A stretch of DNA of 64,000 nt from an uncultured bacterium (lineage in GTDB: Bacteria; Elusimicrobiota; Elusimicrobia; Elusimicrobiales; Elusimicrobiaceae). Position numbers and translations under genes: made by a program. This document shows, one piece after another, positions 1 to 64,000 of this stretch (position 1 is the first letter of the stretch; each line of letters opens with the position of its first letter). The stretch lies in the NCBI GenBank assembly GCA_949291515.1, contig CASEVY010000006.1, positions 1 to 64,000 of the forward strand. Direction: 5' to 3'. The notes under the pieces were generated by a model, which worked only from the letters and a program-made list of their open reading frames with translations, did not search any database and was not told where the DNA came from.

Positions 1-857
1 ATTTTATTAATAATAATTATAATAATAAAAATATCAAAAATAAGCCCTATTTTAATTAACATAATAAAAATTATCACAAGTAAAATAAACCTTAAAATAC
101 CTGCCTTATAAATCCCCCTTTTTATAAAATATTCATCTTTTTTGATTTGCTTGATTCCAGCGTAAAATTAAATGTTTTTCTTTTTGCTTTTTGTAAGTGT
201 CTTTAAAAAATATAGAATTATTTTTATTCCATAATAAAATAATAACTATCTCTTTTTTTAAAAGGGGAAAGCTCTGTTTTTTATTTGATTTTGGACATTT
301 TATATCTGTCTAAAATATTAGTTAATATTTGGCTTTTAAATAGTTGGAATTAAAATATGTCTATAATATCATTAAATATGATATCTATTTTCTTGTTTTA
401 TAATTTTTCCTTATATCAAAACTTTTTATTTCCCCCGCAATCCATTATTTCTAGTCAAATAGAGCTCTAAATCTTCAAAAATACTCTTTCCCTCTGGCTA
501 TCTGTTTCTTTGTTTATGGGCCGTTTTAGATAAAATTTTTAAGAAAAAGAAATGTTATCGGAAAAGATTTCTGTTTGATATTTCCCATTCTAAAAAAGTT
601 GAATATTCCCTTATTTTCTCTTTCAACGAAGATAAAGGCTCAAAATTAGCGGCGTGGTCTTGAAAGTTGGGGGCAATTAATTCGGATTTTGCCTATGGAT
701 ATTGAACGATCATAACTTAAGAGATAGCGACGTTTTTGGGGCCGAGAACTTTGAGGTAAGATAAAACGATTCTCTTTACGGTGTTTTAAGCATAGAGCCT
801 TGACGAATTTTAACACGTCTTTGCCCTTATTTTATAGGCCTGTCGGAGGGGAGTCTT
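1..857. other. AT-rich intergenic region, no gene seen
   Basis: About 850 bases with extreme A+T content in the first 600, many stops in all frames and no ORF with a credible ribosome binding site. From about 640 the base composition rises and short G-rich blocks appear, ending at a terminator-like hairpin near 858-886. That is compatible with a small non-coding RNA or with decayed coding sequence. I could not match it to tmRNA, RNase P RNA, SRP RNA or a riboswitch by eye. Confidence 0.5.
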
Positions 858-886
858 ATAAAGGGGTGTTTCCTCCCCCTTTTATT
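857..886 (+). terminator. Rho-independent terminator, plus strand
   Basis: The stem AAAGGGG pairs with CCCCTTT across a short loop and is followed by TTTTATTTT. No plus-strand gene ends just upstream, so the transcript it would end is unidentified. A second, weaker hairpin (GAAGC/GCTTT with a long T run) follows at about 893-911. Confidence 0.5.
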
Positions 887-1171
887 TTGCAGAAAGAAGC
901 TCCGCTTTTTTTATCGTTTTTTTGAATCGTAAAGACGGAAAGGCTTGCAATGTTTGAGGCTTTTTCGTTTTGCCTTTTAGATGTCTTATGAAGAATGTGT
1001 ATATTTCCCCGAAGGCAAGAGTATTGTTTATAAAATCGATATCGGAGCTGATGGTAATATTGCCAAACGATATGAAATTGGTTTTGATTTTCAGTCGAAA
1101 GGTAACGCAAGTTTCGCCAGCTTTTTTCTTGGCGGTTTATTGAAGTTTTTTACGTGTAATTACGTCGGACA

Positions 1172-1206
1172 ACAAAAAATCCCCGCTGCTAAAAGCGGGG
1201 ATTTCG
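1172..1206 (-). terminator. Terminator of the OmpA-like lipoprotein gene
   Basis: Inverted repeat AATCCCCGCT / AGCGGGGATT with a six-base loop. On the minus strand it is followed by TTTTTTG, and it lies 13 bases beyond the stop codon of the lipoprotein gene. Confidence 0.85.
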
Positions 1207-1218
1207 GATTAAAAACTT

Positions 1219-1854
1219 TTATATCAAGTCTTTATTGGCCGTAATGTTGAGTTCCACACGGCGGTTTTTTGCTCTGCCCTCGGCGGTATTGTTGCTGGCT
1301 ACGGGGTTCTGTACGCCATAGCCGACATAGCTTATGGAGCTTGTCTTAAGGCCGTTGTTCAAGATAAAATCATAAACGGCTTTAGCGCGTTTTTCCGAGA
1401 GGGTTTTGTTGTAAGCTACCGTACCGGTGGAATCGGTGTAGCCTTCTACTACGATAATATTGGCGGGATACTTCTTGAGAACTTTGTTAAGTTCCATTAA
1501 TGTGTTGCCCGCTTCGTAGGATAATACCGCGCTGTCGGTGTCGAAAAGTATTTCGTTCTTTAAAGTTACGACTATATTTCCGTCTTCCGTGCGGGTAACG
1601 TCGGCTATGGCGGCGAGTTCTTTGGCCTGTTTATCCAAATAATTGCCTATTCCCCCACCTAAAGCCGCGCCGGCTAAAGCGCCGTAAATCGCACCTGTTT
1701 CGGCTTTGCCGCCAGTGTTATGGGTGATTACCGCTCCGGCTAAAGCGCCGGCCGCGGCGCCGGCCCCGGCACCGATCGCCGTTCTTTTGCCAGGCGTGGT
1801 GCAGGCGCTCAATACTAAAGCGCACAATACAGCTGCAAGTAAACCTTTTTTCAT
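1219..1854 (-). CDS. OmpA-family outer-membrane lipoprotein with glycine-zipper region
   Basis: A 211-residue protein, probably an envelope-stabilising lipoprotein that binds peptidoglycan through a C-terminal OmpA domain. A type II signal peptide with lipobox LSAC gives a lipidated Cys near residue 18. Residues 28-75 are rich in Gly and Ala (GAGAGAAAGALAG, GALAGAALGGGIG), a glycine-zipper segment as in YiaD/Pal-like proteins. Residues 95-205 form the OmpA domain, with FDTDSAVL, VVEGYTDSTG, LSEKRAKAVYDFI and NRRVEL, which includes the usual peptidoglycan-contacting Asp and Arg. The ATG has a GGAAGG ribosome site and a TATAAT box lies about 40 bases upstream, without a good -35. Close relatives are YiaD and Pal; no other tol-pal gene is adjacent. 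Confidence 0.93.
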   Translation of the reverse strand: MKKGLLAAVLCALVLSACTTPGKRTAIGAGAGAAAGALAGAVITHNTGGKAETGAIYGALAGAALGGGIGNYLDKQAKELAAIADVTRTEDGNIVVTLKNEILFDTDSAVLSYEAGNTLMELNKVLKKYPANIIVVEGYTDSTGTVAYNKTLSEKRAKAVYDFILNNGLKTSSISYVGYGVQNPVASNNTAEGRAKNRRVELNITANKDLI

Positions 1855-1915
1855 TATCTTGTACCTTCCTTGGTTTAAGTTTTACAGTTGTTATTATACA
1901 AATTTTATCTGCTTT

Positions 1916-2719
1916 TTATCCGTTGAGAAGTATTCTCTCGGCGGATGTATAGGCTTTGGCTGTGCCGCTTTGCGTTATGATATAGTCGCGGTTCCTCTTG
2001 CTTCCTTCGTAAACAAGGGAACCTTCTTTTATTTCCGCCGATAATACTCTGTCTAGGCGCTCGTTCTCCTTAAGATAGCCTGAGAGCTTTAGGGATTTGG
2101 AAAGCTCAAGAGCGCTCATTTTTGACGCGTTCCTCAGCATTTTGGCGCTGCCAAGTATTATAAGCGCGGCTAAAGCGGTATTTAGGCTTTTGTCCTTACG
2201 CCTGATAATAATATGCTCGTCTTCGCAGTAGGCTATTCTGTCCCATACGGAGCTTTCCGGACGGGGAATTGGCGCAATATCCTTTTTGGGAGTTCTCTTT
2301 CGGGAATCTTCTCTTTGAAACGGCGTTTTCCCGAAAAATTCCGGATTGTATTTTTCGGCGTTTTCTTCTTTCTTTCTGTAAGTTTGCGGCGGGGGTGCTT
2401 TCGGATATCCCCAAATGTCCGTTTTTGGCGTGTAGATTTTTCTTTCTTCTCCGCCAAAAGCGGCTGTTGGATTATCAAATTCCGCCTTGCTTTCCGCCGT
2501 GTCGTGAAGGGTGCGGGGCTGCAGCTCAAAAGAGGTTGGAATTATTTTTTGCTCATAATACTTATTTGGCTCAGCTTTGCTTTCGAGGCTAACTTTTGAC
2601 AATCTTAAAAACTCCTCTTTTTGCTTTTCTATAAAAGAAAGAGAACCTTCAGCTTCAAACTCCTCGCCTGTTTTTAGCTTTAATCTCAGTTTGAAAGTTT
2701 TTTCTTCGCTTTCTTGCAT
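1916..2719 (-). CDS. Unknown hydrophilic protein
   Basis: A 267-residue protein I do not recognise. It is highly charged (about 90 residues at the N terminus start KTFKLRLKLKTGEEFEAEGS, then a Pro/Lys/Glu-rich linker from about 100 to 150). A short hydrophobic patch, NTALAALIILGSAKMLRNASK, sits near residue 180. There is no signal peptide, so a cytoplasmic location is likely. The N-terminal 40 residues look like a small beta domain; the C-terminal 70 (LSGYLKENERLDRVLSAEIKEG) look helical. I chose the ATG at 2719 because GGAGG lies seven bases upstream; the longer frame would start at a TTG at 2746 with its ribosome site almost touching. A strong promoter (see 2772-2800) drives it. It stands alone, 61 bases upstream of the lipoprotein gene, and may be cotranscribed with it. 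Confidence 0.75.
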   Translation of the reverse strand: MQESEEKTFKLRLKLKTGEEFEAEGSLSFIEKQKEEFLRLSKVSLESKAEPNKYYEQKIIPTSFELQPRTLHDTAESKAEFDNPTAAFGGEERKIYTPKTDIWGYPKAPPPQTYRKKEENAEKYNPEFFGKTPFQREDSRKRTPKKDIAPIPRPESSVWDRIAYCEDEHIIIRRKDKSLNTALAALIILGSAKMLRNASKMSALELSKSLKLSGYLKENERLDRVLSAEIKEGSLVYEGSKRNRDYIITQSGTAKAYTSAERILLNG

Positions 2720-2761
2720 AATGCGGCCTCCGATAAGGTTATCCAATGCTCCTATTAACAG

Positions 2762-2900
2762 CTTTTGACATATAATAGCAATAATTGCGTTTTATGTCAA
2801 TATATGCTTTTGCTATGGATTTATATGTCAAAAAGTGTTTATAACCTTAATTCTCAGACGATAAATATTGAGAATCTTTGCCGATATTATATGTCAAAAA
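2762..2900. repeat. Three copies of a 13-14 base motif, TTATATGTCAAAA
   Basis: Copies are at 2762-2775 (minus strand orientation), 2821-2834 and 2887-2900 (plus orientation). The first overlaps the -10 region of the promoter at 2772-2800. They may be operator sites, or simply reiterated TTGACATATAA promoter-like sequence. The rest of the 2901-3290 intergenic DNA is AT-rich, and I see no gene in it. Confidence 0.45.
2772..2800 (-). promoter_or_regulatory. Sigma-70-type promoter of the unknown gene at 1916-2719
   Basis: On the minus strand a perfect TTGACA (2795-2800), a 17-base spacer and TATTAT (2772-2777) are seen. The expected transcription start is near 2765, giving a leader of about 45 bases that contains the GGAGG site. 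Confidence 0.8.
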
Positions 2901-3293
2901 AGTAAAAAATGTAAAAATGAAGTTTGGAAAAATAAAAAGCTCGTTCTTTTTGATAAGAAGAAATGTATTATATATCTTTAAAAATGAAATCAATTAATTA
3001 AAATAAGAGAATAAAAAAGATTTTTAAAACGCATTTTCCCCCTGCTGTTTGGATTTTGAAAGGTCCTATCTTTAGAATATTAAGGAATTATTATAATGCT
3101 ATAACATAATGTATATTTCCTTTAAAGCAACAGGATATATTTAGTGAAATTGTTATATTGTAGAATTATTATAATTCCATAATATGAAAATATATTTTAA
3201 AAATAGGCAATTTCGAGATTTTTAGTTTAAGAGAGGTTTTTTATTTGTTAAATACAAATATATTCCAAAAATCGGATTTCGGCAGCTTTGTTT

Positions 3294-3302
3294 TGTTATA
3301 AT
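3294..3302 (+). promoter_or_regulatory. Extended -10 promoter of queH
   Basis: TGTTATAAT, an extended -10 box (TGn-TATAAT), ends only eight bases before the queH ATG at 3311. No good -35 is visible. The predicted start point is within a few bases of the initiation codon, so the messenger would be leaderless or nearly so. Confidence 0.6.
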
Positions 3303-3310
3303 AAATATAT

Positions 3311-3844
3311 ATGGGCGGAATGTTGCTTCTTTCTTGCTGTGCGCCATGCAGCTGCGGCGTGATAAAAAAACTCTCTCAAGAGGGCAGGGATTTTGCTGTA
3401 CTTTTCTATAATCCGAATATTGCTCCCGAAGATGAGTACAGGAAGCGTCTTTTCGAGAACAAAAGGGTATGCGAGACTTACAAAGTTCCTTTTTATGACT
3501 TGGATTACGAGCCTGAGCTCTGGGCGGAGGCGATAAAAGGCTGTGAAAGTGCGCCCGAACGCGGCGAGCGCTGTTTTAGATGTTTTTTGATGAGGCTTCG
3601 CCGAGCGGCGGCTTTTGCCAAGCGTAACGGCTTTGACAGTTTCTCCTCCGTTTTAGGTGTTTCCCGTCATAAAGATATGGACCAGGTAAATAAAGCCGGC
3701 CTTATGGCGGGAGAACTTGAAGGTCTGCCTTACGATACTTTTAATTGGCGCAAGGGCGGTCTTGAGGAATTACGCCGCTCCGTAAATAAAGAACTGACAT
3801 TGTATAATCAGACTTATTGCGGCTGTCCTTATTCCAAAAGGTAA
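3311..3844 (+). CDS. queH: Epoxyqueuosine reductase QueH
   Basis: A 177-residue protein of the QueH (former DUF208) family. It reduces epoxyqueuosine to queuosine in tRNA, the last step of queuosine synthesis, as a non-homologous replacement for cobalamin-dependent QueG. The N-terminal CCAPC cluster (residues 9-13), FYNPNIAPEDEY, the ERCFRCF pair of cysteines (about residue 90) and the C-terminal YCGCPYS are all family hallmarks; the cysteines bind an Fe-S cluster and a second metal site. Length is normal for the family. No other queuosine gene is nearby. The ATG at 3311 has no ribosome site upstream and appears to be used as a leaderless start; the ATG at 3320 would have GGCGGA only one base away and would leave too short an N terminus. 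Confidence 0.95.
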   Translation: MGGMLLLSCCAPCSCGVIKKLSQEGRDFAVLFYNPNIAPEDEYRKRLFENKRVCETYKVPFYDLDYEPELWAEAIKGCESAPERGERCFRCFLMRLRRAAAFAKRNGFDSFSSVLGVSRHKDMDQVNKAGLMAGELEGLPYDTFNWRKGGLEELRRSVNKELTLYNQTYCGCPYSKR

Positions 3845-3916
3845 AAGATGTTCTTCGGCTAATCTTTACGTCATAAAAATCGATATGTTTTTAAGGTTTT
3901 TGTCCTAAATAAAACT

Positions 3917-3968
3917 CCCCTCGGCGGGTGCAATTTTTTCATATTGCCGCATTGCGGGGATTTTTTTA
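3917..3968 (+). terminator. Terminator downstream of queH
   Basis: CTCCCC pairs with GGGGA at the base of a longer imperfect hairpin (inner GGCGG/CCGC pairing), followed by TTTTTTT. It lies about 75 bases after queH. Confidence 0.65.
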
Positions 3969-4240
3969 TGGGTAAATTAATTTGATTACAATTTGTCAAT
4001 GGCTATGCGGTGTAGCAAGCAATATGCTATAAGCGGCGTGTTTATATCGATTGAGATGTCTACTGACATTGAGGTCTTTTCGTCGAAGTTTTACATAAAG
4101 CGGCGGGATTGAAAGCAGTCGTTGTTTTATCTTTGGAGTATTTAAGTCTGAGTTAATCGTTTTGGCGCGTATTTTTTAATAAAGCAGGCTGCCGTATTGT
4201 CGAAGTTAGTTCGGATATAGAGAGTAATAAATGGATAAGC

Positions 4241-4287
4241 AAAAAACTCTTTATTCAGAGAATAGGTTTCTGAAAAAAGAGTTTTTT
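4241..4287. terminator. Bidirectional terminator between queH and the PTS gene
   Basis: A long hairpin with AAAAAACTCTTT pairing to AAAGAGTTTTTT and an inner TTCAGA/TCTGAA stem. A and T runs on either side allow function in both directions. It lies 36 bases past the stop of the minus-strand PTS gene. The DNA between 3970 and 4240 holds no gene I can support. Confidence 0.7.
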
Positions 4288-4322
4288 AAATATTTGCAAA
4301 TAGCGTTTGCCATAGGAGTGCT

Positions 4323-5744
4323 TTACTCTGCCGGATCGTCGAAGCCGACTAGCCAAGTAGCTATAAACCCCGCCGCGGCGGCGGTCAGTAATCCTATAAA
4401 ATAGAATATTGTGCTGTGTAAATTGCTCATAGCCAATAAAAGCACTACGCCCGATACTCCGAAGGGTATAGCCGCCGTAGCGTGCAGCGCCGATATTACC
4501 GCCCCGCCGAAAGCCGCGCCTATACAGGCGGTTATAAACGGTTTAAATAGAGGCAGTGTAACGCCGTATATCAGCGGTTCGCCTATCCCGAGTATTCCGA
4601 CTGGCAAAGCGTTTTTTATTATTTGTTTTAGGCGTGTGTTTTTTGTTTTTGCCAGCACCGCGATGCTCGCGCCCACTTGCCCCGCACCCGCCATACACAG
4701 TATCGGGAACAGCGGATTATTGCCCAGAGTATCAATCAGATGCTGATATAACGGTATAAGGCTTTGATGTATCCCCAGCATTACCACCGGCAGAAAGCTG
4801 CCCGCCAAAATAAAGCCCGTAAATACTCCGCCGCGTTCAATAGCTTTTTGCGTAAACAGCGCCAGCTTATCGGAAAGACAACCCGCCGCGGGCTGTATTG
4901 CTATAAGCGACAAAAAGCCTATAACAAGGACGGTGATTGTCGGCGTGAGGAACATATCCGTACTGCCTTTAAAATGTTTTTTGAGGAATTTTTCAAACAT
5001 ACTGCCAAAGTAGCATACCGCCAATACGGCTATTATCCCCCCTTTCCCGGCCGATAGCTGTATGCCGAATAAACTTACCTCGCTCAAAGACGGAATATTT
5101 AATATCCCGGCGAATACCACTCCCAATGCGGGCGTGCCGCCGAATTCTTTGTTGGCGTTATATCCCACTATCGCGCTTAAATAAAAGAATATACCGTTGC
5201 CGAATACGGAAAGCAAAGCGCTTACGTTGGAATAATCCGCCGGCAATAGCTTTGATAAAATATTGTTTACGCCCAGTATCAGGCCGCAGGCGATATAGGC
5301 GGGTATCAGCGGCAAAAAGATATTGCCTATCTTGGAGCATATTCTGCTTAAAACGCCGGCATACTTCCTTTTTATTTCGGCTTTGACCTCTTTGCTTTTG
5401 CCTATTTGTACGGCGTCAGAATGCGGTGCGGACTTGCTTTCGAGGGCGGGTTCATTTGGGTTTGGCGGTTCCTCTAAACTCAGGGGTGCGATTTGATGTC
5501 TGGCGTGGATATAGTCGGATAATTCTCCGCAAATGCCGGGGCCCAGAATAAGCTGATGTTGGCGCCCGTTCTTGATATAGCCCAATACGCCTTTTATTTG
5601 TTTAAAAGAGGACTGGTCTATTAGCTCTTCGTTTTTAAGCGTAAAGCGAAGCCTTGTCATACAGCTGCCCAAAGAACTTATATTGTCCGCCCCGCCTAAT
5701 GCTTCAATTATTTTTGAGTAAAGCGTTTGTATTTTGTCTTGCAT
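4323..5744 (-). CDS. murP: PTS permease EIIBC, MurP-like (N-acetylmuramate/sucrose family)
   Basis: A 473-residue phosphotransferase permease that would import and phosphorylate a sugar. The N-terminal EIIB domain (residues 1-85) carries the phosphorylated Cys in LGSCMTRLRF; the EIIC membrane domain follows from about residue 130. NPLFPILCMAGAGQVGA and GIGEPLIYGVTLP are close to the E. coli N-acetylmuramic-acid permease MurP, which likewise has about 474 residues and no EIIA domain, so MurNAc is the best substrate guess. No murQ etherase is in the window, and sucrose or trehalose remain possible. The ATG at 5744 begins at the first EIIB residue; a longer frame (to 5864) would read backwards through the terminator of the upstream gene and is rejected. 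The EIIA partner must be encoded elsewhere. Confidence 0.9.
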   Translation of the reverse strand: MQDKIQTLYSKIIEALGGADNISSLGSCMTRLRFTLKNEELIDQSSFKQIKGVLGYIKNGRQHQLILGPGICGELSDYIHARHQIAPLSLEEPPNPNEPALESKSAPHSDAVQIGKSKEVKAEIKRKYAGVLSRICSKIGNIFLPLIPAYIACGLILGVNNILSKLLPADYSNVSALLSVFGNGIFFYLSAIVGYNANKEFGGTPALGVVFAGILNIPSLSEVSLFGIQLSAGKGGIIAVLAVCYFGSMFEKFLKKHFKGSTDMFLTPTITVLVIGFLSLIAIQPAAGCLSDKLALFTQKAIERGGVFTGFILAGSFLPVVMLGIHQSLIPLYQHLIDTLGNNPLFPILCMAGAGQVGASIAVLAKTKNTRLKQIIKNALPVGILGIGEPLIYGVTLPLFKPFITACIGAAFGGAVISALHATAAIPFGVSGVVLLLAMSNLHSTIFYFIGLLTAAAAGFIATWLVGFDDPAE

Positions 5745-5827
5745 ATTTATATCCGTTGAGATTATTTCCCGCGGGCCGTATGATTGAAATTTTATTTTTG
5801 TTTTGGGCAAAGCCCAGCACTTCTTAT

Positions 5828-5861
5828 CAAATAAGCCCGCATCTTTTACGGGAAGCGGGCT
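5828..5861 (-). terminator. Terminator of the TPR gene
   Basis: On the minus strand AGCCCGC, a 14-base loop, GCGGGCT and TTATTT follow the stop codon of the TPR gene by 22 bases. Its position shows that the PTS gene has its own transcription start or relies on readthrough. Confidence 0.75.
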
Positions 5862-5883
5862 CATTTCTAGGGAAATAAAAGTC

Positions 5884-6537
5884 TTATTTTATTTTATCGG
5901 CCTGAAGTTTTGCCAAAGACGCGCTGTAGCTTGAAGGGTACTGCTCCGCAATTTCAAGATACAAAGTCTTGGCCTCTTCCGGCTTGCCTGATAATTCCGT
6001 CGCCAAAGCCTTATGCGTTTTTACCTGCGCCAAAATAAAGTGATTGGGATATTTCGCCTCAAAAGCGTTTGCCTGCTCTATGGCTTTATCGTACATATTT
6101 TGCGCGATATAGGCCGCTATCAAAGAACTTTCCGCCAAAGCCTGCAATTCCTTATTGCCGTTCTTTAAAGCCTGTTTGAAATACAATTCCGCTTTTTCGT
6201 AATTTTGGGTTTGATAATAAGCGTTGCCAAGCGTTAACGCGGCATAGGCGCCGGCGGGTTTCTCCTCGTTGGCGGCGGCGTAAATTTCCAGTTTGGAAAG
6301 ATCGGCTTTTTCCTCTTCGGTCTGCAAAGCCAAAGGAAGTTCCGCCAAGAACAAATCGCCCCATTGTTTCTGATAGGCTTTGTTTTTAAGATGGGCAGTA
6401 AGCGCGCCGGCTGCTATTGCCAATATTATTATGCCTGCGGTTATCAAAATTTGCTTTTTGTACAGTTTTATTTTTTGTTCCAATACGTCCAATATTCCCT
6501 TTTCGTTTATCTTTTGCTGATTGTTGTTGTTTTTCAT
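5884..6537 (-). CDS. Membrane-anchored tetratricopeptide-repeat protein (YfgM-like)
   Basis: 217 residues with a charged cytoplasmic N terminus, one transmembrane helix (about 29-49, ILITAGIIILAIAAGAL) and TPR-type helical pairs from about 90 to the end, with motifs such as ALTLGNAYYQTQNYEKAELYF and AAYIAQNMYDKAIEQA. The architecture matches YfgM/TPR_21 proteins, which work with periplasmic chaperones and the Sec translocon. Specific function is not established here. It is followed by its own terminator and preceded by dCMP deaminase with a 30-base gap, so it is probably the last gene of the operon starting at the ankyrin lipoprotein gene. Confidence 0.85.
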   Translation of the reverse strand: MKNNNNQQKINEKGILDVLEQKIKLYKKQILITAGIIILAIAAGALTAHLKNKAYQKQWGDLFLAELPLALQTEEEKADLSKLEIYAAANEEKPAGAYAALTLGNAYYQTQNYEKAELYFKQALKNGNKELQALAESSLIAAYIAQNMYDKAIEQANAFEAKYPNHFILAQVKTHKALATELSGKPEEAKTLYLEIAEQYPSSYSASLAKLQADKIK

Positions 6538-6567
6538 AATCGTTTTACACCCGTTACCTTTAAATTT

Positions 6568-7074
6568 TTATAACAAATCTTTTTCCTGCAAATGTATGCA
6601 TTCTATTCCGTTTTTGCCAAGAAGGTTTACCCCCTCCAAAGAGCGGTCGTAAAGCTCAGAGAAGTAGACCTTCTTTATACCTGATGCTATTATTACTTTG
6701 GCGCAGTGCACGCACGGCGAAAAAGTGATATACAAATCGGAATTGTCGGTCGCGATTCCGCTTTTTGCGGCGAACAAAAGCGCGTTTTGCTCGGCGTGAA
6801 GCTCATTGTCGTTTGAGAACGCGCCGTGTATCTGATAGAAATCCTGGCTTTTGAAAAAATCTTCCAAAGTTTTGTATTTGTCCGCAAATTCCCGTTCGTA
6901 TATTTTTCTGAAATGGTCTTCGCAGTGTTCCCTGCCCGAAGGCACGCCGTTAAAGCCTATGCTTATCACACGGTTGTTTTTGACCAAAACCGCCCCCACT
7001 TTAAGACGGGCGCAAGTAGATTGCTGCGCGACTAGTTTGGCCATACTTATAAAAAGTTTGTTCTTATTCTTCAT
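6568..7074 (-). CDS. Deoxycytidylate (dCMP) deaminase, ComEB-type
   Basis: 168 residues of the zinc-dependent cytidine/deoxycytidylate deaminase fold. It would convert dCMP to dUMP, feeding thymidylate synthesis in the cytoplasm. The zinc site is visible as HAEQNALL (about residue 90, His ligand and catalytic Glu) and SPCVHCAKVI (two Cys ligands). The N terminus SMAKLVAQQSTCARLKVGAVLV is typical. Its start overlaps the end of the ABC exporter gene by 11 bases, pointing to translational coupling. A cytidine deaminase is separately encoded at 32.7 kb. Confidence 0.93.
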   Translation of the reverse strand: MKNKNKLFISMAKLVAQQSTCARLKVGAVLVKNNRVISIGFNGVPSGREHCEDHFRKIYEREFADKYKTLEDFFKSQDFYQIHGAFSNDNELHAEQNALLFAAKSGIATDNSDLYITFSPCVHCAKVIIASGIKKVYFSELYDRSLEGVNLLGKNGIECIHLQEKDLL

Positions 7075-8854
7075 TTTTGACCTCTTTCTTTTTCTTGAAC
7101 TGTGCGTTATATAAGGCTTTATAGGCCCCGTTGCCTTCTTTCATCAGTTGCTCGTGCGTGCCGCTTTCCACTATTCTGCCTTCATTTATTACTATGATTT
7201 TGTCGGCGTTCTGTATCGTGCTTAAGCGATGGGCTATCACAAATACCGTACGGTCTTTCATAAGATTGTCTATCGCCTTTTGGACTATCGCTTCGGATTT
7301 ATTGTCCAATGCGCTGGTAGCCTCGTCCAATATCACTACCGGGGCCTGCTTTAAAAATGCTCTGGCTATGGCTATACGCTGTTTCTGCCCGCCGGAAAGC
7401 ATTACACCGCGTTCCCCGACATAAGTATCCAGACCGTCTTTAAGCGAATCTATAAAATCTTCCAGATGCGCGCTCTTAACCGCTTGTTTTATATCCGCTT
7501 CGTTTGCGTGTGGATTGCCTATCATTATATTTTCCCTTATGGTGCCGCTAAAGAGGAAATTATCCTGGAACACCACCGCGATTTGTTTTCTTAATGAATA
7601 TAAATCTATATCTTTTACGTCTATGCCGTCTATCTTTATGCTGCCCCTCGTCGTATCGTAAAAGCGTGGGATAAGATTGACGAAAGTTGTTTTTCCGCCG
7701 CCGCTGTTGCCCACCAAAGCGATAGTTTGCCCGACCGGTACTTTTAGGGAAATATCCTTAAGTACTGGCAGACCCGGTTTGTATTCGAAAACCACATCGT
7801 CAAATTCTATGTCTTTTCTGATAGAGTCTATCTTTACGGCGTTTTTGGCGCTTTTTATAGAGGTTTTATAGTTCAGCATTTCGAATACGCGCTCTATGGC
7901 GAGGAACGCTTTTTGTATGTCTATATAATTGTTTCCTATCGATTTAAGCGGCGTATAGAGCATTAGCAGCGCCGCTATGAAAGAGGCGAAGTTTCCGCTC
8001 GTTATCGTTCCCTTTATTATCAAGTTGTTGCCGTACCATATTACGCCCGCCACTCCGAACGATATTACCACGTGCATTACCGGCGAAAGCCAATTGGTGT
8101 GTTTTACCATTTTCATCGAAAGATAAAAGAGTTCGTCCAAAATGCCGTATTGCTTCTTTAACTGATAGTCCTGCAGATTGTAAGATGTTATCGTCTTATA
8201 TCCGGTGCAGGTTTCGTTGTATGAAGTGATAACGTCAGAGCCGGAAGTTACTATCTTAGGCGTAATCTTTTTTATCTTTTTCCTGACGTATTGCATCGGC
8301 AGCGCGGCTATGCCCAAAACCACTATCGCTATTATCGTCAGTTGCCAAGAGTTGTATACAAGCACGAATACCAATCCTATGGAAGAAAATAATCTCGTCA
8401 AGAATTGCTTTACGTTGTTGATTAAGGCGTTGCTGGCCGTATCGGCGTCGCTGTAGAAACGATATACTACGTCGCCGGAATTGTGATTGTCGAAGAAACA
8501 AGGGTCAAATGTAAGCAGTTTTTGATATAGTTTTTTCTTCAAGTCGGTGGTAATTTTCGTGCCAACCCAGCTGTTAAGATAGGTTGAGGAGAAGTTTAAT
8601 ACCCCCTGTATTATGGCGAAAAGCACTATCAGCAGCGGGATATAGCCTGCCCAGTCCGCATTTTTCGCCACCACTACATTGTCTACGTAATATTTAAGGA
8701 ACATCGCCACGGCGCCGTCCAAAGCGCCGGCGGGTATGGTCAGAGCTATTCCCAAAAGCGTTCTAAACCAATAGGGCTTTATCAGCGGGCCCATTCTTTT
8801 TACGAAGTCTTTTAGGGTTGTCGGATTAAGTTCCCTGTTAAAATTATTGTCCAT
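7064..8854 (-). CDS. ABC exporter, MsbA-like (lipid A/lipid flippase family)
   Basis: A 596-residue half-transporter with fused membrane and ATPase domains. Residues 1-330 hold six transmembrane helices, and the ATPase follows with Walker A GNSGGGKTT (about 383), signature LSGGQKQR (about 487), Walker B VVILDEATSALD (about 507) and a switch His in VIAHRLST. Length and order are as in MsbA, which flips lipid A-core across the inner membrane as a homodimer; multidrug exporters share the same architecture, so the substrate is uncertain. The C terminus is lysine-rich (KKKKEVKNEE). The gene sits two bases after the ankyrin lipoprotein and overlaps the deaminase gene, so all four genes at 5884-10128 look like one operon. 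Confidence 0.92.
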   Translation of the reverse strand: MDNNFNRELNPTTLKDFVKRMGPLIKPYWFRTLLGIALTIPAGALDGAVAMFLKYYVDNVVVAKNADWAGYIPLLIVLFAIIQGVLNFSSTYLNSWVGTKITTDLKKKLYQKLLTFDPCFFDNHNSGDVVYRFYSDADTASNALINNVKQFLTRLFSSIGLVFVLVYNSWQLTIIAIVVLGIAALPMQYVRKKIKKITPKIVTSGSDVITSYNETCTGYKTITSYNLQDYQLKKQYGILDELFYLSMKMVKHTNWLSPVMHVVISFGVAGVIWYGNNLIIKGTITSGNFASFIAALLMLYTPLKSIGNNYIDIQKAFLAIERVFEMLNYKTSIKSAKNAVKIDSIRKDIEFDDVVFEYKPGLPVLKDISLKVPVGQTIALVGNSGGGKTTFVNLIPRFYDTTRGSIKIDGIDVKDIDLYSLRKQIAVVFQDNFLFSGTIRENIMIGNPHANEADIKQAVKSAHLEDFIDSLKDGLDTYVGERGVMLSGGQKQRIAIARAFLKQAPVVILDEATSALDNKSEAIVQKAIDNLMKDRTVFVIAHRLSTIQNADKIIVINEGRIVESGTHEQLMKEGNGAYKALYNAQFKKKKEVKNEE

Positions 8855-8856
8855 GG

Positions 8857-10128
8857 TTATTTATAACTTTCTATGATGTCGTAAGTATCCATAAATCCCA
8901 TCTGTACGGCGACGGTGGCCGCGTCAAGTTTTTGACGGTTTTTAAGCCTGGGGCTCGCACCGTTGTCCAATAAGAACTTTACCATTTTTTGGTCGTCGTT
9001 TTCCGCGGCTATGAACAGTACGCTGTCGCCTTTATTGTTTCTGGCGTTAATGTCGGCGCCCTTAGCTATGAGATTTTTTATCAGTTGTTCATTATTTGCT
9101 CTTACCGCATAAAACAAAGCCGTTTCGCCTTTTAAATCCACCGCGTTGACGTTGGCGCCGTTTTCTATAAGGAAAAGCGACATATCGTTCATATTGCCGG
9201 AATTGGTGCCGGACTGTTCTATAAGGCTCATTAAAACGGTCTGTCCTTTGGTATTAAGCTGGTCGATATTTGCGCCAGCCAAAAGTATCATTGTTACTAT
9301 TTCTTTGTTTCCGCTTAAAGCCGCGGCGGTCAGTACCGGGTTGCCCTGTGCATCGGTCTGATTGGGGTCGGCTTTGGCCGTATCAATAAGAAGGGTAATC
9401 ATATCTCTGTCGCGTTCTTTGATGGCTTTTTCCAAAGGCGGAAGAGAATCCGTTATGTCTATGCCGTTTTTTGCGGCGTATTCAATAAGAAGTTTTGTCG
9501 TTTCCGAATCGTTTGATTCTATCGTTTGCGCCAAGTAGTTTGTTGTGGAAGAAAAGAGTATTGAAGCGTCCGCCCCGTTCTGCAAAAGCAGCGGTACGGC
9601 TTTTTTGTTTCCGTTTTCTAAAGCTGCTTCCAAAGGCAATTTGCCGCCAATGCTCGGTTTGTTGAAGTTGACTTCTCTTTCCGCCAGGAACTGCAAGATC
9701 GGCAAACCGTTAGTCCTGTCTGAAGCCGCCAAATAGGCCAAAGTTAAGTCATTAGTAGTTCTTTTTATGTTGTTGTAGAGGAATTTACCTTTCGGCAGAC
9801 TTTCGCGGAAAGCCAGCAGGTTTTCCATATCCTGCAGACTTAAATATGCTTCCGGGTTAATATGATTTTCGTCTACTTGCTTCTTTATAAATCCCAAATC
9901 GTTTTTGACTGCCGCGTTGATCAGATCCGCCTGAAGTTTGGTATCGGGCAGTTTGTATTGCGGTTTTACGCATTTGCATTCTGGATAATCCGTTCTGATT
10001 TCCCAAGATTTGCAAGTATTGGTGCAGACTTTGGGCGCCTCTTCTTGTTTTGGAGCTTCTTTCTTGCCGCAAGCGCTTGAAATTAAAGCAAGAGCGCATA
10101 ATAAAGAAAATATATATAAATTTTTCAT
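8857..10128 (-). CDS. Ankyrin-repeat lipoprotein
   Basis: 423 residues. A type II signal peptide with lipobox SSAC puts the lipidated Cys near residue 20. A short Cys-rich linker (CTNTCKSWEIRTDYPECKC) follows with four closely spaced cysteines that could form disulfides. Ankyrin repeats run from about 130 to the end, e.g. GKLPLEAALENGNKKAVPLLLQ and NKGDSVLFIAAENDDQKMVK. It would be an envelope protein that binds other proteins; the partner is unknown. A clear AGGGGA ribosome site precedes the ATG. A second ankyrin protein with a membrane anchor is encoded at 11.3 kb. Confidence 0.9.
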   Translation of the reverse strand: MKNLYIFSLLCALALISSACGKKEAPKQEEAPKVCTNTCKSWEIRTDYPECKCVKPQYKLPDTKLQADLINAAVKNDLGFIKKQVDENHINPEAYLSLQDMENLLAFRESLPKGKFLYNNIKRTTNDLTLAYLAASDRTNGLPILQFLAEREVNFNKPSIGGKLPLEAALENGNKKAVPLLLQNGADASILFSSTTNYLAQTIESNDSETTKLLIEYAAKNGIDITDSLPPLEKAIKERDRDMITLLIDTAKADPNQTDAQGNPVLTAAALSGNKEIVTMILLAGANIDQLNTKGQTVLMSLIEQSGTNSGNMNDMSLFLIENGANVNAVDLKGETALFYAVRANNEQLIKNLIAKGADINARNNKGDSVLFIAAENDDQKMVKFLLDNGASPRLKNRQKLDAATVAVQMGFMDTYDIIESYK

Positions 10129-10283
10129 TTCATTTCCCCTTTAATGGAATATATTATATATACCATTTTAGCAAAAAAAACCCGAACTGTGACGGTTTGA
10201 CTAAATTTTTTAAATTAGCTATGATAAAAATAAGCGGAGAGCCTTAAAAACTGCCGAAAAATCACGGCTTTTTACGGGGGCAT

Positions 10284-10700
10284 ATGAAAAAACTTTCTCC
10301 GCATTTCTCTTTTGAGGAGCTTTCCTCCACTTCAGTGTCATTTCTTAAGGAGCAAAATGCTTTTTTCGCTTCTTTTTACTTGCAAGAACTTACGGCGCTG
10401 TCCTATTATTTGCTTGAACCTGTCCGCGCATTGCTCGATTCCCCGCTGAGGATAACCAGCGCATACAGATGCCCCGCCCTTAACGATTATGTTAAAGGGG
10501 CGGTTAATTCTCAGCATTTGGGCGGCGAGGCGGCCGACTTTATTCCGTTAAACTGTTCTTTGAAAGAAGCATTCGAAAAAATTAGGCTTTCTCGCTTTAT
10601 TCACTTCGGGCAGCTGATAATGGAACCAGGTTGGATACACGTATCTTTAGGCGTTCCGTTCAGAACGTTAAGAAAATGCGGGGAGGTTATGGTAAAATGA
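10284..10700 (+). CDS. Peptidase M15A-type D-Ala-D-Ala carboxypeptidase (endolysin-like)
   Basis: 138 residues, a compact zinc peptidase of the M15_3 family. The metal and catalytic signature is seen as RITSAYRCPALND (about 60), NSQHLGGEAADF (about 77, His and Asp ligands) and WIHVSL (about 120, third His). No signal peptide is present, which fits a phage endolysin-type enzyme released by a holin better than a secreted housekeeping enzyme. Its stop overlaps the start of the next gene in an ATGA. GGGGG lies just ahead of the ATG. The pair stands alone between two minus-strand ankyrin genes, with no capsid or tail genes, so it may be a phage remnant or a domesticated lysis pair. Confidence 0.88.
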   Translation: MKKLSPHFSFEELSSTSVSFLKEQNAFFASFYLQELTALSYYLLEPVRALLDSPLRITSAYRCPALNDYVKGAVNSQHLGGEAADFIPLNCSLKEAFEKIRLSRFIHFGQLIMEPGWIHVSLGVPFRTLRKCGEVMVK

Positions 10701-11251
10701 AAAACTTCCTAATAATTCTCCTGAGCGTTTGCTGCGGCGTACTGCTTTGTGTCTTATATGTTAATCGCAAAGAAATTGAAGCCGTCAAATTCCAAAGCGA
10801 TTATTTGGAAATAGGCTTAAAAAGAACTATGGAGTTAAAAGAACGGACTCTTATCCATAAAGTTCGTCTGTCTAAAAGCGCGGACTGTTTGGAAGGAAAT
10901 TCATCTTCGCAATCTACAAGAACGGAAAAGTATTATATTCCCCCCGAAGGTTCTTTTTCTTACGTCGAGAAGGAAGGCGGAGAATACAAACTTGAAGTCA
11001 AAGATTATGGTTTTACCTTTAAATTGTATTTTGGCGTTGGGGCCAATATCGAAGGGGAGATTACTCCTCTTATGGCTGCGCGCTTGTTTTATTACGGGCG
11101 TTGGGGAGTAGGGTGCGGCTATTCTTTAAACGACGGTGCGGCGGTGCTGTTTGAAAGGCGTACGGACGATTTTTTGCCTTTTGATAATACCATATTGTTT
11201 TTAGGGGCCGGCAAAAACACGGCCGTTTTTGGCGCGGCCGTGTTTTTATAG
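10697..11251 (+). CDS. Small membrane-anchored protein paired with the M15 peptidase
   Basis: 184 residues; not assigned to a named family. An N-terminal membrane helix (residues 4-22, IILLSVCCGVLLCVLYV) is followed by a basic helix and, from about 75, a beta-rich C-terminal half (YYIPPEGSFSYVEK, YGFTFKLYFGVGANIEGE, RWGVGCGYSLN). The ATG lies inside the stop of the peptidase gene (ATGA), so the two are translationally coupled; the longer frame from 10631 is rejected. Similar arrangements of a small membrane protein after an M15 endolysin occur in phage genomes (inference). The last codons overlap a perfect 13-bp terminator hairpin, so the final residues are set by the terminator sequence. Confidence 0.75.
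   Translation: MKNFLIILLSVCCGVLLCVLYVNRKEIEAVKFQSDYLEIGLKRTMELKERTLIHKVRLSKSADCLEGNSSSQSTRTEKYYIPPEGSFSYVEKEGGEYKLEVKDYGFTFKLYFGVGANIEGEITPLMAARLFYYGRWGVGCGYSLNDGAAVLFERRTDDFLPFDNTILFLGAGKNTAVFGAAVFL
11213..11247. terminator. Bidirectional terminator inside the end of a coding sequence
   Basis: AAAAACACGGCCG (11213-11225) pairs perfectly with CGGCCGTGTTTTT (11235-11247) around a nine-base loop. It ends one base before the stop codon of the plus-strand gene and lies 19 bases beyond the stop of the convergent minus-strand ankyrin gene, so it can serve both. Confidence 0.85.
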
Positions 11252-11265
11252 GAATAAAATATATT

Positions 11266-12201
11266 TTAACTTAACAAAATCCTTATGCAAGAAGTGCAGT
11301 CATAGCTTTTGGCATAATCCAAAGCGGTGCGTTGATTGTTGTCCGTCAATTCTTCGTTGGCGCCGGAGTCTATAAGGAAGCTCATTATATTTCCCTTATG
11401 CTCTTGTGCAGTTATCATCAAAGGCGTCATACCTTCTTTTTGTGTTCCTTGGTTGATGTCGGCGCCATATTCAAGGAGCACCTGTATCATTGCGTTTGCC
11501 GGGTATGGGGCGGAGGCGGTATAATTTTCCCCCGTTACCGCGCGATGTATTGGGGCATAGCCTTTGTCGTCGTAGATATCCATAGAGGCGCCTTGCTCTA
11601 TCAGCATTCTGAGCATATCTTCGCTTCCGTTTGATATCGCCATAAAAATAGGCGTGAATGATGTATTTTTTTCAGGTGAGTTTAACGGCGCGCCTCTGTT
11701 TATCAAAGCCATCGCTTTGGGGATATCGTCGAAGTATACGGCGTCCATAAGTTCGCTGAAAAGCTCGTCTTTAGTCATTTTTTTATTGCGATACTCGTTT
11801 TCAAACGCGATGACCTGTTTCTTTTGCCTTTCTTTCAGGAAGTACTTCCTTTTGTCTTCTTTTGCCGTCTGACTGACGGTGTTTTGTTCCGTACTGCCGC
11901 CCGTAATATCCAGATAGTTATGCTGCGCGCTGCCGTCTATAAAGACTTCGTCTATGGTTTCCTCATTGTCTATAGAAGGCTGATAAGTGAAATTGGCGTC
12001 CTTATCCTCTTCTTCTGGCTGGTTTTCCGGCTGGTTTTGCGGCTGCGGCGCCGGTGCTGTCGTTGTGGAATATACCGTCATACCTACAAGTTCTTCCACC
12101 TCGGAAGATTGCTGCTTTCCGCTTTTTGTCAGAGTGTTTACGAAACCCCATATTACTCCAACTGCACAAAGGGCTATTATAACTTTAAGTATCGTACGCA
12201 T
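11266..12201 (-). CDS. Membrane-anchored ankyrin-repeat protein
   Basis: 311 residues. One N-terminal transmembrane helix (about 5-22, LKVIIALCAVGVIWGFV), then a low-complexity acidic linker rich in Pro, Gln and Glu (PAPQPQNQPENQPEEEDKD, about 52-70), then ankyrin repeats from about 150 (DIPKAMALINRGAPLN, YAPIHRAVTGENY, EGMTPLMITAQEHKGN, QRTALDYAKSYDCTSCI). It would present the repeat domain outside the inner membrane. It is a single gene with a terminator on its downstream side. It shares the fold but not the lipobox of the other ankyrin protein in the window. Confidence 0.88.
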   Translation of the reverse strand: MRTILKVIIALCAVGVIWGFVNTLTKSGKQQSSEVEELVGMTVYSTTTAPAPQPQNQPENQPEEEDKDANFTYQPSIDNEETIDEVFIDGSAQHNYLDITGGSTEQNTVSQTAKEDKRKYFLKERQKKQVIAFENEYRNKKMTKDELFSELMDAVYFDDIPKAMALINRGAPLNSPEKNTSFTPIFMAISNGSEDMLRMLIEQGASMDIYDDKGYAPIHRAVTGENYTASAPYPANAMIQVLLEYGADINQGTQKEGMTPLMITAQEHKGNIMSFLIDSGANEELTDNNQRTALDYAKSYDCTSCIRILLS

Positions 12202-12346
12202 TGAAATTGTCCCCTCAAGTATTTATAATCTATTATTTTAAGAATAAAAGAGCTTTAAAATCAATACCCGTGCGCTTTCAAATTGAAAGGCTGGCGCCCT
12301 TTTAGATAAAATATATATATAAGGTAGCAAAACAAAGGGAGTTAAA

Positions 12347-13771
12347 ATGCACAGAAACAACAATTTATGCAAAATCGTGGCGACGATAGGGCGCATAGAC
12401 GGACGCGAAGACCTTATCGAAAAACTGTATTTGGCGGGCGCCACCGTATTCAGAATGAATCTCAGCCACGCCTCTGTGGCGGAAAATGCCAAAAAGATAG
12501 AAATAATCCGCGGCATAGAAAAGAAATACGATTGCGCCTTGGGCGTAATTTTCGATTTGCAGGGGCCGAAACTCAGAGTAGGCGTTTTTGAGAACGAATC
12601 CGTAGTTTTAAAAGACGGGCAGGAATTTATCTTGGATACGGACCCGAAACCCGGCGACGAGAGGCGCGTCAATCTGCCGCATAAAGAAATTTTTGAGGTT
12701 ATAAAGCCTGGCCATATCCTTCTTTTTAACGACGGACTTATAAGGGTTGAAGTAGTATCCGTAACGCCGGAAGAAATAAAGACGAAGGTTATAAACGGCG
12801 GAGTGTTGTCGGACCATAAAGGAGTAAACGTTCCCGACGTATCACTGCCGATATCTGCGTTGACGGAAAAGGATATGGAACAAATAAAGCAGGCCGCTGA
12901 TTTGGATGTCGATTGGTTTGCGCTTTCTTTCGTTCAGAAGCCTGAGGACGTGGTTTTTGCGCGTCAGCTGATAAAGTCTAAAGCGGGGATAATATCTAAG
13001 ATAGAGAAGCCTTCTGCTATAGAACATTTGGATAAGATTATAGAGTATTCCGACGTAATTATGGTAGCCCGCGGCGATTTGGGGGTGGAGCTCAGTCCGG
13101 AGAAAGTACCCGTAATGCAAAGGCGCATAATCACTAAGTGCCGCGAGGCCGGCAAGCCGGTTATAGTGGCGACGCAAATGTTGGAGTCGATGATAACCAA
13201 CGTTAATCCTACGCGGGCGGAAGCCTCTGACGTGGCTACCGCCGTCTACGAAGGCGCCGACGCCGTAATGCTTTCGGCCGAGACGGCCAGCGGGCAACAC
13301 CCCGTCGAAGCGGTAAGCACTATGTGCCGCATAATCAAGACGGTGGAAGCCGAGCCGATGTTCAAGGACAATATGAAGGCCAATACGGCCAGCCTTGGCG
13401 ACGACAGTTCTTCCGCCGCGGCGATAACTACGGCTGCAGGGGTAGTTGCCAACTTGATAGCTTTAAGCGATTTTATAATCAACTTTACCGATTCCGGTAC
13501 AACTACGCTTAGAACTGCGCGCCAGCGTCCGTGTCTGCCGATATTATCGCTTACTCCGCATATCGAAGTCGCCAGGAAGATGTCGGTAGTATGCGCAGTT
13601 ACCGCCATGGTGGTAAACGACTTGACCCGCTTTGAAGACATAGAACGCGAAGCCAGAGCCGCGGCCAAGAAATTGGAGTTCGGAGAAAAAGGCGCACAAG
13701 TGGTGGTAACCGCAGGCATACCTTTCGGATCCTCCGGCGATACAAATTTATTGTATGTGATAACTTTGTAG
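12347..13771 (+). CDS. pyk: Pyruvate kinase
   Basis: 474 residues, the expected length. It catalyses phosphoenolpyruvate + ADP to pyruvate + ATP, the last step of glycolysis. Family motifs are present in order: KIVATIGR near the N terminus, RMNLSHAS (about 38), FDLQGPKLRVG (about 70), IISKIEKPSAIEH (catalytic Lys, about 220), VARGDLGVELSPEKVP (about 245) and ATQMLESM followed by PTRAEASDVATAVYEGADA. A good AAAGGGAG ribosome site precedes the ATG, and a terminator follows. It is a single-gene unit. Pyruvate and ATP from this step fit a fermentative lifestyle. Confidence 0.97.
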   Translation: MHRNNNLCKIVATIGRIDGREDLIEKLYLAGATVFRMNLSHASVAENAKKIEIIRGIEKKYDCALGVIFDLQGPKLRVGVFENESVVLKDGQEFILDTDPKPGDERRVNLPHKEIFEVIKPGHILLFNDGLIRVEVVSVTPEEIKTKVINGGVLSDHKGVNVPDVSLPISALTEKDMEQIKQAADLDVDWFALSFVQKPEDVVFARQLIKSKAGIISKIEKPSAIEHLDKIIEYSDVIMVARGDLGVELSPEKVPVMQRRIITKCREAGKPVIVATQMLESMITNVNPTRAEASDVATAVYEGADAVMLSAETASGQHPVEAVSTMCRIIKTVEAEPMFKDNMKANTASLGDDSSSAAAITTAAGVVANLIALSDFIINFTDSGTTTLRTARQRPCLPILSLTPHIEVARKMSVVCAVTAMVVNDLTRFEDIEREARAAAKKLEFGEKGAQVVVTAGIPFGSSGDTNLLYVITL

Positions 13772-13789
13772 GGAATGACGAACGTAACA

Positions 13790-13823
13790 GAAAAACGCTC
13801 CATATGATATGGGGCGTTTTTTT
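13790..13823 (+). terminator. Terminator of pyruvate kinase
   Basis: AAAAACGC-TCCATA pairs with TATGGG-GCGTTTTTTT around a TGA loop, with a T run, 20 bases after the pyk stop. Confidence 0.8.
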
Positions 13824-13846
13824 ATTTGTCGAAGCGCTTGAAGAAA

Positions 13847-13914
13847 TAGGTCTTAGGACCTATTGAACGTTGGGTCTTTAAACTCTTGAGAAAAGAAAGA
13901 CACTCTGTTAAAAT
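13847..13914 (+). promoter_or_regulatory. Promoter with dyad operator, first giant gene
   Basis: A 16-bp dyad TAGGTCTTAGGACCTA (13847-13862) is followed 23 bases later by TTGAGA (-35, 13886-13891), a 17-base spacer and TAAAAT (-10, 13909-13914) with an extended TGn. The dyad, a TGGG nine bases past it, and ACTCTT just ahead of the -35 recur at the same spacing upstream of the genes at 19237 (degenerate) and 60227. Confidence 0.75.
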
Positions 13915-13978
13915 ATAGATAGAAGAAGTGTAATTTTAACGGTAAATATTTATATTGTTGGCGAAAACGGTGAAAATT

Positions 13979-16900
13979 ATGAATAAAAAAATTATGTCGG
14001 CAAGTATGAAGATGTTATCTTTAACTTTAAGCGCCGTGCTTATATTTGAGAGCAGCGCTCCTCTTTACGCTCAGTCTAAAATAAGATATGAGGGTGATAA
14101 GCGTACGATATATTTCAAGAGCGATAAACTTTTGGATAGGAAACTTGAAATGGTCGCTCCTGCGGATAATACGAGAGTCGCGCAACGCCCGTTCTTCAGG
14201 CCGGCGCAGATGGACAATCCTGCTTGGAAAAAAGCGGAAGGAATAAAGTTTGAGCTTCTTTTCGGGTCGCAGATGGGATCCTCCAAGGGCAAGACTTCCG
14301 AAAGCGTTTCTTCCGAACCGTTAAATTATAAACAGTTTTACGCCGAATACGCCAAAGACGTAAATTCTCAGGCCGATAAATATAAGAAAGACAATGAAAA
14401 CTTTAAGAAGCAGGCCTTGCTGGAAATGAATTTACAGGCGGAGAAATACGCCTTAAGCGGAGAATATTCCGAAGCCGACATCGCCGCTTGGAAAGAACAG
14501 GAAAAGAAAAATATAGATCAATGGCTGAAGAATGCGCAGGCGGAGATGGAAAAAGTCCGCCATGCGGAGTTGTCTAAAGCCGAAAGCAGATTTAAGGAAT
14601 ATCAGGCCGCAATAGAAAGCGAAACGGACGCTTATAATAAGGAAATATTTTATACCGTACAAGGCAAAATACGGGAATTGTTTGCCTTATATAAAAGCAA
14701 TCCCGGCGCCGACGCCGGCATAGCGCCCATTTTGCTGGAAACCGTTCCTCTTTTTATCCCGATGACTTATAACGGCGAGAAGCTGCTTAACCAAGAACAG
14801 GAAAACGTAATATTCGATTTGGCCTTAAAGCAGCTTGACAGGCCCATAACTTTACAAACCAAAAATGTAAATCAATATATATCCGCCATAACGGTAGTGG
14901 CAAATTTGGGCAAAGTTGGGGACGGCGGTTCTACCGCCATTAAGAGAATGGTATTTTCCAGCGTGGAGGCTCCGCAGTTCCATGCCTATTTGCTCCTTAC
15001 GGCGGTATCGGCGCTGCTGGCCTTAAAAGATTACGGCACTATAAGGGATATTTTAAACTATTTCAACCAAAAAGAATCCGTATTTGAGACGGTGGACTTC
15101 CTCAGCGTGGCGAACTGGGTGGATTATTTCCAAACGATAAACGGCAAATATTTGGGGAATATGTCGTCTTTGGCGCAGTATCAGTTGGAAGACGGCACGA
15201 TTGCCAACGCCTATACCGATATCGCTTTAATGTTGGCGGAGGAAGGCAGTCCCCAGGCTTTGGAATTGCTTAAGAATTTCGGCGTAGACAAATGCGTAAT
15301 GACGCTTGATTTCGCGTTTAACCTTAAAGATCATTTCTCCCCCCGCTGCGGCGGCATAAAACCTTTCGTCGCAGGGGCGTTAATGAGCGGCAAAGCCGGC
15401 GCGGAAAAATATTCCGGTCCGTTTTTGAGCAAGCGCGTCGGTCAGCAGGAATTTACTTCCGACGGGCGCGTAAGAACGATAACGTCTGACGAAGTGAATA
15501 GGATATCCTCTGCGATAAACACCAATATGAGCAGATTTCAGGCCGGACTGAAAGAAAGCGGAATAAGCGCCAACGCTTATTTGGCTTTGAATTTGATAAA
15601 CGAATCGCTCGGCGATATAGGAGTTGGACAGGAATCTTTTATAGATACGGCAATGCTCAAGCAGTATAAGAGCGAAATATCCAACACAATGCTTGGCAAA
15701 GGCGCGATAGTAGACGACGCCAGAAGATCAAGCAAGGAAAGCGGCCAAACGATATATAAATACGCCAAAATTACCGGCAATGTTTTGGATATAGGCATAT
15801 TGGTATGGTGTGCGTGGGACTTGGCGAAGCTGGCCAGAGGCATATATTCTTTAGGGCGCGGCGCTTATTCCGCTTTTAGGTTGTCAAGGATAGGAACTCC
15901 CGCTCAGAGAATGGCCTATATCACCAATCACTTGCCGCACTTGCGCAAATATTCGTCCGTAGGCAAAGCGATGACGAGGTTCTCCGCCCGGGTCAAGAAC
16001 GGGATAGAACCTGTCGTGATGGCGCAGAGATCTTTGTATACGTCGGCGCCTCTTCCCAAGATTATGGGAGTCGGCTCCGAAGGCACCACCGTCGCAAAGA
16101 CTTTGGCTACGGCTTCTTTCGACGCGGCCAAAGGCGGATACGTTATCAATGCGGCTGAAGCGTATAAATCTTCCGCCGGGCAGCCCGGCAGAGTGTTGGA
16201 TATTGTCAACACGAGAAAGGCTTTGGACGCAGGTACGGCTTCCGCGCAAGAGGCTTTTGCAAACAGGGGCTTCTTCGAAAAATACAGAGGTTATAGAGGT
16301 TATCTTTCCGATGCTACGAAGGAGGCTTTCAATGCCGGTAAATTTGACAGCTATTCTTTATCGGCCGGGATCGATTTCTCCAACGATATTTCTTTGGCCA
16401 GAAACGTAAAGTGGAGAGCGCCGGTAACTTCCACTAACGTAAACTATTTGGCCAGACCTTTGGGCACTTCCGCCTTGCCGGGAACTTTGGAGCTGCATCA
16501 CAGGAGCGCGGTCGGTTTGGACGCGGAACCTTTGCCGGTAAATATAACTATCGAGAAGAAAATCCCAACCATTAAATCCAACGAGGTTACCAATGTCCTT
16601 TTAACCGGCGAAGACGACGTAATGCTTTCCATAACCAAGCAGCAGAAACTGCCTTTCTATTACAGGTGGATGTCGAAAGCGGCGGATTCCAAATTAATGC
16701 CGCAGAGCTGGTCCAACGGAATAGAGAGATGGGTAAGCAATTGGCGTGCGGAAAAGGAATTTAAACTTGTTGACCCCGATTTCTTTAAGATAGGCATAGA
16801 TAATGAAAGTTTTGCGAATTTGGCAAAAATGTCCTATGCCGGCTCCACTCCTTTGAACCTCAAGTTTATGGGCGAGCGTACGGGCTTTGCCGGAAAACTC

Positions 16901-18871
16901 GGCGGTTGGTTTACCAACTCTTTCGCCGGGAAGAAGAGCTTATTCCCGGGTACCGGAACGGTGTTCGTAAAAGAAGGCGAACTGCTGAGGCCGACTTCGA
17001 TAAAACTTTCCACGCAAAAACCTTTCGACGGAATACAGCTTATAGTAAACGAGAACAATACCCTTTCCCTGCTTGGCAGAAGCGGCAGCGGCGCAATGAG
17101 GGGTTTGGACGTTCCGTTCTCATTGTCTTTGCCTAAAGGCGAGTTGGATAATTTCCTCAAATATGCGGTTAACGGCAATTTCAATAATCCGTTTAATCTC
17201 TCGCTTACCGGCGCGAGGAATAAACTCAATACTTTGTTTGCGGTACAGTTCTTGTCTTTAAGCGCGGCGTCGACCAGCTTGGTGGGTCCGTTAAGACAAA
17301 ACTATCCCGACATATCCAATACCGAAGTTGCGTTAATATCGATAGTATTGCCTTATGCGTCGAGCTTCCTCTCTCCGTTCTGGGCTCCGTTTGTTAAGAG
17401 ATACGGCTCCGCGAATATGGTTAAGGCGAGTTTGGGGTTGGCGGGTCTTTCTCTTACGTTGCCTATGTTCTCCGGTTTCCACGGATTTGGCGACGTAAAT
17501 TATATGAACCCGAATAAACCCTCCATCGCTCCGCTTCTTATCAGCGGTACTTTGATAGGTTTGTCTTCTTCGATAACCAGAGCGTCGTTTAACCCTCTTA
17601 TGGATAAAATGGGCGGCGGCGCGGGCCTGCTGAAAGGTATGGCTTTCAAGAATTTAAGCTCCTTTGCGATGTTGGCGCCTTCCTTGGGTGCGGCTTTGTG
17701 GGATGCGGCCGATCCCAGGTATTATACGGACGCAAACGGCAATTTCCTTTTGAATGACAAAGGCGAAAAGATATTGCATTCCCATACCGACTTCTCGCTC
17801 TACAATCCGTTGTTGCTGGCTATTACCGGCGGCGTATTCCTGGCGTTCCAATCGGCTCGTATGCCGGCCCAGATAGGCAGGGTCAAAGGTTATACGATGT
17901 CGCAGTTTGCCAGGGGCGTAAACGGTACAAATATGTTTGCCAGAGGATTTAACAGCGTTTACAGACCCGTTGCGGGCACACTGGCCGAAACCTGGAATGC
18001 GACTAAAGTTCTGGGCAAAAAAGGCGTTTGGCCGATAGCTTTGGCCTCGACAGCGGCTTTGGGCGTGGAGTCTTCGCTGCTTTACAACTACAGCCAAACA
18101 GAGTCCAACAGATATACGGGCAACTATATTTCCAATGAAGCGGTTAAACCCGTAATAGCCACTTTGGCTTTGACGATACCGCCATTCTTGGTGAGGCTCG
18201 AATCCAAGCCTATACTTAGACTCTTTGGCGGAGCGGATAACCCCGCTACCTACAAACGGCTTATAGGTGCGTCCTTGGGTGCGGCGGCGGCCGGTACGGC
18301 GTTATTGGCTACTGAGGATAATATGGCGACATTTATACCCGGTATGGCTTTGGTGGGTATGGGTTTTGCCAATACGACTAACGGCCTTTTGAAGATAGGC
18401 GAATATAATCTTAAGGCCGCTAAGGCTACTTCCAGTATGCTTACCGGCTATAAGGTAGCCTATCCAGGCGTGCATATAGGTATGGCGATATTCCCCAAAA
18501 TGTTCAGCAGTGCGGCCGATGAAGATTTGAAGAACAATCCCGATATGGAAAAATATGAGGCCCTGCAGAATAATATATGGATACCCGCTTTGACTTTGGG
18601 CGGCTCGGCTTTCTTCTACGGGCTTGGATCGGGTTTCTTCAAGTTTAACTCTTTACCTAAGCCTTCGCTTAAGATACCTACGGGATTGCCTGCTCTTACA
18701 AGGTTCACTATAGGCACTCCTTCGGCTATGATGCAAGATTGGAGAGACAACGGTCTGTTCCTCAATAAAAATTTGGGAACCGTTGAAGGGACAACCCCCT
18801 CCTCCGAGTTAAAAGATACATTGAATGACGAGGCCGAAGAGTCTGCGGAAACGCCCGCGGCCGAAGAATAA
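13979..18871 (+). CDS. Giant secreted-solenoid/MFS-like membrane protein, copy 1
   Basis: 1630 residues; I know of no named family with this architecture. A signal peptide ends near residue 33 (LYAQS). Then come a charged coiled-coil region (about 100-220), helical repeats (about 220-560), a hydrophobic segment (VLDIGILVWCAWDLAKLA, about 605), a beta-rich region (about 700-1070) and an MFS-like region of about 12 hydrophobic helices (about 1080-1555). A degenerate motif A is seen as APFVKRYGSANM after the second helix. The acidic tail ends EESAETPAAEE. Copy 2 downstream matches it along most of its length, best in the membrane part (AVQFLSLSAAST, LVGPLRQNYP). The ATG at 13979 has GGTGA eight bases upstream, conserved in copy 2; the upstream TTG at 13955 is rejected. 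A periplasmic sensor or scaffold fused to a transporter-like anchor is conceivable, but function is unknown. Confidence 0.85.
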   Translation: MNKKIMSASMKMLSLTLSAVLIFESSAPLYAQSKIRYEGDKRTIYFKSDKLLDRKLEMVAPADNTRVAQRPFFRPAQMDNPAWKKAEGIKFELLFGSQMGSSKGKTSESVSSEPLNYKQFYAEYAKDVNSQADKYKKDNENFKKQALLEMNLQAEKYALSGEYSEADIAAWKEQEKKNIDQWLKNAQAEMEKVRHAELSKAESRFKEYQAAIESETDAYNKEIFYTVQGKIRELFALYKSNPGADAGIAPILLETVPLFIPMTYNGEKLLNQEQENVIFDLALKQLDRPITLQTKNVNQYISAITVVANLGKVGDGGSTAIKRMVFSSVEAPQFHAYLLLTAVSALLALKDYGTIRDILNYFNQKESVFETVDFLSVANWVDYFQTINGKYLGNMSSLAQYQLEDGTIANAYTDIALMLAEEGSPQALELLKNFGVDKCVMTLDFAFNLKDHFSPRCGGIKPFVAGALMSGKAGAEKYSGPFLSKRVGQQEFTSDGRVRTITSDEVNRISSAINTNMSRFQAGLKESGISANAYLALNLINESLGDIGVGQESFIDTAMLKQYKSEISNTMLGKGAIVDDARRSSKESGQTIYKYAKITGNVLDIGILVWCAWDLAKLARGIYSLGRGAYSAFRLSRIGTPAQRMAYITNHLPHLRKYSSVGKAMTRFSARVKNGIEPVVMAQRSLYTSAPLPKIMGVGSEGTTVAKTLATASFDAAKGGYVINAAEAYKSSAGQPGRVLDIVNTRKALDAGTASAQEAFANRGFFEKYRGYRGYLSDATKEAFNAGKFDSYSLSAGIDFSNDISLARNVKWRAPVTSTNVNYLARPLGTSALPGTLELHHRSAVGLDAEPLPVNITIEKKIPTIKSNEVTNVLLTGEDDVMLSITKQQKLPFYYRWMSKAADSKLMPQSWSNGIERWVSNWRAEKEFKLVDPDFFKIGIDNESFANLAKMSYAGSTPLNLKFMGERTGFAGKLGGWFTNSFAGKKSLFPGTGTVFVKEGELLRPTSIKLSTQKPFDGIQLIVNENNTLSLLGRSGSGAMRGLDVPFSLSLPKGELDNFLKYAVNGNFNNPFNLSLTGARNKLNTLFAVQFLSLSAASTSLVGPLRQNYPDISNTEVALISIVLPYASSFLSPFWAPFVKRYGSANMVKASLGLAGLSLTLPMFSGFHGFGDVNYMNPNKPSIAPLLISGTLIGLSSSITRASFNPLMDKMGGGAGLLKGMAFKNLSSFAMLAPSLGAALWDAADPRYYTDANGNFLLNDKGEKILHSHTDFSLYNPLLLAITGGVFLAFQSARMPAQIGRVKGYTMSQFARGVNGTNMFARGFNSVYRPVAGTLAETWNATKVLGKKGVWPIALASTAALGVESSLLYNYSQTESNRYTGNYISNEAVKPVIATLALTIPPFLVRLESKPILRLFGGADNPATYKRLIGASLGAAAAGTALLATEDNMATFIPGMALVGMGFANTTNGLLKIGEYNLKAAKATSSMLTGYKVAYPGVHIGMAIFPKMFSSAADEDLKNNPDMEKYEALQNNIWIPALTLGGSAFFYGLGSGFFKFNSLPKPSLKIPTGLPALTRFTIGTPSAMMQDWRDNGLFLNKNLGTVEGTTPSSELKDTLNDEAEESAETPAAEE

Positions 18872-18900
18872 AATTGTAAGCTGCATACCAAGAAGTTTTA

Positions 18901-18934
18901 AAAATTCCCCGGCTAATACCGGGGAATTTTTTGT
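18901..18934 (+). terminator. Terminator of giant gene copy 1
   Basis: AAAATTCCCCGG pairs with CCGGGGAATTTTTT around CTAATA, 30 bases after the stop. Confidence 0.9.
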
Positions 18935-18983
18935 GAGGCTATCATATCGCTTGGGCCCGCTTTTGGAAGATATTGCTAATATG

Positions 18984-19029
18984 GAAAATATATTTTGACA
19001 ATGATTGTATCATTTCAAAATATATTTTC
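18984..19029. repeat. Long AT-rich inverted repeat between the two giant genes
   Basis: GAAAATATATTTTGA (18984-18998) is perfectly inverted at 19015-19029. The 16-base centre holds a second dyad, AATGAT-TGT-ATCATT, so almost the whole 46 bases folds back on itself. It lies after the copy 1 terminator and about 90 bases ahead of the copy 2 operator. There is no T run as in a terminator. It could be a protein-binding site, a cruciform or a remnant of a small mobile repeat. No gene is seen in the 18872-19236 gap. Confidence 0.7.
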
Positions 19030-19117
19030 TTTTTTCCGCAAAGCCGCAAAATGGCATATTTGCAAAAAACGGTTTGTGAAAGTATAGAGGGCGCCGATAG
19101 TATATTATCGCCTCGGT

Positions 19118-19185
19118 TGGGCCTTAAGTCCTAATTGTCAATGGGTCCAAATTCTCTTGTGTCAAGTCTTGCTTGCTGATATAAT
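19118..19185 (+). promoter_or_regulatory. Promoter with degenerate dyad operator, second giant gene
   Basis: TGGGCCTTAAGTCCTA (19118-19133) is the counterpart of the copy 1 dyad. It is followed exactly 23 bases later by TTGTGT (-35, 19157-19162), a 17-base spacer and TATAAT (-10, 19180-19185) with an extended TGn. TGGG and CTCTT are conserved at the same offsets as in the copy 1 promoter. Confidence 0.75.
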
Positions 19186-19236
19186 GATAGTAAGGAGTAG
19201 AAGGTTTTATTGTTTTTTAAAACGGTGATAATTATT

Positions 19237-22200
19237 ATGAATAAACATATATATGTTATTAGCAAAAAATCAATATCGATGATATTATCCGGGGTGTTGC
19301 TTTTCCAATGCAGCGTTCCGGCGATGGCATTAGAATATAATGCTTTAGCGCAGAGCTCAGAGGCTCTTGAACTTGACGCTAAAATAGACGGCGCTTATAT
19401 TAAAGAGAATACTTCCGCCGGCCAATATGACGCCGTAATTAAGCAAGAAGTCGCCAAGCAGAAAGAGATAATAAAACCTTTGGCCAACAAATTGGCCGCA
19501 TATAGAAAAGCCGGTGATGTAAAATATAAGAATAATCAATTGAAGTCAGCGACATATGCAGGCCTTGCCGGAGTAAACACCATTGGCAAATTGAACTATG
19601 AATTGAAAAGATTTTTAGCCGGGTTTTATGCTCAGCGTTCCATAATGCCGTTTAAGGAATTTAAAAAACAATACGACAAATATATATCGCAAGAGGCCGA
19701 AAAATACGCTAAAGAAAACAACTACACCTCTCCCGCTCCTTTTAAGACCCGCGGCGGTGCGATAGTGGCTGAAATTGAAAGACTCTATCCCGCCAAAACG
19801 ATGTATAACGATTATGTAAAAATAGCGAAGAAAGAACTGAACTGGTATAAAGCGAACAAGAGCAAACTGGACGAAGCCGCATACCAAGTGCTTAGAGAAT
19901 ACGTAAAGGCTTTTGGCGTAAATATGGACTATGAAGCCGCTCGTATATTGTTAAATTTGAAGATAAACAATAAAGATGTCGTCACCGTTGCCGAAAAACA
20001 AGAACTTTACATATATGTAACAAACAGAATAAAAGAATTGGACATCAAATCCGTATTTGACATAACGGTTTTAAACAGCAATAAGAAGGCAAAAGCGAAG
20101 GTTGCCGGCAAGATGCTCCAAGATACGATAGAGTTGATAATGTTGGGAGCGTATGTTGCGCCCTATAACGATACGGCTTATGCCGACGCGGTAGTATCTT
20201 TGATAAACAAGAGCAACGATACGGCGGCGTTTCCGCATCTTCTCAATGCCGGTTTTTCGGCTTTATTGGCAACGAAACGCTATGACAAATTAAATACGCT
20301 TTTGGCGCAATATACTGATATGGAAGCCAAGGGCGCCTCTTTCGTAGACGCGCTTTCCTTCCAGTTTATAGTTGATTCCATAAATGAAGTTCAAGGCAGA
20401 TATTTACGCGGACGCGCTTCCAAAGCCGCGCAATATAGCACTCAATACGGATACGGCAACGCTTTTGAAGATATCGCAAAACTTTTGGCTGATGAAGGCT
20501 CTCCAAAGAGTTTGGCTTTGTTAAAGAAATACGGGGCGGAGAACAATGGCGCGATAACGCCGTTTTTGGCTGGCGCCGTATTAAGCGGCAAATCGGGAGC
20601 CGCGCCTACCCTTGCGGCCCAGAAGGCTGGGTTGTCGCCGGACGCGTTTTTGGCATTGAAGCTAGCCAATGCCAGTATGGCAGATTTGACGGCTACGCAA
20701 GAAAGCGATTTGGATAAGGCATTATTGCTAAAATATCCTGAGATAAAGTCCCATTTGGGCGAAGGCGCCATAATAAATGAAGCCCGTAAAAAATCAAAGG
20801 CAAATTCCCGTTTGTTTTATGACTATGCTAGCAAAGCCGCCACAGCTGGCGACATAGCTTTTATGGTATGGGCTACATTCGATTTGGTAAGACTTGCCGG
20901 AAAAGCCGTCTCTTTGGGCAAAGCAACTTATACCGCAATTCAGCTTTCTAAAATTACCAATCCCGCGGTAAGGGCGAGCAAAGTTTTGGGCAATATGTCC
21001 AAGATAAGGCCTTATGTTTCCGCGAGGCTTGCGCTTAGAGGTTTTTCAGGTCGTGTTAAAGGCGCGATGGCAGGCGTTGTTTTGGGCCAAAGGCATTTAT
21101 ATACTTCAGAGGCTTTGCCAATGGTAGCTGGCGGCGGCAGCGCGAATACGACAGTGGCCAAGGCTTTGGCTACCACCTCTTTTGATGCCGGCAAAGGCGG
21201 TTTGGCGATAGATAAGGCCGCCGCATATAGGGCTTCCGCCGATACTCCAAACAGGGTTTTGGATATAATGAATACTCAGAGAACTTTAGACGTCGCCAAT
21301 GCCAACGCGACGGAGAAATTCTTTGCCAAAAGTTTCTTTGAGAAATATAAAAGGTATCCCAACATATTGGCGAAAGAAACCAGGAACGCTTTCCGCGAAA
21401 GCAAGTTTAGGGGCCGCAATTTTGAAGCGGGAATGGATTTCGGATATAACTTGAAGAGTTTTGTTCCCGGAATACAAACCCCAGAAAGATCTTCCGCGAT
21501 GGCCCATATAAATTGGCTTTCCAGGCCGTTGGGTACGACCGCTAAAACTTCCGGCTCTTTGGAGCTTTTCTACAGAAGCACCGCGGCAGAAGATCCTACG
21601 CCGCTGCCGGTAAACATAACTTTAGGCGGGAAGAAAATCCCCAACATTAAAGCCGATAAAGTCAGCAATGTGTTGTTGACGGGCAAAGAAAATGCGGCTT
21701 TCAAGTTGTCTTTCGAGCATGAAAATGTTCTTGTCAATCCTACCTTCTTCAAAGTCGGCTTGGATAATGAGAACTTTGCCAATTTGGCCAGACTTACGGT
21801 TGGCGGAACGCAGGAACTTAAGATAAAATTCCTGGCGGAGCATACGAGCCCTTGGGCTAAAGTTAAGAACTGGACCTTGGACTTGTTTAGAAATAAGGAA
21901 AAATTATTCTCAGGTACCGGCACCGTTTGGATAAAAGAAGGAACGACCTTAAAAGCTACGCCCATAAAACTTTCCACCCCCAAAGATTTCAACGGCGTAA
22001 AAGTGGTAATTAACGAAAACAACAATATCGTTTTGCGCGGAAGGAATAAGCTCGGCGTGCCTACCACTTTTGATTATCCTTATTCCTTCTCCATACCGAA
22101 GGGTGAACTTTCCCACTTTACGCAATATGCCAAATTGGGTAATTTTAATAATCCTCTTAACATCACGCTTAACGGCGCAAGAGACAAGGTAAATACTTTG

Positions 22201-23925
22201 TATGCCGTACAGTTCCTTTCGCTTAGCGCGGCGTCTACTGGTCTTATCGGGCCTTTAAGACAGAACTATCCGGAGATGAGCAATACTCAGGAATCTTTGA
22301 TAACCGTAGCTTTGCCTTATCTTCCCAGCTTCTTGTCTCCGTTCTGGGCGCCTTTCGTCAAGAGATTCGGTTCCGCAAATATGATGAAAGTGAGCTTGGG
22401 TCTTGCGGCCGGTTCTTTGGCGCTGTCTACCGCGACCGGATTTGGCGGTTGGAGCGACGCCAACATCTACAATTTGGACAAACCGTCCTTGACACCGCTT
22501 CTTTTCAGCGCCGGATTTATAGGCTTGTCTTCTTCTCTGACTAGAGCCGCGTTTAACCCGCTGATGAAAGAAATGGGCGGCGGCGGCGGATTGCTCAGAG
22601 GTATGATGTATAAGAATTTAAGCTCTTTTGCAATGCTTTTGCCACCTGCGGTTTTCACGATTTGGGACGCTGTTGATACCCGCTACTATACCGATACCGG
22701 TAAATTGGACGGCAATCCTATCGTATTCCAAGGCGAGAACGTTTACGGGACGGACGGTTCTCTTGTAATTGCAAAAGGTCAACCTATCGTTGACAAAGAC
22801 GGTTTGCCTTTAAAACACAGTCATGTCGACTTCTCGATATCCAATCCGGTGCTTTTGGGTATAACCGCTGCCATTTTGTATAAATTCCATACGGCTCGTA
22901 TGTCCAGGCAGATCGGTGCGGTTCCTGACTATAAACTTGGCCAATCGATAAAGCCTTTGGCAGGCAATTCCAAATTCATGTATTATTTCAACAATAACTT
23001 CTACAGACCTACTTTCGGCGTGTTGAAAGAAAGCGTGAATTCCACAAAGGTAATGTTCAGAAAAGAAGTGTGGCCTATAACGGCGGCTGGCTTTGGCGCC
23101 TTGGGCGTGGAGGCTTCGCTATTCAACAAGTACAGCCAGAACGAAGCCAACAATTATCTTACTGACGCGCATTTCTTGGGAATAAATGTGGGAGATCCGG
23201 TTCTCAGGCCTATAGCCGCAACTTTCTTGCTGGCGGTGCCGCAATTCTGGGTCAGATATAAATCCAAACCTTTGATTGCCAAACTCGGCGGAGAGGCCAA
23301 CCCTCTTACTTATAAGAAACTCATTGCATTGTCTTTGGGCTCGGCGGCTGCCGGTACGGCGCTGTTGGCGACGGAAGATAACTTCTGGACTTTTGCGGCT
23401 GGTATGTCGTTGCTGGGTATGGGTTTTGCCAATACGACTAACGGCTTCCTGATGATTGGCGAAAACAACCTTAAACGCGCAAAAGTGGCGGAGAGTGTTC
23501 TTACGGATTGGAAAGTGGCCTATCCTGCGGTACATGTCGGTATGTCTTTAATACCGTTGGCGCACAACTATGTTTCCGATAAGGAAGTAGAAAAGAATCC
23601 CGAAGGCGTCACAAAACTGCAGGCTATGCAGAACAATATTTGGATACCTGCCGCGGTATTGGGCGGTACGGGTTTGGGATTCCTTAAGGGTGCGGACCTG
23701 ATAAAAGCCGGCCGCGTAGCCAATATGTTTACCCCGATTAAACACGGTGCGGCGATGAGTGTTCCCTACTTTATGCTGGACAGGTGGAACCACGAGTTGT
23801 TCAAACCGAACTTTACGCCTAATTTCGCTCAGCCTAATTTCGATTTCAAACCTTTGGGCGTACCGGCTTATAATTTGAACACGATAAATACTTCTTCCTT
23901 AGAAGTGGAAGGCATCGAAAAATAA
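19237..23925 (+). CDS. Giant secreted-solenoid/MFS-like membrane protein, copy 2
   Basis: 1562 residues, tandem paralogue of the gene just upstream. The signal peptide ends near residue 33 (VPAMALEY). Helical, Lys/Glu-rich repeats follow to about 510, then a hydrophobic segment (GDIAFMVWATFDLVRLAG, about 540), a beta-rich region to about 980 (NVLLTGKENAAFKLSF, GTGTVWIKEGTTLKATP) and an MFS-like domain of about 12 helices (about 982-1490). Conserved blocks shared with copy 1 include QRHLYTSEALP, SFDAGKGG, NPLMKEMGGGGGL, KNLSSFAML and GMGFANTTNG. The N-terminal half is more diverged than the membrane half, which suggests the solenoid changes faster. The ATG at 19237 has GGTGA with the same spacing as in copy 1. 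Function is unknown; retention of both copies next to each other argues for distinct roles. Confidence 0.85.
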   Translation: MNKHIYVISKKSISMILSGVLLFQCSVPAMALEYNALAQSSEALELDAKIDGAYIKENTSAGQYDAVIKQEVAKQKEIIKPLANKLAAYRKAGDVKYKNNQLKSATYAGLAGVNTIGKLNYELKRFLAGFYAQRSIMPFKEFKKQYDKYISQEAEKYAKENNYTSPAPFKTRGGAIVAEIERLYPAKTMYNDYVKIAKKELNWYKANKSKLDEAAYQVLREYVKAFGVNMDYEAARILLNLKINNKDVVTVAEKQELYIYVTNRIKELDIKSVFDITVLNSNKKAKAKVAGKMLQDTIELIMLGAYVAPYNDTAYADAVVSLINKSNDTAAFPHLLNAGFSALLATKRYDKLNTLLAQYTDMEAKGASFVDALSFQFIVDSINEVQGRYLRGRASKAAQYSTQYGYGNAFEDIAKLLADEGSPKSLALLKKYGAENNGAITPFLAGAVLSGKSGAAPTLAAQKAGLSPDAFLALKLANASMADLTATQESDLDKALLLKYPEIKSHLGEGAIINEARKKSKANSRLFYDYASKAATAGDIAFMVWATFDLVRLAGKAVSLGKATYTAIQLSKITNPAVRASKVLGNMSKIRPYVSARLALRGFSGRVKGAMAGVVLGQRHLYTSEALPMVAGGGSANTTVAKALATTSFDAGKGGLAIDKAAAYRASADTPNRVLDIMNTQRTLDVANANATEKFFAKSFFEKYKRYPNILAKETRNAFRESKFRGRNFEAGMDFGYNLKSFVPGIQTPERSSAMAHINWLSRPLGTTAKTSGSLELFYRSTAAEDPTPLPVNITLGGKKIPNIKADKVSNVLLTGKENAAFKLSFEHENVLVNPTFFKVGLDNENFANLARLTVGGTQELKIKFLAEHTSPWAKVKNWTLDLFRNKEKLFSGTGTVWIKEGTTLKATPIKLSTPKDFNGVKVVINENNNIVLRGRNKLGVPTTFDYPYSFSIPKGELSHFTQYAKLGNFNNPLNITLNGARDKVNTLYAVQFLSLSAASTGLIGPLRQNYPEMSNTQESLITVALPYLPSFLSPFWAPFVKRFGSANMMKVSLGLAAGSLALSTATGFGGWSDANIYNLDKPSLTPLLFSAGFIGLSSSLTRAAFNPLMKEMGGGGGLLRGMMYKNLSSFAMLLPPAVFTIWDAVDTRYYTDTGKLDGNPIVFQGENVYGTDGSLVIAKGQPIVDKDGLPLKHSHVDFSISNPVLLGITAAILYKFHTARMSRQIGAVPDYKLGQSIKPLAGNSKFMYYFNNNFYRPTFGVLKESVNSTKVMFRKEVWPITAAGFGALGVEASLFNKYSQNEANNYLTDAHFLGINVGDPVLRPIAATFLLAVPQFWVRYKSKPLIAKLGGEANPLTYKKLIALSLGSAAAGTALLATEDNFWTFAAGMSLLGMGFANTTNGFLMIGENNLKRAKVAESVLTDWKVAYPAVHVGMSLIPLAHNYVSDKEVEKNPEGVTKLQAMQNNIWIPAAVLGGTGLGFLKGADLIKAGRVANMFTPIKHGAAMSVPYFMLDRWNHELFKPNFTPNFAQPNFDFKPLGVPAYNLNTINTSSLEVEGIEK

Positions 23926-23939
23926 GTTCTGTTAAAAGA

Positions 23940-23973
23940 TAAAAAGGGCTGCCGTAAAAGCAGCCCTTTTTTA
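23940..23973 (+). terminator. Terminator of giant gene copy 2
   Basis: AAAAAGGGCTGC and GCAGCCCTTTTTT around CGTAAAA, 15 bases after the stop. The remaining 24000-24230 DNA has no gene I can support. Confidence 0.92.
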
Positions 23974-24233
23974 TTTGATTTGGAACGGTATTGTTGTTGA
24001 TTTTTGGGGAAATATTGCTTAAAGGCGGTCCTCTTGGCGTGGGTTTTGTGCCGTTTGACGATTTTTTTGAATGTTGTCGCGCCATTGTGCAATTGATTTG
24101 CAGCGTCGGCATTGAATGTGCGGCATAAAGAACCGGGCATCAGTTTTTTATGGTTTAGTAAAATATCGTCAAACAAAACCGCTTCGGCGGTGTTTTTCCC
24201 CCTCAGCTTGCGGCCTTGGCGTGATTTATTTAA

Positions 24234-24239
24234 TATAAT
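24234..24239 (+). promoter_or_regulatory. Probable -10 box of the channel gene
   Basis: A perfect TATAAT 16 bases before the ATG at 24256, with AAGGGGG as ribosome site. No convincing -35 is visible. Confidence 0.45.
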
Positions 24240-24255
24240 TTAAGGGGGTAGCGTT

Positions 24256-24990
24256 ATGCTTAATTTATACAGAAGATTAAAAAAAAGTGCTTATGCCCTG
24301 CTTAATGCGGGCTGGTTCGTAAGTTTTATATTGGTATTGATATTTATCAATATACCGCTGTCCATTTTTTCGCTCTCGGGCAGTTTGACGCCCGATGACA
24401 TCATCGCGATAGAATTTTGCGATTTATTTATAACGATAGTATTTTCGATAGAATATGTTTTAAGGCTTTGGACGGCTGACTTGTCGCCTTATTATAAAGG
24501 CAGCCGCATTCGTTTTGCCCTGCGGCCCGAGATGATTATAGACTTTTTGGCGATAGTTCCTATGGTTTATATCAATATAAAGCCTTTAAGGGCGTTAAGA
24601 TTTCTAAGGTTATTTAGGATACTTAAACTGGTGGAGTATTCTCAGCCTTTAAAAATGATGGTAAAGGTAATTTATCAGAATATGGACTCTTTGGTAACGA
24701 CGGCTTTTGTTATGGGTTTTTTGCTTACGATAAACTCGTTTTTGATATATTACTTTGAACACGCCGCCCAGCCCGAGGTGTTTAAAAATATTTACGACGC
24801 CATTTGGTTTACCGCAATGACTTTCTGTCAGGCGGGAGCGGACATATCGGTAGTAACGCAGGCGGGCAAGCTGTTAAAGATATTGACGGCGTTTTCGGGA
24901 ATAATGCTTTTTGCGGTATATTCCGGTATATTCTCGTCGGGATTTATGAACGCGCGCAAAGCCGCGAGGGAGAAGAAAGAAAATGCCTGA
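24256..24990 (+). CDS. Voltage-gated-type ion channel with non-canonical selectivity filter
   Basis: 244 residues of the ion-transport (VIC) superfamily with six membrane helices: S1 (about 18-40), S2 (about 50-75), S3 (about 90-110), an S4 sensor (LRALRFLRLFRILK, about 118-131, basic residue every third position), S5 (about 150-172), a pore loop and S6 (about 212-235). In potassium channels the pore loop reads TVGYGD; here the aligned stretch is MTFCQAGADISVVTQAGKL, so the K+ filter is missing. The protein may conduct another ion, be non-selective or act only as a sensor. GGGGG precedes the ATG. The stop overlaps the start of the MFS gene by eight bases, so the pair is an operon. Confidence 0.85.
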   Translation: MLNLYRRLKKSAYALLNAGWFVSFILVLIFINIPLSIFSLSGSLTPDDIIAIEFCDLFITIVFSIEYVLRLWTADLSPYYKGSRIRFALRPEMIIDFLAIVPMVYINIKPLRALRFLRLFRILKLVEYSQPLKMMVKVIYQNMDSLVTTAFVMGFLLTINSFLIYYFEHAAQPEVFKNIYDAIWFTAMTFCQAGADISVVTQAGKLLKILTAFSGIMLFAVYSGIFSSGFMNARKAAREKKENA

Positions 24991-26401
24991 TGGCGGCGGA
25001 TTTATAGAGAACTACACAAGAAACAGAACTTTTGCGTTTTTCATTGTGGTTATAGGCAATTTTATAGGCGCATTGGATTCCAGCGTCGTAAATATAGCTT
25101 TGCCCGTAATGTCAAAATACTTTAATGTCGGCCTGATAGAAATACAGTGGATAGTAACGATATATTGTTTGGGTATAGTAAGCATTTTGCCCATAAGCAG
25201 TAAGCTGGGCAACAAATACGGACAGAACAGGGTATACAGTTGGGGCTTTATGCTTTTTGGGTTAGGTTCGCTGCTATGCGCTTGCTCTACGTTTCTTTTG
25301 GCTTTGATAGTTTCTCGTTTCATACAGGCTTTGGGCGCGGCGATGCTTTTTGCCTTGGCGCAAGGCGTAGTTGCCAGTATGTTTACGGGAGTTAAGAGAG
25401 GCCAATTCCTGGGAATGATAGGCTCCGTAGTGGCTTTGGGCAATATAACTGGGCCGAGTTTGGGCGGAATGCTCTTGGACGCGTTCGGCTGGCAGTCTTT
25501 ATTTTACATAAATTTGCCTTTGGCGGCCTTTGGCGCGTATTTCGCGTATAAGACGCTGCCCAGCGTAAAAAGGCGCAAATTGGGTAAAATAAACTTAAAT
25601 TCCGCCATATTGTTTATAGCTTTGAGTATGTGTTTCTTTACGGCTCTTTCTTTGGCGGAGAAAGCGGGATTTACCAGCCCGCACATACTTTTGATGATAG
25701 GTATTTCGATAGTTTTGGGCATTGTTCTTTTCAGGCACGAGAAGCGCAGCAAAACTCCGCTTCTTAATTTAAGTTTATATTCCAATAAGGTATTCGCCTA
25801 CGGCAATATGGCGATGATGCTTGTATTCATATCAATAAACGTAAACGGGCTGCTTATACCGTTCTATTTGCAGGATATATACGGCTTAAGCGCATTTAAG
25901 ACGGGTACTTTAATTTTGTTTTATTCCGTTCCTTTGATAGTCGTCGCGCCGATAAGCGGGCGTTTGTCCGGCCAAATAGGGGCAAGGAAGCTGACGGTAT
26001 GTTCGATGATGGTTATGATTTGCGGTTTTTTATGGTATATGGGTCTTGGCAGCGAGTTTAAAGAGTATCAGATAATCGTAGGGCAGATTATATTGGGCAT
26101 AAGCAACGGTATGTTTAATTCGCCAAACAATAACAGCATTATGAGTGCGATAGAGCGAAAGTATTACAATGACGCGAGCGGTTTGAACTCTTTGGCGAGG
26201 AATACGGGTATAGTTTTGGGTGTCGCGCTTACGGTAAACATTTTTGACGCTTTGCTTAACTTCTTTCAAAACGGGGGGCGCTCCCATGCTGAGGCTTTTA
26301 TATCGGCTTATCACATAAGTTTGGGCTTGGCCATAATAACAGCCGCTGCGGCCGGCGTTCTTTCTTATTTGGGCAAGGAGCCGGACAAAAAACTGCTTTA
26401 A
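24983..26401 (+). CDS. MFS efflux pump, DHA2 (EmrB/QacA-like) family
   Basis: 472 residues with 12-14 predicted membrane helices. The DHA2 signature LDSSVVNIALPVM lies in the first helix (about residues 27-39), and the motif-A-like SSKLGNKYGQNRVYSWG follows. SRFIQALGAAMLFALAQG and GNITGPSLGGMLLD correspond to motifs B and C of proton antiporters. It would expel drugs or metabolites across the inner membrane using the proton gradient. No EmrA-type adaptor is adjacent. It overlaps the channel gene, suggesting coupled translation and perhaps a shared role in ion or proton balance (inference). A bidirectional terminator follows. Confidence 0.92.
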   Translation: MPDGGGFIENYTRNRTFAFFIVVIGNFIGALDSSVVNIALPVMSKYFNVGLIEIQWIVTIYCLGIVSILPISSKLGNKYGQNRVYSWGFMLFGLGSLLCACSTFLLALIVSRFIQALGAAMLFALAQGVVASMFTGVKRGQFLGMIGSVVALGNITGPSLGGMLLDAFGWQSLFYINLPLAAFGAYFAYKTLPSVKRRKLGKINLNSAILFIALSMCFFTALSLAEKAGFTSPHILLMIGISIVLGIVLFRHEKRSKTPLLNLSLYSNKVFAYGNMAMMLVFISINVNGLLIPFYLQDIYGLSAFKTGTLILFYSVPLIVVAPISGRLSGQIGARKLTVCSMMVMICGFLWYMGLGSEFKEYQIIVGQIILGISNGMFNSPNNNSIMSAIERKYYNDASGLNSLARNTGIVLGVALTVNIFDALLNFFQNGGRSHAEAFISAYHISLGLAIITAAAAGVLSYLGKEPDKKLL

Positions 26402-26417
26402 CTTTTGAATGCGAACT

Positions 26418-26454
26418 AAAAACCGCTTATCTTTCGGATAAGCGGTTTGTTTTA
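26418..26454. terminator. Bidirectional terminator between MFS pump and APC permease
   Basis: AAACCGCTTATC TTTC GGATAAGCGGTTT with T runs in both directions. It separates the convergent MFS pump (+) and amino-acid exchanger (-) genes. Confidence 0.88.
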
Positions 26455-27801
26455 ATTACGGCTTTTTTCTCTTTCTTTTTTTGCTTTTAAAAATATCGGT
26501 ATTCCTATCGCGAAGAATATAGCCGCCATAGCCAAGTATTTAAGATTTGCCGCATAAATAAGCCATAAAGCGTATATGGAGCCCAATACGCCTGTGATCA
26601 TTATTTTGCTTCTGCCGATGCCCCAGTCGCTTTTATAGTGCTTTTTGCGGCCGTTCTGCATCAGATATATGGTGGTTACCAAATAAGCGGGCAGAATCAT
26701 AACTGCGGTTATATTAAGCATAGTTTCCCACGCGTTGGCCGAGAAAAACGCTATGAAAAGTGCCGCTTGCATACATATCGTGGTGATGAGGAGCGAGAAA
26801 GTCGGCGCGGCGTTTTCGTTTTCTTTGGCGAAGGCTTTGGGGAAAGTACCCTCCTTTGCCGCGGCGTAAGGCGCTTCTATTGAGATCAACTCCCAAGAAA
26901 GCCAGGCAAACAGCACCGATATAATCAAGCCCAAATTCATTATAATCGCCCCCGCCTTGCCTATGGCCGCTTCCAGTACGCCCGCCGTAGATGGGTTGGC
27001 GTATGAGGCTATTTCCGCCCTGCTAAGGAACCCGAAAGGCAGCAGGGAAATCAACATATATACCCCCAAGCAGGATAAAAAGCCCAACAAAGTGGCTTTT
27101 GCCACGTCGCTTTGTCTTTTTGCTCTTCCCGATAACACCACCGCCGATTCTATCCCTATAAAGCACCACAGCGTTACCACCATAGTCGCGCGGACATTGC
27201 CCAAAAGTTCTTTAAAGCTGAAAGAACCAGATATAATATTGGCCGTCAGCGCCTCTTTGAAAACGTCCCACTTGAACATTACTAAAGCCGCGATGATAAA
27301 AAATATCAAAGGCATAGTTTTGGCTATCGTTCCAAACAGATTTACCAAAGCCGCAGTCTTTATGCCCTTTCTTATCAGAAACATAAAGGACCATATTATC
27401 AAGCTGGAAAGAAGAAGCGAATTTAAATTGTTCCCCCCCTCGAAATACGGCGGAAAGAAGTAATTTAAAGCCTCCATCATTATAACCGCCATCGCGATAT
27501 TGGAAAACACGTTGGAAAGCCAATAGCCCCAAGCGATAAAGAAGCCCGTCCTCTTCCCGAAGCCGTCTTTTGCGTAAGCGAAAATGCCCGCCGTAAGTTT
27601 CGGCTTGATATTGGATAATATTCTAAAAGTTTCCGCTATAAAGAACATACCCAGCCCGGTAATTATCCACGCCGTAAGCACGGCGTCGGCCGGTGCGGAC
27701 GCGGCCATATTCTGCGGAAGCGAGAATACGCCCGATCCCATCATGGAGCTTACCACAAGCCCGCAAAGGCCCGCGATGCCTAATTTCATTGATGCTTTCA
27801 T
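26452..27801 (-). CDS. APC-family amino-acid exchanger (arginine/agmatine or arginine/ornithine type), copy A
   Basis: 449 residues with about 12 membrane helices. The substrate-binding segment SSMMGSGVFSLPQNMA in helix 1 corresponds to the GSGVF motif of AdiC/ArcD/AaxC antiporters. NYFFPPYFEGGNNLNSLLLSS is shared almost exactly with the neighbouring copy and with the aaxC-like gene at 47.4 kb, so all three are paralogues. The ATG at 27801 lies in an ATGA overlap with the stop of the upstream copy and has AGGGA ahead of it; the longer frame to 27834 is rejected. It probably exchanges a cationic amino acid for its product. The exact substrate cannot be read from the sequence. Confidence 0.9.
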   Translation of the reverse strand: MKASMKLGIAGLCGLVVSSMMGSGVFSLPQNMAASAPADAVLTAWIITGLGMFFIAETFRILSNIKPKLTAGIFAYAKDGFGKRTGFFIAWGYWLSNVFSNIAMAVIMMEALNYFFPPYFEGGNNLNSLLLSSLIIWSFMFLIRKGIKTAALVNLFGTIAKTMPLIFFIIAALVMFKWDVFKEALTANIISGSFSFKELLGNVRATMVVTLWCFIGIESAVVLSGRAKRQSDVAKATLLGFLSCLGVYMLISLLPFGFLSRAEIASYANPSTAGVLEAAIGKAGAIIMNLGLIISVLFAWLSWELISIEAPYAAAKEGTFPKAFAKENENAAPTFSLLITTICMQAALFIAFFSANAWETMLNITAVMILPAYLVTTIYLMQNGRKKHYKSDWGIGRSKIMITGVLGSIYALWLIYAANLKYLAMAAIFFAIGIPIFLKAKKEREKSRN

Positions 27802-29183
27802 TTTATTCCCTTTCTTTGTTTGGCGGCGGCCCAATATACGGGTATGCCCGCGGCGAAGAATATTACCGCCATCGCCAAATATTTAAGATTTGCCGCGTAT
27901 ATCAGCCATAAAGAATATATTATCCCAACAGAACCGATAAATATCGCCTTAGGCCTGCTGACGTTGCACGTCCGGCTGAACTTCTTTTTGCGCGATATTT
28001 TAAACAAGTATAAAGTGGTTATAAAATATACCGGCAGTATCATTACGCTGGTTATGCTGAGCATAGTATTCCAAGCGTCGGCCGAGAAGAAGGCTATCAA
28101 AAGCGTTATTTGTGTGGTAATAGTCGTTATCAAAAGCGAAAATACCGGCACTTCTTTCTTGTTCTCTTTCAAGAATATTTTGGGATATAATCCCTTGCCC
28201 GCCGCGCTGAAGGGCACTTCCGTCGATATTATAACCCAAGACAGCCAGGAAAACAGAACCGATACCATAAGGCCCGCTATCATTATCAGCCCGCCCGTCT
28301 TGCCTATTATTTGTTCAAGCACGCCCGCGGTAGACGGATTGGGAAAGGCCGATATTTCCCCTCTTTGCAGTATCCCCAAAGGCAGCAGCGATATAAGTAT
28401 GTAACATATCAGACAGATAAAAAATCCGCCCAAAGTGGCGCGAGAAACGTCCTTTTGGCGTTTGGCCCTGCTGGATAATACCACCGCCGTTTCCACACCG
28501 ATAAACGCCCATATCGTAACAAGCATTGTATTTTTGACTTCCGCCATCATAAACGAGAAGCTGAACTCGGGCGAATGTATGGTGCTTAAGACATCGGTTT
28601 TTATAATTTCCCAGTCAAATGCAAGCAGACACACCGCTATGAAAACGAATACGGGCACCAATTTAAAGCAAGTGCCTATAAAATTTACTATCGTGGCCGT
28701 TTTTATCCCTCTGCGGATCAGAAAGAAAAACAGCCATATTATCGCGCTGGAAAGAAGAAGCGAATTTAAATTGTTCCCCCCCTCGAAATACGGCGGAAAG
28801 AAATAATTTAAAGCCTCCATCAATATTACGGCAAGCCCCGTATTGGCGCATATATTGCAAAGCCAGTATCCCCACGCTATAAAAAAACCCGCCCCGGGGC
28901 CGAAGCCTTCCTGCGCGTAGGAATATATCCCCGAAGCCATTTCCGGTTTGATTTTTGCCAAAAGATGAAAAGTATACACTATGCAGAACATTCCCAGCCC
29001 GGTAATCAGCCAAGCCGCTATTATTGAGGCCGCACCCGCACCCTGCGCCATATTTTGCGGCAGGGAATATACGCCTGAGCCTATCATAGAACTTATCACT
29101 ACTCCTATTAAACCCCAAAGACTGAGTTTAACGGTATAATTTTTATCTGTTTTTACTGCCGCTTCATCGGGATACTCTTTCAT
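27798..29183 (-). CDS. APC-family amino-acid exchanger, copy B
   Basis: 461 residues, first gene of a two-gene unit with copy A (four-base ATGA overlap). SSMIGSGVYSLPQNMAQGAG in helix 1 and EVPFSAAGKGLYPK in a later loop are typical of basic-amino-acid antiporters. GVETAVVLSSRAKRQKDVSRAT marks the conserved helix 6-7 region. A weak GAGAG ribosome site precedes the ATG. The leader contains a terminator-like hairpin (29214-29240), so expression may be controlled by attenuation. With copy A and the aaxC gene, the window encodes three related exchangers, suggesting dependence on amino-acid exchange for energy or pH control. Confidence 0.9.
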   Translation of the reverse strand: MKEYPDEAAVKTDKNYTVKLSLWGLIGVVISSMIGSGVYSLPQNMAQGAGAASIIAAWLITGLGMFCIVYTFHLLAKIKPEMASGIYSYAQEGFGPGAGFFIAWGYWLCNICANTGLAVILMEALNYFFPPYFEGGNNLNSLLLSSAIIWLFFFLIRRGIKTATIVNFIGTCFKLVPVFVFIAVCLLAFDWEIIKTDVLSTIHSPEFSFSFMMAEVKNTMLVTIWAFIGVETAVVLSSRAKRQKDVSRATLGGFFICLICYILISLLPLGILQRGEISAFPNPSTAGVLEQIIGKTGGLIMIAGLMVSVLFSWLSWVIISTEVPFSAAGKGLYPKIFLKENKKEVPVFSLLITTITTQITLLIAFFSADAWNTMLSITSVMILPVYFITTLYLFKISRKKKFSRTCNVSRPKAIFIGSVGIIYSLWLIYAANLKYLAMAVIFFAAGIPVYWAAAKQRKGIK

Positions 29184-29213
29184 CTCTCGTAACTTTGCAC
29201 CTTCCTTATAAAA

Positions 29214-29240
29214 AAAATAAGCGTTTTAAAAAACGCTAAT
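29214..29240 (-). promoter_or_regulatory. Terminator-like hairpin in the leader of the APC permease pair (possible attenuator)
   Basis: Minus strand: AGCGTTTT-TT-AAAACGCT followed by TATTTTTTTT, ending about 30 bases before the ATG at 29183. The LexA-like gene upstream already has its own terminator (29371-29396), so this second hairpin is in the right place to control the permeases. No antiterminator fold or known riboswitch was recognised. Confidence 0.5.
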
Positions 29241-29367
29241 AAAAATTTTACTAAATTTTGATGTTTTCTTTTATATGTTTTTCCAATTGACTTTTGTGCT
29301 CCGTCCTGAAACTTGATATCTTTTGACATTAGCCCTTATATCTTTAAATTAAAGACAAATTAAAGAC

Positions 29368-29398
29368 AAAAAAGTCCCCGCCAAAGCGGCGGGAACTA
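29368..29398 (-). terminator. Terminator of the LexA-like gene
   Basis: Minus strand: TCCCGCCGC TTT GCGGCGGGGA-type stem (CCCGCC/GGCGGG) followed by CTTTTTTG, about 30 bases past the stop. Confidence 0.85.
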
Positions 29399-29428
29399 TC
29401 CATTTATCCTCTTATTGTTTCCCTTTGT

Positions 29429-30034
29429 TTATAATCCTCTTTTTAAAATACTCCTTACTATGCCCGCTATTTTGAAAGACTCTTTATCGGCGATTATCGG
29501 CGCGTAATGTTTGTTGTCCGATACCAAAAGAATATTGCCGCTTCTTTTATCCGGCACGAAGCGTTTTATCATCGTTTCGCCGTTGTTGGAACAGACTATA
29601 ACGTCGCGTTCGCGGGGAGCGTCGTTCTTTTCCACTATTATCCAGTCTTTCGGGTGGATAAGTTCCGTCATTGAATCGCCTTTGGCTTCCACCATAAATC
29701 CTTTTGATACGGGAAAGTTCACCATAGACGGGTCCACCGGTACTACTCTGCTGGGCGTGCCGTCAAGGATTGTACCCGCCGGGCCGCATTTAGCCATACC
29801 GTAAAGCGGCAGGTAGAGGACATTATCCTCCGTATTTTTTATGTAATACTGTTGAGCATTGGCGGCGCTGCGTGTTATATAGCCTTTCTTTTCCAGCTGG
29901 GTTATGTGATAGTGGACAACGCTTTTGCTGGAAATATCCATTTGCAAGGCCAGTTCCTCCATTGTGAGAGGATTATCCTGATGTTCCTTTAGCAGTTTTA
30001 GAAGTTTCTCCTGATTGGGGTGAAGTTTCCTCAT
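29429..30034 (-). CDS. LexA-like self-cleaving repressor
   Basis: 201 residues. The N-terminal winged helix (residues 5-55, MEELALQMDISSKSVVHYHITQLEKKGY) resembles that of LexA. The C-terminal half is an S24 peptidase. The cleavage site would be Cys83-Gly84 (AKCGPAG), as in UmuD and some phage repressors rather than the Ala-Gly of E. coli LexA. The catalytic Ser121 (KGDSM) and Lys157 (TMIKRF) are present. It probably represses SOS-type or prophage genes and is inactivated through RecA. The 5' region has repeated GAACAAT sites (30073-30094), consistent with autoregulation. It stands alone with its own terminator. Confidence 0.88.
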   Translation of the reverse strand: MRKLHPNQEKLLKLLKEHQDNPLTMEELALQMDISSKSVVHYHITQLEKKGYITRSAANAQQYYIKNTEDNVLYLPLYGMAKCGPAGTILDGTPSRVVPVDPSMVNFPVSKGFMVEAKGDSMTELIHPKDWIIVEKNDAPRERDVIVCSNNGETMIKRFVPDKRSGNILLVSDNKHYAPIIADKESFKIAGIVRSILKRGL

Positions 30035-30072
30035 AATATCCCTCTAATTATAAAATAAAAAATTATTTTATT

Positions 30073-30094
30073 AACATTGTTCCACATATTGTTC
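30073..30094 (-). promoter_or_regulatory. Candidate operator of the LexA-like repressor
   Basis: Minus strand: AGAACAATATGTGGAACAAT, a direct repeat of GAACAAT with 12-base periodicity. The second copy continues to GTT, giving AACA-A-TGTT dyad symmetry. It lies about 40-60 bases before the repressor ATG in an AT-rich region with TATTAT boxes. It resembles the GAAC...GTTC form of Gram-positive-type SOS boxes. Confidence 0.5.
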
Positions 30095-30234
30095 TAATAA
30101 TATAATAAATAAATTTTAAATTTGCAATATTTTTTTGTATTAGACAAATAATAAGCTCAAGCAGGTAAAGAGAGCGAAAAAACAGAGATTTTCCAAGGAC
30201 TTGTCTTTCTTATAGACGCTTTAAATTTTTCCAT

Positions 30235-30268
30235 AAAAAAAGCCCCCGCAAAGCGGGGGCTTATAAAA
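30235..30268 (-). terminator. Terminator of the organophosphate antiporter
   Basis: Minus strand: AGCCCCCGC TTT GCGGGGGCT followed by TTTTTTATGG, about 16 bases after the stop. Confidence 0.92.
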
Positions 30269-30277
30269 AGACGATTT

Positions 30278-31657
30278 CTATTTATGGGCGTCCGGTGCAG
30301 CTTCCTTTTTCCATGTGGTGGAAATTAAAGCGCCGGCTATAATACAAGCTATGATGCAGGATATGAATACGCCGTGCCAACCATAGTGCTTGCTGATAAA
30401 AGCCGCGCCGCTTGATGAAAGCATAGCGCCGAAATAACCGAACATACCGGTAAAACCGCAGGCCGCGGATACCGATTCTTGGGTTACGATACGGCTTGTC
30501 TGAACGCCGCCGGCCAAGTTTTGAGGACCGTCGACGAAGAACCCGATGAAAGCGGCCAACAAGGAAGTCCAGAAGAAAGCGTCGGTGCCGGCGACTTTAT
30601 AGAAGCCCCAGCAGCTGGCGGCCAAAATGGCCAAATAGATTAAGTTCATCTGGGTGCAGCGGCCTTGGAAGAATTTATCGGCCAAGTAACCGGCTACGAT
30701 ACCGCCCGGCATACCGAGGAACGGCATCCATTTCAAAGCGGAAACGGCCGCGTCCTGCGCGAAGCCTCTGTCTTCCACCAAGAATAAGGTACCCCAGTCC
30801 AAAGTGGCGAAGCGTACGTAGTATACGAATACGTAAGAAAGCGCCAAGGCCCACAGGAACGGGTTGCCGAATACGTGTTTTTTGAGAATTTGCCAGTGGG
30901 AAAGACCGGTGTCTTTCTTAATGGGCATAGGGTCGTTTTTGTATTCATCGATAGGCGGCAAACCGACGGTAGTCGGTTTATCGGTAAGGAAGAATAAGAG
31001 GAAAATGCTGTAACAGATACCCATAATGGCGGGTATAATGAATGCCATTCTCCATAAGTCGAATTTGAGTAAATATGTTATCAATACGCCGACGAAGAAC
31101 GCGCCGAACGTATGACTGGAGGACCATAAAGTCCATTTCGTCGCCCTCTCGCTGGGGGAGAACCAATAGACCAAACCTTTAGCGACCGGAGGGAACCCCA
31201 TTGACTGGAAAATACCGTTTAAACCCCAAGCAAACGCCGCGAAGGCTAGCAAGGGGATTGTCATATGGGTCTTGGCTACCCAAGCCTGCAAATCGGGCAG
31301 GAACGGGAAGGCCAAGTTTACCAACGAGGAGCAGAAAAGACCCAAAGCCATTACGGATCTTATATTGCATTTGTCTGCCATTACGCCGCTGAGGAACTTG
31401 CCTACGCCGTAGGTGGCGTAGATGGTTGTGCCGATAATACCGAGCTGTATTACGTCAAAACCGAAATTGTCTTTAAGCGCAGGTTTTACGAAGTCAAGGT
31501 TTTTCCTTGTGAAGTAAAAGAGCGCGTAGCCGAAGTACATGCCGAAGAACATTTTTATACGCCATATCGTATATGTTCTTTTTATTACTTTTTCGTCTGT
31601 TAATCTTTGGTCAGCATCTTTGAGAGGCTTCATCCAGTTGATAAACTTTGATAACAT
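30278..31657 (-). CDS. Organophosphate:phosphate antiporter (GlpT/UhpT family)
   Basis: 459 residues with 12 predicted membrane helices. The family signatures GYALFYFTRKNLDF near helix 1 and GYLADKFFQG in the second half, and the conserved basic residues (RK in helix 1; second-half R), match the OPA family of the MFS. Such proteins import glycerol-3-phosphate or hexose-6-phosphates in exchange for inorganic phosphate. NGIFQSMGFPPVAKGLVYWF is typical of this group. The exact sugar phosphate cannot be decided. AGGAG precedes the ATG. It is a single-gene unit. Use of phosphorylated sugars fits the glycolytic setting given by pyruvate kinase and the PTS permease. Confidence 0.92.
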   Translation of the reverse strand: MLSKFINWMKPLKDADQRLTDEKVIKRTYTIWRIKMFFGMYFGYALFYFTRKNLDFVKPALKDNFGFDVIQLGIIGTTIYATYGVGKFLSGVMADKCNIRSVMALGLFCSSLVNLAFPFLPDLQAWVAKTHMTIPLLAFAAFAWGLNGIFQSMGFPPVAKGLVYWFSPSERATKWTLWSSSHTFGAFFVGVLITYLLKFDLWRMAFIIPAIMGICYSIFLLFFLTDKPTTVGLPPIDEYKNDPMPIKKDTGLSHWQILKKHVFGNPFLWALALSYVFVYYVRFATLDWGTLFLVEDRGFAQDAAVSALKWMPFLGMPGGIVAGYLADKFFQGRCTQMNLIYLAILAASCWGFYKVAGTDAFFWTSLLAAFIGFFVDGPQNLAGGVQTSRIVTQESVSAACGFTGMFGYFGAMLSSSGAAFISKHYGWHGVFISCIIACIIAGALISTTWKKEAAPDAHK

Positions 31658-31840
31658 ATTTTCTCCTGTCTATAATATACAAGAACAAGACAAAACAAAC
31701 ACAAAACGTCATTATCCCCGCATTTGGTGGGATGTAAGCCTTTCTTTTGCCTTGTTTTTGCGTCTACAAAAGAATTGTAACATAAAATAGTTCCAAATAC
31801 AAACGACTTTTTTATTTAAATTTACGTCGTCAGAAACGAT

Positions 31841-31884
31841 AAAAATCAAGACCTATTGATTTTTCCCGCCCTATTTGATAATTT
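31841..31884 (+). promoter_or_regulatory. Promoter of the sirtuin gene with overlapping dyad
   Basis: A 24-base inverted repeat (31841-31864; arms AAAAATCA and TGATTTTT) overlaps the -35 TTGATT (31856-31861). After a 17-base spacer comes TAATTT (31879-31884) with an extended TGA. The predicted start is near 31891, only about three bases before the ATG, so the mRNA would be essentially leaderless. The dyad could bind a repressor. Confidence 0.55.
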
Positions 31885-31893
31885 TATCGTTAT

Positions 31894-32622
31894 ATGTTAC
31901 AGGACGCCATAAAAACTATTAAGAACGCCAAAGCGCTTGTCGCTTTTACCGGCGCGGGTATTTCCGTGGAGAGCGGCATTCCCCCCTTCCGCGGCGCGGG
32001 CGGGTTATGGGAAAGGTATGACCCTTCCGCTATCGATATTGATTTCTTTTATTCAAACCCCAAAGAGTCTTGGCGGGAAATGAAGAAGATATTTTTTAAT
32101 TCAATGGGCCGGGCCGAACCCAATGCCGCGCATAAAGTGCTTGCCGATTGGGAAAAGAAGGGCCTTCTTAAGGGTATCATAACCCAAAATATCGACAATT
32201 TACACCAGAAAGCCGGCAGCGTCAACGTAAAAGAATTCCACGGCACCATAAACTATTTGCTTTGCACGGGCTGCGGGAAGCGTTATCATTTAAGCGAAGT
32301 CGATTTGAATGCGGAACTGCCTTCCTGCAAAGCCTGCGGCGCTTTTTTGAAGCCCGATTTCATATTTTACGGAGAGGGCATCAACCCCAAAGTATATCAG
32401 GAAAGTTTTGATTTGGCTTACTGCGCCGACGTTATGCTCGTTATAGGCACCTCTGGCGAGGTTATGCCCGCGTGTTCCCTGCCGTTGACGGCCAAGCAAA
32501 ACGGGGCTAAAATAATAGAGATAAATACTTTGCCCTCCACTTATACCGATTCGATATCGGATTTCTACTTCGAGCGCAAAGCGGGCGAATTGTTTGAGGA
32601 GATTGCAAAAGCATTTAGATAA
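31894..32622 (+). CDS. cobB: Sir2-family NAD-dependent protein deacylase (CobB-like)
   Basis: 242 residues. It would remove acyl groups from lysines with NAD+ as cosubstrate. The NAD-binding GAGISVESGIPPFRG (residues 20-34), QNIDNLHQKAG with the catalytic His nearby (ELHG equivalent, KEFHGTIN), and a four-Cys zinc site (CTGC...CKAC, about 128-152) are all visible, followed by VIGTSGEVMPA. Length is normal for bacterial class III/U sirtuins. It has no ribosome site and seems to be read from a leaderless message. A convergent gene, cdd, lies downstream beyond a terminator. Confidence 0.95.
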   Translation: MLQDAIKTIKNAKALVAFTGAGISVESGIPPFRGAGGLWERYDPSAIDIDFFYSNPKESWREMKKIFFNSMGRAEPNAAHKVLADWEKKGLLKGIITQNIDNLHQKAGSVNVKEFHGTINYLLCTGCGKRYHLSEVDLNAELPSCKACGAFLKPDFIFYGEGINPKVYQESFDLAYCADVMLVIGTSGEVMPACSLPLTAKQNGAKIIEINTLPSTYTDSISDFYFERKAGELFEEIAKAFR

Positions 32623-32676
32623 ATTGTATATTTTAAGTTCCACAGGCCCTGCCCTTACCCCCGGCGGGGCCACCAT

Positions 32677-32716
32677 TAAAAAATCCGGTTTGCGTTCGCA
32701 GGCCGGATTTTGTTTT
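32677..32716. terminator. Bidirectional terminator between sirtuin and cytidine deaminase
   Basis: AAATCCGG (32681-32688) pairs with CCGGATTT (32703-32710), with an inner GCG/CGC stem and A/T runs outside. A second GC-rich hairpin (GGCCC...GGGCC) lies just before it at about 32644-32672. Confidence 0.82.
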
Positions 32717-32727
32717 TGGGAGAAATT

Positions 32728-33186
32728 CTATTTTTTCTTTTTCTTTTTTGTCGTTTTCTCCAAAGCCTTAGGAGTGAAAGGGAAGGGATAGAAATCTTTT
32801 AGTTTTTTGCAGGATATTCTTCCCGGCTTGCCGGAGGACAAATCCGCCGTACATATCGGCATATCCGGCTTGGCGAATTCCGCCATAACCTGCCGGCACG
32901 CGCCGCAAGGCGTGCTTAGGGGCCCCAAGTCTTTTTGGCTGAAGACTATTACCAAAGCCTTAATTTCCCGCTCGCCTGATCCTACGGCGGAGAAGATGGC
33001 GTTCCTTTCCGCGCATACCGTAAGCCCGTAAGAGGCGTTTTCTATATTGGTGCCTCTGTATATCTTACCGCTGCCCGCCAAAAGAGCGGCGCCCACTTTA
33101 AATTTTGAGTAAGGAGAGTAAGAATTATTCATAGCCTGCGCCGCGTTTGATAGTAATTCGTCCAAAAGCTTTTTGGAAAGTTTCAT
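32728..33186 (-). CDS. cdd: Cytidine deaminase
   Basis: 152 residues, a homotetrameric-type cytidine deaminase converting cytidine and deoxycytidine to uridine and deoxyuridine in pyrimidine salvage. SYSPYSKFKVGAALL (about 22-36) binds substrate. TVCAERNAIFSA (about 56-67) carries the first Cys ligand and catalytic Glu, and PCGACRQVMAEF (about 92) carries the other two Cys ligands. The C terminus is extended by a run of lysines (TTKKKKKK) encoded by a pure A tract, which may be length-variable. It ends 12 bases from the shared terminator. Confidence 0.95.
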   Translation of the reverse strand: MKLSKKLLDELLSNAAQAMNNSYSPYSKFKVGAALLAGSGKIYRGTNIENASYGLTVCAERNAIFSAVGSGEREIKALVIVFSQKDLGPLSTPCGACRQVMAEFAKPDMPICTADLSSGKPGRISCKKLKDFYPFPFTPKALEKTTKKKKKK

Positions 33187-33251
33187 AAATACGCTCCTTG
33201 TTTAAGTGTCTTTAGATTATAGCATAAAGAAAAAATTTGTTTAAGGTAAGT

Positions 33252-34322
33252 TTACAAGGTTATACCGTCTAGTATTTTGGTTATGTCAAAGAGGGCGAAA
33301 TCTTTGTCATAAGTTTCTATTTTATGGTTTTGCGTCAAGGGATACCAACTTTTTCCGTCGCCAGGAGCGTATACGGCGCATATCGGCTTGCCGAAAGAAG
33401 CCGCGACATGTATTAAATATGTATCGGGGGTAATAATCAAATCTGCTTTGTTTACCAAAGCAATTATCCCCCAAACCCCGAACTTTGAGAGCAAATCCCC
33501 TGAAATTTTATAAATATTTGATGGAAGCGGCTCCTCTGCCGAAAAAATGTTTATTTTCTCTTGCGGGCCCACCAAAATAATATTGGCTTTTGGAAAATTG
33601 GCGCTTGCGCGAATTAGCTGATCGGGAGAAAAACATCTGTGTTTACTTGAGGCGAAAGGATTAAAAATTATGGTCTTTTTGTAAGGAGGTAGTGTCTTTA
33701 AAAATTTTTCTGAAGCTTTTTTTGCTTCTGTCGGTATGAAAAGATCATATTTTGGATTAAATTTTTCTTCTTTTTTTAATCTTAGTGCTTTTAACATTTG
33801 TTTTTGCCATTGTGTTACATGCGAGGCCTTGAAATCAAAAGGAATGGTTATATTGTAAGATTTAAAATCTTCTCTGTTAAATCCGAAAGCGAAACGCGGG
33901 TTTATAAGCCTTAGCAGTAATAAAGTATCGAAAGTGGGCTGTTTGTCCATATCTATGTACAAATCTATATTTTGGCGCCTTAGAGCCAAGCCTGTTTTGA
34001 TTATATGCCGCAGAGCTTTTTTGCATATCATTATTTGGGAAATATTGCGGTTGTTTTCTATTATTTGCGCCGAGGAGGGCCCCGCTATTACAGTTATTTC
34101 CGCTTTGGGCAGGGCTTTTTTTATTTCCCTGAAGGCGGCGGTGTTGACTATCATATCGCCGAGTTTATTGTCGTTTCTCAGAAAGACGATTTTCTTTATG
34201 CTTTTTAGCTGGTGGGGCGTAAATCTGTTTGGGTTTTTTTTGTCAAAAAGGAATTTGCCCGCTTTGGCTTTAAGCCCGCGCAAATACAAATTTTTTCTTC
34301 TGTTCCATTCTCTGAAGGTCAT
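33252..34322 (-). CDS. Glycosyltransferase family 9 (heptosyltransferase-like), copy 1
   Basis: 356 residues. The N terminus (MTFREWNRRKNLYLRGLKA) is a basic amphipathic leader; the GT9 domain starts at about 45 with KIVFLRNDNKLGDMIVNTAAF, the classic ADP-heptose:LPS heptosyltransferase pattern. FNPFASSKHRCFSPDQ and ADLIITPDTYLIHVAASFGKPICAVYAPG (donor-binding region) complete the family features. It probably adds a sugar to lipid A core or a surface glycan on the cytoplasmic face. It is the last gene of the large minus-strand polysaccharide operon. Its first about 30 codons are duplicated in the small gene at 35322-35630. Confidence 0.9.
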   Translation of the reverse strand: MTFREWNRRKNLYLRGLKAKAGKFLFDKKNPNRFTPHQLKSIKKIVFLRNDNKLGDMIVNTAAFREIKKALPKAEITVIAGPSSAQIIENNRNISQIMICKKALRHIIKTGLALRRQNIDLYIDMDKQPTFDTLLLLRLINPRFAFGFNREDFKSYNITIPFDFKASHVTQWQKQMLKALRLKKEEKFNPKYDLFIPTEAKKASEKFLKTLPPYKKTIIFNPFASSKHRCFSPDQLIRASANFPKANIILVGPQEKINIFSAEEPLPSNIYKISGDLLSKFGVWGIIALVNKADLIITPDTYLIHVAASFGKPICAVYAPGDGKSWYPLTQNHKIETYDKDFALFDITKILDGITL

Positions 34323-34333
34323 AATAACCGATA

Positions 34334-35368
34334 TTATATCTTATTATGAAGCAGATTTCGTATGGAAGCAACAGCCTTTTCAACGGGGAGAGCTTTTATT
34401 TCTTTTACTGGAGCACTGGCCGATATCTCCGATTGAATGGCTATGGCATTATCGGCTTTTAGAGGTGCAAAGAGTTTAAAATTTCTTTCCCATCCCGAAT
34501 AAAAAGCGAGCAAGCCTTTGCGATAGGCGCATGCTATATGTACGGCGGCGCTGTCGACGGAGATAATCATATCGGCGTTTTTTATTAAAGCGAAGAATTC
34601 TTCCGTACTCAGCGGCGGCGTTTGCGAGGGGCGGAGATCCCGTAAAACGGATATGTATTCCGTCGAATCCCTCGTAAAGGGAATAATTAGATTCACTTGA
34701 TCTTCTTTCCCTTCAAAAGCGGATTTTAAAATTTCCCGTATTTCTTCCGGGTTAATTTTTCTGTCCGTACCGCTTGGGCTAAGAACGATGTTGGCTTTCT
34801 CTTTGTGTAAGAGTCTTTTCGCCTTCTCCTCACATTCTTTTGGGATTTCGGGCAAAGAATATTCGGGATTGGCGGTTTTGATGTAAGGTTTAAACGGAGT
34901 CAGTTCCAGGCTTTTGCTTAGATGTGTCCGAGCCAAATCGGGAATGTAATAATCTATGTTTTGTATGGTGTTTATGTTGTAATATCTTTTCTCTTTCTTT
35001 TGGAAAGAAATTGTATATTTAGGTTTTAAAATGAAATCAAAAATTATATTTCTTGTAGTAAACGATGGAATGTAATCTATGAATATCTGCCATTTCCCGC
35101 GGTTGGAGAAATAGCCGATAAAATTGTCTTTTATGACTTTGTCTACGAAGGGATTGTTCCTGAAAATAATTTCGTTTCTTTTAACTGCCAAAACCCCCGT
35201 TTTAATATTAGGATAGGCCTCTTTAAGCTGTTTTAAAACGGCGGTTAATATAATGGCGTCGCCCAACCCTGCGCCGATAGGGCGGAGAAGGACTGATTTT
35301 ATCAAGGAAAAATCAAAATCTTCATATTTCTTTTTTCTGGCGAATATTTTTGAGATTATAGCTTTCAC
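34334..35368 (-). CDS. Glycosyltransferase family 9 (heptosyltransferase-like), copy 2
   Basis: 344 residues. SVLLRPIGAGLGDAIILTAVLKQLKEAYP (about 25-52) and IISVDSAAVHIACAYRKGLLAFYSG (about 270) are the acceptor- and donor-side hallmarks of ADP-heptose-type transferases. NIVLSPSGTDRKINPEEI matches the linker between Rossmann halves. The start is a GTG at 35368 with GAGGAG eight bases upstream, inside the end of the preceding small gene (47-base overlap), so translation is probably coupled. Paired GT9 enzymes commonly build inner core or O-chain attachment sugars. Confidence 0.88.
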   Translation of the reverse strand: MKAIISKIFARKKKYEDFDFSLIKSVLLRPIGAGLGDAIILTAVLKQLKEAYPNIKTGVLAVKRNEIIFRNNPFVDKVIKDNFIGYFSNRGKWQIFIDYIPSFTTRNIIFDFILKPKYTISFQKKEKRYYNINTIQNIDYYIPDLARTHLSKSLELTPFKPYIKTANPEYSLPEIPKECEEKAKRLLHKEKANIVLSPSGTDRKINPEEIREILKSAFEGKEDQVNLIIPFTRDSTEYISVLRDLRPSQTPPLSTEEFFALIKNADMIISVDSAAVHIACAYRKGLLAFYSGWERNFKLFAPLKADNAIAIQSEISASAPVKEIKALPVEKAVASIRNLLHNKI

Positions 35369-35630
35369 TTTTTTTTCTCCTCAGGTAATATTTGGGATAT
35401 TTTAGGAAATAGCAGATGTCGTCAAACAGCAAGGCGCTGTCGAACAATAGTGTTTGCCTAAAATCCAATATGGTTCTTGGGCCGTGAATATTTCTCGGAT
35501 AGTTATTGTATTTTATTCTGTTCGTTTTAAATCTGTTTTTGTTTTTTTTGTCAAAAAGGAATTTGCCCATTTTAGCTTTAAGCCCGCGCAGGTAGAGGTT
35601 TTTTCTTCTGTTCCATTCTCTGAATGTCAT
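35322..35630 (-). CDS. Small protein with duplicated GT9 leader, possible gene remnant
   Basis: 102 residues. The first about 30 are nearly identical to the N terminus of the GT9 enzyme at 33252-34322, and the DNA (35541-35630) is also nearly identical to 34231-34322, a recent partial duplication. After residue 35 the sequence diverges to RTILDFRQTLLFDSALLFDDICYFLKYPKYYLRRKK, with no GT9 motif. The ATG at 35630 follows the stop of the GT2 gene by two bases, and the end overlaps the next gene. It may be a truncated transferase, or a leader peptide shared as a membrane-targeting module. It is placed in the operon, but its function is unknown. Confidence 0.6.
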   Translation of the reverse strand: MTFREWNRRKNLYLRGLKAKMGKFLFDKKNKNRFKTNRIKYNNYPRNIHGPRTILDFRQTLLFDSALLFDDICYFLKYPKYYLRRKKSESYNLKNIRQKKEI

Positions 35631-35632
35631 AA

Positions 35633-36613
35633 TTATGTTATTTTCCGTAAATATCTTTTCCAAAAATTTAGTTTGTACAATAACTGTTTCGGCAGGAAGC
35701 GAAGCCTTAACAAGATGTTTGTTCTTCTTCTATCATAGAGTATCATTTTATGCGTGATTAAGCCTAATTCCAAAAGTTTAAGCATAAATTTGTCAAAGTC
35801 TTTCCCATACCTTTTTGTATAGTATTCTCTGGCTATTGTCAAAGCGTATAAAAAATATATTTTTCTTAGGAAATCAGGGGTTCTGCTCCTTTCAAAAAAT
35901 AATTTTAAAAGGTTTATTATTTGCTCTTCCGACATAGTGGTAGCCCTATTATTGCTGTCGGATCCGGCGTGATTTCTGTAAAACAAAGCTCTTTTGTCGT
36001 TAAGTATCGCCGCGTTGCCCGTTCCCATTATTTGCGACATAAAAACCAAATCGTGTACTTTTCCGTATTTGATGTAGAGGGCTTTTATGTCTATTCTTTT
36101 ATAGGCTCCGGTTTTAATTATCGCGCTGCTCCAATTTGAATTGGGCTTGCTCCAAAATGTCAAAGTAAACAAATTTTGATTGGGTATAAAATAGTATTCT
36201 TTCTTTAAATCGGAAGGGTTTAAATATTCTTTCGGCAGATTGTTGCCATAAAATATTGTGTTTCTTGATCCCAGGTATGTTATGTTTTTTTCTTTATTTA
36301 AAATCTCCAATGCAAGTTTAAGATATTGCGGGTGGATTAAATCGTCGTCGTGCAATACCATAGTATAGGGCTTAGACATCAAACTTTGCGCCGTTATAAA
36401 ATTGGCGAAAGGTTTATCGGGCTGAGTGCGTATATACTTTACTTGCGGATAATTTTTTATAAATTCCAGCGTCTTATCATCGGTAGAGTTATCCAGCAGA
36501 AAAATATCGCCGAGGCTTTTTTGCGCCAAAACGCTCTCAATAGCCTGCACACACATTTCGGGGCGGTTACGCGTAAAAATAAAAATTTCTATGTCTTTGG
36601 AAGTAAATGGCAT
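35633..36613 (-). CDS. Glycosyltransferase family 2
   Basis: 326 residues, GT-A fold. EIFIFTRNRPEMCVQAIESVLAQ at the N terminus, FLLDNSTDDKTLEFI and MVLHDDDLIHPQYL (DDD metal motif, about 95) identify a GT2 enzyme. The C-terminal part is basic and may contact the membrane (RTNILLRLRFLPKQLLYKLNFWKRYLRK). It would transfer a sugar from a nucleotide donor to a growing glycan on the inner face of the membrane; the sugar is unknown. GGAG precedes the ATG, which directly abuts the stop of the previous gene. Confidence 0.9.
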   Translation of the reverse strand: MPFTSKDIEIFIFTRNRPEMCVQAIESVLAQKSLGDIFLLDNSTDDKTLEFIKNYPQVKYIRTQPDKPFANFITAQSLMSKPYTMVLHDDDLIHPQYLKLALEILNKEKNITYLGSRNTIFYGNNLPKEYLNPSDLKKEYYFIPNQNLFTLTFWSKPNSNWSSAIIKTGAYKRIDIKALYIKYGKVHDLVFMSQIMGTGNAAILNDKRALFYRNHAGSDSNNRATTMSEEQIINLLKLFFERSRTPDFLRKIYFLYALTIAREYYTKRYGKDFDKFMLKLLELGLITHKMILYDRRRTNILLRLRFLPKQLLYKLNFWKRYLRKIT

Positions 36614-37465
36614 TTAAATCTCCGTTGTTTTGGCGAGGTGTTCGTAAAATCTTTTTATGCCGTCCTCGTATGATGTAAATTTAAAATCCGGCAGTTCCTC
36701 TTTCAGTACGGCGTTGTCGCCGGTATATTCGTTGCCCAAGCCTTTTTTGGCGGATATAATCTCGCTTTTGTAAGAAGATATTTTGTTTATTGTTTGTGCG
36801 ATTTCCATAAGCGATATGCCTTTGTCGGGCGTTATATTGATAAACCTCGCTTTTGGCTTTTTTTCAATGAAGCGCAGCACTATTTCGCATAAATCTTCCA
36901 CGGGGATATAGTCAAAGACGACATTTTGCCGCATAGTTATCGGTTTATGCGCCAAATTGCATTTTGATGCGTGGGTTATAAATCTGGAGTCAAACTCATA
37001 CGGCCCGTAAACGCCGAACAGCCTTAAATTGAGTACATTGGGGTATTTTTGTATTTCTTGGCTTAATCTGTATTTGGCGCGGCCGTATAAATCTTTGGGG
37101 ATAACTTCCCCCCATTGGCTTTCCTTGATTTTCTTTATCGGGCGGCTTTTGTCGTATTCCGCGCCCGAGCCGAAGGTTATTATATCCCGCCCGTCGGCCG
37201 CTTTGACGAAATTTTCAAATATGGCCAAGTTCTTTTCTTCAATGTCCGAGGGTATATTTTTAGGGTCGCTTATCCCGTAAAAACCGGAAAGTATGTATAA
37301 ATCGGGCTGATAGGTATCGGCCAAAGCCTTTACGGTTTTAGCGTCGGTAAAGTCGTAGTCTTTGCTTTTTGGCGCGATTACCTTAAAGTTTTTATCTTCC
37401 AAGAAGGGCTTTAAATTACGCCCCACAAATCCGCCTGCGCCGGTCATTAATATTGTTTTACGCAT
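36614..37465 (-). CDS. NAD(P)-dependent sugar epimerase/reductase (SDR), copy 1
   Basis: 283 residues, extended short-chain dehydrogenase fold. MTGAGGFVGRNLKPF is the Rossmann motif (GxGGxxG), and DLYGRAKYRLS (about 123-133) is a catalytic YxxxK variant. FDYIPVEDLCEIVLRF is a usual dehydratase/epimerase segment. In the context of RfbFGH and a YerE-like enzyme, it could reduce a 4-keto or branched-chain keto sugar (as YerF does), or epimerise it. It is one base from the next gene, clearly within the operon. Confidence 0.87.
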   Translation of the reverse strand: MRKTILMTGAGGFVGRNLKPFLEDKNFKVIAPKSKDYDFTDAKTVKALADTYQPDLYILSGFYGISDPKNIPSDIEEKNLAIFENFVKAADGRDIITFGSGAEYDKSRPIKKIKESQWGEVIPKDLYGRAKYRLSQEIQKYPNVLNLRLFGVYGPYEFDSRFITHASKCNLAHKPITMRQNVVFDYIPVEDLCEIVLRFIEKKPKARFINITPDKGISLMEIAQTINKISSYKSEIISAKKGLGNEYTGDNAVLKEELPDFKFTSYEDGIKRFYEHLAKTTEI

Positions 37466-37468
37466 AAA

Positions 37469-38449
37469 TCATCTCTTTTTAGGCCATATTTTTGTTTTTA
37501 TCTTGCCGAAAATCTGTATGTAAAATCCTCTGTCGGAAGAGGTCAGTTTAATCGGGCTTATCATATACAGGAACAGCAAAATCCGTTTTGACAAGGGTAT
37601 TTGCCGCGCCGTTTCCAACAGCGGCAGGAGATTGCCTTTCTTCCAATACCAGTTATACATAGCCGAATAAAAATGCGGCCAGCCTTTATGTATTTCCCTG
37701 TTTATCGGGCGCGCAATTATTTTATAACGCAGTTTCTTGTCTTTTATTTGCGCTATTATATTGGCGTAGCCCGTTATCCAAGACATAGATCTTTGTTTAA
37801 GATATAGGGAATCGTTGTCGTATCCCCTTATATAAGAAATATCGGTATCCGCCTTCATACCGTTGCTTACAAGAGGTTTAGGCAAAAGATATATTTTTTT
37901 GCCTTTGTTTATATGCTCTATTGCGGGCACCAAATGTGGGAATAGGGTATAGACATTGTTTAGAATATTTGTCATAGTCGTATCGGTAAATAGGGAAGTT
38001 TTGTATATATTGCACGACACGAAAGAGAACTGCTGCAAAAGTGCTGGAATATCCTCTTGTTCGCCTTCGCTTAAAGCGTAATTGGCTGCGCAGATGACTT
38101 CCTCTCCGTTTGATACGGCCTCTTCCAAATAAGGCCAGGCGGACCAATCTATTATATCGTCGTCGGCCAAGGTCCAAACATATTGCATATCGGCGATTTC
38201 CAGCGCCCTGGCGATATTGCCGCCAAGCCCTAGATTATATGCGTTTTTCTTGTATTTTAGATTGGCGTATTCTTTGCGATAGGCTTTAACTATTGCGGCG
38301 GTGCCGTCGGTGGAATTATTATCCAAAACGGTAATATCAAAATCTTTTACGGGCGAATTATCCGCCAGCAGCTGTTTTAGGGTGGCGTCCAAAAAATTGG
38401 CCCTGTTATAGGTTATTACTATTATTTGCAGTTTGTTTTTTATAGACAT
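37469..38449 (-). CDS. Glycosyltransferase family 2
   Basis: 326 residues. KLQIIVITYNRANFLDATLKQLL, FDITVLDNNSTDGTAAIVKAY and YVWTLADDDIIDWSAWPYLE (DDD motif, about 95) are clear GT2 features. A hydrophobic segment near 290 (SKRILLFLYMISPIKL) may contact the membrane. It lies two bases from the neighbouring SDR gene on each side. It probably adds one residue of the repeat unit carrying the dideoxy sugar made by this operon (inference from context). Confidence 0.9.
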   Translation of the reverse strand: MSIKNKLQIIVITYNRANFLDATLKQLLADNSPVKDFDITVLDNNSTDGTAAIVKAYRKEYANLKYKKNAYNLGLGGNIARALEIADMQYVWTLADDDIIDWSAWPYLEEAVSNGEEVICAANYALSEGEQEDIPALLQQFSFVSCNIYKTSLFTDTTMTNILNNVYTLFPHLVPAIEHINKGKKIYLLPKPLVSNGMKADTDISYIRGYDNDSLYLKQRSMSWITGYANIIAQIKDKKLRYKIIARPINREIHKGWPHFYSAMYNWYWKKGNLLPLLETARQIPLSKRILLFLYMISPIKLTSSDRGFYIQIFGKIKTKIWPKKR

Positions 38450-38450
38450 T

Positions 38451-39347
38451 TCAGTTATCCGTATAGGGTATATTATTGCTTTGCAAAATTATTTTTACCG
38501 CATCGGGCAAAGGCGTAAAAGAATTAAATCCAACTTCATTTAACAGTTTGTAGTTATCGCCCAGATAAAGGCTTGGCTGGGTTGAGGGCTCGTCGGATAG
38601 GGAAAGCAAATCCTCTTTGCCCGCAGGTTTGAAAAACAACTTGGCGTAATCGGCCAAAGAAACCGCCTCCCCCGTACATATGTTAAGCGCGCCCTGCGCC
38701 TTGGAAAATAAGGCTTTTACAGTCGCCGCCGCACAGTCGGGCGCAAAGACAAAATCCCTCTTAAGCCGGGAATGCCTTAAATTTAATACTGTTCCCCCCT
38801 TTAAGGAATTTATTATCTGCGCCGTCAAACGGGGAAGAACCTCGTCTTTGCCGAATATTTGGAAAGGCCTTATCCACAAAAGTTCAATTCCGTTAGCTTT
38901 AGAGTAATCCAATGCCTGCCTATAAAGACGGGTTTTGCATTCCTCATAAGCGTTTGTGGCTTGCAAAGGAGAACTTTCCGCTAAAGGCTTCTCGGACGCG
39001 GCGTATTCAAACATACTGCCGAAATATACCGCCCGCTTCCCCCCGTTGGCGCAGAACGCTTTAAGCAAATTCATTCCCGCTTGCAGAAATTTAAAATTTA
39101 ACGGGGAATCGGCATAATCGCCCGATACTTTCCAAGCCAGATTGATAAGATAATTCGGCTTTACCCCGCCGAGAATATTTTTGACGTAAGTTTCGTCAAA
39201 CAGGTCGCCTTGTATGTATTCTATGCCGGGCAGTTTGTCCTTTGGCGGCAAAATATCCAAAGCCCAAACTTTCATGCCGCCCGCCGAAAGACGGGGCAAT
39301 AGTTCCTTGCCCAGCAATCCGCTCGCGCCCGTCAGTAAAATATTCAT
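38451..39347 (-). CDS. NAD(P)-dependent sugar epimerase/reductase (SDR), copy 2
   Basis: 298 residues. MNILLTGASGLLGKELLPRL begins the Rossmann fold. YIQGDLFDE, YFGSMFEYA and NAYEECKTRLYRQAL (YxxxK as YEECK) follow. The C-terminal part (GALNICTGEAVSLADYAKLFF) is typical of extended SDR enzymes acting on NDP-sugars. It overlaps the ThDP-enzyme gene by a few bases or abuts it, which suggests functional linkage. A role as the reductase after the C2-transfer step is plausible but not proven. Confidence 0.87.
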   Translation of the reverse strand: MNILLTGASGLLGKELLPRLSAGGMKVWALDILPPKDKLPGIEYIQGDLFDETYVKNILGGVKPNYLINLAWKVSGDYADSPLNFKFLQAGMNLLKAFCANGGKRAVYFGSMFEYAASEKPLAESSPLQATNAYEECKTRLYRQALDYSKANGIELLWIRPFQIFGKDEVLPRLTAQIINSLKGGTVLNLRHSRLKRDFVFAPDCAAATVKALFSKAQGALNICTGEAVSLADYAKLFFKPAGKEDLLSLSDEPSTQPSLYLGDNYKLLNEVGFNSFTPLPDAVKIILQSNNIPYTDN

Positions 39348-41101
39348 TTGTAAATGTTTTCCTCCATTTCTTCTTTGGGCAGGAACGGGAACATATCTTC
39401 CAAAGTAGGCGATACCATACTGCCGTCGGGCAGTTTTTTTGATGATAGTTTAGGCGTAAAAATATAATCGTCCTTTAAAACTATCTCGCATAAAACGGGC
39501 CCTTTAAGGCTTAGCACTTTCTCTATTTGCTTTTTTAAATTATTGGGCGAGCTTATTTGAACGGCTTTCAGGCCGAAGGCCTGCGCCAATTTAATGAAAT
39601 CGGGCATTTTTACTCCGCTTTCTTGCCCGCAGGCGGTGTATCTGCCGAAGAAATTTCTCTGCGTTTGCTTTATGGATATGTAGCCGTCATTGTTAAACAG
39701 GAATATCTTTATCGGCAGATTATAGGTTTTTACCGTTTGCAGTTCCTGAAGGTTCATCATTATGCTGCCGTCGCCTTCAAGGCAGATTGTTTCTTTTTCC
39801 CCGCCCGCTATGCAAGCGCCTATCGCGGCGGGCAGGCCGTAACCCATGGAGGCGTCGCCCGAGTTTAGAAACATTCTCTTCCCCTCTTTTGACGCCCCCG
39901 CCTGATACAAAGCCAAACATGCCGTCGCGTTTGAGGCTACCGTCGTAGTAAGCCCCGAGCATTGGGTTATCAGTCTGACGCATTCGTATGGGTTGAGTTT
40001 TTGCTTTAAATTTTTAAATTCGCCCAGCGGCGTGTATTTCTTTACACGCGCGCGGCACCAGCTAAGCCATTTTTCGGCTTTTAAATCTTTGGCTTTCGGA
40101 AGCAGCGCTTTTATAAAATCCTTAATATCGGCTTTGACGGCTATATCGGGCTTTACCGTCGGTTTTTTAAGTTCCGCCTCGTCAATATCCACGATAATTT
40201 TTACCGCTTTTTTAGCGAAGTTCTCCCAATTATAGCTGGCTTGGCGGATATTGTTCCTTGTGCCCAAGAACAAAACGCAGTCGGCGTTTTGCAGGGCGAA
40301 GTTCCCCGCCCTTTGCCCGACGGTTCCTATTCTGCCGGCAAACAGTGGGTTGTCCTCCGCTATCAAATCAAAGCCGTTAAAGGTTGTTACGATCGGGATA
40401 TTAAATTGGCCCGCTAGTTTTTTAAACTCGTTTTGCGCGCCCGCCAGCCTTATGCCGTGCCCCGCAACAATAAGCGGCGCTTTGGCTTTTTTTAAGGCTT
40501 TTATTATTTGCTCCGTTTTAAAATTGTATTTGGTTTTTGCGGGTATTTTGAAGCCCTTTAGTTTCTTTTCGTCTATAAAAGCGGCCTGAATGTTTATCGG
40601 TATATCAAGCCAAACGGGGCCCGGCCGCCCGTTCTTAGCCAGATAGATGGCTTTTTCCAGGTGGAATTTTATCTCCTTGGCTTTGGTTATCGATACGGCG
40701 TATTTGGTAAAAGGCTTTACGGCGGATATAATATCGGCTTCCTGATCGCCCAGCTGCCTAAGGGGTATATCGGGGCAAGATGCTTTGCATGTGCTGAATT
40801 TGACCTGCCCCGAAAAATATATCACCGGTACGCTGTCCGTCCACTGTCCGAAAAGGCCGTTTAGGCAGTTAAGCCCGCCCGGGCCCGTTGTTACGCAAAC
40901 GGCGGCCAAATCTTGGTTTAGGCGGGCGTATCCCTCGGCTTCTATGGCGAGGGCCTGCTCATTATGGGCGCAGTAATATTTCAGCTTGGAGTTGCCGAAA
41001 GAATCGTTTAAATGCATTGCCCCGCCGCCCGATATCATAAAGATATCCTTTACTCCGCGGGCGGAGAGGTATTTTGCTATATAATCCGATACTTTTATCA
41101 T
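39344..41101 (-). CDS. ThDP-dependent acetolactate-synthase-like enzyme, YerE-type candidate
   Basis: 585 residues. The Pyr domain has the catalytic Glu in AHNEQALAIEAEGYARLN (about 50) and CVTTGPGGLNCLNGLFGQW; the ThDP/Mg site is EGDGSIMMNLQELQTVKTYNLPIKIFLFNND (about 440-470). It looks like the large subunit of acetolactate synthase but lies between sugar-modifying genes. The known parallel is YerE of Yersinia, a ThDP flavoenzyme that adds a two-carbon unit from pyruvate to CDP-3,6-dideoxy-4-ketoglucose, giving yersiniose. RfbF, RfbG and RfbH upstream would supply this substrate. The ATG at 41101 is preferred over a TTG at 41110. Biosynthetic acetolactate synthase is the alternative. Confidence 0.85.
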   Translation of the reverse strand: MIKVSDYIAKYLSARGVKDIFMISGGGAMHLNDSFGNSKLKYYCAHNEQALAIEAEGYARLNQDLAAVCVTTGPGGLNCLNGLFGQWTDSVPVIYFSGQVKFSTCKASCPDIPLRQLGDQEADIISAVKPFTKYAVSITKAKEIKFHLEKAIYLAKNGRPGPVWLDIPINIQAAFIDEKKLKGFKIPAKTKYNFKTEQIIKALKKAKAPLIVAGHGIRLAGAQNEFKKLAGQFNIPIVTTFNGFDLIAEDNPLFAGRIGTVGQRAGNFALQNADCVLFLGTRNNIRQASYNWENFAKKAVKIIVDIDEAELKKPTVKPDIAVKADIKDFIKALLPKAKDLKAEKWLSWCRARVKKYTPLGEFKNLKQKLNPYECVRLITQCSGLTTTVASNATACLALYQAGASKEGKRMFLNSGDASMGYGLPAAIGACIAGGEKETICLEGDGSIMMNLQELQTVKTYNLPIKIFLFNNDGYISIKQTQRNFFGRYTACGQESGVKMPDFIKLAQAFGLKAVQISSPNNLKKQIEKVLSLKGPVLCEIVLKDDYIFTPKLSSKKLPDGSMVSPTLEDMFPFLPKEEMEENIYK

Positions 41102-41106
41102 TTGAA

Positions 41107-41928
41107 TCAATATCCGGTTTTGCCGCCGGCTTCCTCAATCAATTTTTTGTATCTGGCTTCCAGCATATTGATTCTTTTTGCGTCTTCCTGATGGATACAG
41201 CCGTAGAAGTCGCGCTTATTTTTAAGCCACATAAGCTCGAAGCCGACGGCTTTCAAAATGCCTTGAGGTGCTTTCTCGTCGTTTAGGGAAGCCTGCGCGC
41301 CGAAGATTATTTTTCTTGTTTCAAAGCGGTCTAAAGTATTTGGCGGAAGGTTTTTAAAAAACGGCAGGGAATGGGCCGATACACCGCCGCCGATACAACA
41401 TTCAAGGCCGCGCGCTTTGCATTTGGTCAGAATGTCTTTGGCTATTTCAAAAATTCTGTCGGAGTTGATGTCTTCCCTCGTCAAGCCGAGCGAGCCGCAC
41501 ATATCAACCCTGCCCAAAACTATGCCGTGTATGCCTTTTATGGCTTCGCAGTCGAGCATGGCCTGAAGGTTTTTATGGCCGGTTTCAGTTTCTATATTGA
41601 CCAGAAATTTAACGTCGTCGCCGTATTCCTTGGGAAAGGCCAGCTTCGCGGAATTGACGAATTTGCTTAAAGCGTAAGGCGTTTCAATCATCGGGCCGAC
41701 TATCCTTGATACGCCGATTATTTTGGCGTCATACATATCTTTAAGAGCTTCGCAGCCGCCTACTTTTATCGTAAGCTCCAGCCCCGCCGTAGTTACCACT
41801 TCTTTTAAGCGCATGGCTTCTTCCAGGCGGGTGCCTTCGGCTTCAAATTCCGCCTTTACGCCTTCAACATGATGATTATGTTTTAAATCCGTCAGGATGT
41901 CAACCATCTTTTTTTCAAGATAATTCAT
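41107..41928 (-). CDS. HpcH/HpaI-type aldolase/citrate lyase-like enzyme
   Basis: 273 residues, a TIM-barrel enzyme of the phosphoenolpyruvate/pyruvate-binding superfamily. NIETETGHKNLQAML (about 150, metal-binding Glu) and GIVLGRVDMCGSLGL (about 175, Asp ligand) are the family pattern. Members cleave or form C-C bonds using pyruvate or oxaloacetate. Placed between RfbH and the ThDP enzyme, it may supply pyruvate or attach a carbon unit to the sugar. An exact role is not known, and such an enzyme is not part of the described yersiniose pathway. AGGAG precedes the ATG, and it abuts RfbH by one base. Confidence 0.85.
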   Translation of the reverse strand: MNYLEKKMVDILTDLKHNHHVEGVKAEFEAEGTRLEEAMRLKEVVTTAGLELTIKVGGCEALKDMYDAKIIGVSRIVGPMIETPYALSKFVNSAKLAFPKEYGDDVKFLVNIETETGHKNLQAMLDCEAIKGIHGIVLGRVDMCGSLGLTREDINSDRIFEIAKDILTKCKARGLECCIGGGVSAHSLPFFKNLPPNTLDRFETRKIIFGAQASLNDEKAPQGILKAVGFELMWLKNKRDFYGCIHQEDAKRINMLEARYKKLIEEAGGKTGY

Positions 41929-41929
41929 T

Positions 41930-43291
41930 TTATTTCTCCTGTTTTGTCTTTTCGGTTATAAATTGTTTAATCGCGGCTATGGTTTTGTCAATATCGTCCG
42001 CGCCGAGCCCCGGCCATACGCCCACCCAAAAACTGCCGCGCATAACCTCTTCGGTATTGGGGAGCAGGGCGTATTCTTTATCCGTCAAATCGCGCGAGTT
42101 CAACACTATGGAATTTTTAATTCTCAAAGGAATATCGTCGTCGGTGAAGGCGGGCTGCCTCAAGATATTGCCGGCGAACACCTGCCTTGTGCCTATGCCT
42201 TGGCTTTCAAGGTATTTGCACAGTTCTATTTTGTCAAAGCCCGCGTCTTTGCGTACGGTCAGGATAAAGCCGAACCAGCTCGGCTCGGCCTGCGCCTGCC
42301 AGGCGGGCAGAATAAAGTATTTGTCAAAGGGTTTAAGCGCCATAAAAAGGCGGGTAAAATTTTCCTTGCGCTTGGCGATGAAGCCGTCAAGTTTTTTAAG
42401 CTGGGCCAAAGCGCAGGCGGCCTGCCAGTCGGTTATTTTAAGGTTATAGCCCAAGTGGGAATAGGTATATTTATGGTCATAGCCGAAGGGCAGTTTGCCA
42501 AGCTGCATATTAAAGCGGTTTTTGCAGGTATTGTCTTTGCCAGGCGGGCACCAGCAGTCGCGGCCCCAATCCCTAAAGGACATCAAAATCCTGTACAAAA
42601 CGGGGTCATCGGTGACTACGGCGCCGCCCTCGCCCATCGTTATATGGTGGGCGGGATAGAAGCTGAAGGTGCCTATATGCCCGAAAGTGCCCGTATGTTT
42701 GCCGCCGAATTTGGCGCCCAAGGCGTCGCAGTTGTCCTCAATGAGCCAAAGGCCTTTGTCTTGGCAGATTTGTTTTATCTTTTCCAGATTGAAAGGATTG
42801 CCCAAAGTATGCGCGACGAAAACCGCCTTGGTTTTGGGTGAAAGAGCTTGCTCGATTTCGCTTTCCAAAATATTGTGGGTGTTTATATCCACGTCAACAA
42901 ACACGGGTATAAGCCCGTTTTGTATTATCGGCGCGACGGTAGTCGGGAAACCCGCCGCCACGGTGATAACCTCGTCGCCCCTTTTAAGGCGTCTGTCGCC
43001 CAGTTTGTGGGAAGTGAGCGCGCTCAAAGCCAGCAGATTGGCGCTTGAGCCCGAATTTACGCTTAAAGCGTATTTTGAACCCAAATAAGCGGCAAATTGC
43101 TTTTCAAATTGTTCGTTAAAACGCCCCGTCGTCAGCCACATATCCAAAGTGGCGTCGAGCATATTGTCCAGCTCTTCCGCGCCCAGCACCTTACCCGATG
43201 CGGGGATATAAGTCCTTTGCTGTTTTTTTTGCTGGGCTCTGTAATATTTGCGCCCTAAAGTTTTAATCAATTTCCTTGTTAAGTTTTCCAT
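41930..43291 (-). CDS. rfbH: CDP-4-keto-6-deoxy-D-glucose 3-dehydrase (E1, RfbH/AscC)
   Basis: 453 residues, DegT-fold PMP enzyme with a [2Fe-2S] cluster that removes the C3 hydroxyl of CDP-4-keto-6-deoxyglucose. The usual PLP-binding Lys is replaced by His in FYPAHHITMGEGGAVV, the hallmark of E1. The Cys residues in DWGRDCWCPPGKDNTCKNRF are the cluster ligands. The ATG at 43291 has GAGAG upstream and overlaps RfbG by 29 bases. The longer frame to 43396 is rejected as lying inside RfbG. The E3 reductase (RfbI/AscD-type) that supplies electrons is not in the operon and must be encoded elsewhere. Confidence 0.94.
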   Translation of the reverse strand: MENLTRKLIKTLGRKYYRAQQKKQQRTYIPASGKVLGAEELDNMLDATLDMWLTTGRFNEQFEKQFAAYLGSKYALSVNSGSSANLLALSALTSHKLGDRRLKRGDEVITVAAGFPTTVAPIIQNGLIPVFVDVDINTHNILESEIEQALSPKTKAVFVAHTLGNPFNLEKIKQICQDKGLWLIEDNCDALGAKFGGKHTGTFGHIGTFSFYPAHHITMGEGGAVVTDDPVLYRILMSFRDWGRDCWCPPGKDNTCKNRFNMQLGKLPFGYDHKYTYSHLGYNLKITDWQAACALAQLKKLDGFIAKRKENFTRLFMALKPFDKYFILPAWQAQAEPSWFGFILTVRKDAGFDKIELCKYLESQGIGTRQVFAGNILRQPAFTDDDIPLRIKNSIVLNSRDLTDKEYALLPNTEEVMRGSFWVGVWPGLGADDIDKTIAAIKQFITEKTKQEK

Positions 43292-44357
43292 AATTCTCTC
43301 TATATTCAGATATCTGTTTAAGCGTGAAGGCTTTGATGTCCGCGCCTTCGTAGAAATTTTTGTACCACAGCGCCGTTTCCTTAACGGCTTTGTCAAAGTC
43401 GTAAACGGGGCGCCAGTTAAGAAGTTTAAAAGCCTTCTCTATATCAAGGTGAAGGAGTTTCGCCTCGTGCAGTTTGGCGCAGGGCTCAACTCTGTAAGAG
43501 CCGCCCCCCCACGTCTTTAAAAACAGTTTTACCAAATCCTCAACGGTGCGGACGTCGCTTGGGTTTGGGCCGAAGTTCCAGCCCTGCGCCAGAGAAGGAT
43601 TATCCCACATCTTTTTGCCCAAGAGCATATAGCCGAACAGCGGTTCCAGCACATGCTGCCACGGCCTTGTGGCAAGCGGGTTTCTCATAACTATTTGCTC
43701 GCCTTTGCTTAAGGCGCGGGCGCAGTCGGGTACGATTCTGTCCAAGGCGTAATCTCCGCCGCCTATTACATTACCGGCCCTGCAGCTTGCCAAGGCAGTA
43801 TTGTGGCTTTTGCCGTACTCTTTAATATTGAAAAATGAATTTCTGTAACAGGAGGTAAGCAGTTCCGCCATGCCTTTTGACGCGCTGTAAGGGTCATAGC
43901 CTCCCATGGGCGAAGTTTCTTTGTACGGGACGTCCGTTTCTTTGTTCTCGTAGCATTTGTCGCTTGTTATGTTTATCAGAACTTTTACGCTGGGCGTTTG
44001 GCGTACGGCCTCAAAAAGATTCGCCGTGCCGATAACATTGGTTTGTATCGTTTCCACCGGCTCTTTGTAGGAAAGCCTTACCAGAGGCTGCGCCGCCAAG
44101 TGGAATACTATATCTGGCTTAAAAGAAAGTACTTCTTTTTTAAGTTTATCGGCGTCCAAAATATTGCCTATTACGCTTTGCGTCGCTTTTTCAAGCCCGA
44201 GCAGCTCGTATAAAGAAGGACTGGTATTGGGGGCTAAAGCGTAGCCTTTAACTTCCGCGCCAATATCCGTCAGCACCGCGCTGAGCCAGGAGCCTTTAAA
44301 ACCAGTGTGCCCCGTTATAAAAATCCTTTTGCCTTTATAGAATTGTTCCAAGGTCAT
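43263..44357 (-). CDS. rfbG: CDP-glucose 4,6-dehydratase
   Basis: 364 residues, SDR-type enzyme making CDP-4-keto-6-deoxyglucose, with GKRIFITGHTGFKGSWL as the NAD-binding loop (about 8-24), VFHLAAQPLVRLSYKEPVETIQTNV (about 77), ITSDKCYENKE and DPYSASKGMAELL (catalytic YxxxK) all present. The C-terminal RPWQHVLEPLFGYMLLGKKMW is specific to this dehydratase. Gene order F-G-H is the same as in Salmonella and Yersinia dideoxyhexose loci. Spacing to the cytidylyltransferase is 15 bases. Confidence 0.96.
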   Translation of the reverse strand: MTLEQFYKGKRIFITGHTGFKGSWLSAVLTDIGAEVKGYALAPNTSPSLYELLGLEKATQSVIGNILDADKLKKEVLSFKPDIVFHLAAQPLVRLSYKEPVETIQTNVIGTANLFEAVRQTPSVKVLINITSDKCYENKETDVPYKETSPMGGYDPYSASKGMAELLTSCYRNSFFNIKEYGKSHNTALASCRAGNVIGGGDYALDRIVPDCARALSKGEQIVMRNPLATRPWQHVLEPLFGYMLLGKKMWDNPSLAQGWNFGPNPSDVRTVEDLVKLFLKTWGGGSYRVEPCAKLHEAKLLHLDIEKAFKLLNWRPVYDFDKAVKETALWYKNFYEGADIKAFTLKQISEYRENYGKLNKEID

Positions 44358-44372
44358 ATAGTTCGCCGGCCT

Positions 44373-45149
44373 TTACCATTTCTTCCAAGGGGCTTTGCCC
44401 TCGGACCATAATTGCTCAAGCTGATTTTTGTCGCGCAAGGCGTCCATCGGCTTCCAAAAACCTTCGTGCTTATAGGCGGCGATTTGGCCGTCGGCGGCCA
44501 ATTTTTCCATAGGGTCCTTTTCCCATACGCAGGCGTCGTCGCCTTCCTTTATGTATTTCAGGACTTCAGGCTCCAATACGAAAAACCCCGCGTTTATCCA
44601 GCCGCCGTCGCCTTTCGGTTTTTCCTTAAACGATTTGATTATGCCGTTTATGTCTATATCCATAGCGCCGAAGCGTCCCTCGGGCTGGACGGTGGTAACG
44701 GTAGCCAATTTGCCCGCTTTTTTGTGGAAAGCGATAAGTTCTTTTATGTCGACGTCGCTTACCCCGTCGCCGTAGGTTAGAAGGAAAGTTTCATCGCCGA
44801 TATACTTTTCGGCCTTTTTAATTCGCCCGCCCGTCATCGTGTTTAACCCGGTGTCCAAAATGGTAATTTTCCACGGCTCGGCTTTATGGTTTAGGGTTTG
44901 TATGGTGTTTGTAGACAAATCTATTTGCAGGTCTGAGTTATGCAGAAAATAATCGGCGAAGTATTCCTTTATTATATATCCTTTATATCCCGCCAATATT
45001 ATAAATTCGTTTATGCCGTAATGGGAGTATATTTTCATTATATGCCAAAGTATCGGTTTGCCGCCTATCTCTATCATCGGTTTGGGGCGAAGGTGCGATT
45101 CTTCGGATATGCGAGTGCCCATTCCGCCCGCCAATATAACAGCTTTCAT
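44373..45149 (-). CDS. rfbF: Glucose-1-phosphate cytidylyltransferase
   Basis: 258 residues. It makes CDP-glucose from glucose-1-phosphate and CTP, the first step to CDP-3,6-dideoxyhexoses. MKAVILAGGMGTRISEES, LRPKPMIEIGGKPILWHIMK and LTYGDGVSDVDI are all family motifs. The ATG at 45149 is supported by GGAGG eight bases upstream; a slightly longer frame would place the ribosome site inside the start. A TATAAT box (45177-45182, minus strand) lies about 28 bases upstream with no clear -35. It is the first gene of the operon that runs to 33252. Confidence 0.96.
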   Translation of the reverse strand: MKAVILAGGMGTRISEESHLRPKPMIEIGGKPILWHIMKIYSHYGINEFIILAGYKGYIIKEYFADYFLHNSDLQIDLSTNTIQTLNHKAEPWKITILDTGLNTMTGGRIKKAEKYIGDETFLLTYGDGVSDVDIKELIAFHKKAGKLATVTTVQPEGRFGAMDIDINGIIKSFKEKPKGDGGWINAGFFVLEPEVLKYIKEGDDACVWEKDPMEKLAADGQIAAYKHEGFWKPMDALRDKNQLEQLWSEGKAPWKKW

Positions 45150-45309
45150 AAAATATGCCTCCAAAGGGTTTTATATATTATACACAATTAAACCAGCCGA
45201 AAATACATAGACGAAAAGGATTATCAAATTGCTTTTACGGGGTTTATTGGCGGCGGTCTTTTTTTTTGTCGGAAACATCAAAACTGCTTGCATTGTTTTT
45301 TGATTTTAA

Positions 45310-45318
45310 TGCTATAAT
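45310..45318 (+). promoter_or_regulatory. Extended -10 promoter of aaxABC
   Basis: TGCTATAAT: a perfect TATAAT (45313-45318) with the TGn extension. A TTGCAT lies 19 bases upstream as a weak -35. The ATG at 45354 is preceded by GAGGAGG. The divergent gene rfbF starts about 200 bases away. Confidence 0.65.
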
Positions 45319-45353
45319 ACAAAATAAGTATACTCTATGAGGAGGAATTTGTA

Positions 45354-46634
45354 ATGAAAAAATATTTTTGCGCAATATTGTCCATTTGTCTTTCGCTTGC
45401 ATTGTTTTCGAAAGACGGACAGGCCAAGCAGAGCTATGAAGAGGATCAGGGCTTTGCCTCGGCCGTTTATGAGCAAACTATTTATGAAGAGGATATTTTA
45501 AGCGTGGTAAAATTCCCCGCCAGGCATGAAAGAAGGTTGGCTCAAAACCAAGCGCTCGGCGAATATGGAGATTTTCTCTCTTTCTATTCCGAGCTTAAGA
45601 AAAAGACGCAAAACAAATTGGGCCTGCAATTTGGCGTAGATGTTTCTTTTATGGCCCAGCGCGCCGCGCCAAGCGGCAAAAGCACAGCCGTACAGGCCAT
45701 TTATTATCCCTATGCCACGTGGAATCTGTTTAAAAGCGAGCGGTGGGGGTCCGGTCAAATAGATTTTAACTATAATCTTACGCGCTATTGGGGCAATGAG
45801 GCGCAGATATTAAACAATAGAGTTTATGTCGCTTCCGGTCTAAATGATACATTGTCGGACGATGATTCCTTTTCCCAGGCGACATATACCCACACAATGC
45901 CCGGCAAATTAAGCTGGCTTAGTCTGACGGTGGGGCAGTATCCGCTTTATAACTTCGACGGTACAACCTATGATTCAAATCCGCAAACGGCGCTTATAAA
46001 TTACGCTCTTTCGCAAAACGCGAGCGCAAGTTATCCTACCGCGAGTTTTGGCGCTTACCTTCAGGCCGCTTTAAACGAGAAGATTACCCTCAGCGCGGGT
46101 TATCAAGACGCCACAAATATCAGCGGCAGCCAAATAAGGTTTAAGGACGCTTTTTCCGGCGAATATACCGCTTTCGGCTCTTTAAGCTATGCTGACAATT
46201 CTTCGCAGTATTCGGCGATGGCTTATTATCAGCCGTCGGTAGAGCAGCAGGAAGGGTACAGCTGGGGCTGGTCTTTAAACGCCGAGCGCGATCTTGGCAA
46301 GAAGTGGAATATTTTCGGGCGAGCAAACGGCTCTACAAACAATATAATGCCCATAAAACAATCTTACGTTTTGGGTTTTTCGTTCCTGAACCCGCTTGAA
46401 AGAAACCCGTTGGACGTAATTACGCTGGGCGCGGCCTATAACCGCCTGAGCCAAGAAGCTCTGGCCCTGCCTTACGTGCGAAGCGGCGAAACGGTGGTGG
46501 AAGCCCAATGGGTCTGGGGCATTACCAAATACTTTACTCTTACGCCCGACGTGCAAATATATCCGCGCGCCGGCTTAAATGCGGAAAAGGAGTGGGTGAC
46601 GGTAACCTCCCTGAGAACGACTTTTATGTTCTAG
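45354..46634 (+). CDS. aaxA: OprB-family outer-membrane porin, AaxA-like
   Basis: 426 residues. A signal peptide ends near residue 24 (DGQAKQ). The rest alternates in the manner of a beta barrel and ends in Phe (RTTFMF), the usual signal for outer-membrane insertion. The alignment of short strands (QIDFNYNLTRYWGN, LSWLSLTVGQYPLYNFDGTTYDSNPQ) is as in carbohydrate-selective OprB porins. In Chlamydia the first gene of the arginine-uptake operon, aaxA, is such an OprB-type porin, and here the next two genes are clear AaxB and AaxC counterparts. It would admit arginine through the outer membrane. GAGGAGG precedes the ATG. Confidence 0.9.
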   Translation: MKKYFCAILSICLSLALFSKDGQAKQSYEEDQGFASAVYEQTIYEEDILSVVKFPARHERRLAQNQALGEYGDFLSFYSELKKKTQNKLGLQFGVDVSFMAQRAAPSGKSTAVQAIYYPYATWNLFKSERWGSGQIDFNYNLTRYWGNEAQILNNRVYVASGLNDTLSDDDSFSQATYTHTMPGKLSWLSLTVGQYPLYNFDGTTYDSNPQTALINYALSQNASASYPTASFGAYLQAALNEKITLSAGYQDATNISGSQIRFKDAFSGEYTAFGSLSYADNSSQYSAMAYYQPSVEQQEGYSWGWSLNAERDLGKKWNIFGRANGSTNNIMPIKQSYVLGFSFLNPLERNPLDVITLGAAYNRLSQEALALPYVRSGETVVEAQWVWGITKYFTLTPDVQIYPRAGLNAEKEWVTVTSLRTTFMF

Positions 46635-46686
46635 GCCCATATTGAGATTTGTGCAGTAAAAATTGGGGTAAAAGGAGAAATACAAT

Positions 46687-47280
46687 ATGGAAAATCAGGA
46701 ATACGGAACAAGATATCCTACTTTGGCCTTCCACACGGGCGGAGCGGGTCAGGCGGCGGACGGGATACCGCCTCAGCCTTTCGAGACTTTCTGCTACGAT
46801 TCCGCATTGACGCAAGCCAAAATACAGGATTTTAACATCGTTCCCTACACTTCCGTGCTTCCTCCGGAGTTATATGGAAATATCGTGCCTGTGGATCAGG
46901 TGGCCGATAGTTTCAAACACGGAGCCGTACTGGAAGTAATCATCGCCGGCAACGGCGCGAATATTACCGAGCATAAAGCCATAGCCACGGGCGTTGGCAT
47001 ATGCTGGGGCAGAAAGGACGGCAAACTCATCGGTGGCTGGGCGGCGGAATACGTGGAATATTTCGATACGCCAATAGACGACGAAATCGCGCAGGGCCAC
47101 GCAAAAATGTGGCTTAACAAATCGTTAAATCACGAACTTGAACTGCGCGGCGTGGAAAAACACAGCGAATTCCAAATCTATCACAACTATATAAACATCA
47201 CACAGCCTTTCGCTTACTGTTTGACCTGCTTGGGCTTCCTTAACTTTAAGAACGCCCCTGCCGTTAAACTAAAAAAGTAA
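46687..47280 (+). CDS. aaxB: Pyruvoyl-dependent arginine decarboxylase, AaxB-type
   Basis: 197 residues. It decarboxylates arginine to agmatine, consuming a proton. [14 protein letters not shown] at the start and [14 protein letters not shown] are virtually the chlamydial AaxB sequence. Self-cleavage between Thr and Ser in VPYTSVLP (about residues 55-58) yields two subunits and the pyruvoyl cofactor; Chlamydia AaxB also cleaves between Thr and Ser instead of the more common Ser-Ser. [21 protein letters not shown] and the C-terminal HKH-type region ([15 protein letters not shown]) are conserved as well. Length matches. It is the middle gene of an aaxABC operon with a clear ribosome site (AAAGGAGAA). 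Confidence 0.97.
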
Positions 47281-47352
47281 ACCTTAATATGCCGCGCGGA
47301 AGCGGAAACTTCCGCGCGGATAGATTGCAAAATTTCTTCGGGGGTAATTAAA

Positions 47353-48825
47353 ATGTCGGATAATAATAACAACGGCCAAAGCTCGGGCGCCGCCGCTAAA
47401 TTGGGCGTTATCGGATTGGCCAGCGTAGTTATCAGTTCTATGATTGGCGGCGGAATATTCTCCCTGCCGCAGAATATGGCGCAAGGCGCCGCGGCGGGCG
47501 CGGTGCTGTTGGCTTGGGTTATTACCGGTATTGGTATGTACTTCGTAGCCAATACTTTCAGCGTGCTTTCAAGAGTAAAACCCGATCTGACCGCCGGAAT
47601 ATATATGTACGCCAGGGACGGATTTGGTCCGTTTGCCGGCTTTTCGATAGGGTGGGCTTATTGGCTGTCGCAAATATTCGGCAATGTCGGTTACGCCGTA
47701 ATTACGATGGACGCTTTAAATTATTTCTTCCCCCCTCATTTCGCGGGCGGGAACAATTTGCTTTCCATTATCTGCGGCTCTTTGCTTATTTGGGTTTTTA
47801 ACTTCGTCGTGCTGCGCGGCGTGCGCCAAGCGGCGATACTCAATATCGTGGGGACGATCGGCAAGCTGGTGCCGCTGGCTTTCTTTATAATAGTGCTTGT
47901 TTTCGCTTTCCATATGGATAAATTCGATTTTAACTTCTGGGGCAAAATGGCGGAAAGCGGCAAATCGCTGGGCGGTTTGGGCGCTCAGCTTAAAAGCACT
48001 ATGCTTGTAACCTTGTGGGCTTTTATAGGTATTGAGGGCGCGGTGGTCCTTTCCAGCAGGGCGAGAAGCCAAAACGACGTAAGCAAGGCGACTTTTCTTG
48101 GCTTTGTGGGCTGTTTGATAATTTACGTGCTTTTGTCTTTGCTGCCTTTCGGCTTTCTTTCGCAGGAACAAATTGCCGCGGTAGCCAATCCCTCCACCGC
48201 GGGTATATTGGAGCAGGTAATAGGCAAGAGCGGCGCTTGGATTATGAATATCGGCCTTTTGATAGCCGTTCTTTCCAGCTGGCTGGCTTGGACTATGATA
48301 GCCGCGGAAATGCCTTTCGCCGCCGCGCAGAACGGTACTTTCCCCAAGCAGTTCGCCATAGAAAACAAAAACGGCGCGCCCAGTGTTTCGCTTTGGGTTA
48401 CCAGCGCTATTATGCAGCTTGCGATATTGCTTGTATATTTCTCCAATAACGCTTGGAATACTATGCTCAGCATAACCGGCGTAATGGTATTGCCCGCCTA
48501 TATATTCAGCACCTTGTATCTTTGGAAACTTACAGAGGACGGCGAATATCAAAAATTGGCCTCCAAAGGGCGGTTCTTCGCTTTGATTACCGGAATATTG
48601 GGCACCGCCTACGGCTTGTGGCTTGTTTATGCCGCGGGTCTTAAATATTTGTTTATGGCTTTTGTCTTCCTTGTACTGGGTATACCCGTTTTTATTTGGG
48701 CCAGAAAACAGAGCAAAGACGGCTTGCCTTTGTTTAGAGAAGGCGAGAAAATAGTCCTTGTCCTTATGCTGCTAATAGCATTGGGAGCGGTATACGCTTT
48801 TGCCAGAGGGCTTATCAGTATATAA
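47353..48825 (+). CDS. aaxC: Arginine/agmatine antiporter, AaxC-like
   Basis: 490 residues, APC family with 12-13 helices. SSMIGGGIFSLPQNMAQGAA is the substrate loop. It probably exchanges external arginine for internal agmatine, completing the acid-resistance cycle with AaxB; position after aaxB supports this. NYFFPPHFAGGNNLLS and GIEGAVVLSSRARSQNDV are shared with the paralogues at 26.5-29.2 kb, so substrate differences among the three are possible. The C-terminal extra helix (KIVLVLMLLIALGAVYAFA) is not in the paralogues. A terminator follows. Confidence 0.93.
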   Translation: MSDNNNNGQSSGAAAKLGVIGLASVVISSMIGGGIFSLPQNMAQGAAAGAVLLAWVITGIGMYFVANTFSVLSRVKPDLTAGIYMYARDGFGPFAGFSIGWAYWLSQIFGNVGYAVITMDALNYFFPPHFAGGNNLLSIICGSLLIWVFNFVVLRGVRQAAILNIVGTIGKLVPLAFFIIVLVFAFHMDKFDFNFWGKMAESGKSLGGLGAQLKSTMLVTLWAFIGIEGAVVLSSRARSQNDVSKATFLGFVGCLIIYVLLSLLPFGFLSQEQIAAVANPSTAGILEQVIGKSGAWIMNIGLLIAVLSSWLAWTMIAAEMPFAAAQNGTFPKQFAIENKNGAPSVSLWVTSAIMQLAILLVYFSNNAWNTMLSITGVMVLPAYIFSTLYLWKLTEDGEYQKLASKGRFFALITGILGTAYGLWLVYAAGLKYLFMAFVFLVLGIPVFIWARKQSKDGLPLFREGEKIVLVLMLLIALGAVYAFARGLISI

Positions 48826-48844
48826 AAGCCCTATTCCCGCATCA

Positions 48845-48876
48845 AAAACCCCCGCGCCGTCATACGCGGGGGTTTG
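48845..48876 (+). terminator. Terminator of the aaxABC operon
   Basis: AAACCCCCGCG / CGCGGGGGTTT around an eight-base loop, 20 bases after aaxC; the tail is TTTGTTGTT. Confidence 0.85.
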
Positions 48877-48902
48877 TTGTTCGGCATTTTAAAGTTAAAA
48901 AC

Positions 48903-49364
48903 TTATTTGCAGACGTCGACCCAAATCCCTTCGGTAATATTTTGCAGCTCTTCTATCGACAGTTTTACCGCATTGTTGCTTGCCCCCGCAGCCGGATAGG
49001 TATAAGGGTATTTTTTCAAAGATACGTCCAAATATATTTTTACACCTTCTTTCAAGCCGAAGGGACATACTCCCCCTATCGGGTGGCCGATGAGATTTAA
49101 AACTTCTTCCCCCTTTAAAAAGGAGGCTTTCTCTTTAAAATATTCTTTAAACTTCTTATTGTCTACCCGCGCCGTTCCCATCACAACTATTACTATCGGG
49201 CCGCTTTTTGTGTTGAAGGAAAGCGTCTTGGCTATCAGCCCCTCTTCGCAGCCTATGGCTTGGGCGGCCAACGCCACCGTAGCGGTGGAGGCGGGCAATT
49301 GCAGATATCTGTCTTCAAGATTGTGTTTTTTGAGCTGTTCTTTTACTCTTTCTATATTTTCCAT
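48903..49364 (-). CDS. YbaK/EbsC-type aminoacyl-tRNA deacylase
   Basis: 153 residues of the YbaK/ProX editing-domain family, which hydrolyse mischarged tRNAs such as Cys-tRNA(Pro). The conserved Lys lies in EGLIAKTLSF (about 44), and the loop with GHPIGGVCPFGL (about 92-103) is the signature of this family. DVSLKKYPYTYPAAGASNNAV is typical of the YbaK-like subgroup. Length is normal. It is transcribed alone, opposite to the aax operon, and is probably unrelated to it. Confidence 0.93.
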   Translation of the reverse strand: MENIERVKEQLKKHNLEDRYLQLPASTATVALAAQAIGCEEGLIAKTLSFNTKSGPIVIVVMGTARVDNKKFKEYFKEKASFLKGEEVLNLIGHPIGGVCPFGLKEGVKIYLDVSLKKYPYTYPAAGASNNAVKLSIEELQNITEGIWVDVCK

Positions 49365-49452
49365 AACTATATAATATCAATTTAAAAAAGCCTTTAAACT
49401 TAGCGGACGGACGGATTTTGGTTTTGACCGTTAATTTGTTTCCGTAGAAGTT

Positions 49453-49487
49453 TAAATAAGCCCCGTTCCTTTTCTGGAACGGGGCGT
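49453..49487 (-). terminator. Terminator of giant gene copy 3
   Basis: Minus strand: GCCCCGTTCC AGAAAA GGAACGGGGC followed by TTATTT, six bases after the stop. Confidence 0.9.
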
Positions 49488-49491
49488 AAGA

Positions 49492-64000: not shown

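Follow-up and report, generated by a model that had tools for sequence, protein, structure and literature searches.

We describe here a family of giant proteins in which, very probably, a membrane domain derived from the major facilitator superfamily (MFS) ends a chain whose front is exported. Two of its genes lie side by side in the stretch of DNA analysed (hereafter the window; 64,000 nucleotides), which comes from a gut genome of the Elusimicrobiaceae (1.5 Mb, 13 contigs). We tentatively consider the encoded proteins as putative exported receptors or scaffolds, coupled to an MFS-derived transport or sensing domain at the inner membrane.

Copy 1 (13979..18871, forward strand) encodes 1630 aa from its ATG or 1638 aa from an in-frame TTG at 13955, and copy 2 (19237..23925, forward strand) encodes 1562 aa from its ATG or 1571 aa from a TTG at 19210, the TTG starts being situated 8-9 codons upstream of the ATG in both copies. 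The first-pass annotation had reported two adjacent ORFs of 1630 and 1562 codons, lengths and coordinates that are correct for the ATG starts. A frame error or assembly artefact was ruled out by full-length orthologs in other MAGs, that of copy 1 in L023 being 85% identical. The two copies are probably transcribed separately, and a single operon is unlikely, because a terminator-like hairpin followed by a T-run (18903..18934, forward strand; spotted by eye and absent from the computed hairpin list) lies between them. Another terminator-like hairpin, taken from the computed list, was located 3' of copy 2 (23941..23971, forward strand).

Each protein starts with a predicted signal peptide, as had been claimed, composed of a basic stretch, a hydrophobic core and an AxA-type site, which recurs in almost all relatives. 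Cleavage is predicted after ...SAPLYA in copy 1 (13979..14071, forward strand) and after ...SVPAMA in copy 2 (19237..19329, forward strand), with the pattern kept in relatives. It is followed by the exported N-half, which is alpha-rich and variable in copy 1 (14072..15766, forward strand; delimited by the family HMM, identity and dN/dS) and matches the family HMM at E 2e-257 in copy 2 (19330..20850, forward strand), copy 2 itself being among the sequences used to build the model. Next come a conserved hydrophobic helix, a middle alpha/beta region and a 12-helix domain that was delimited by hydropathy, profile matches and loop charges (17225..18640 in copy 1 and 22195..23709 in copy 2, both on the forward strand).

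Between the two copies, amino acid identity amounts to 55.7% in the membrane half, 50.7% in the beta-rich part and 32.7% in the front half, in agreement with the earlier view that the membrane half is better conserved than the exported one. All parts of the giants are under purifying selection: comparisons of the window with L023/L022 gave dN/dS values of 0.04-0.07 for the MFS domain, 0.055 for the neighbouring emrB and 0.10-0.19 for the front half (dN roughly 3-8 times higher), these ratios being rough since dS is near saturation. Variable specificity of the front half is plausible; diversifying selection was not demonstrated, the N-half evolving faster yet under purifying selection. The long helical repeats, or solenoid, previously proposed for this half are unproven, as neither a repeat family nor a structure was matched. 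A Pfam search on 21 N-halves returned only scattered matches, all of them sub-threshold, and thus gave no grounds for assigning them to HEAT, TPR or any other repeat family.

The assignment of the C-terminal domain to the MFS, made in the first-pass annotation from about 12 hydrophobic helices and a motif A, held at the profile level. Twelve hydropathy peaks were counted in the alignment of this domain (13 sequences). The Pfam MFS_1 model matched the window copies at E 0.077 (copy 1) and 0.011 (copy 2), both under the cut-off (33.4 bits), and 7 of the 16 close-family domains at E<=0.1; among more distant relatives, L085 exceeded the cut-off with 40.4 bits and L087 marginally so with 33.6. A profile of the family (35 sequences) aligned at E 1.1e-6 with one built from genuine MFS proteins of the same genome, as against 0.34 with an APC-transporter control. 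When the family HMM was searched against 326 ORFs (200-800 aa) taken from the studied loci, the best match outside the family was a genuine stand-alone MFS (L099), collinear over HMM positions 44-434 and covering both halves of the domain, and APC proteins scored about zero. L099 itself matches the gluP, TsgA, fucP and NagP models, each below cut-off. For the window copies, no match to gluP or fucP, the models used for FHS sugar:H+ symporters, was listed at E<=1. We thus take homology of the C-terminal domain to the MFS as established by profile comparison, the nearest protein tested being the sugar-type L099. Elsewhere in the studied loci, an MFS_1 domain was found in a 1158-aa open frame that runs past the locus edge (L106, G000:C4:2290-3381), possibly a fusion of the LplT-acyltransferase type.

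The two-fold repeat test (hhalign, helices 1-6 against 7-12) was not significant (E 0.066; reversed control, 0.2). Of the checks suggested along with the first-pass annotation, structure prediction was carried out on two proteins and a Foldseek search on one of the models. AlphaFold yielded pLDDT 33.9 for copy 1 (residues 590-1612, six-sequence alignment) and 41.7 for the MFS domain of the third protein described below; both models were unusable, which leaves the MFS fold without structural confirmation. Foldseek on the low-confidence model of the third protein gave a non-significant best E of 0.36, many of the top matches being MFS proteins. Profile searches of the PDB with the N-half, middle and MFS alignments retrieved two short, trivial matches but no relatives.

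The motif A noted previously is partly present: the G and R/K are retained and the Asp is absent in 35/35 family sequences, none of which contains the canonical GxxxD[RK]xG[RK]. In copy 1, the motif-A-like sequence PFWAPFVKRYGSANM (17375..17419, forward strand) bears a Lys in place of the canonical Asp. Among the 12 genuine MFS encoded in the genome, just 3 contain the strict pattern, so this motif is not universal in MFS. Other positions are strongly conserved, i.e. Arg1414 (35/35 domains), G1151 (34/35), an acidic residue (Glu/Asp) at position 1372 in TM7 (33/35; Glu1372 of copy 1 in the TTG numbering, 18068..18070, forward strand) and a Pro in the 1243 column (28/35). The mean KD hydropathy of the 12 helices is 1.33 +/- 0.11 in the family (1.32 and 1.25 in copies 1 and 2) versus 1.81 +/- 0.14 in the 12 genuine same-genome MFS, the lowest of which (1.56) lies above both copies. 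This low helix hydrophobicity is real and family-wide, and may mark a retuned membrane domain.

These features bear on the strongest competing explanation, a possible one, according to which the domain is an MFS-derived anchor that has lost transport and only serves to fix the exported part, a receptor or an adhesin, to the inner membrane. Such an anchor would fit the loss of the motif A Asp in all members, the weakly hydrophobic helices, rich in Ser, Ala, Gly and Pro, and the fact that other paralogs join this exported half to unrelated C-termini. However, a single TM would suffice for anchoring, the TM7 acidic residue and Arg1414 are near-invariant, and dN/dS is as low as that of EmrB. The near-invariant TM7 acid and the EmrB-level purifying selection make a functional membrane domain more likely, in our view, than one that only anchors. 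We thus prefer, with reserve, an exported receptor or scaffold coupled to MFS-derived transport or sensing, and the anchor follows closely.

The same plan extends well beyond the tandem pair. A third protein of the window (49492..54216, reverse strand; 1574 aa), overlooked by the first reading, comprises an MFS-derived domain (49657..50865, reverse strand; Pfam MFS_1 E 3e-6, under the cut-off) and a hydrophobic helix (52498..52554, reverse strand; KD 1.85, C-flank net +10), and the profile of its group aligned over 365 columns with that of the tandem group (E 8e-14). An EpsL/PEP-CTERM-associated-type outer-membrane protein is encoded near this third gene (55481-56608, forward strand). At least four more giant relatives are encoded elsewhere in the genome, i.e. 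L012 (2028 aa), L013 (1609 aa), L014 (2357 aa) and L025 (1673 aa), which brings the giants of this 1.5 Mb genome to at least seven.

An HMM of the front half recovered 36 proteins and revealed paralogs that carry a kinase or protease C-terminus on this exported half, a feature unseen in the first reading. Two such paralogs (L013 and L077) end in a Zeta_toxin/AAA_33 P-loop kinase; that of L013 (3661-8490, reverse strand) is C-terminal and has an intact Walker A (GGPNGSGKT). L094, from another genome, stops soon after the same Walker A and is possibly truncated. Trypsin-like domains were found in other front-half members, including L014 (4005-11078, forward strand), which combines the exported half with a trypsin-like domain, matched in two stretches, at residues 1094-1241. 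L025 is related and has a trypsin-like domain, but falls outside the front-half HMM matches. Next to the L014 giant, on the opposite strand, lies a divergent ORF of 985 aa with a signal peptide, and the same neighbour occurs at L076. In G018, a genome of the same family assembled as one contig of 1.64 Mb, one protein combines MFS-like and trypsin-like matches (L070, 43-9663, forward strand; part of a 3968-aa open frame). As paralogs carry a kinase or a protease instead of the MFS domain, the plan does not depend on transport.

Of 150 genomes surveyed across the phylum, 31 were found to carry the MFS-like domain and 23 the front half, both being confined to one family and to 3 of the 58 genera. 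The protein family is therefore lineage-specific, restricted as far as tested to three genera of Elusimicrobiaceae, and no relatives were found in viral contigs. Close relatives keep the gene order pyk-[one or two giants]-channel-emrB. Since L058 and L055 carry one giant at this locus, the tandem pair is a gain or loss variant. In the window, the Ion_trans-type channel gene (24256-24990, forward strand) overlaps the start of that of the EmrB-like MFS (24983-26401), and this pair is kept beside giant genes in relatives. Near the tandem genes, two ankyrin-repeat proteins are encoded on the reverse strand (8857-10128 and 11266-12201), their synteny being kept and their sequences evolving faster than pyk. 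The window also encodes three paralogous APC basic amino acid/polyamine antiporters, two of them adjacent (26452-29183, reverse strand) and one at 47353-48825 (forward strand).

This modularity could be read as a private toolbox of giant envelope proteins in gut Elusimicrobiaceae, where a single receptor-like exported half is paired with exchangeable outputs (MFS, P-loop kinase or protease) and the MFS domain is either a ligand-controlled output or exported to act elsewhere; we regard this broader scheme as speculative and somewhat doubtful. Still less probable is a modular, polymorphic-toxin-like effector, whose common front would deliver an MFS domain, a zeta-type kinase or a trypsin-like peptidase. 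The diversity of C-termini on one exported half, the intact kinase P-loop of L013 and the presence of several paralogs in each genome speak for it. However, no small immunity-like gene lies directly after the tandem pair, which is trailed by terminators and then by the conserved channel-emrB pair; synteny is conserved, the positive-inside pattern detailed below suits the inner membrane of the producer, and the C-terminal domain, unlike the tips of polymorphic toxins, is large and better conserved than any other part of the protein.

Topology was assessed from loop charges and from the hydrophobic helix. In 16 sequences, the mean net charge ranged from +2.2 to +5.4 in the N-flank, loops 2-3, 4-5, 6-7, 8-9 and 10-11 and the C-flank, and from -1.9 to +0.4 in all odd loops. 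This alternation over 13 loops implies that the 12-helix domain would be N-in/C-in with the long 6-7 loop inside; by prediction, it displays the MFS arrangement of 12 TM, N-in/C-in, with positive inner loops and a long 6-7 loop. If the domain is N-in, the stretch preceding helix 1 should be cytoplasmic. In nearly all members, the exported half is closed by a hydrophobic helix (KD about 1.3-2.3) whose C-flank is positively charged (net +4 to +10 in most). This helix, near residue 615 in copy 1 (15770..15826, forward strand; KD 1.35, C-flank net +6) and 558 in copy 2 (20854..20910, forward strand), is proposed to cross the membrane from out to in. In the copies, an Asp lies within this helix and an approximate dG scale does not classify the segment as TM, so the crossing is put forward as our inference. 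Based on the N-in charge bias and this conserved helix, we suggest that only ~565 (copy 1) and ~510 (copy 2) residues are exported, rather than the ~1000 of the first-pass annotation, and that the beta-rich middle region is cytoplasmic (15827..17224 in copy 1, from domain order and charge bias, and 20911..22194 in copy 2, both on the forward strand). The initial interpretation is retained for an MFS domain ending signal-peptide-bearing giants with a variable front, and revised as to the exported length, with the solenoid unproven.

The weak hydrophobicity of the helices could alternatively mean that the whole chain is exported by Sec, its helices failing to insert, and that the MFS-like domain acts elsewhere (periplasm, outer membrane or a foreign membrane). 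The family-wide values, below those of 12 same-genome MFS, and a dG scan that found no strongly inserting helix in the copies are in line with such export; the charge alternation in all 13 loops and helices far above soluble controls (KD at most 0.9) argue against it, so that export past the inner membrane is the less likely meaning of the low hydrophobicity, and this explanation as a whole is very unlikely. That the domain is a soluble helical bundle resembling MFS by chance, as low hydrophobicity and the lack of a confident structure model might suggest, is scarcely credible, since the family profile aligns collinearly with a genuine MFS and not with the negative controls, some relatives pass the Pfam cut-off, and the loop charges alternate.

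Under the preferred reading of a receptor or scaffold coupled to an MFS-derived domain, the signal peptide would be cleaved and the ~510-565 exported residues would be periplasmic or surface-exposed and may bind a ligand or a partner. The hydrophobic helix would return the chain inward, leaving the alpha/beta part in the cytoplasm ahead of the N-in/C-in MFS domain. The latter would move a small solute, possibly of the sugar type, or might instead sense a solute and couple the exported half to the cytoplasmic middle through conformational change. The tandem copies have the membrane module in common, and their front halves diverge. If true, the family adds a receptor-coupled or output-module use of the MFS fold, and the presence of so many giants in a small, probably host-associated genome suggests a role in gut life.

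Most known MFS proteins are compact carriers of 400-600 residues. With the sugar-type L099, the giants have in common 12 collinear helices, a long 6-7 loop, alternating loop charge and the motif-A-like Gly and Arg; they differ in lacking the motif A Asp, in less hydrophobic helices, in the window copies' own Pfam score, which is under the cut-off, and in the addition of ~1000 N-terminal residues with a signal peptide. MFS fusions with soluble parts are known, i.e. the LplT-Aas type, SV2 and the extracellular domain of PepT, and combine an MFS with an extra domain as the giants do. In these fusions the added part lies in the cytoplasm or forms an internal loop, whereas that of the giants is a signal-peptide-bearing front common to kinase and protease paralogs. 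Elusimicrobiota are rich in huge unannotated proteins (PMC11573180), which resemble the giants in phylum, great length and poor characterisation; as far as consulted, that survey deals with proteins above 5000 aa and gives neither an Elusimicrobiota domain plan nor an MFS link. In the open-licence literature, we found no description matching this architecture, consistent with the earlier statement that no described family has this plan, and it appears to be a new architecture of a known fold. Finally, polymorphic toxins (PMC3482391) share with the giants a common exported front and exchangeable C-terminal modules, but the giants have no immunity gene after the tandem pair, their C-terminus is conserved and membrane-embedded, and their synteny is kept.
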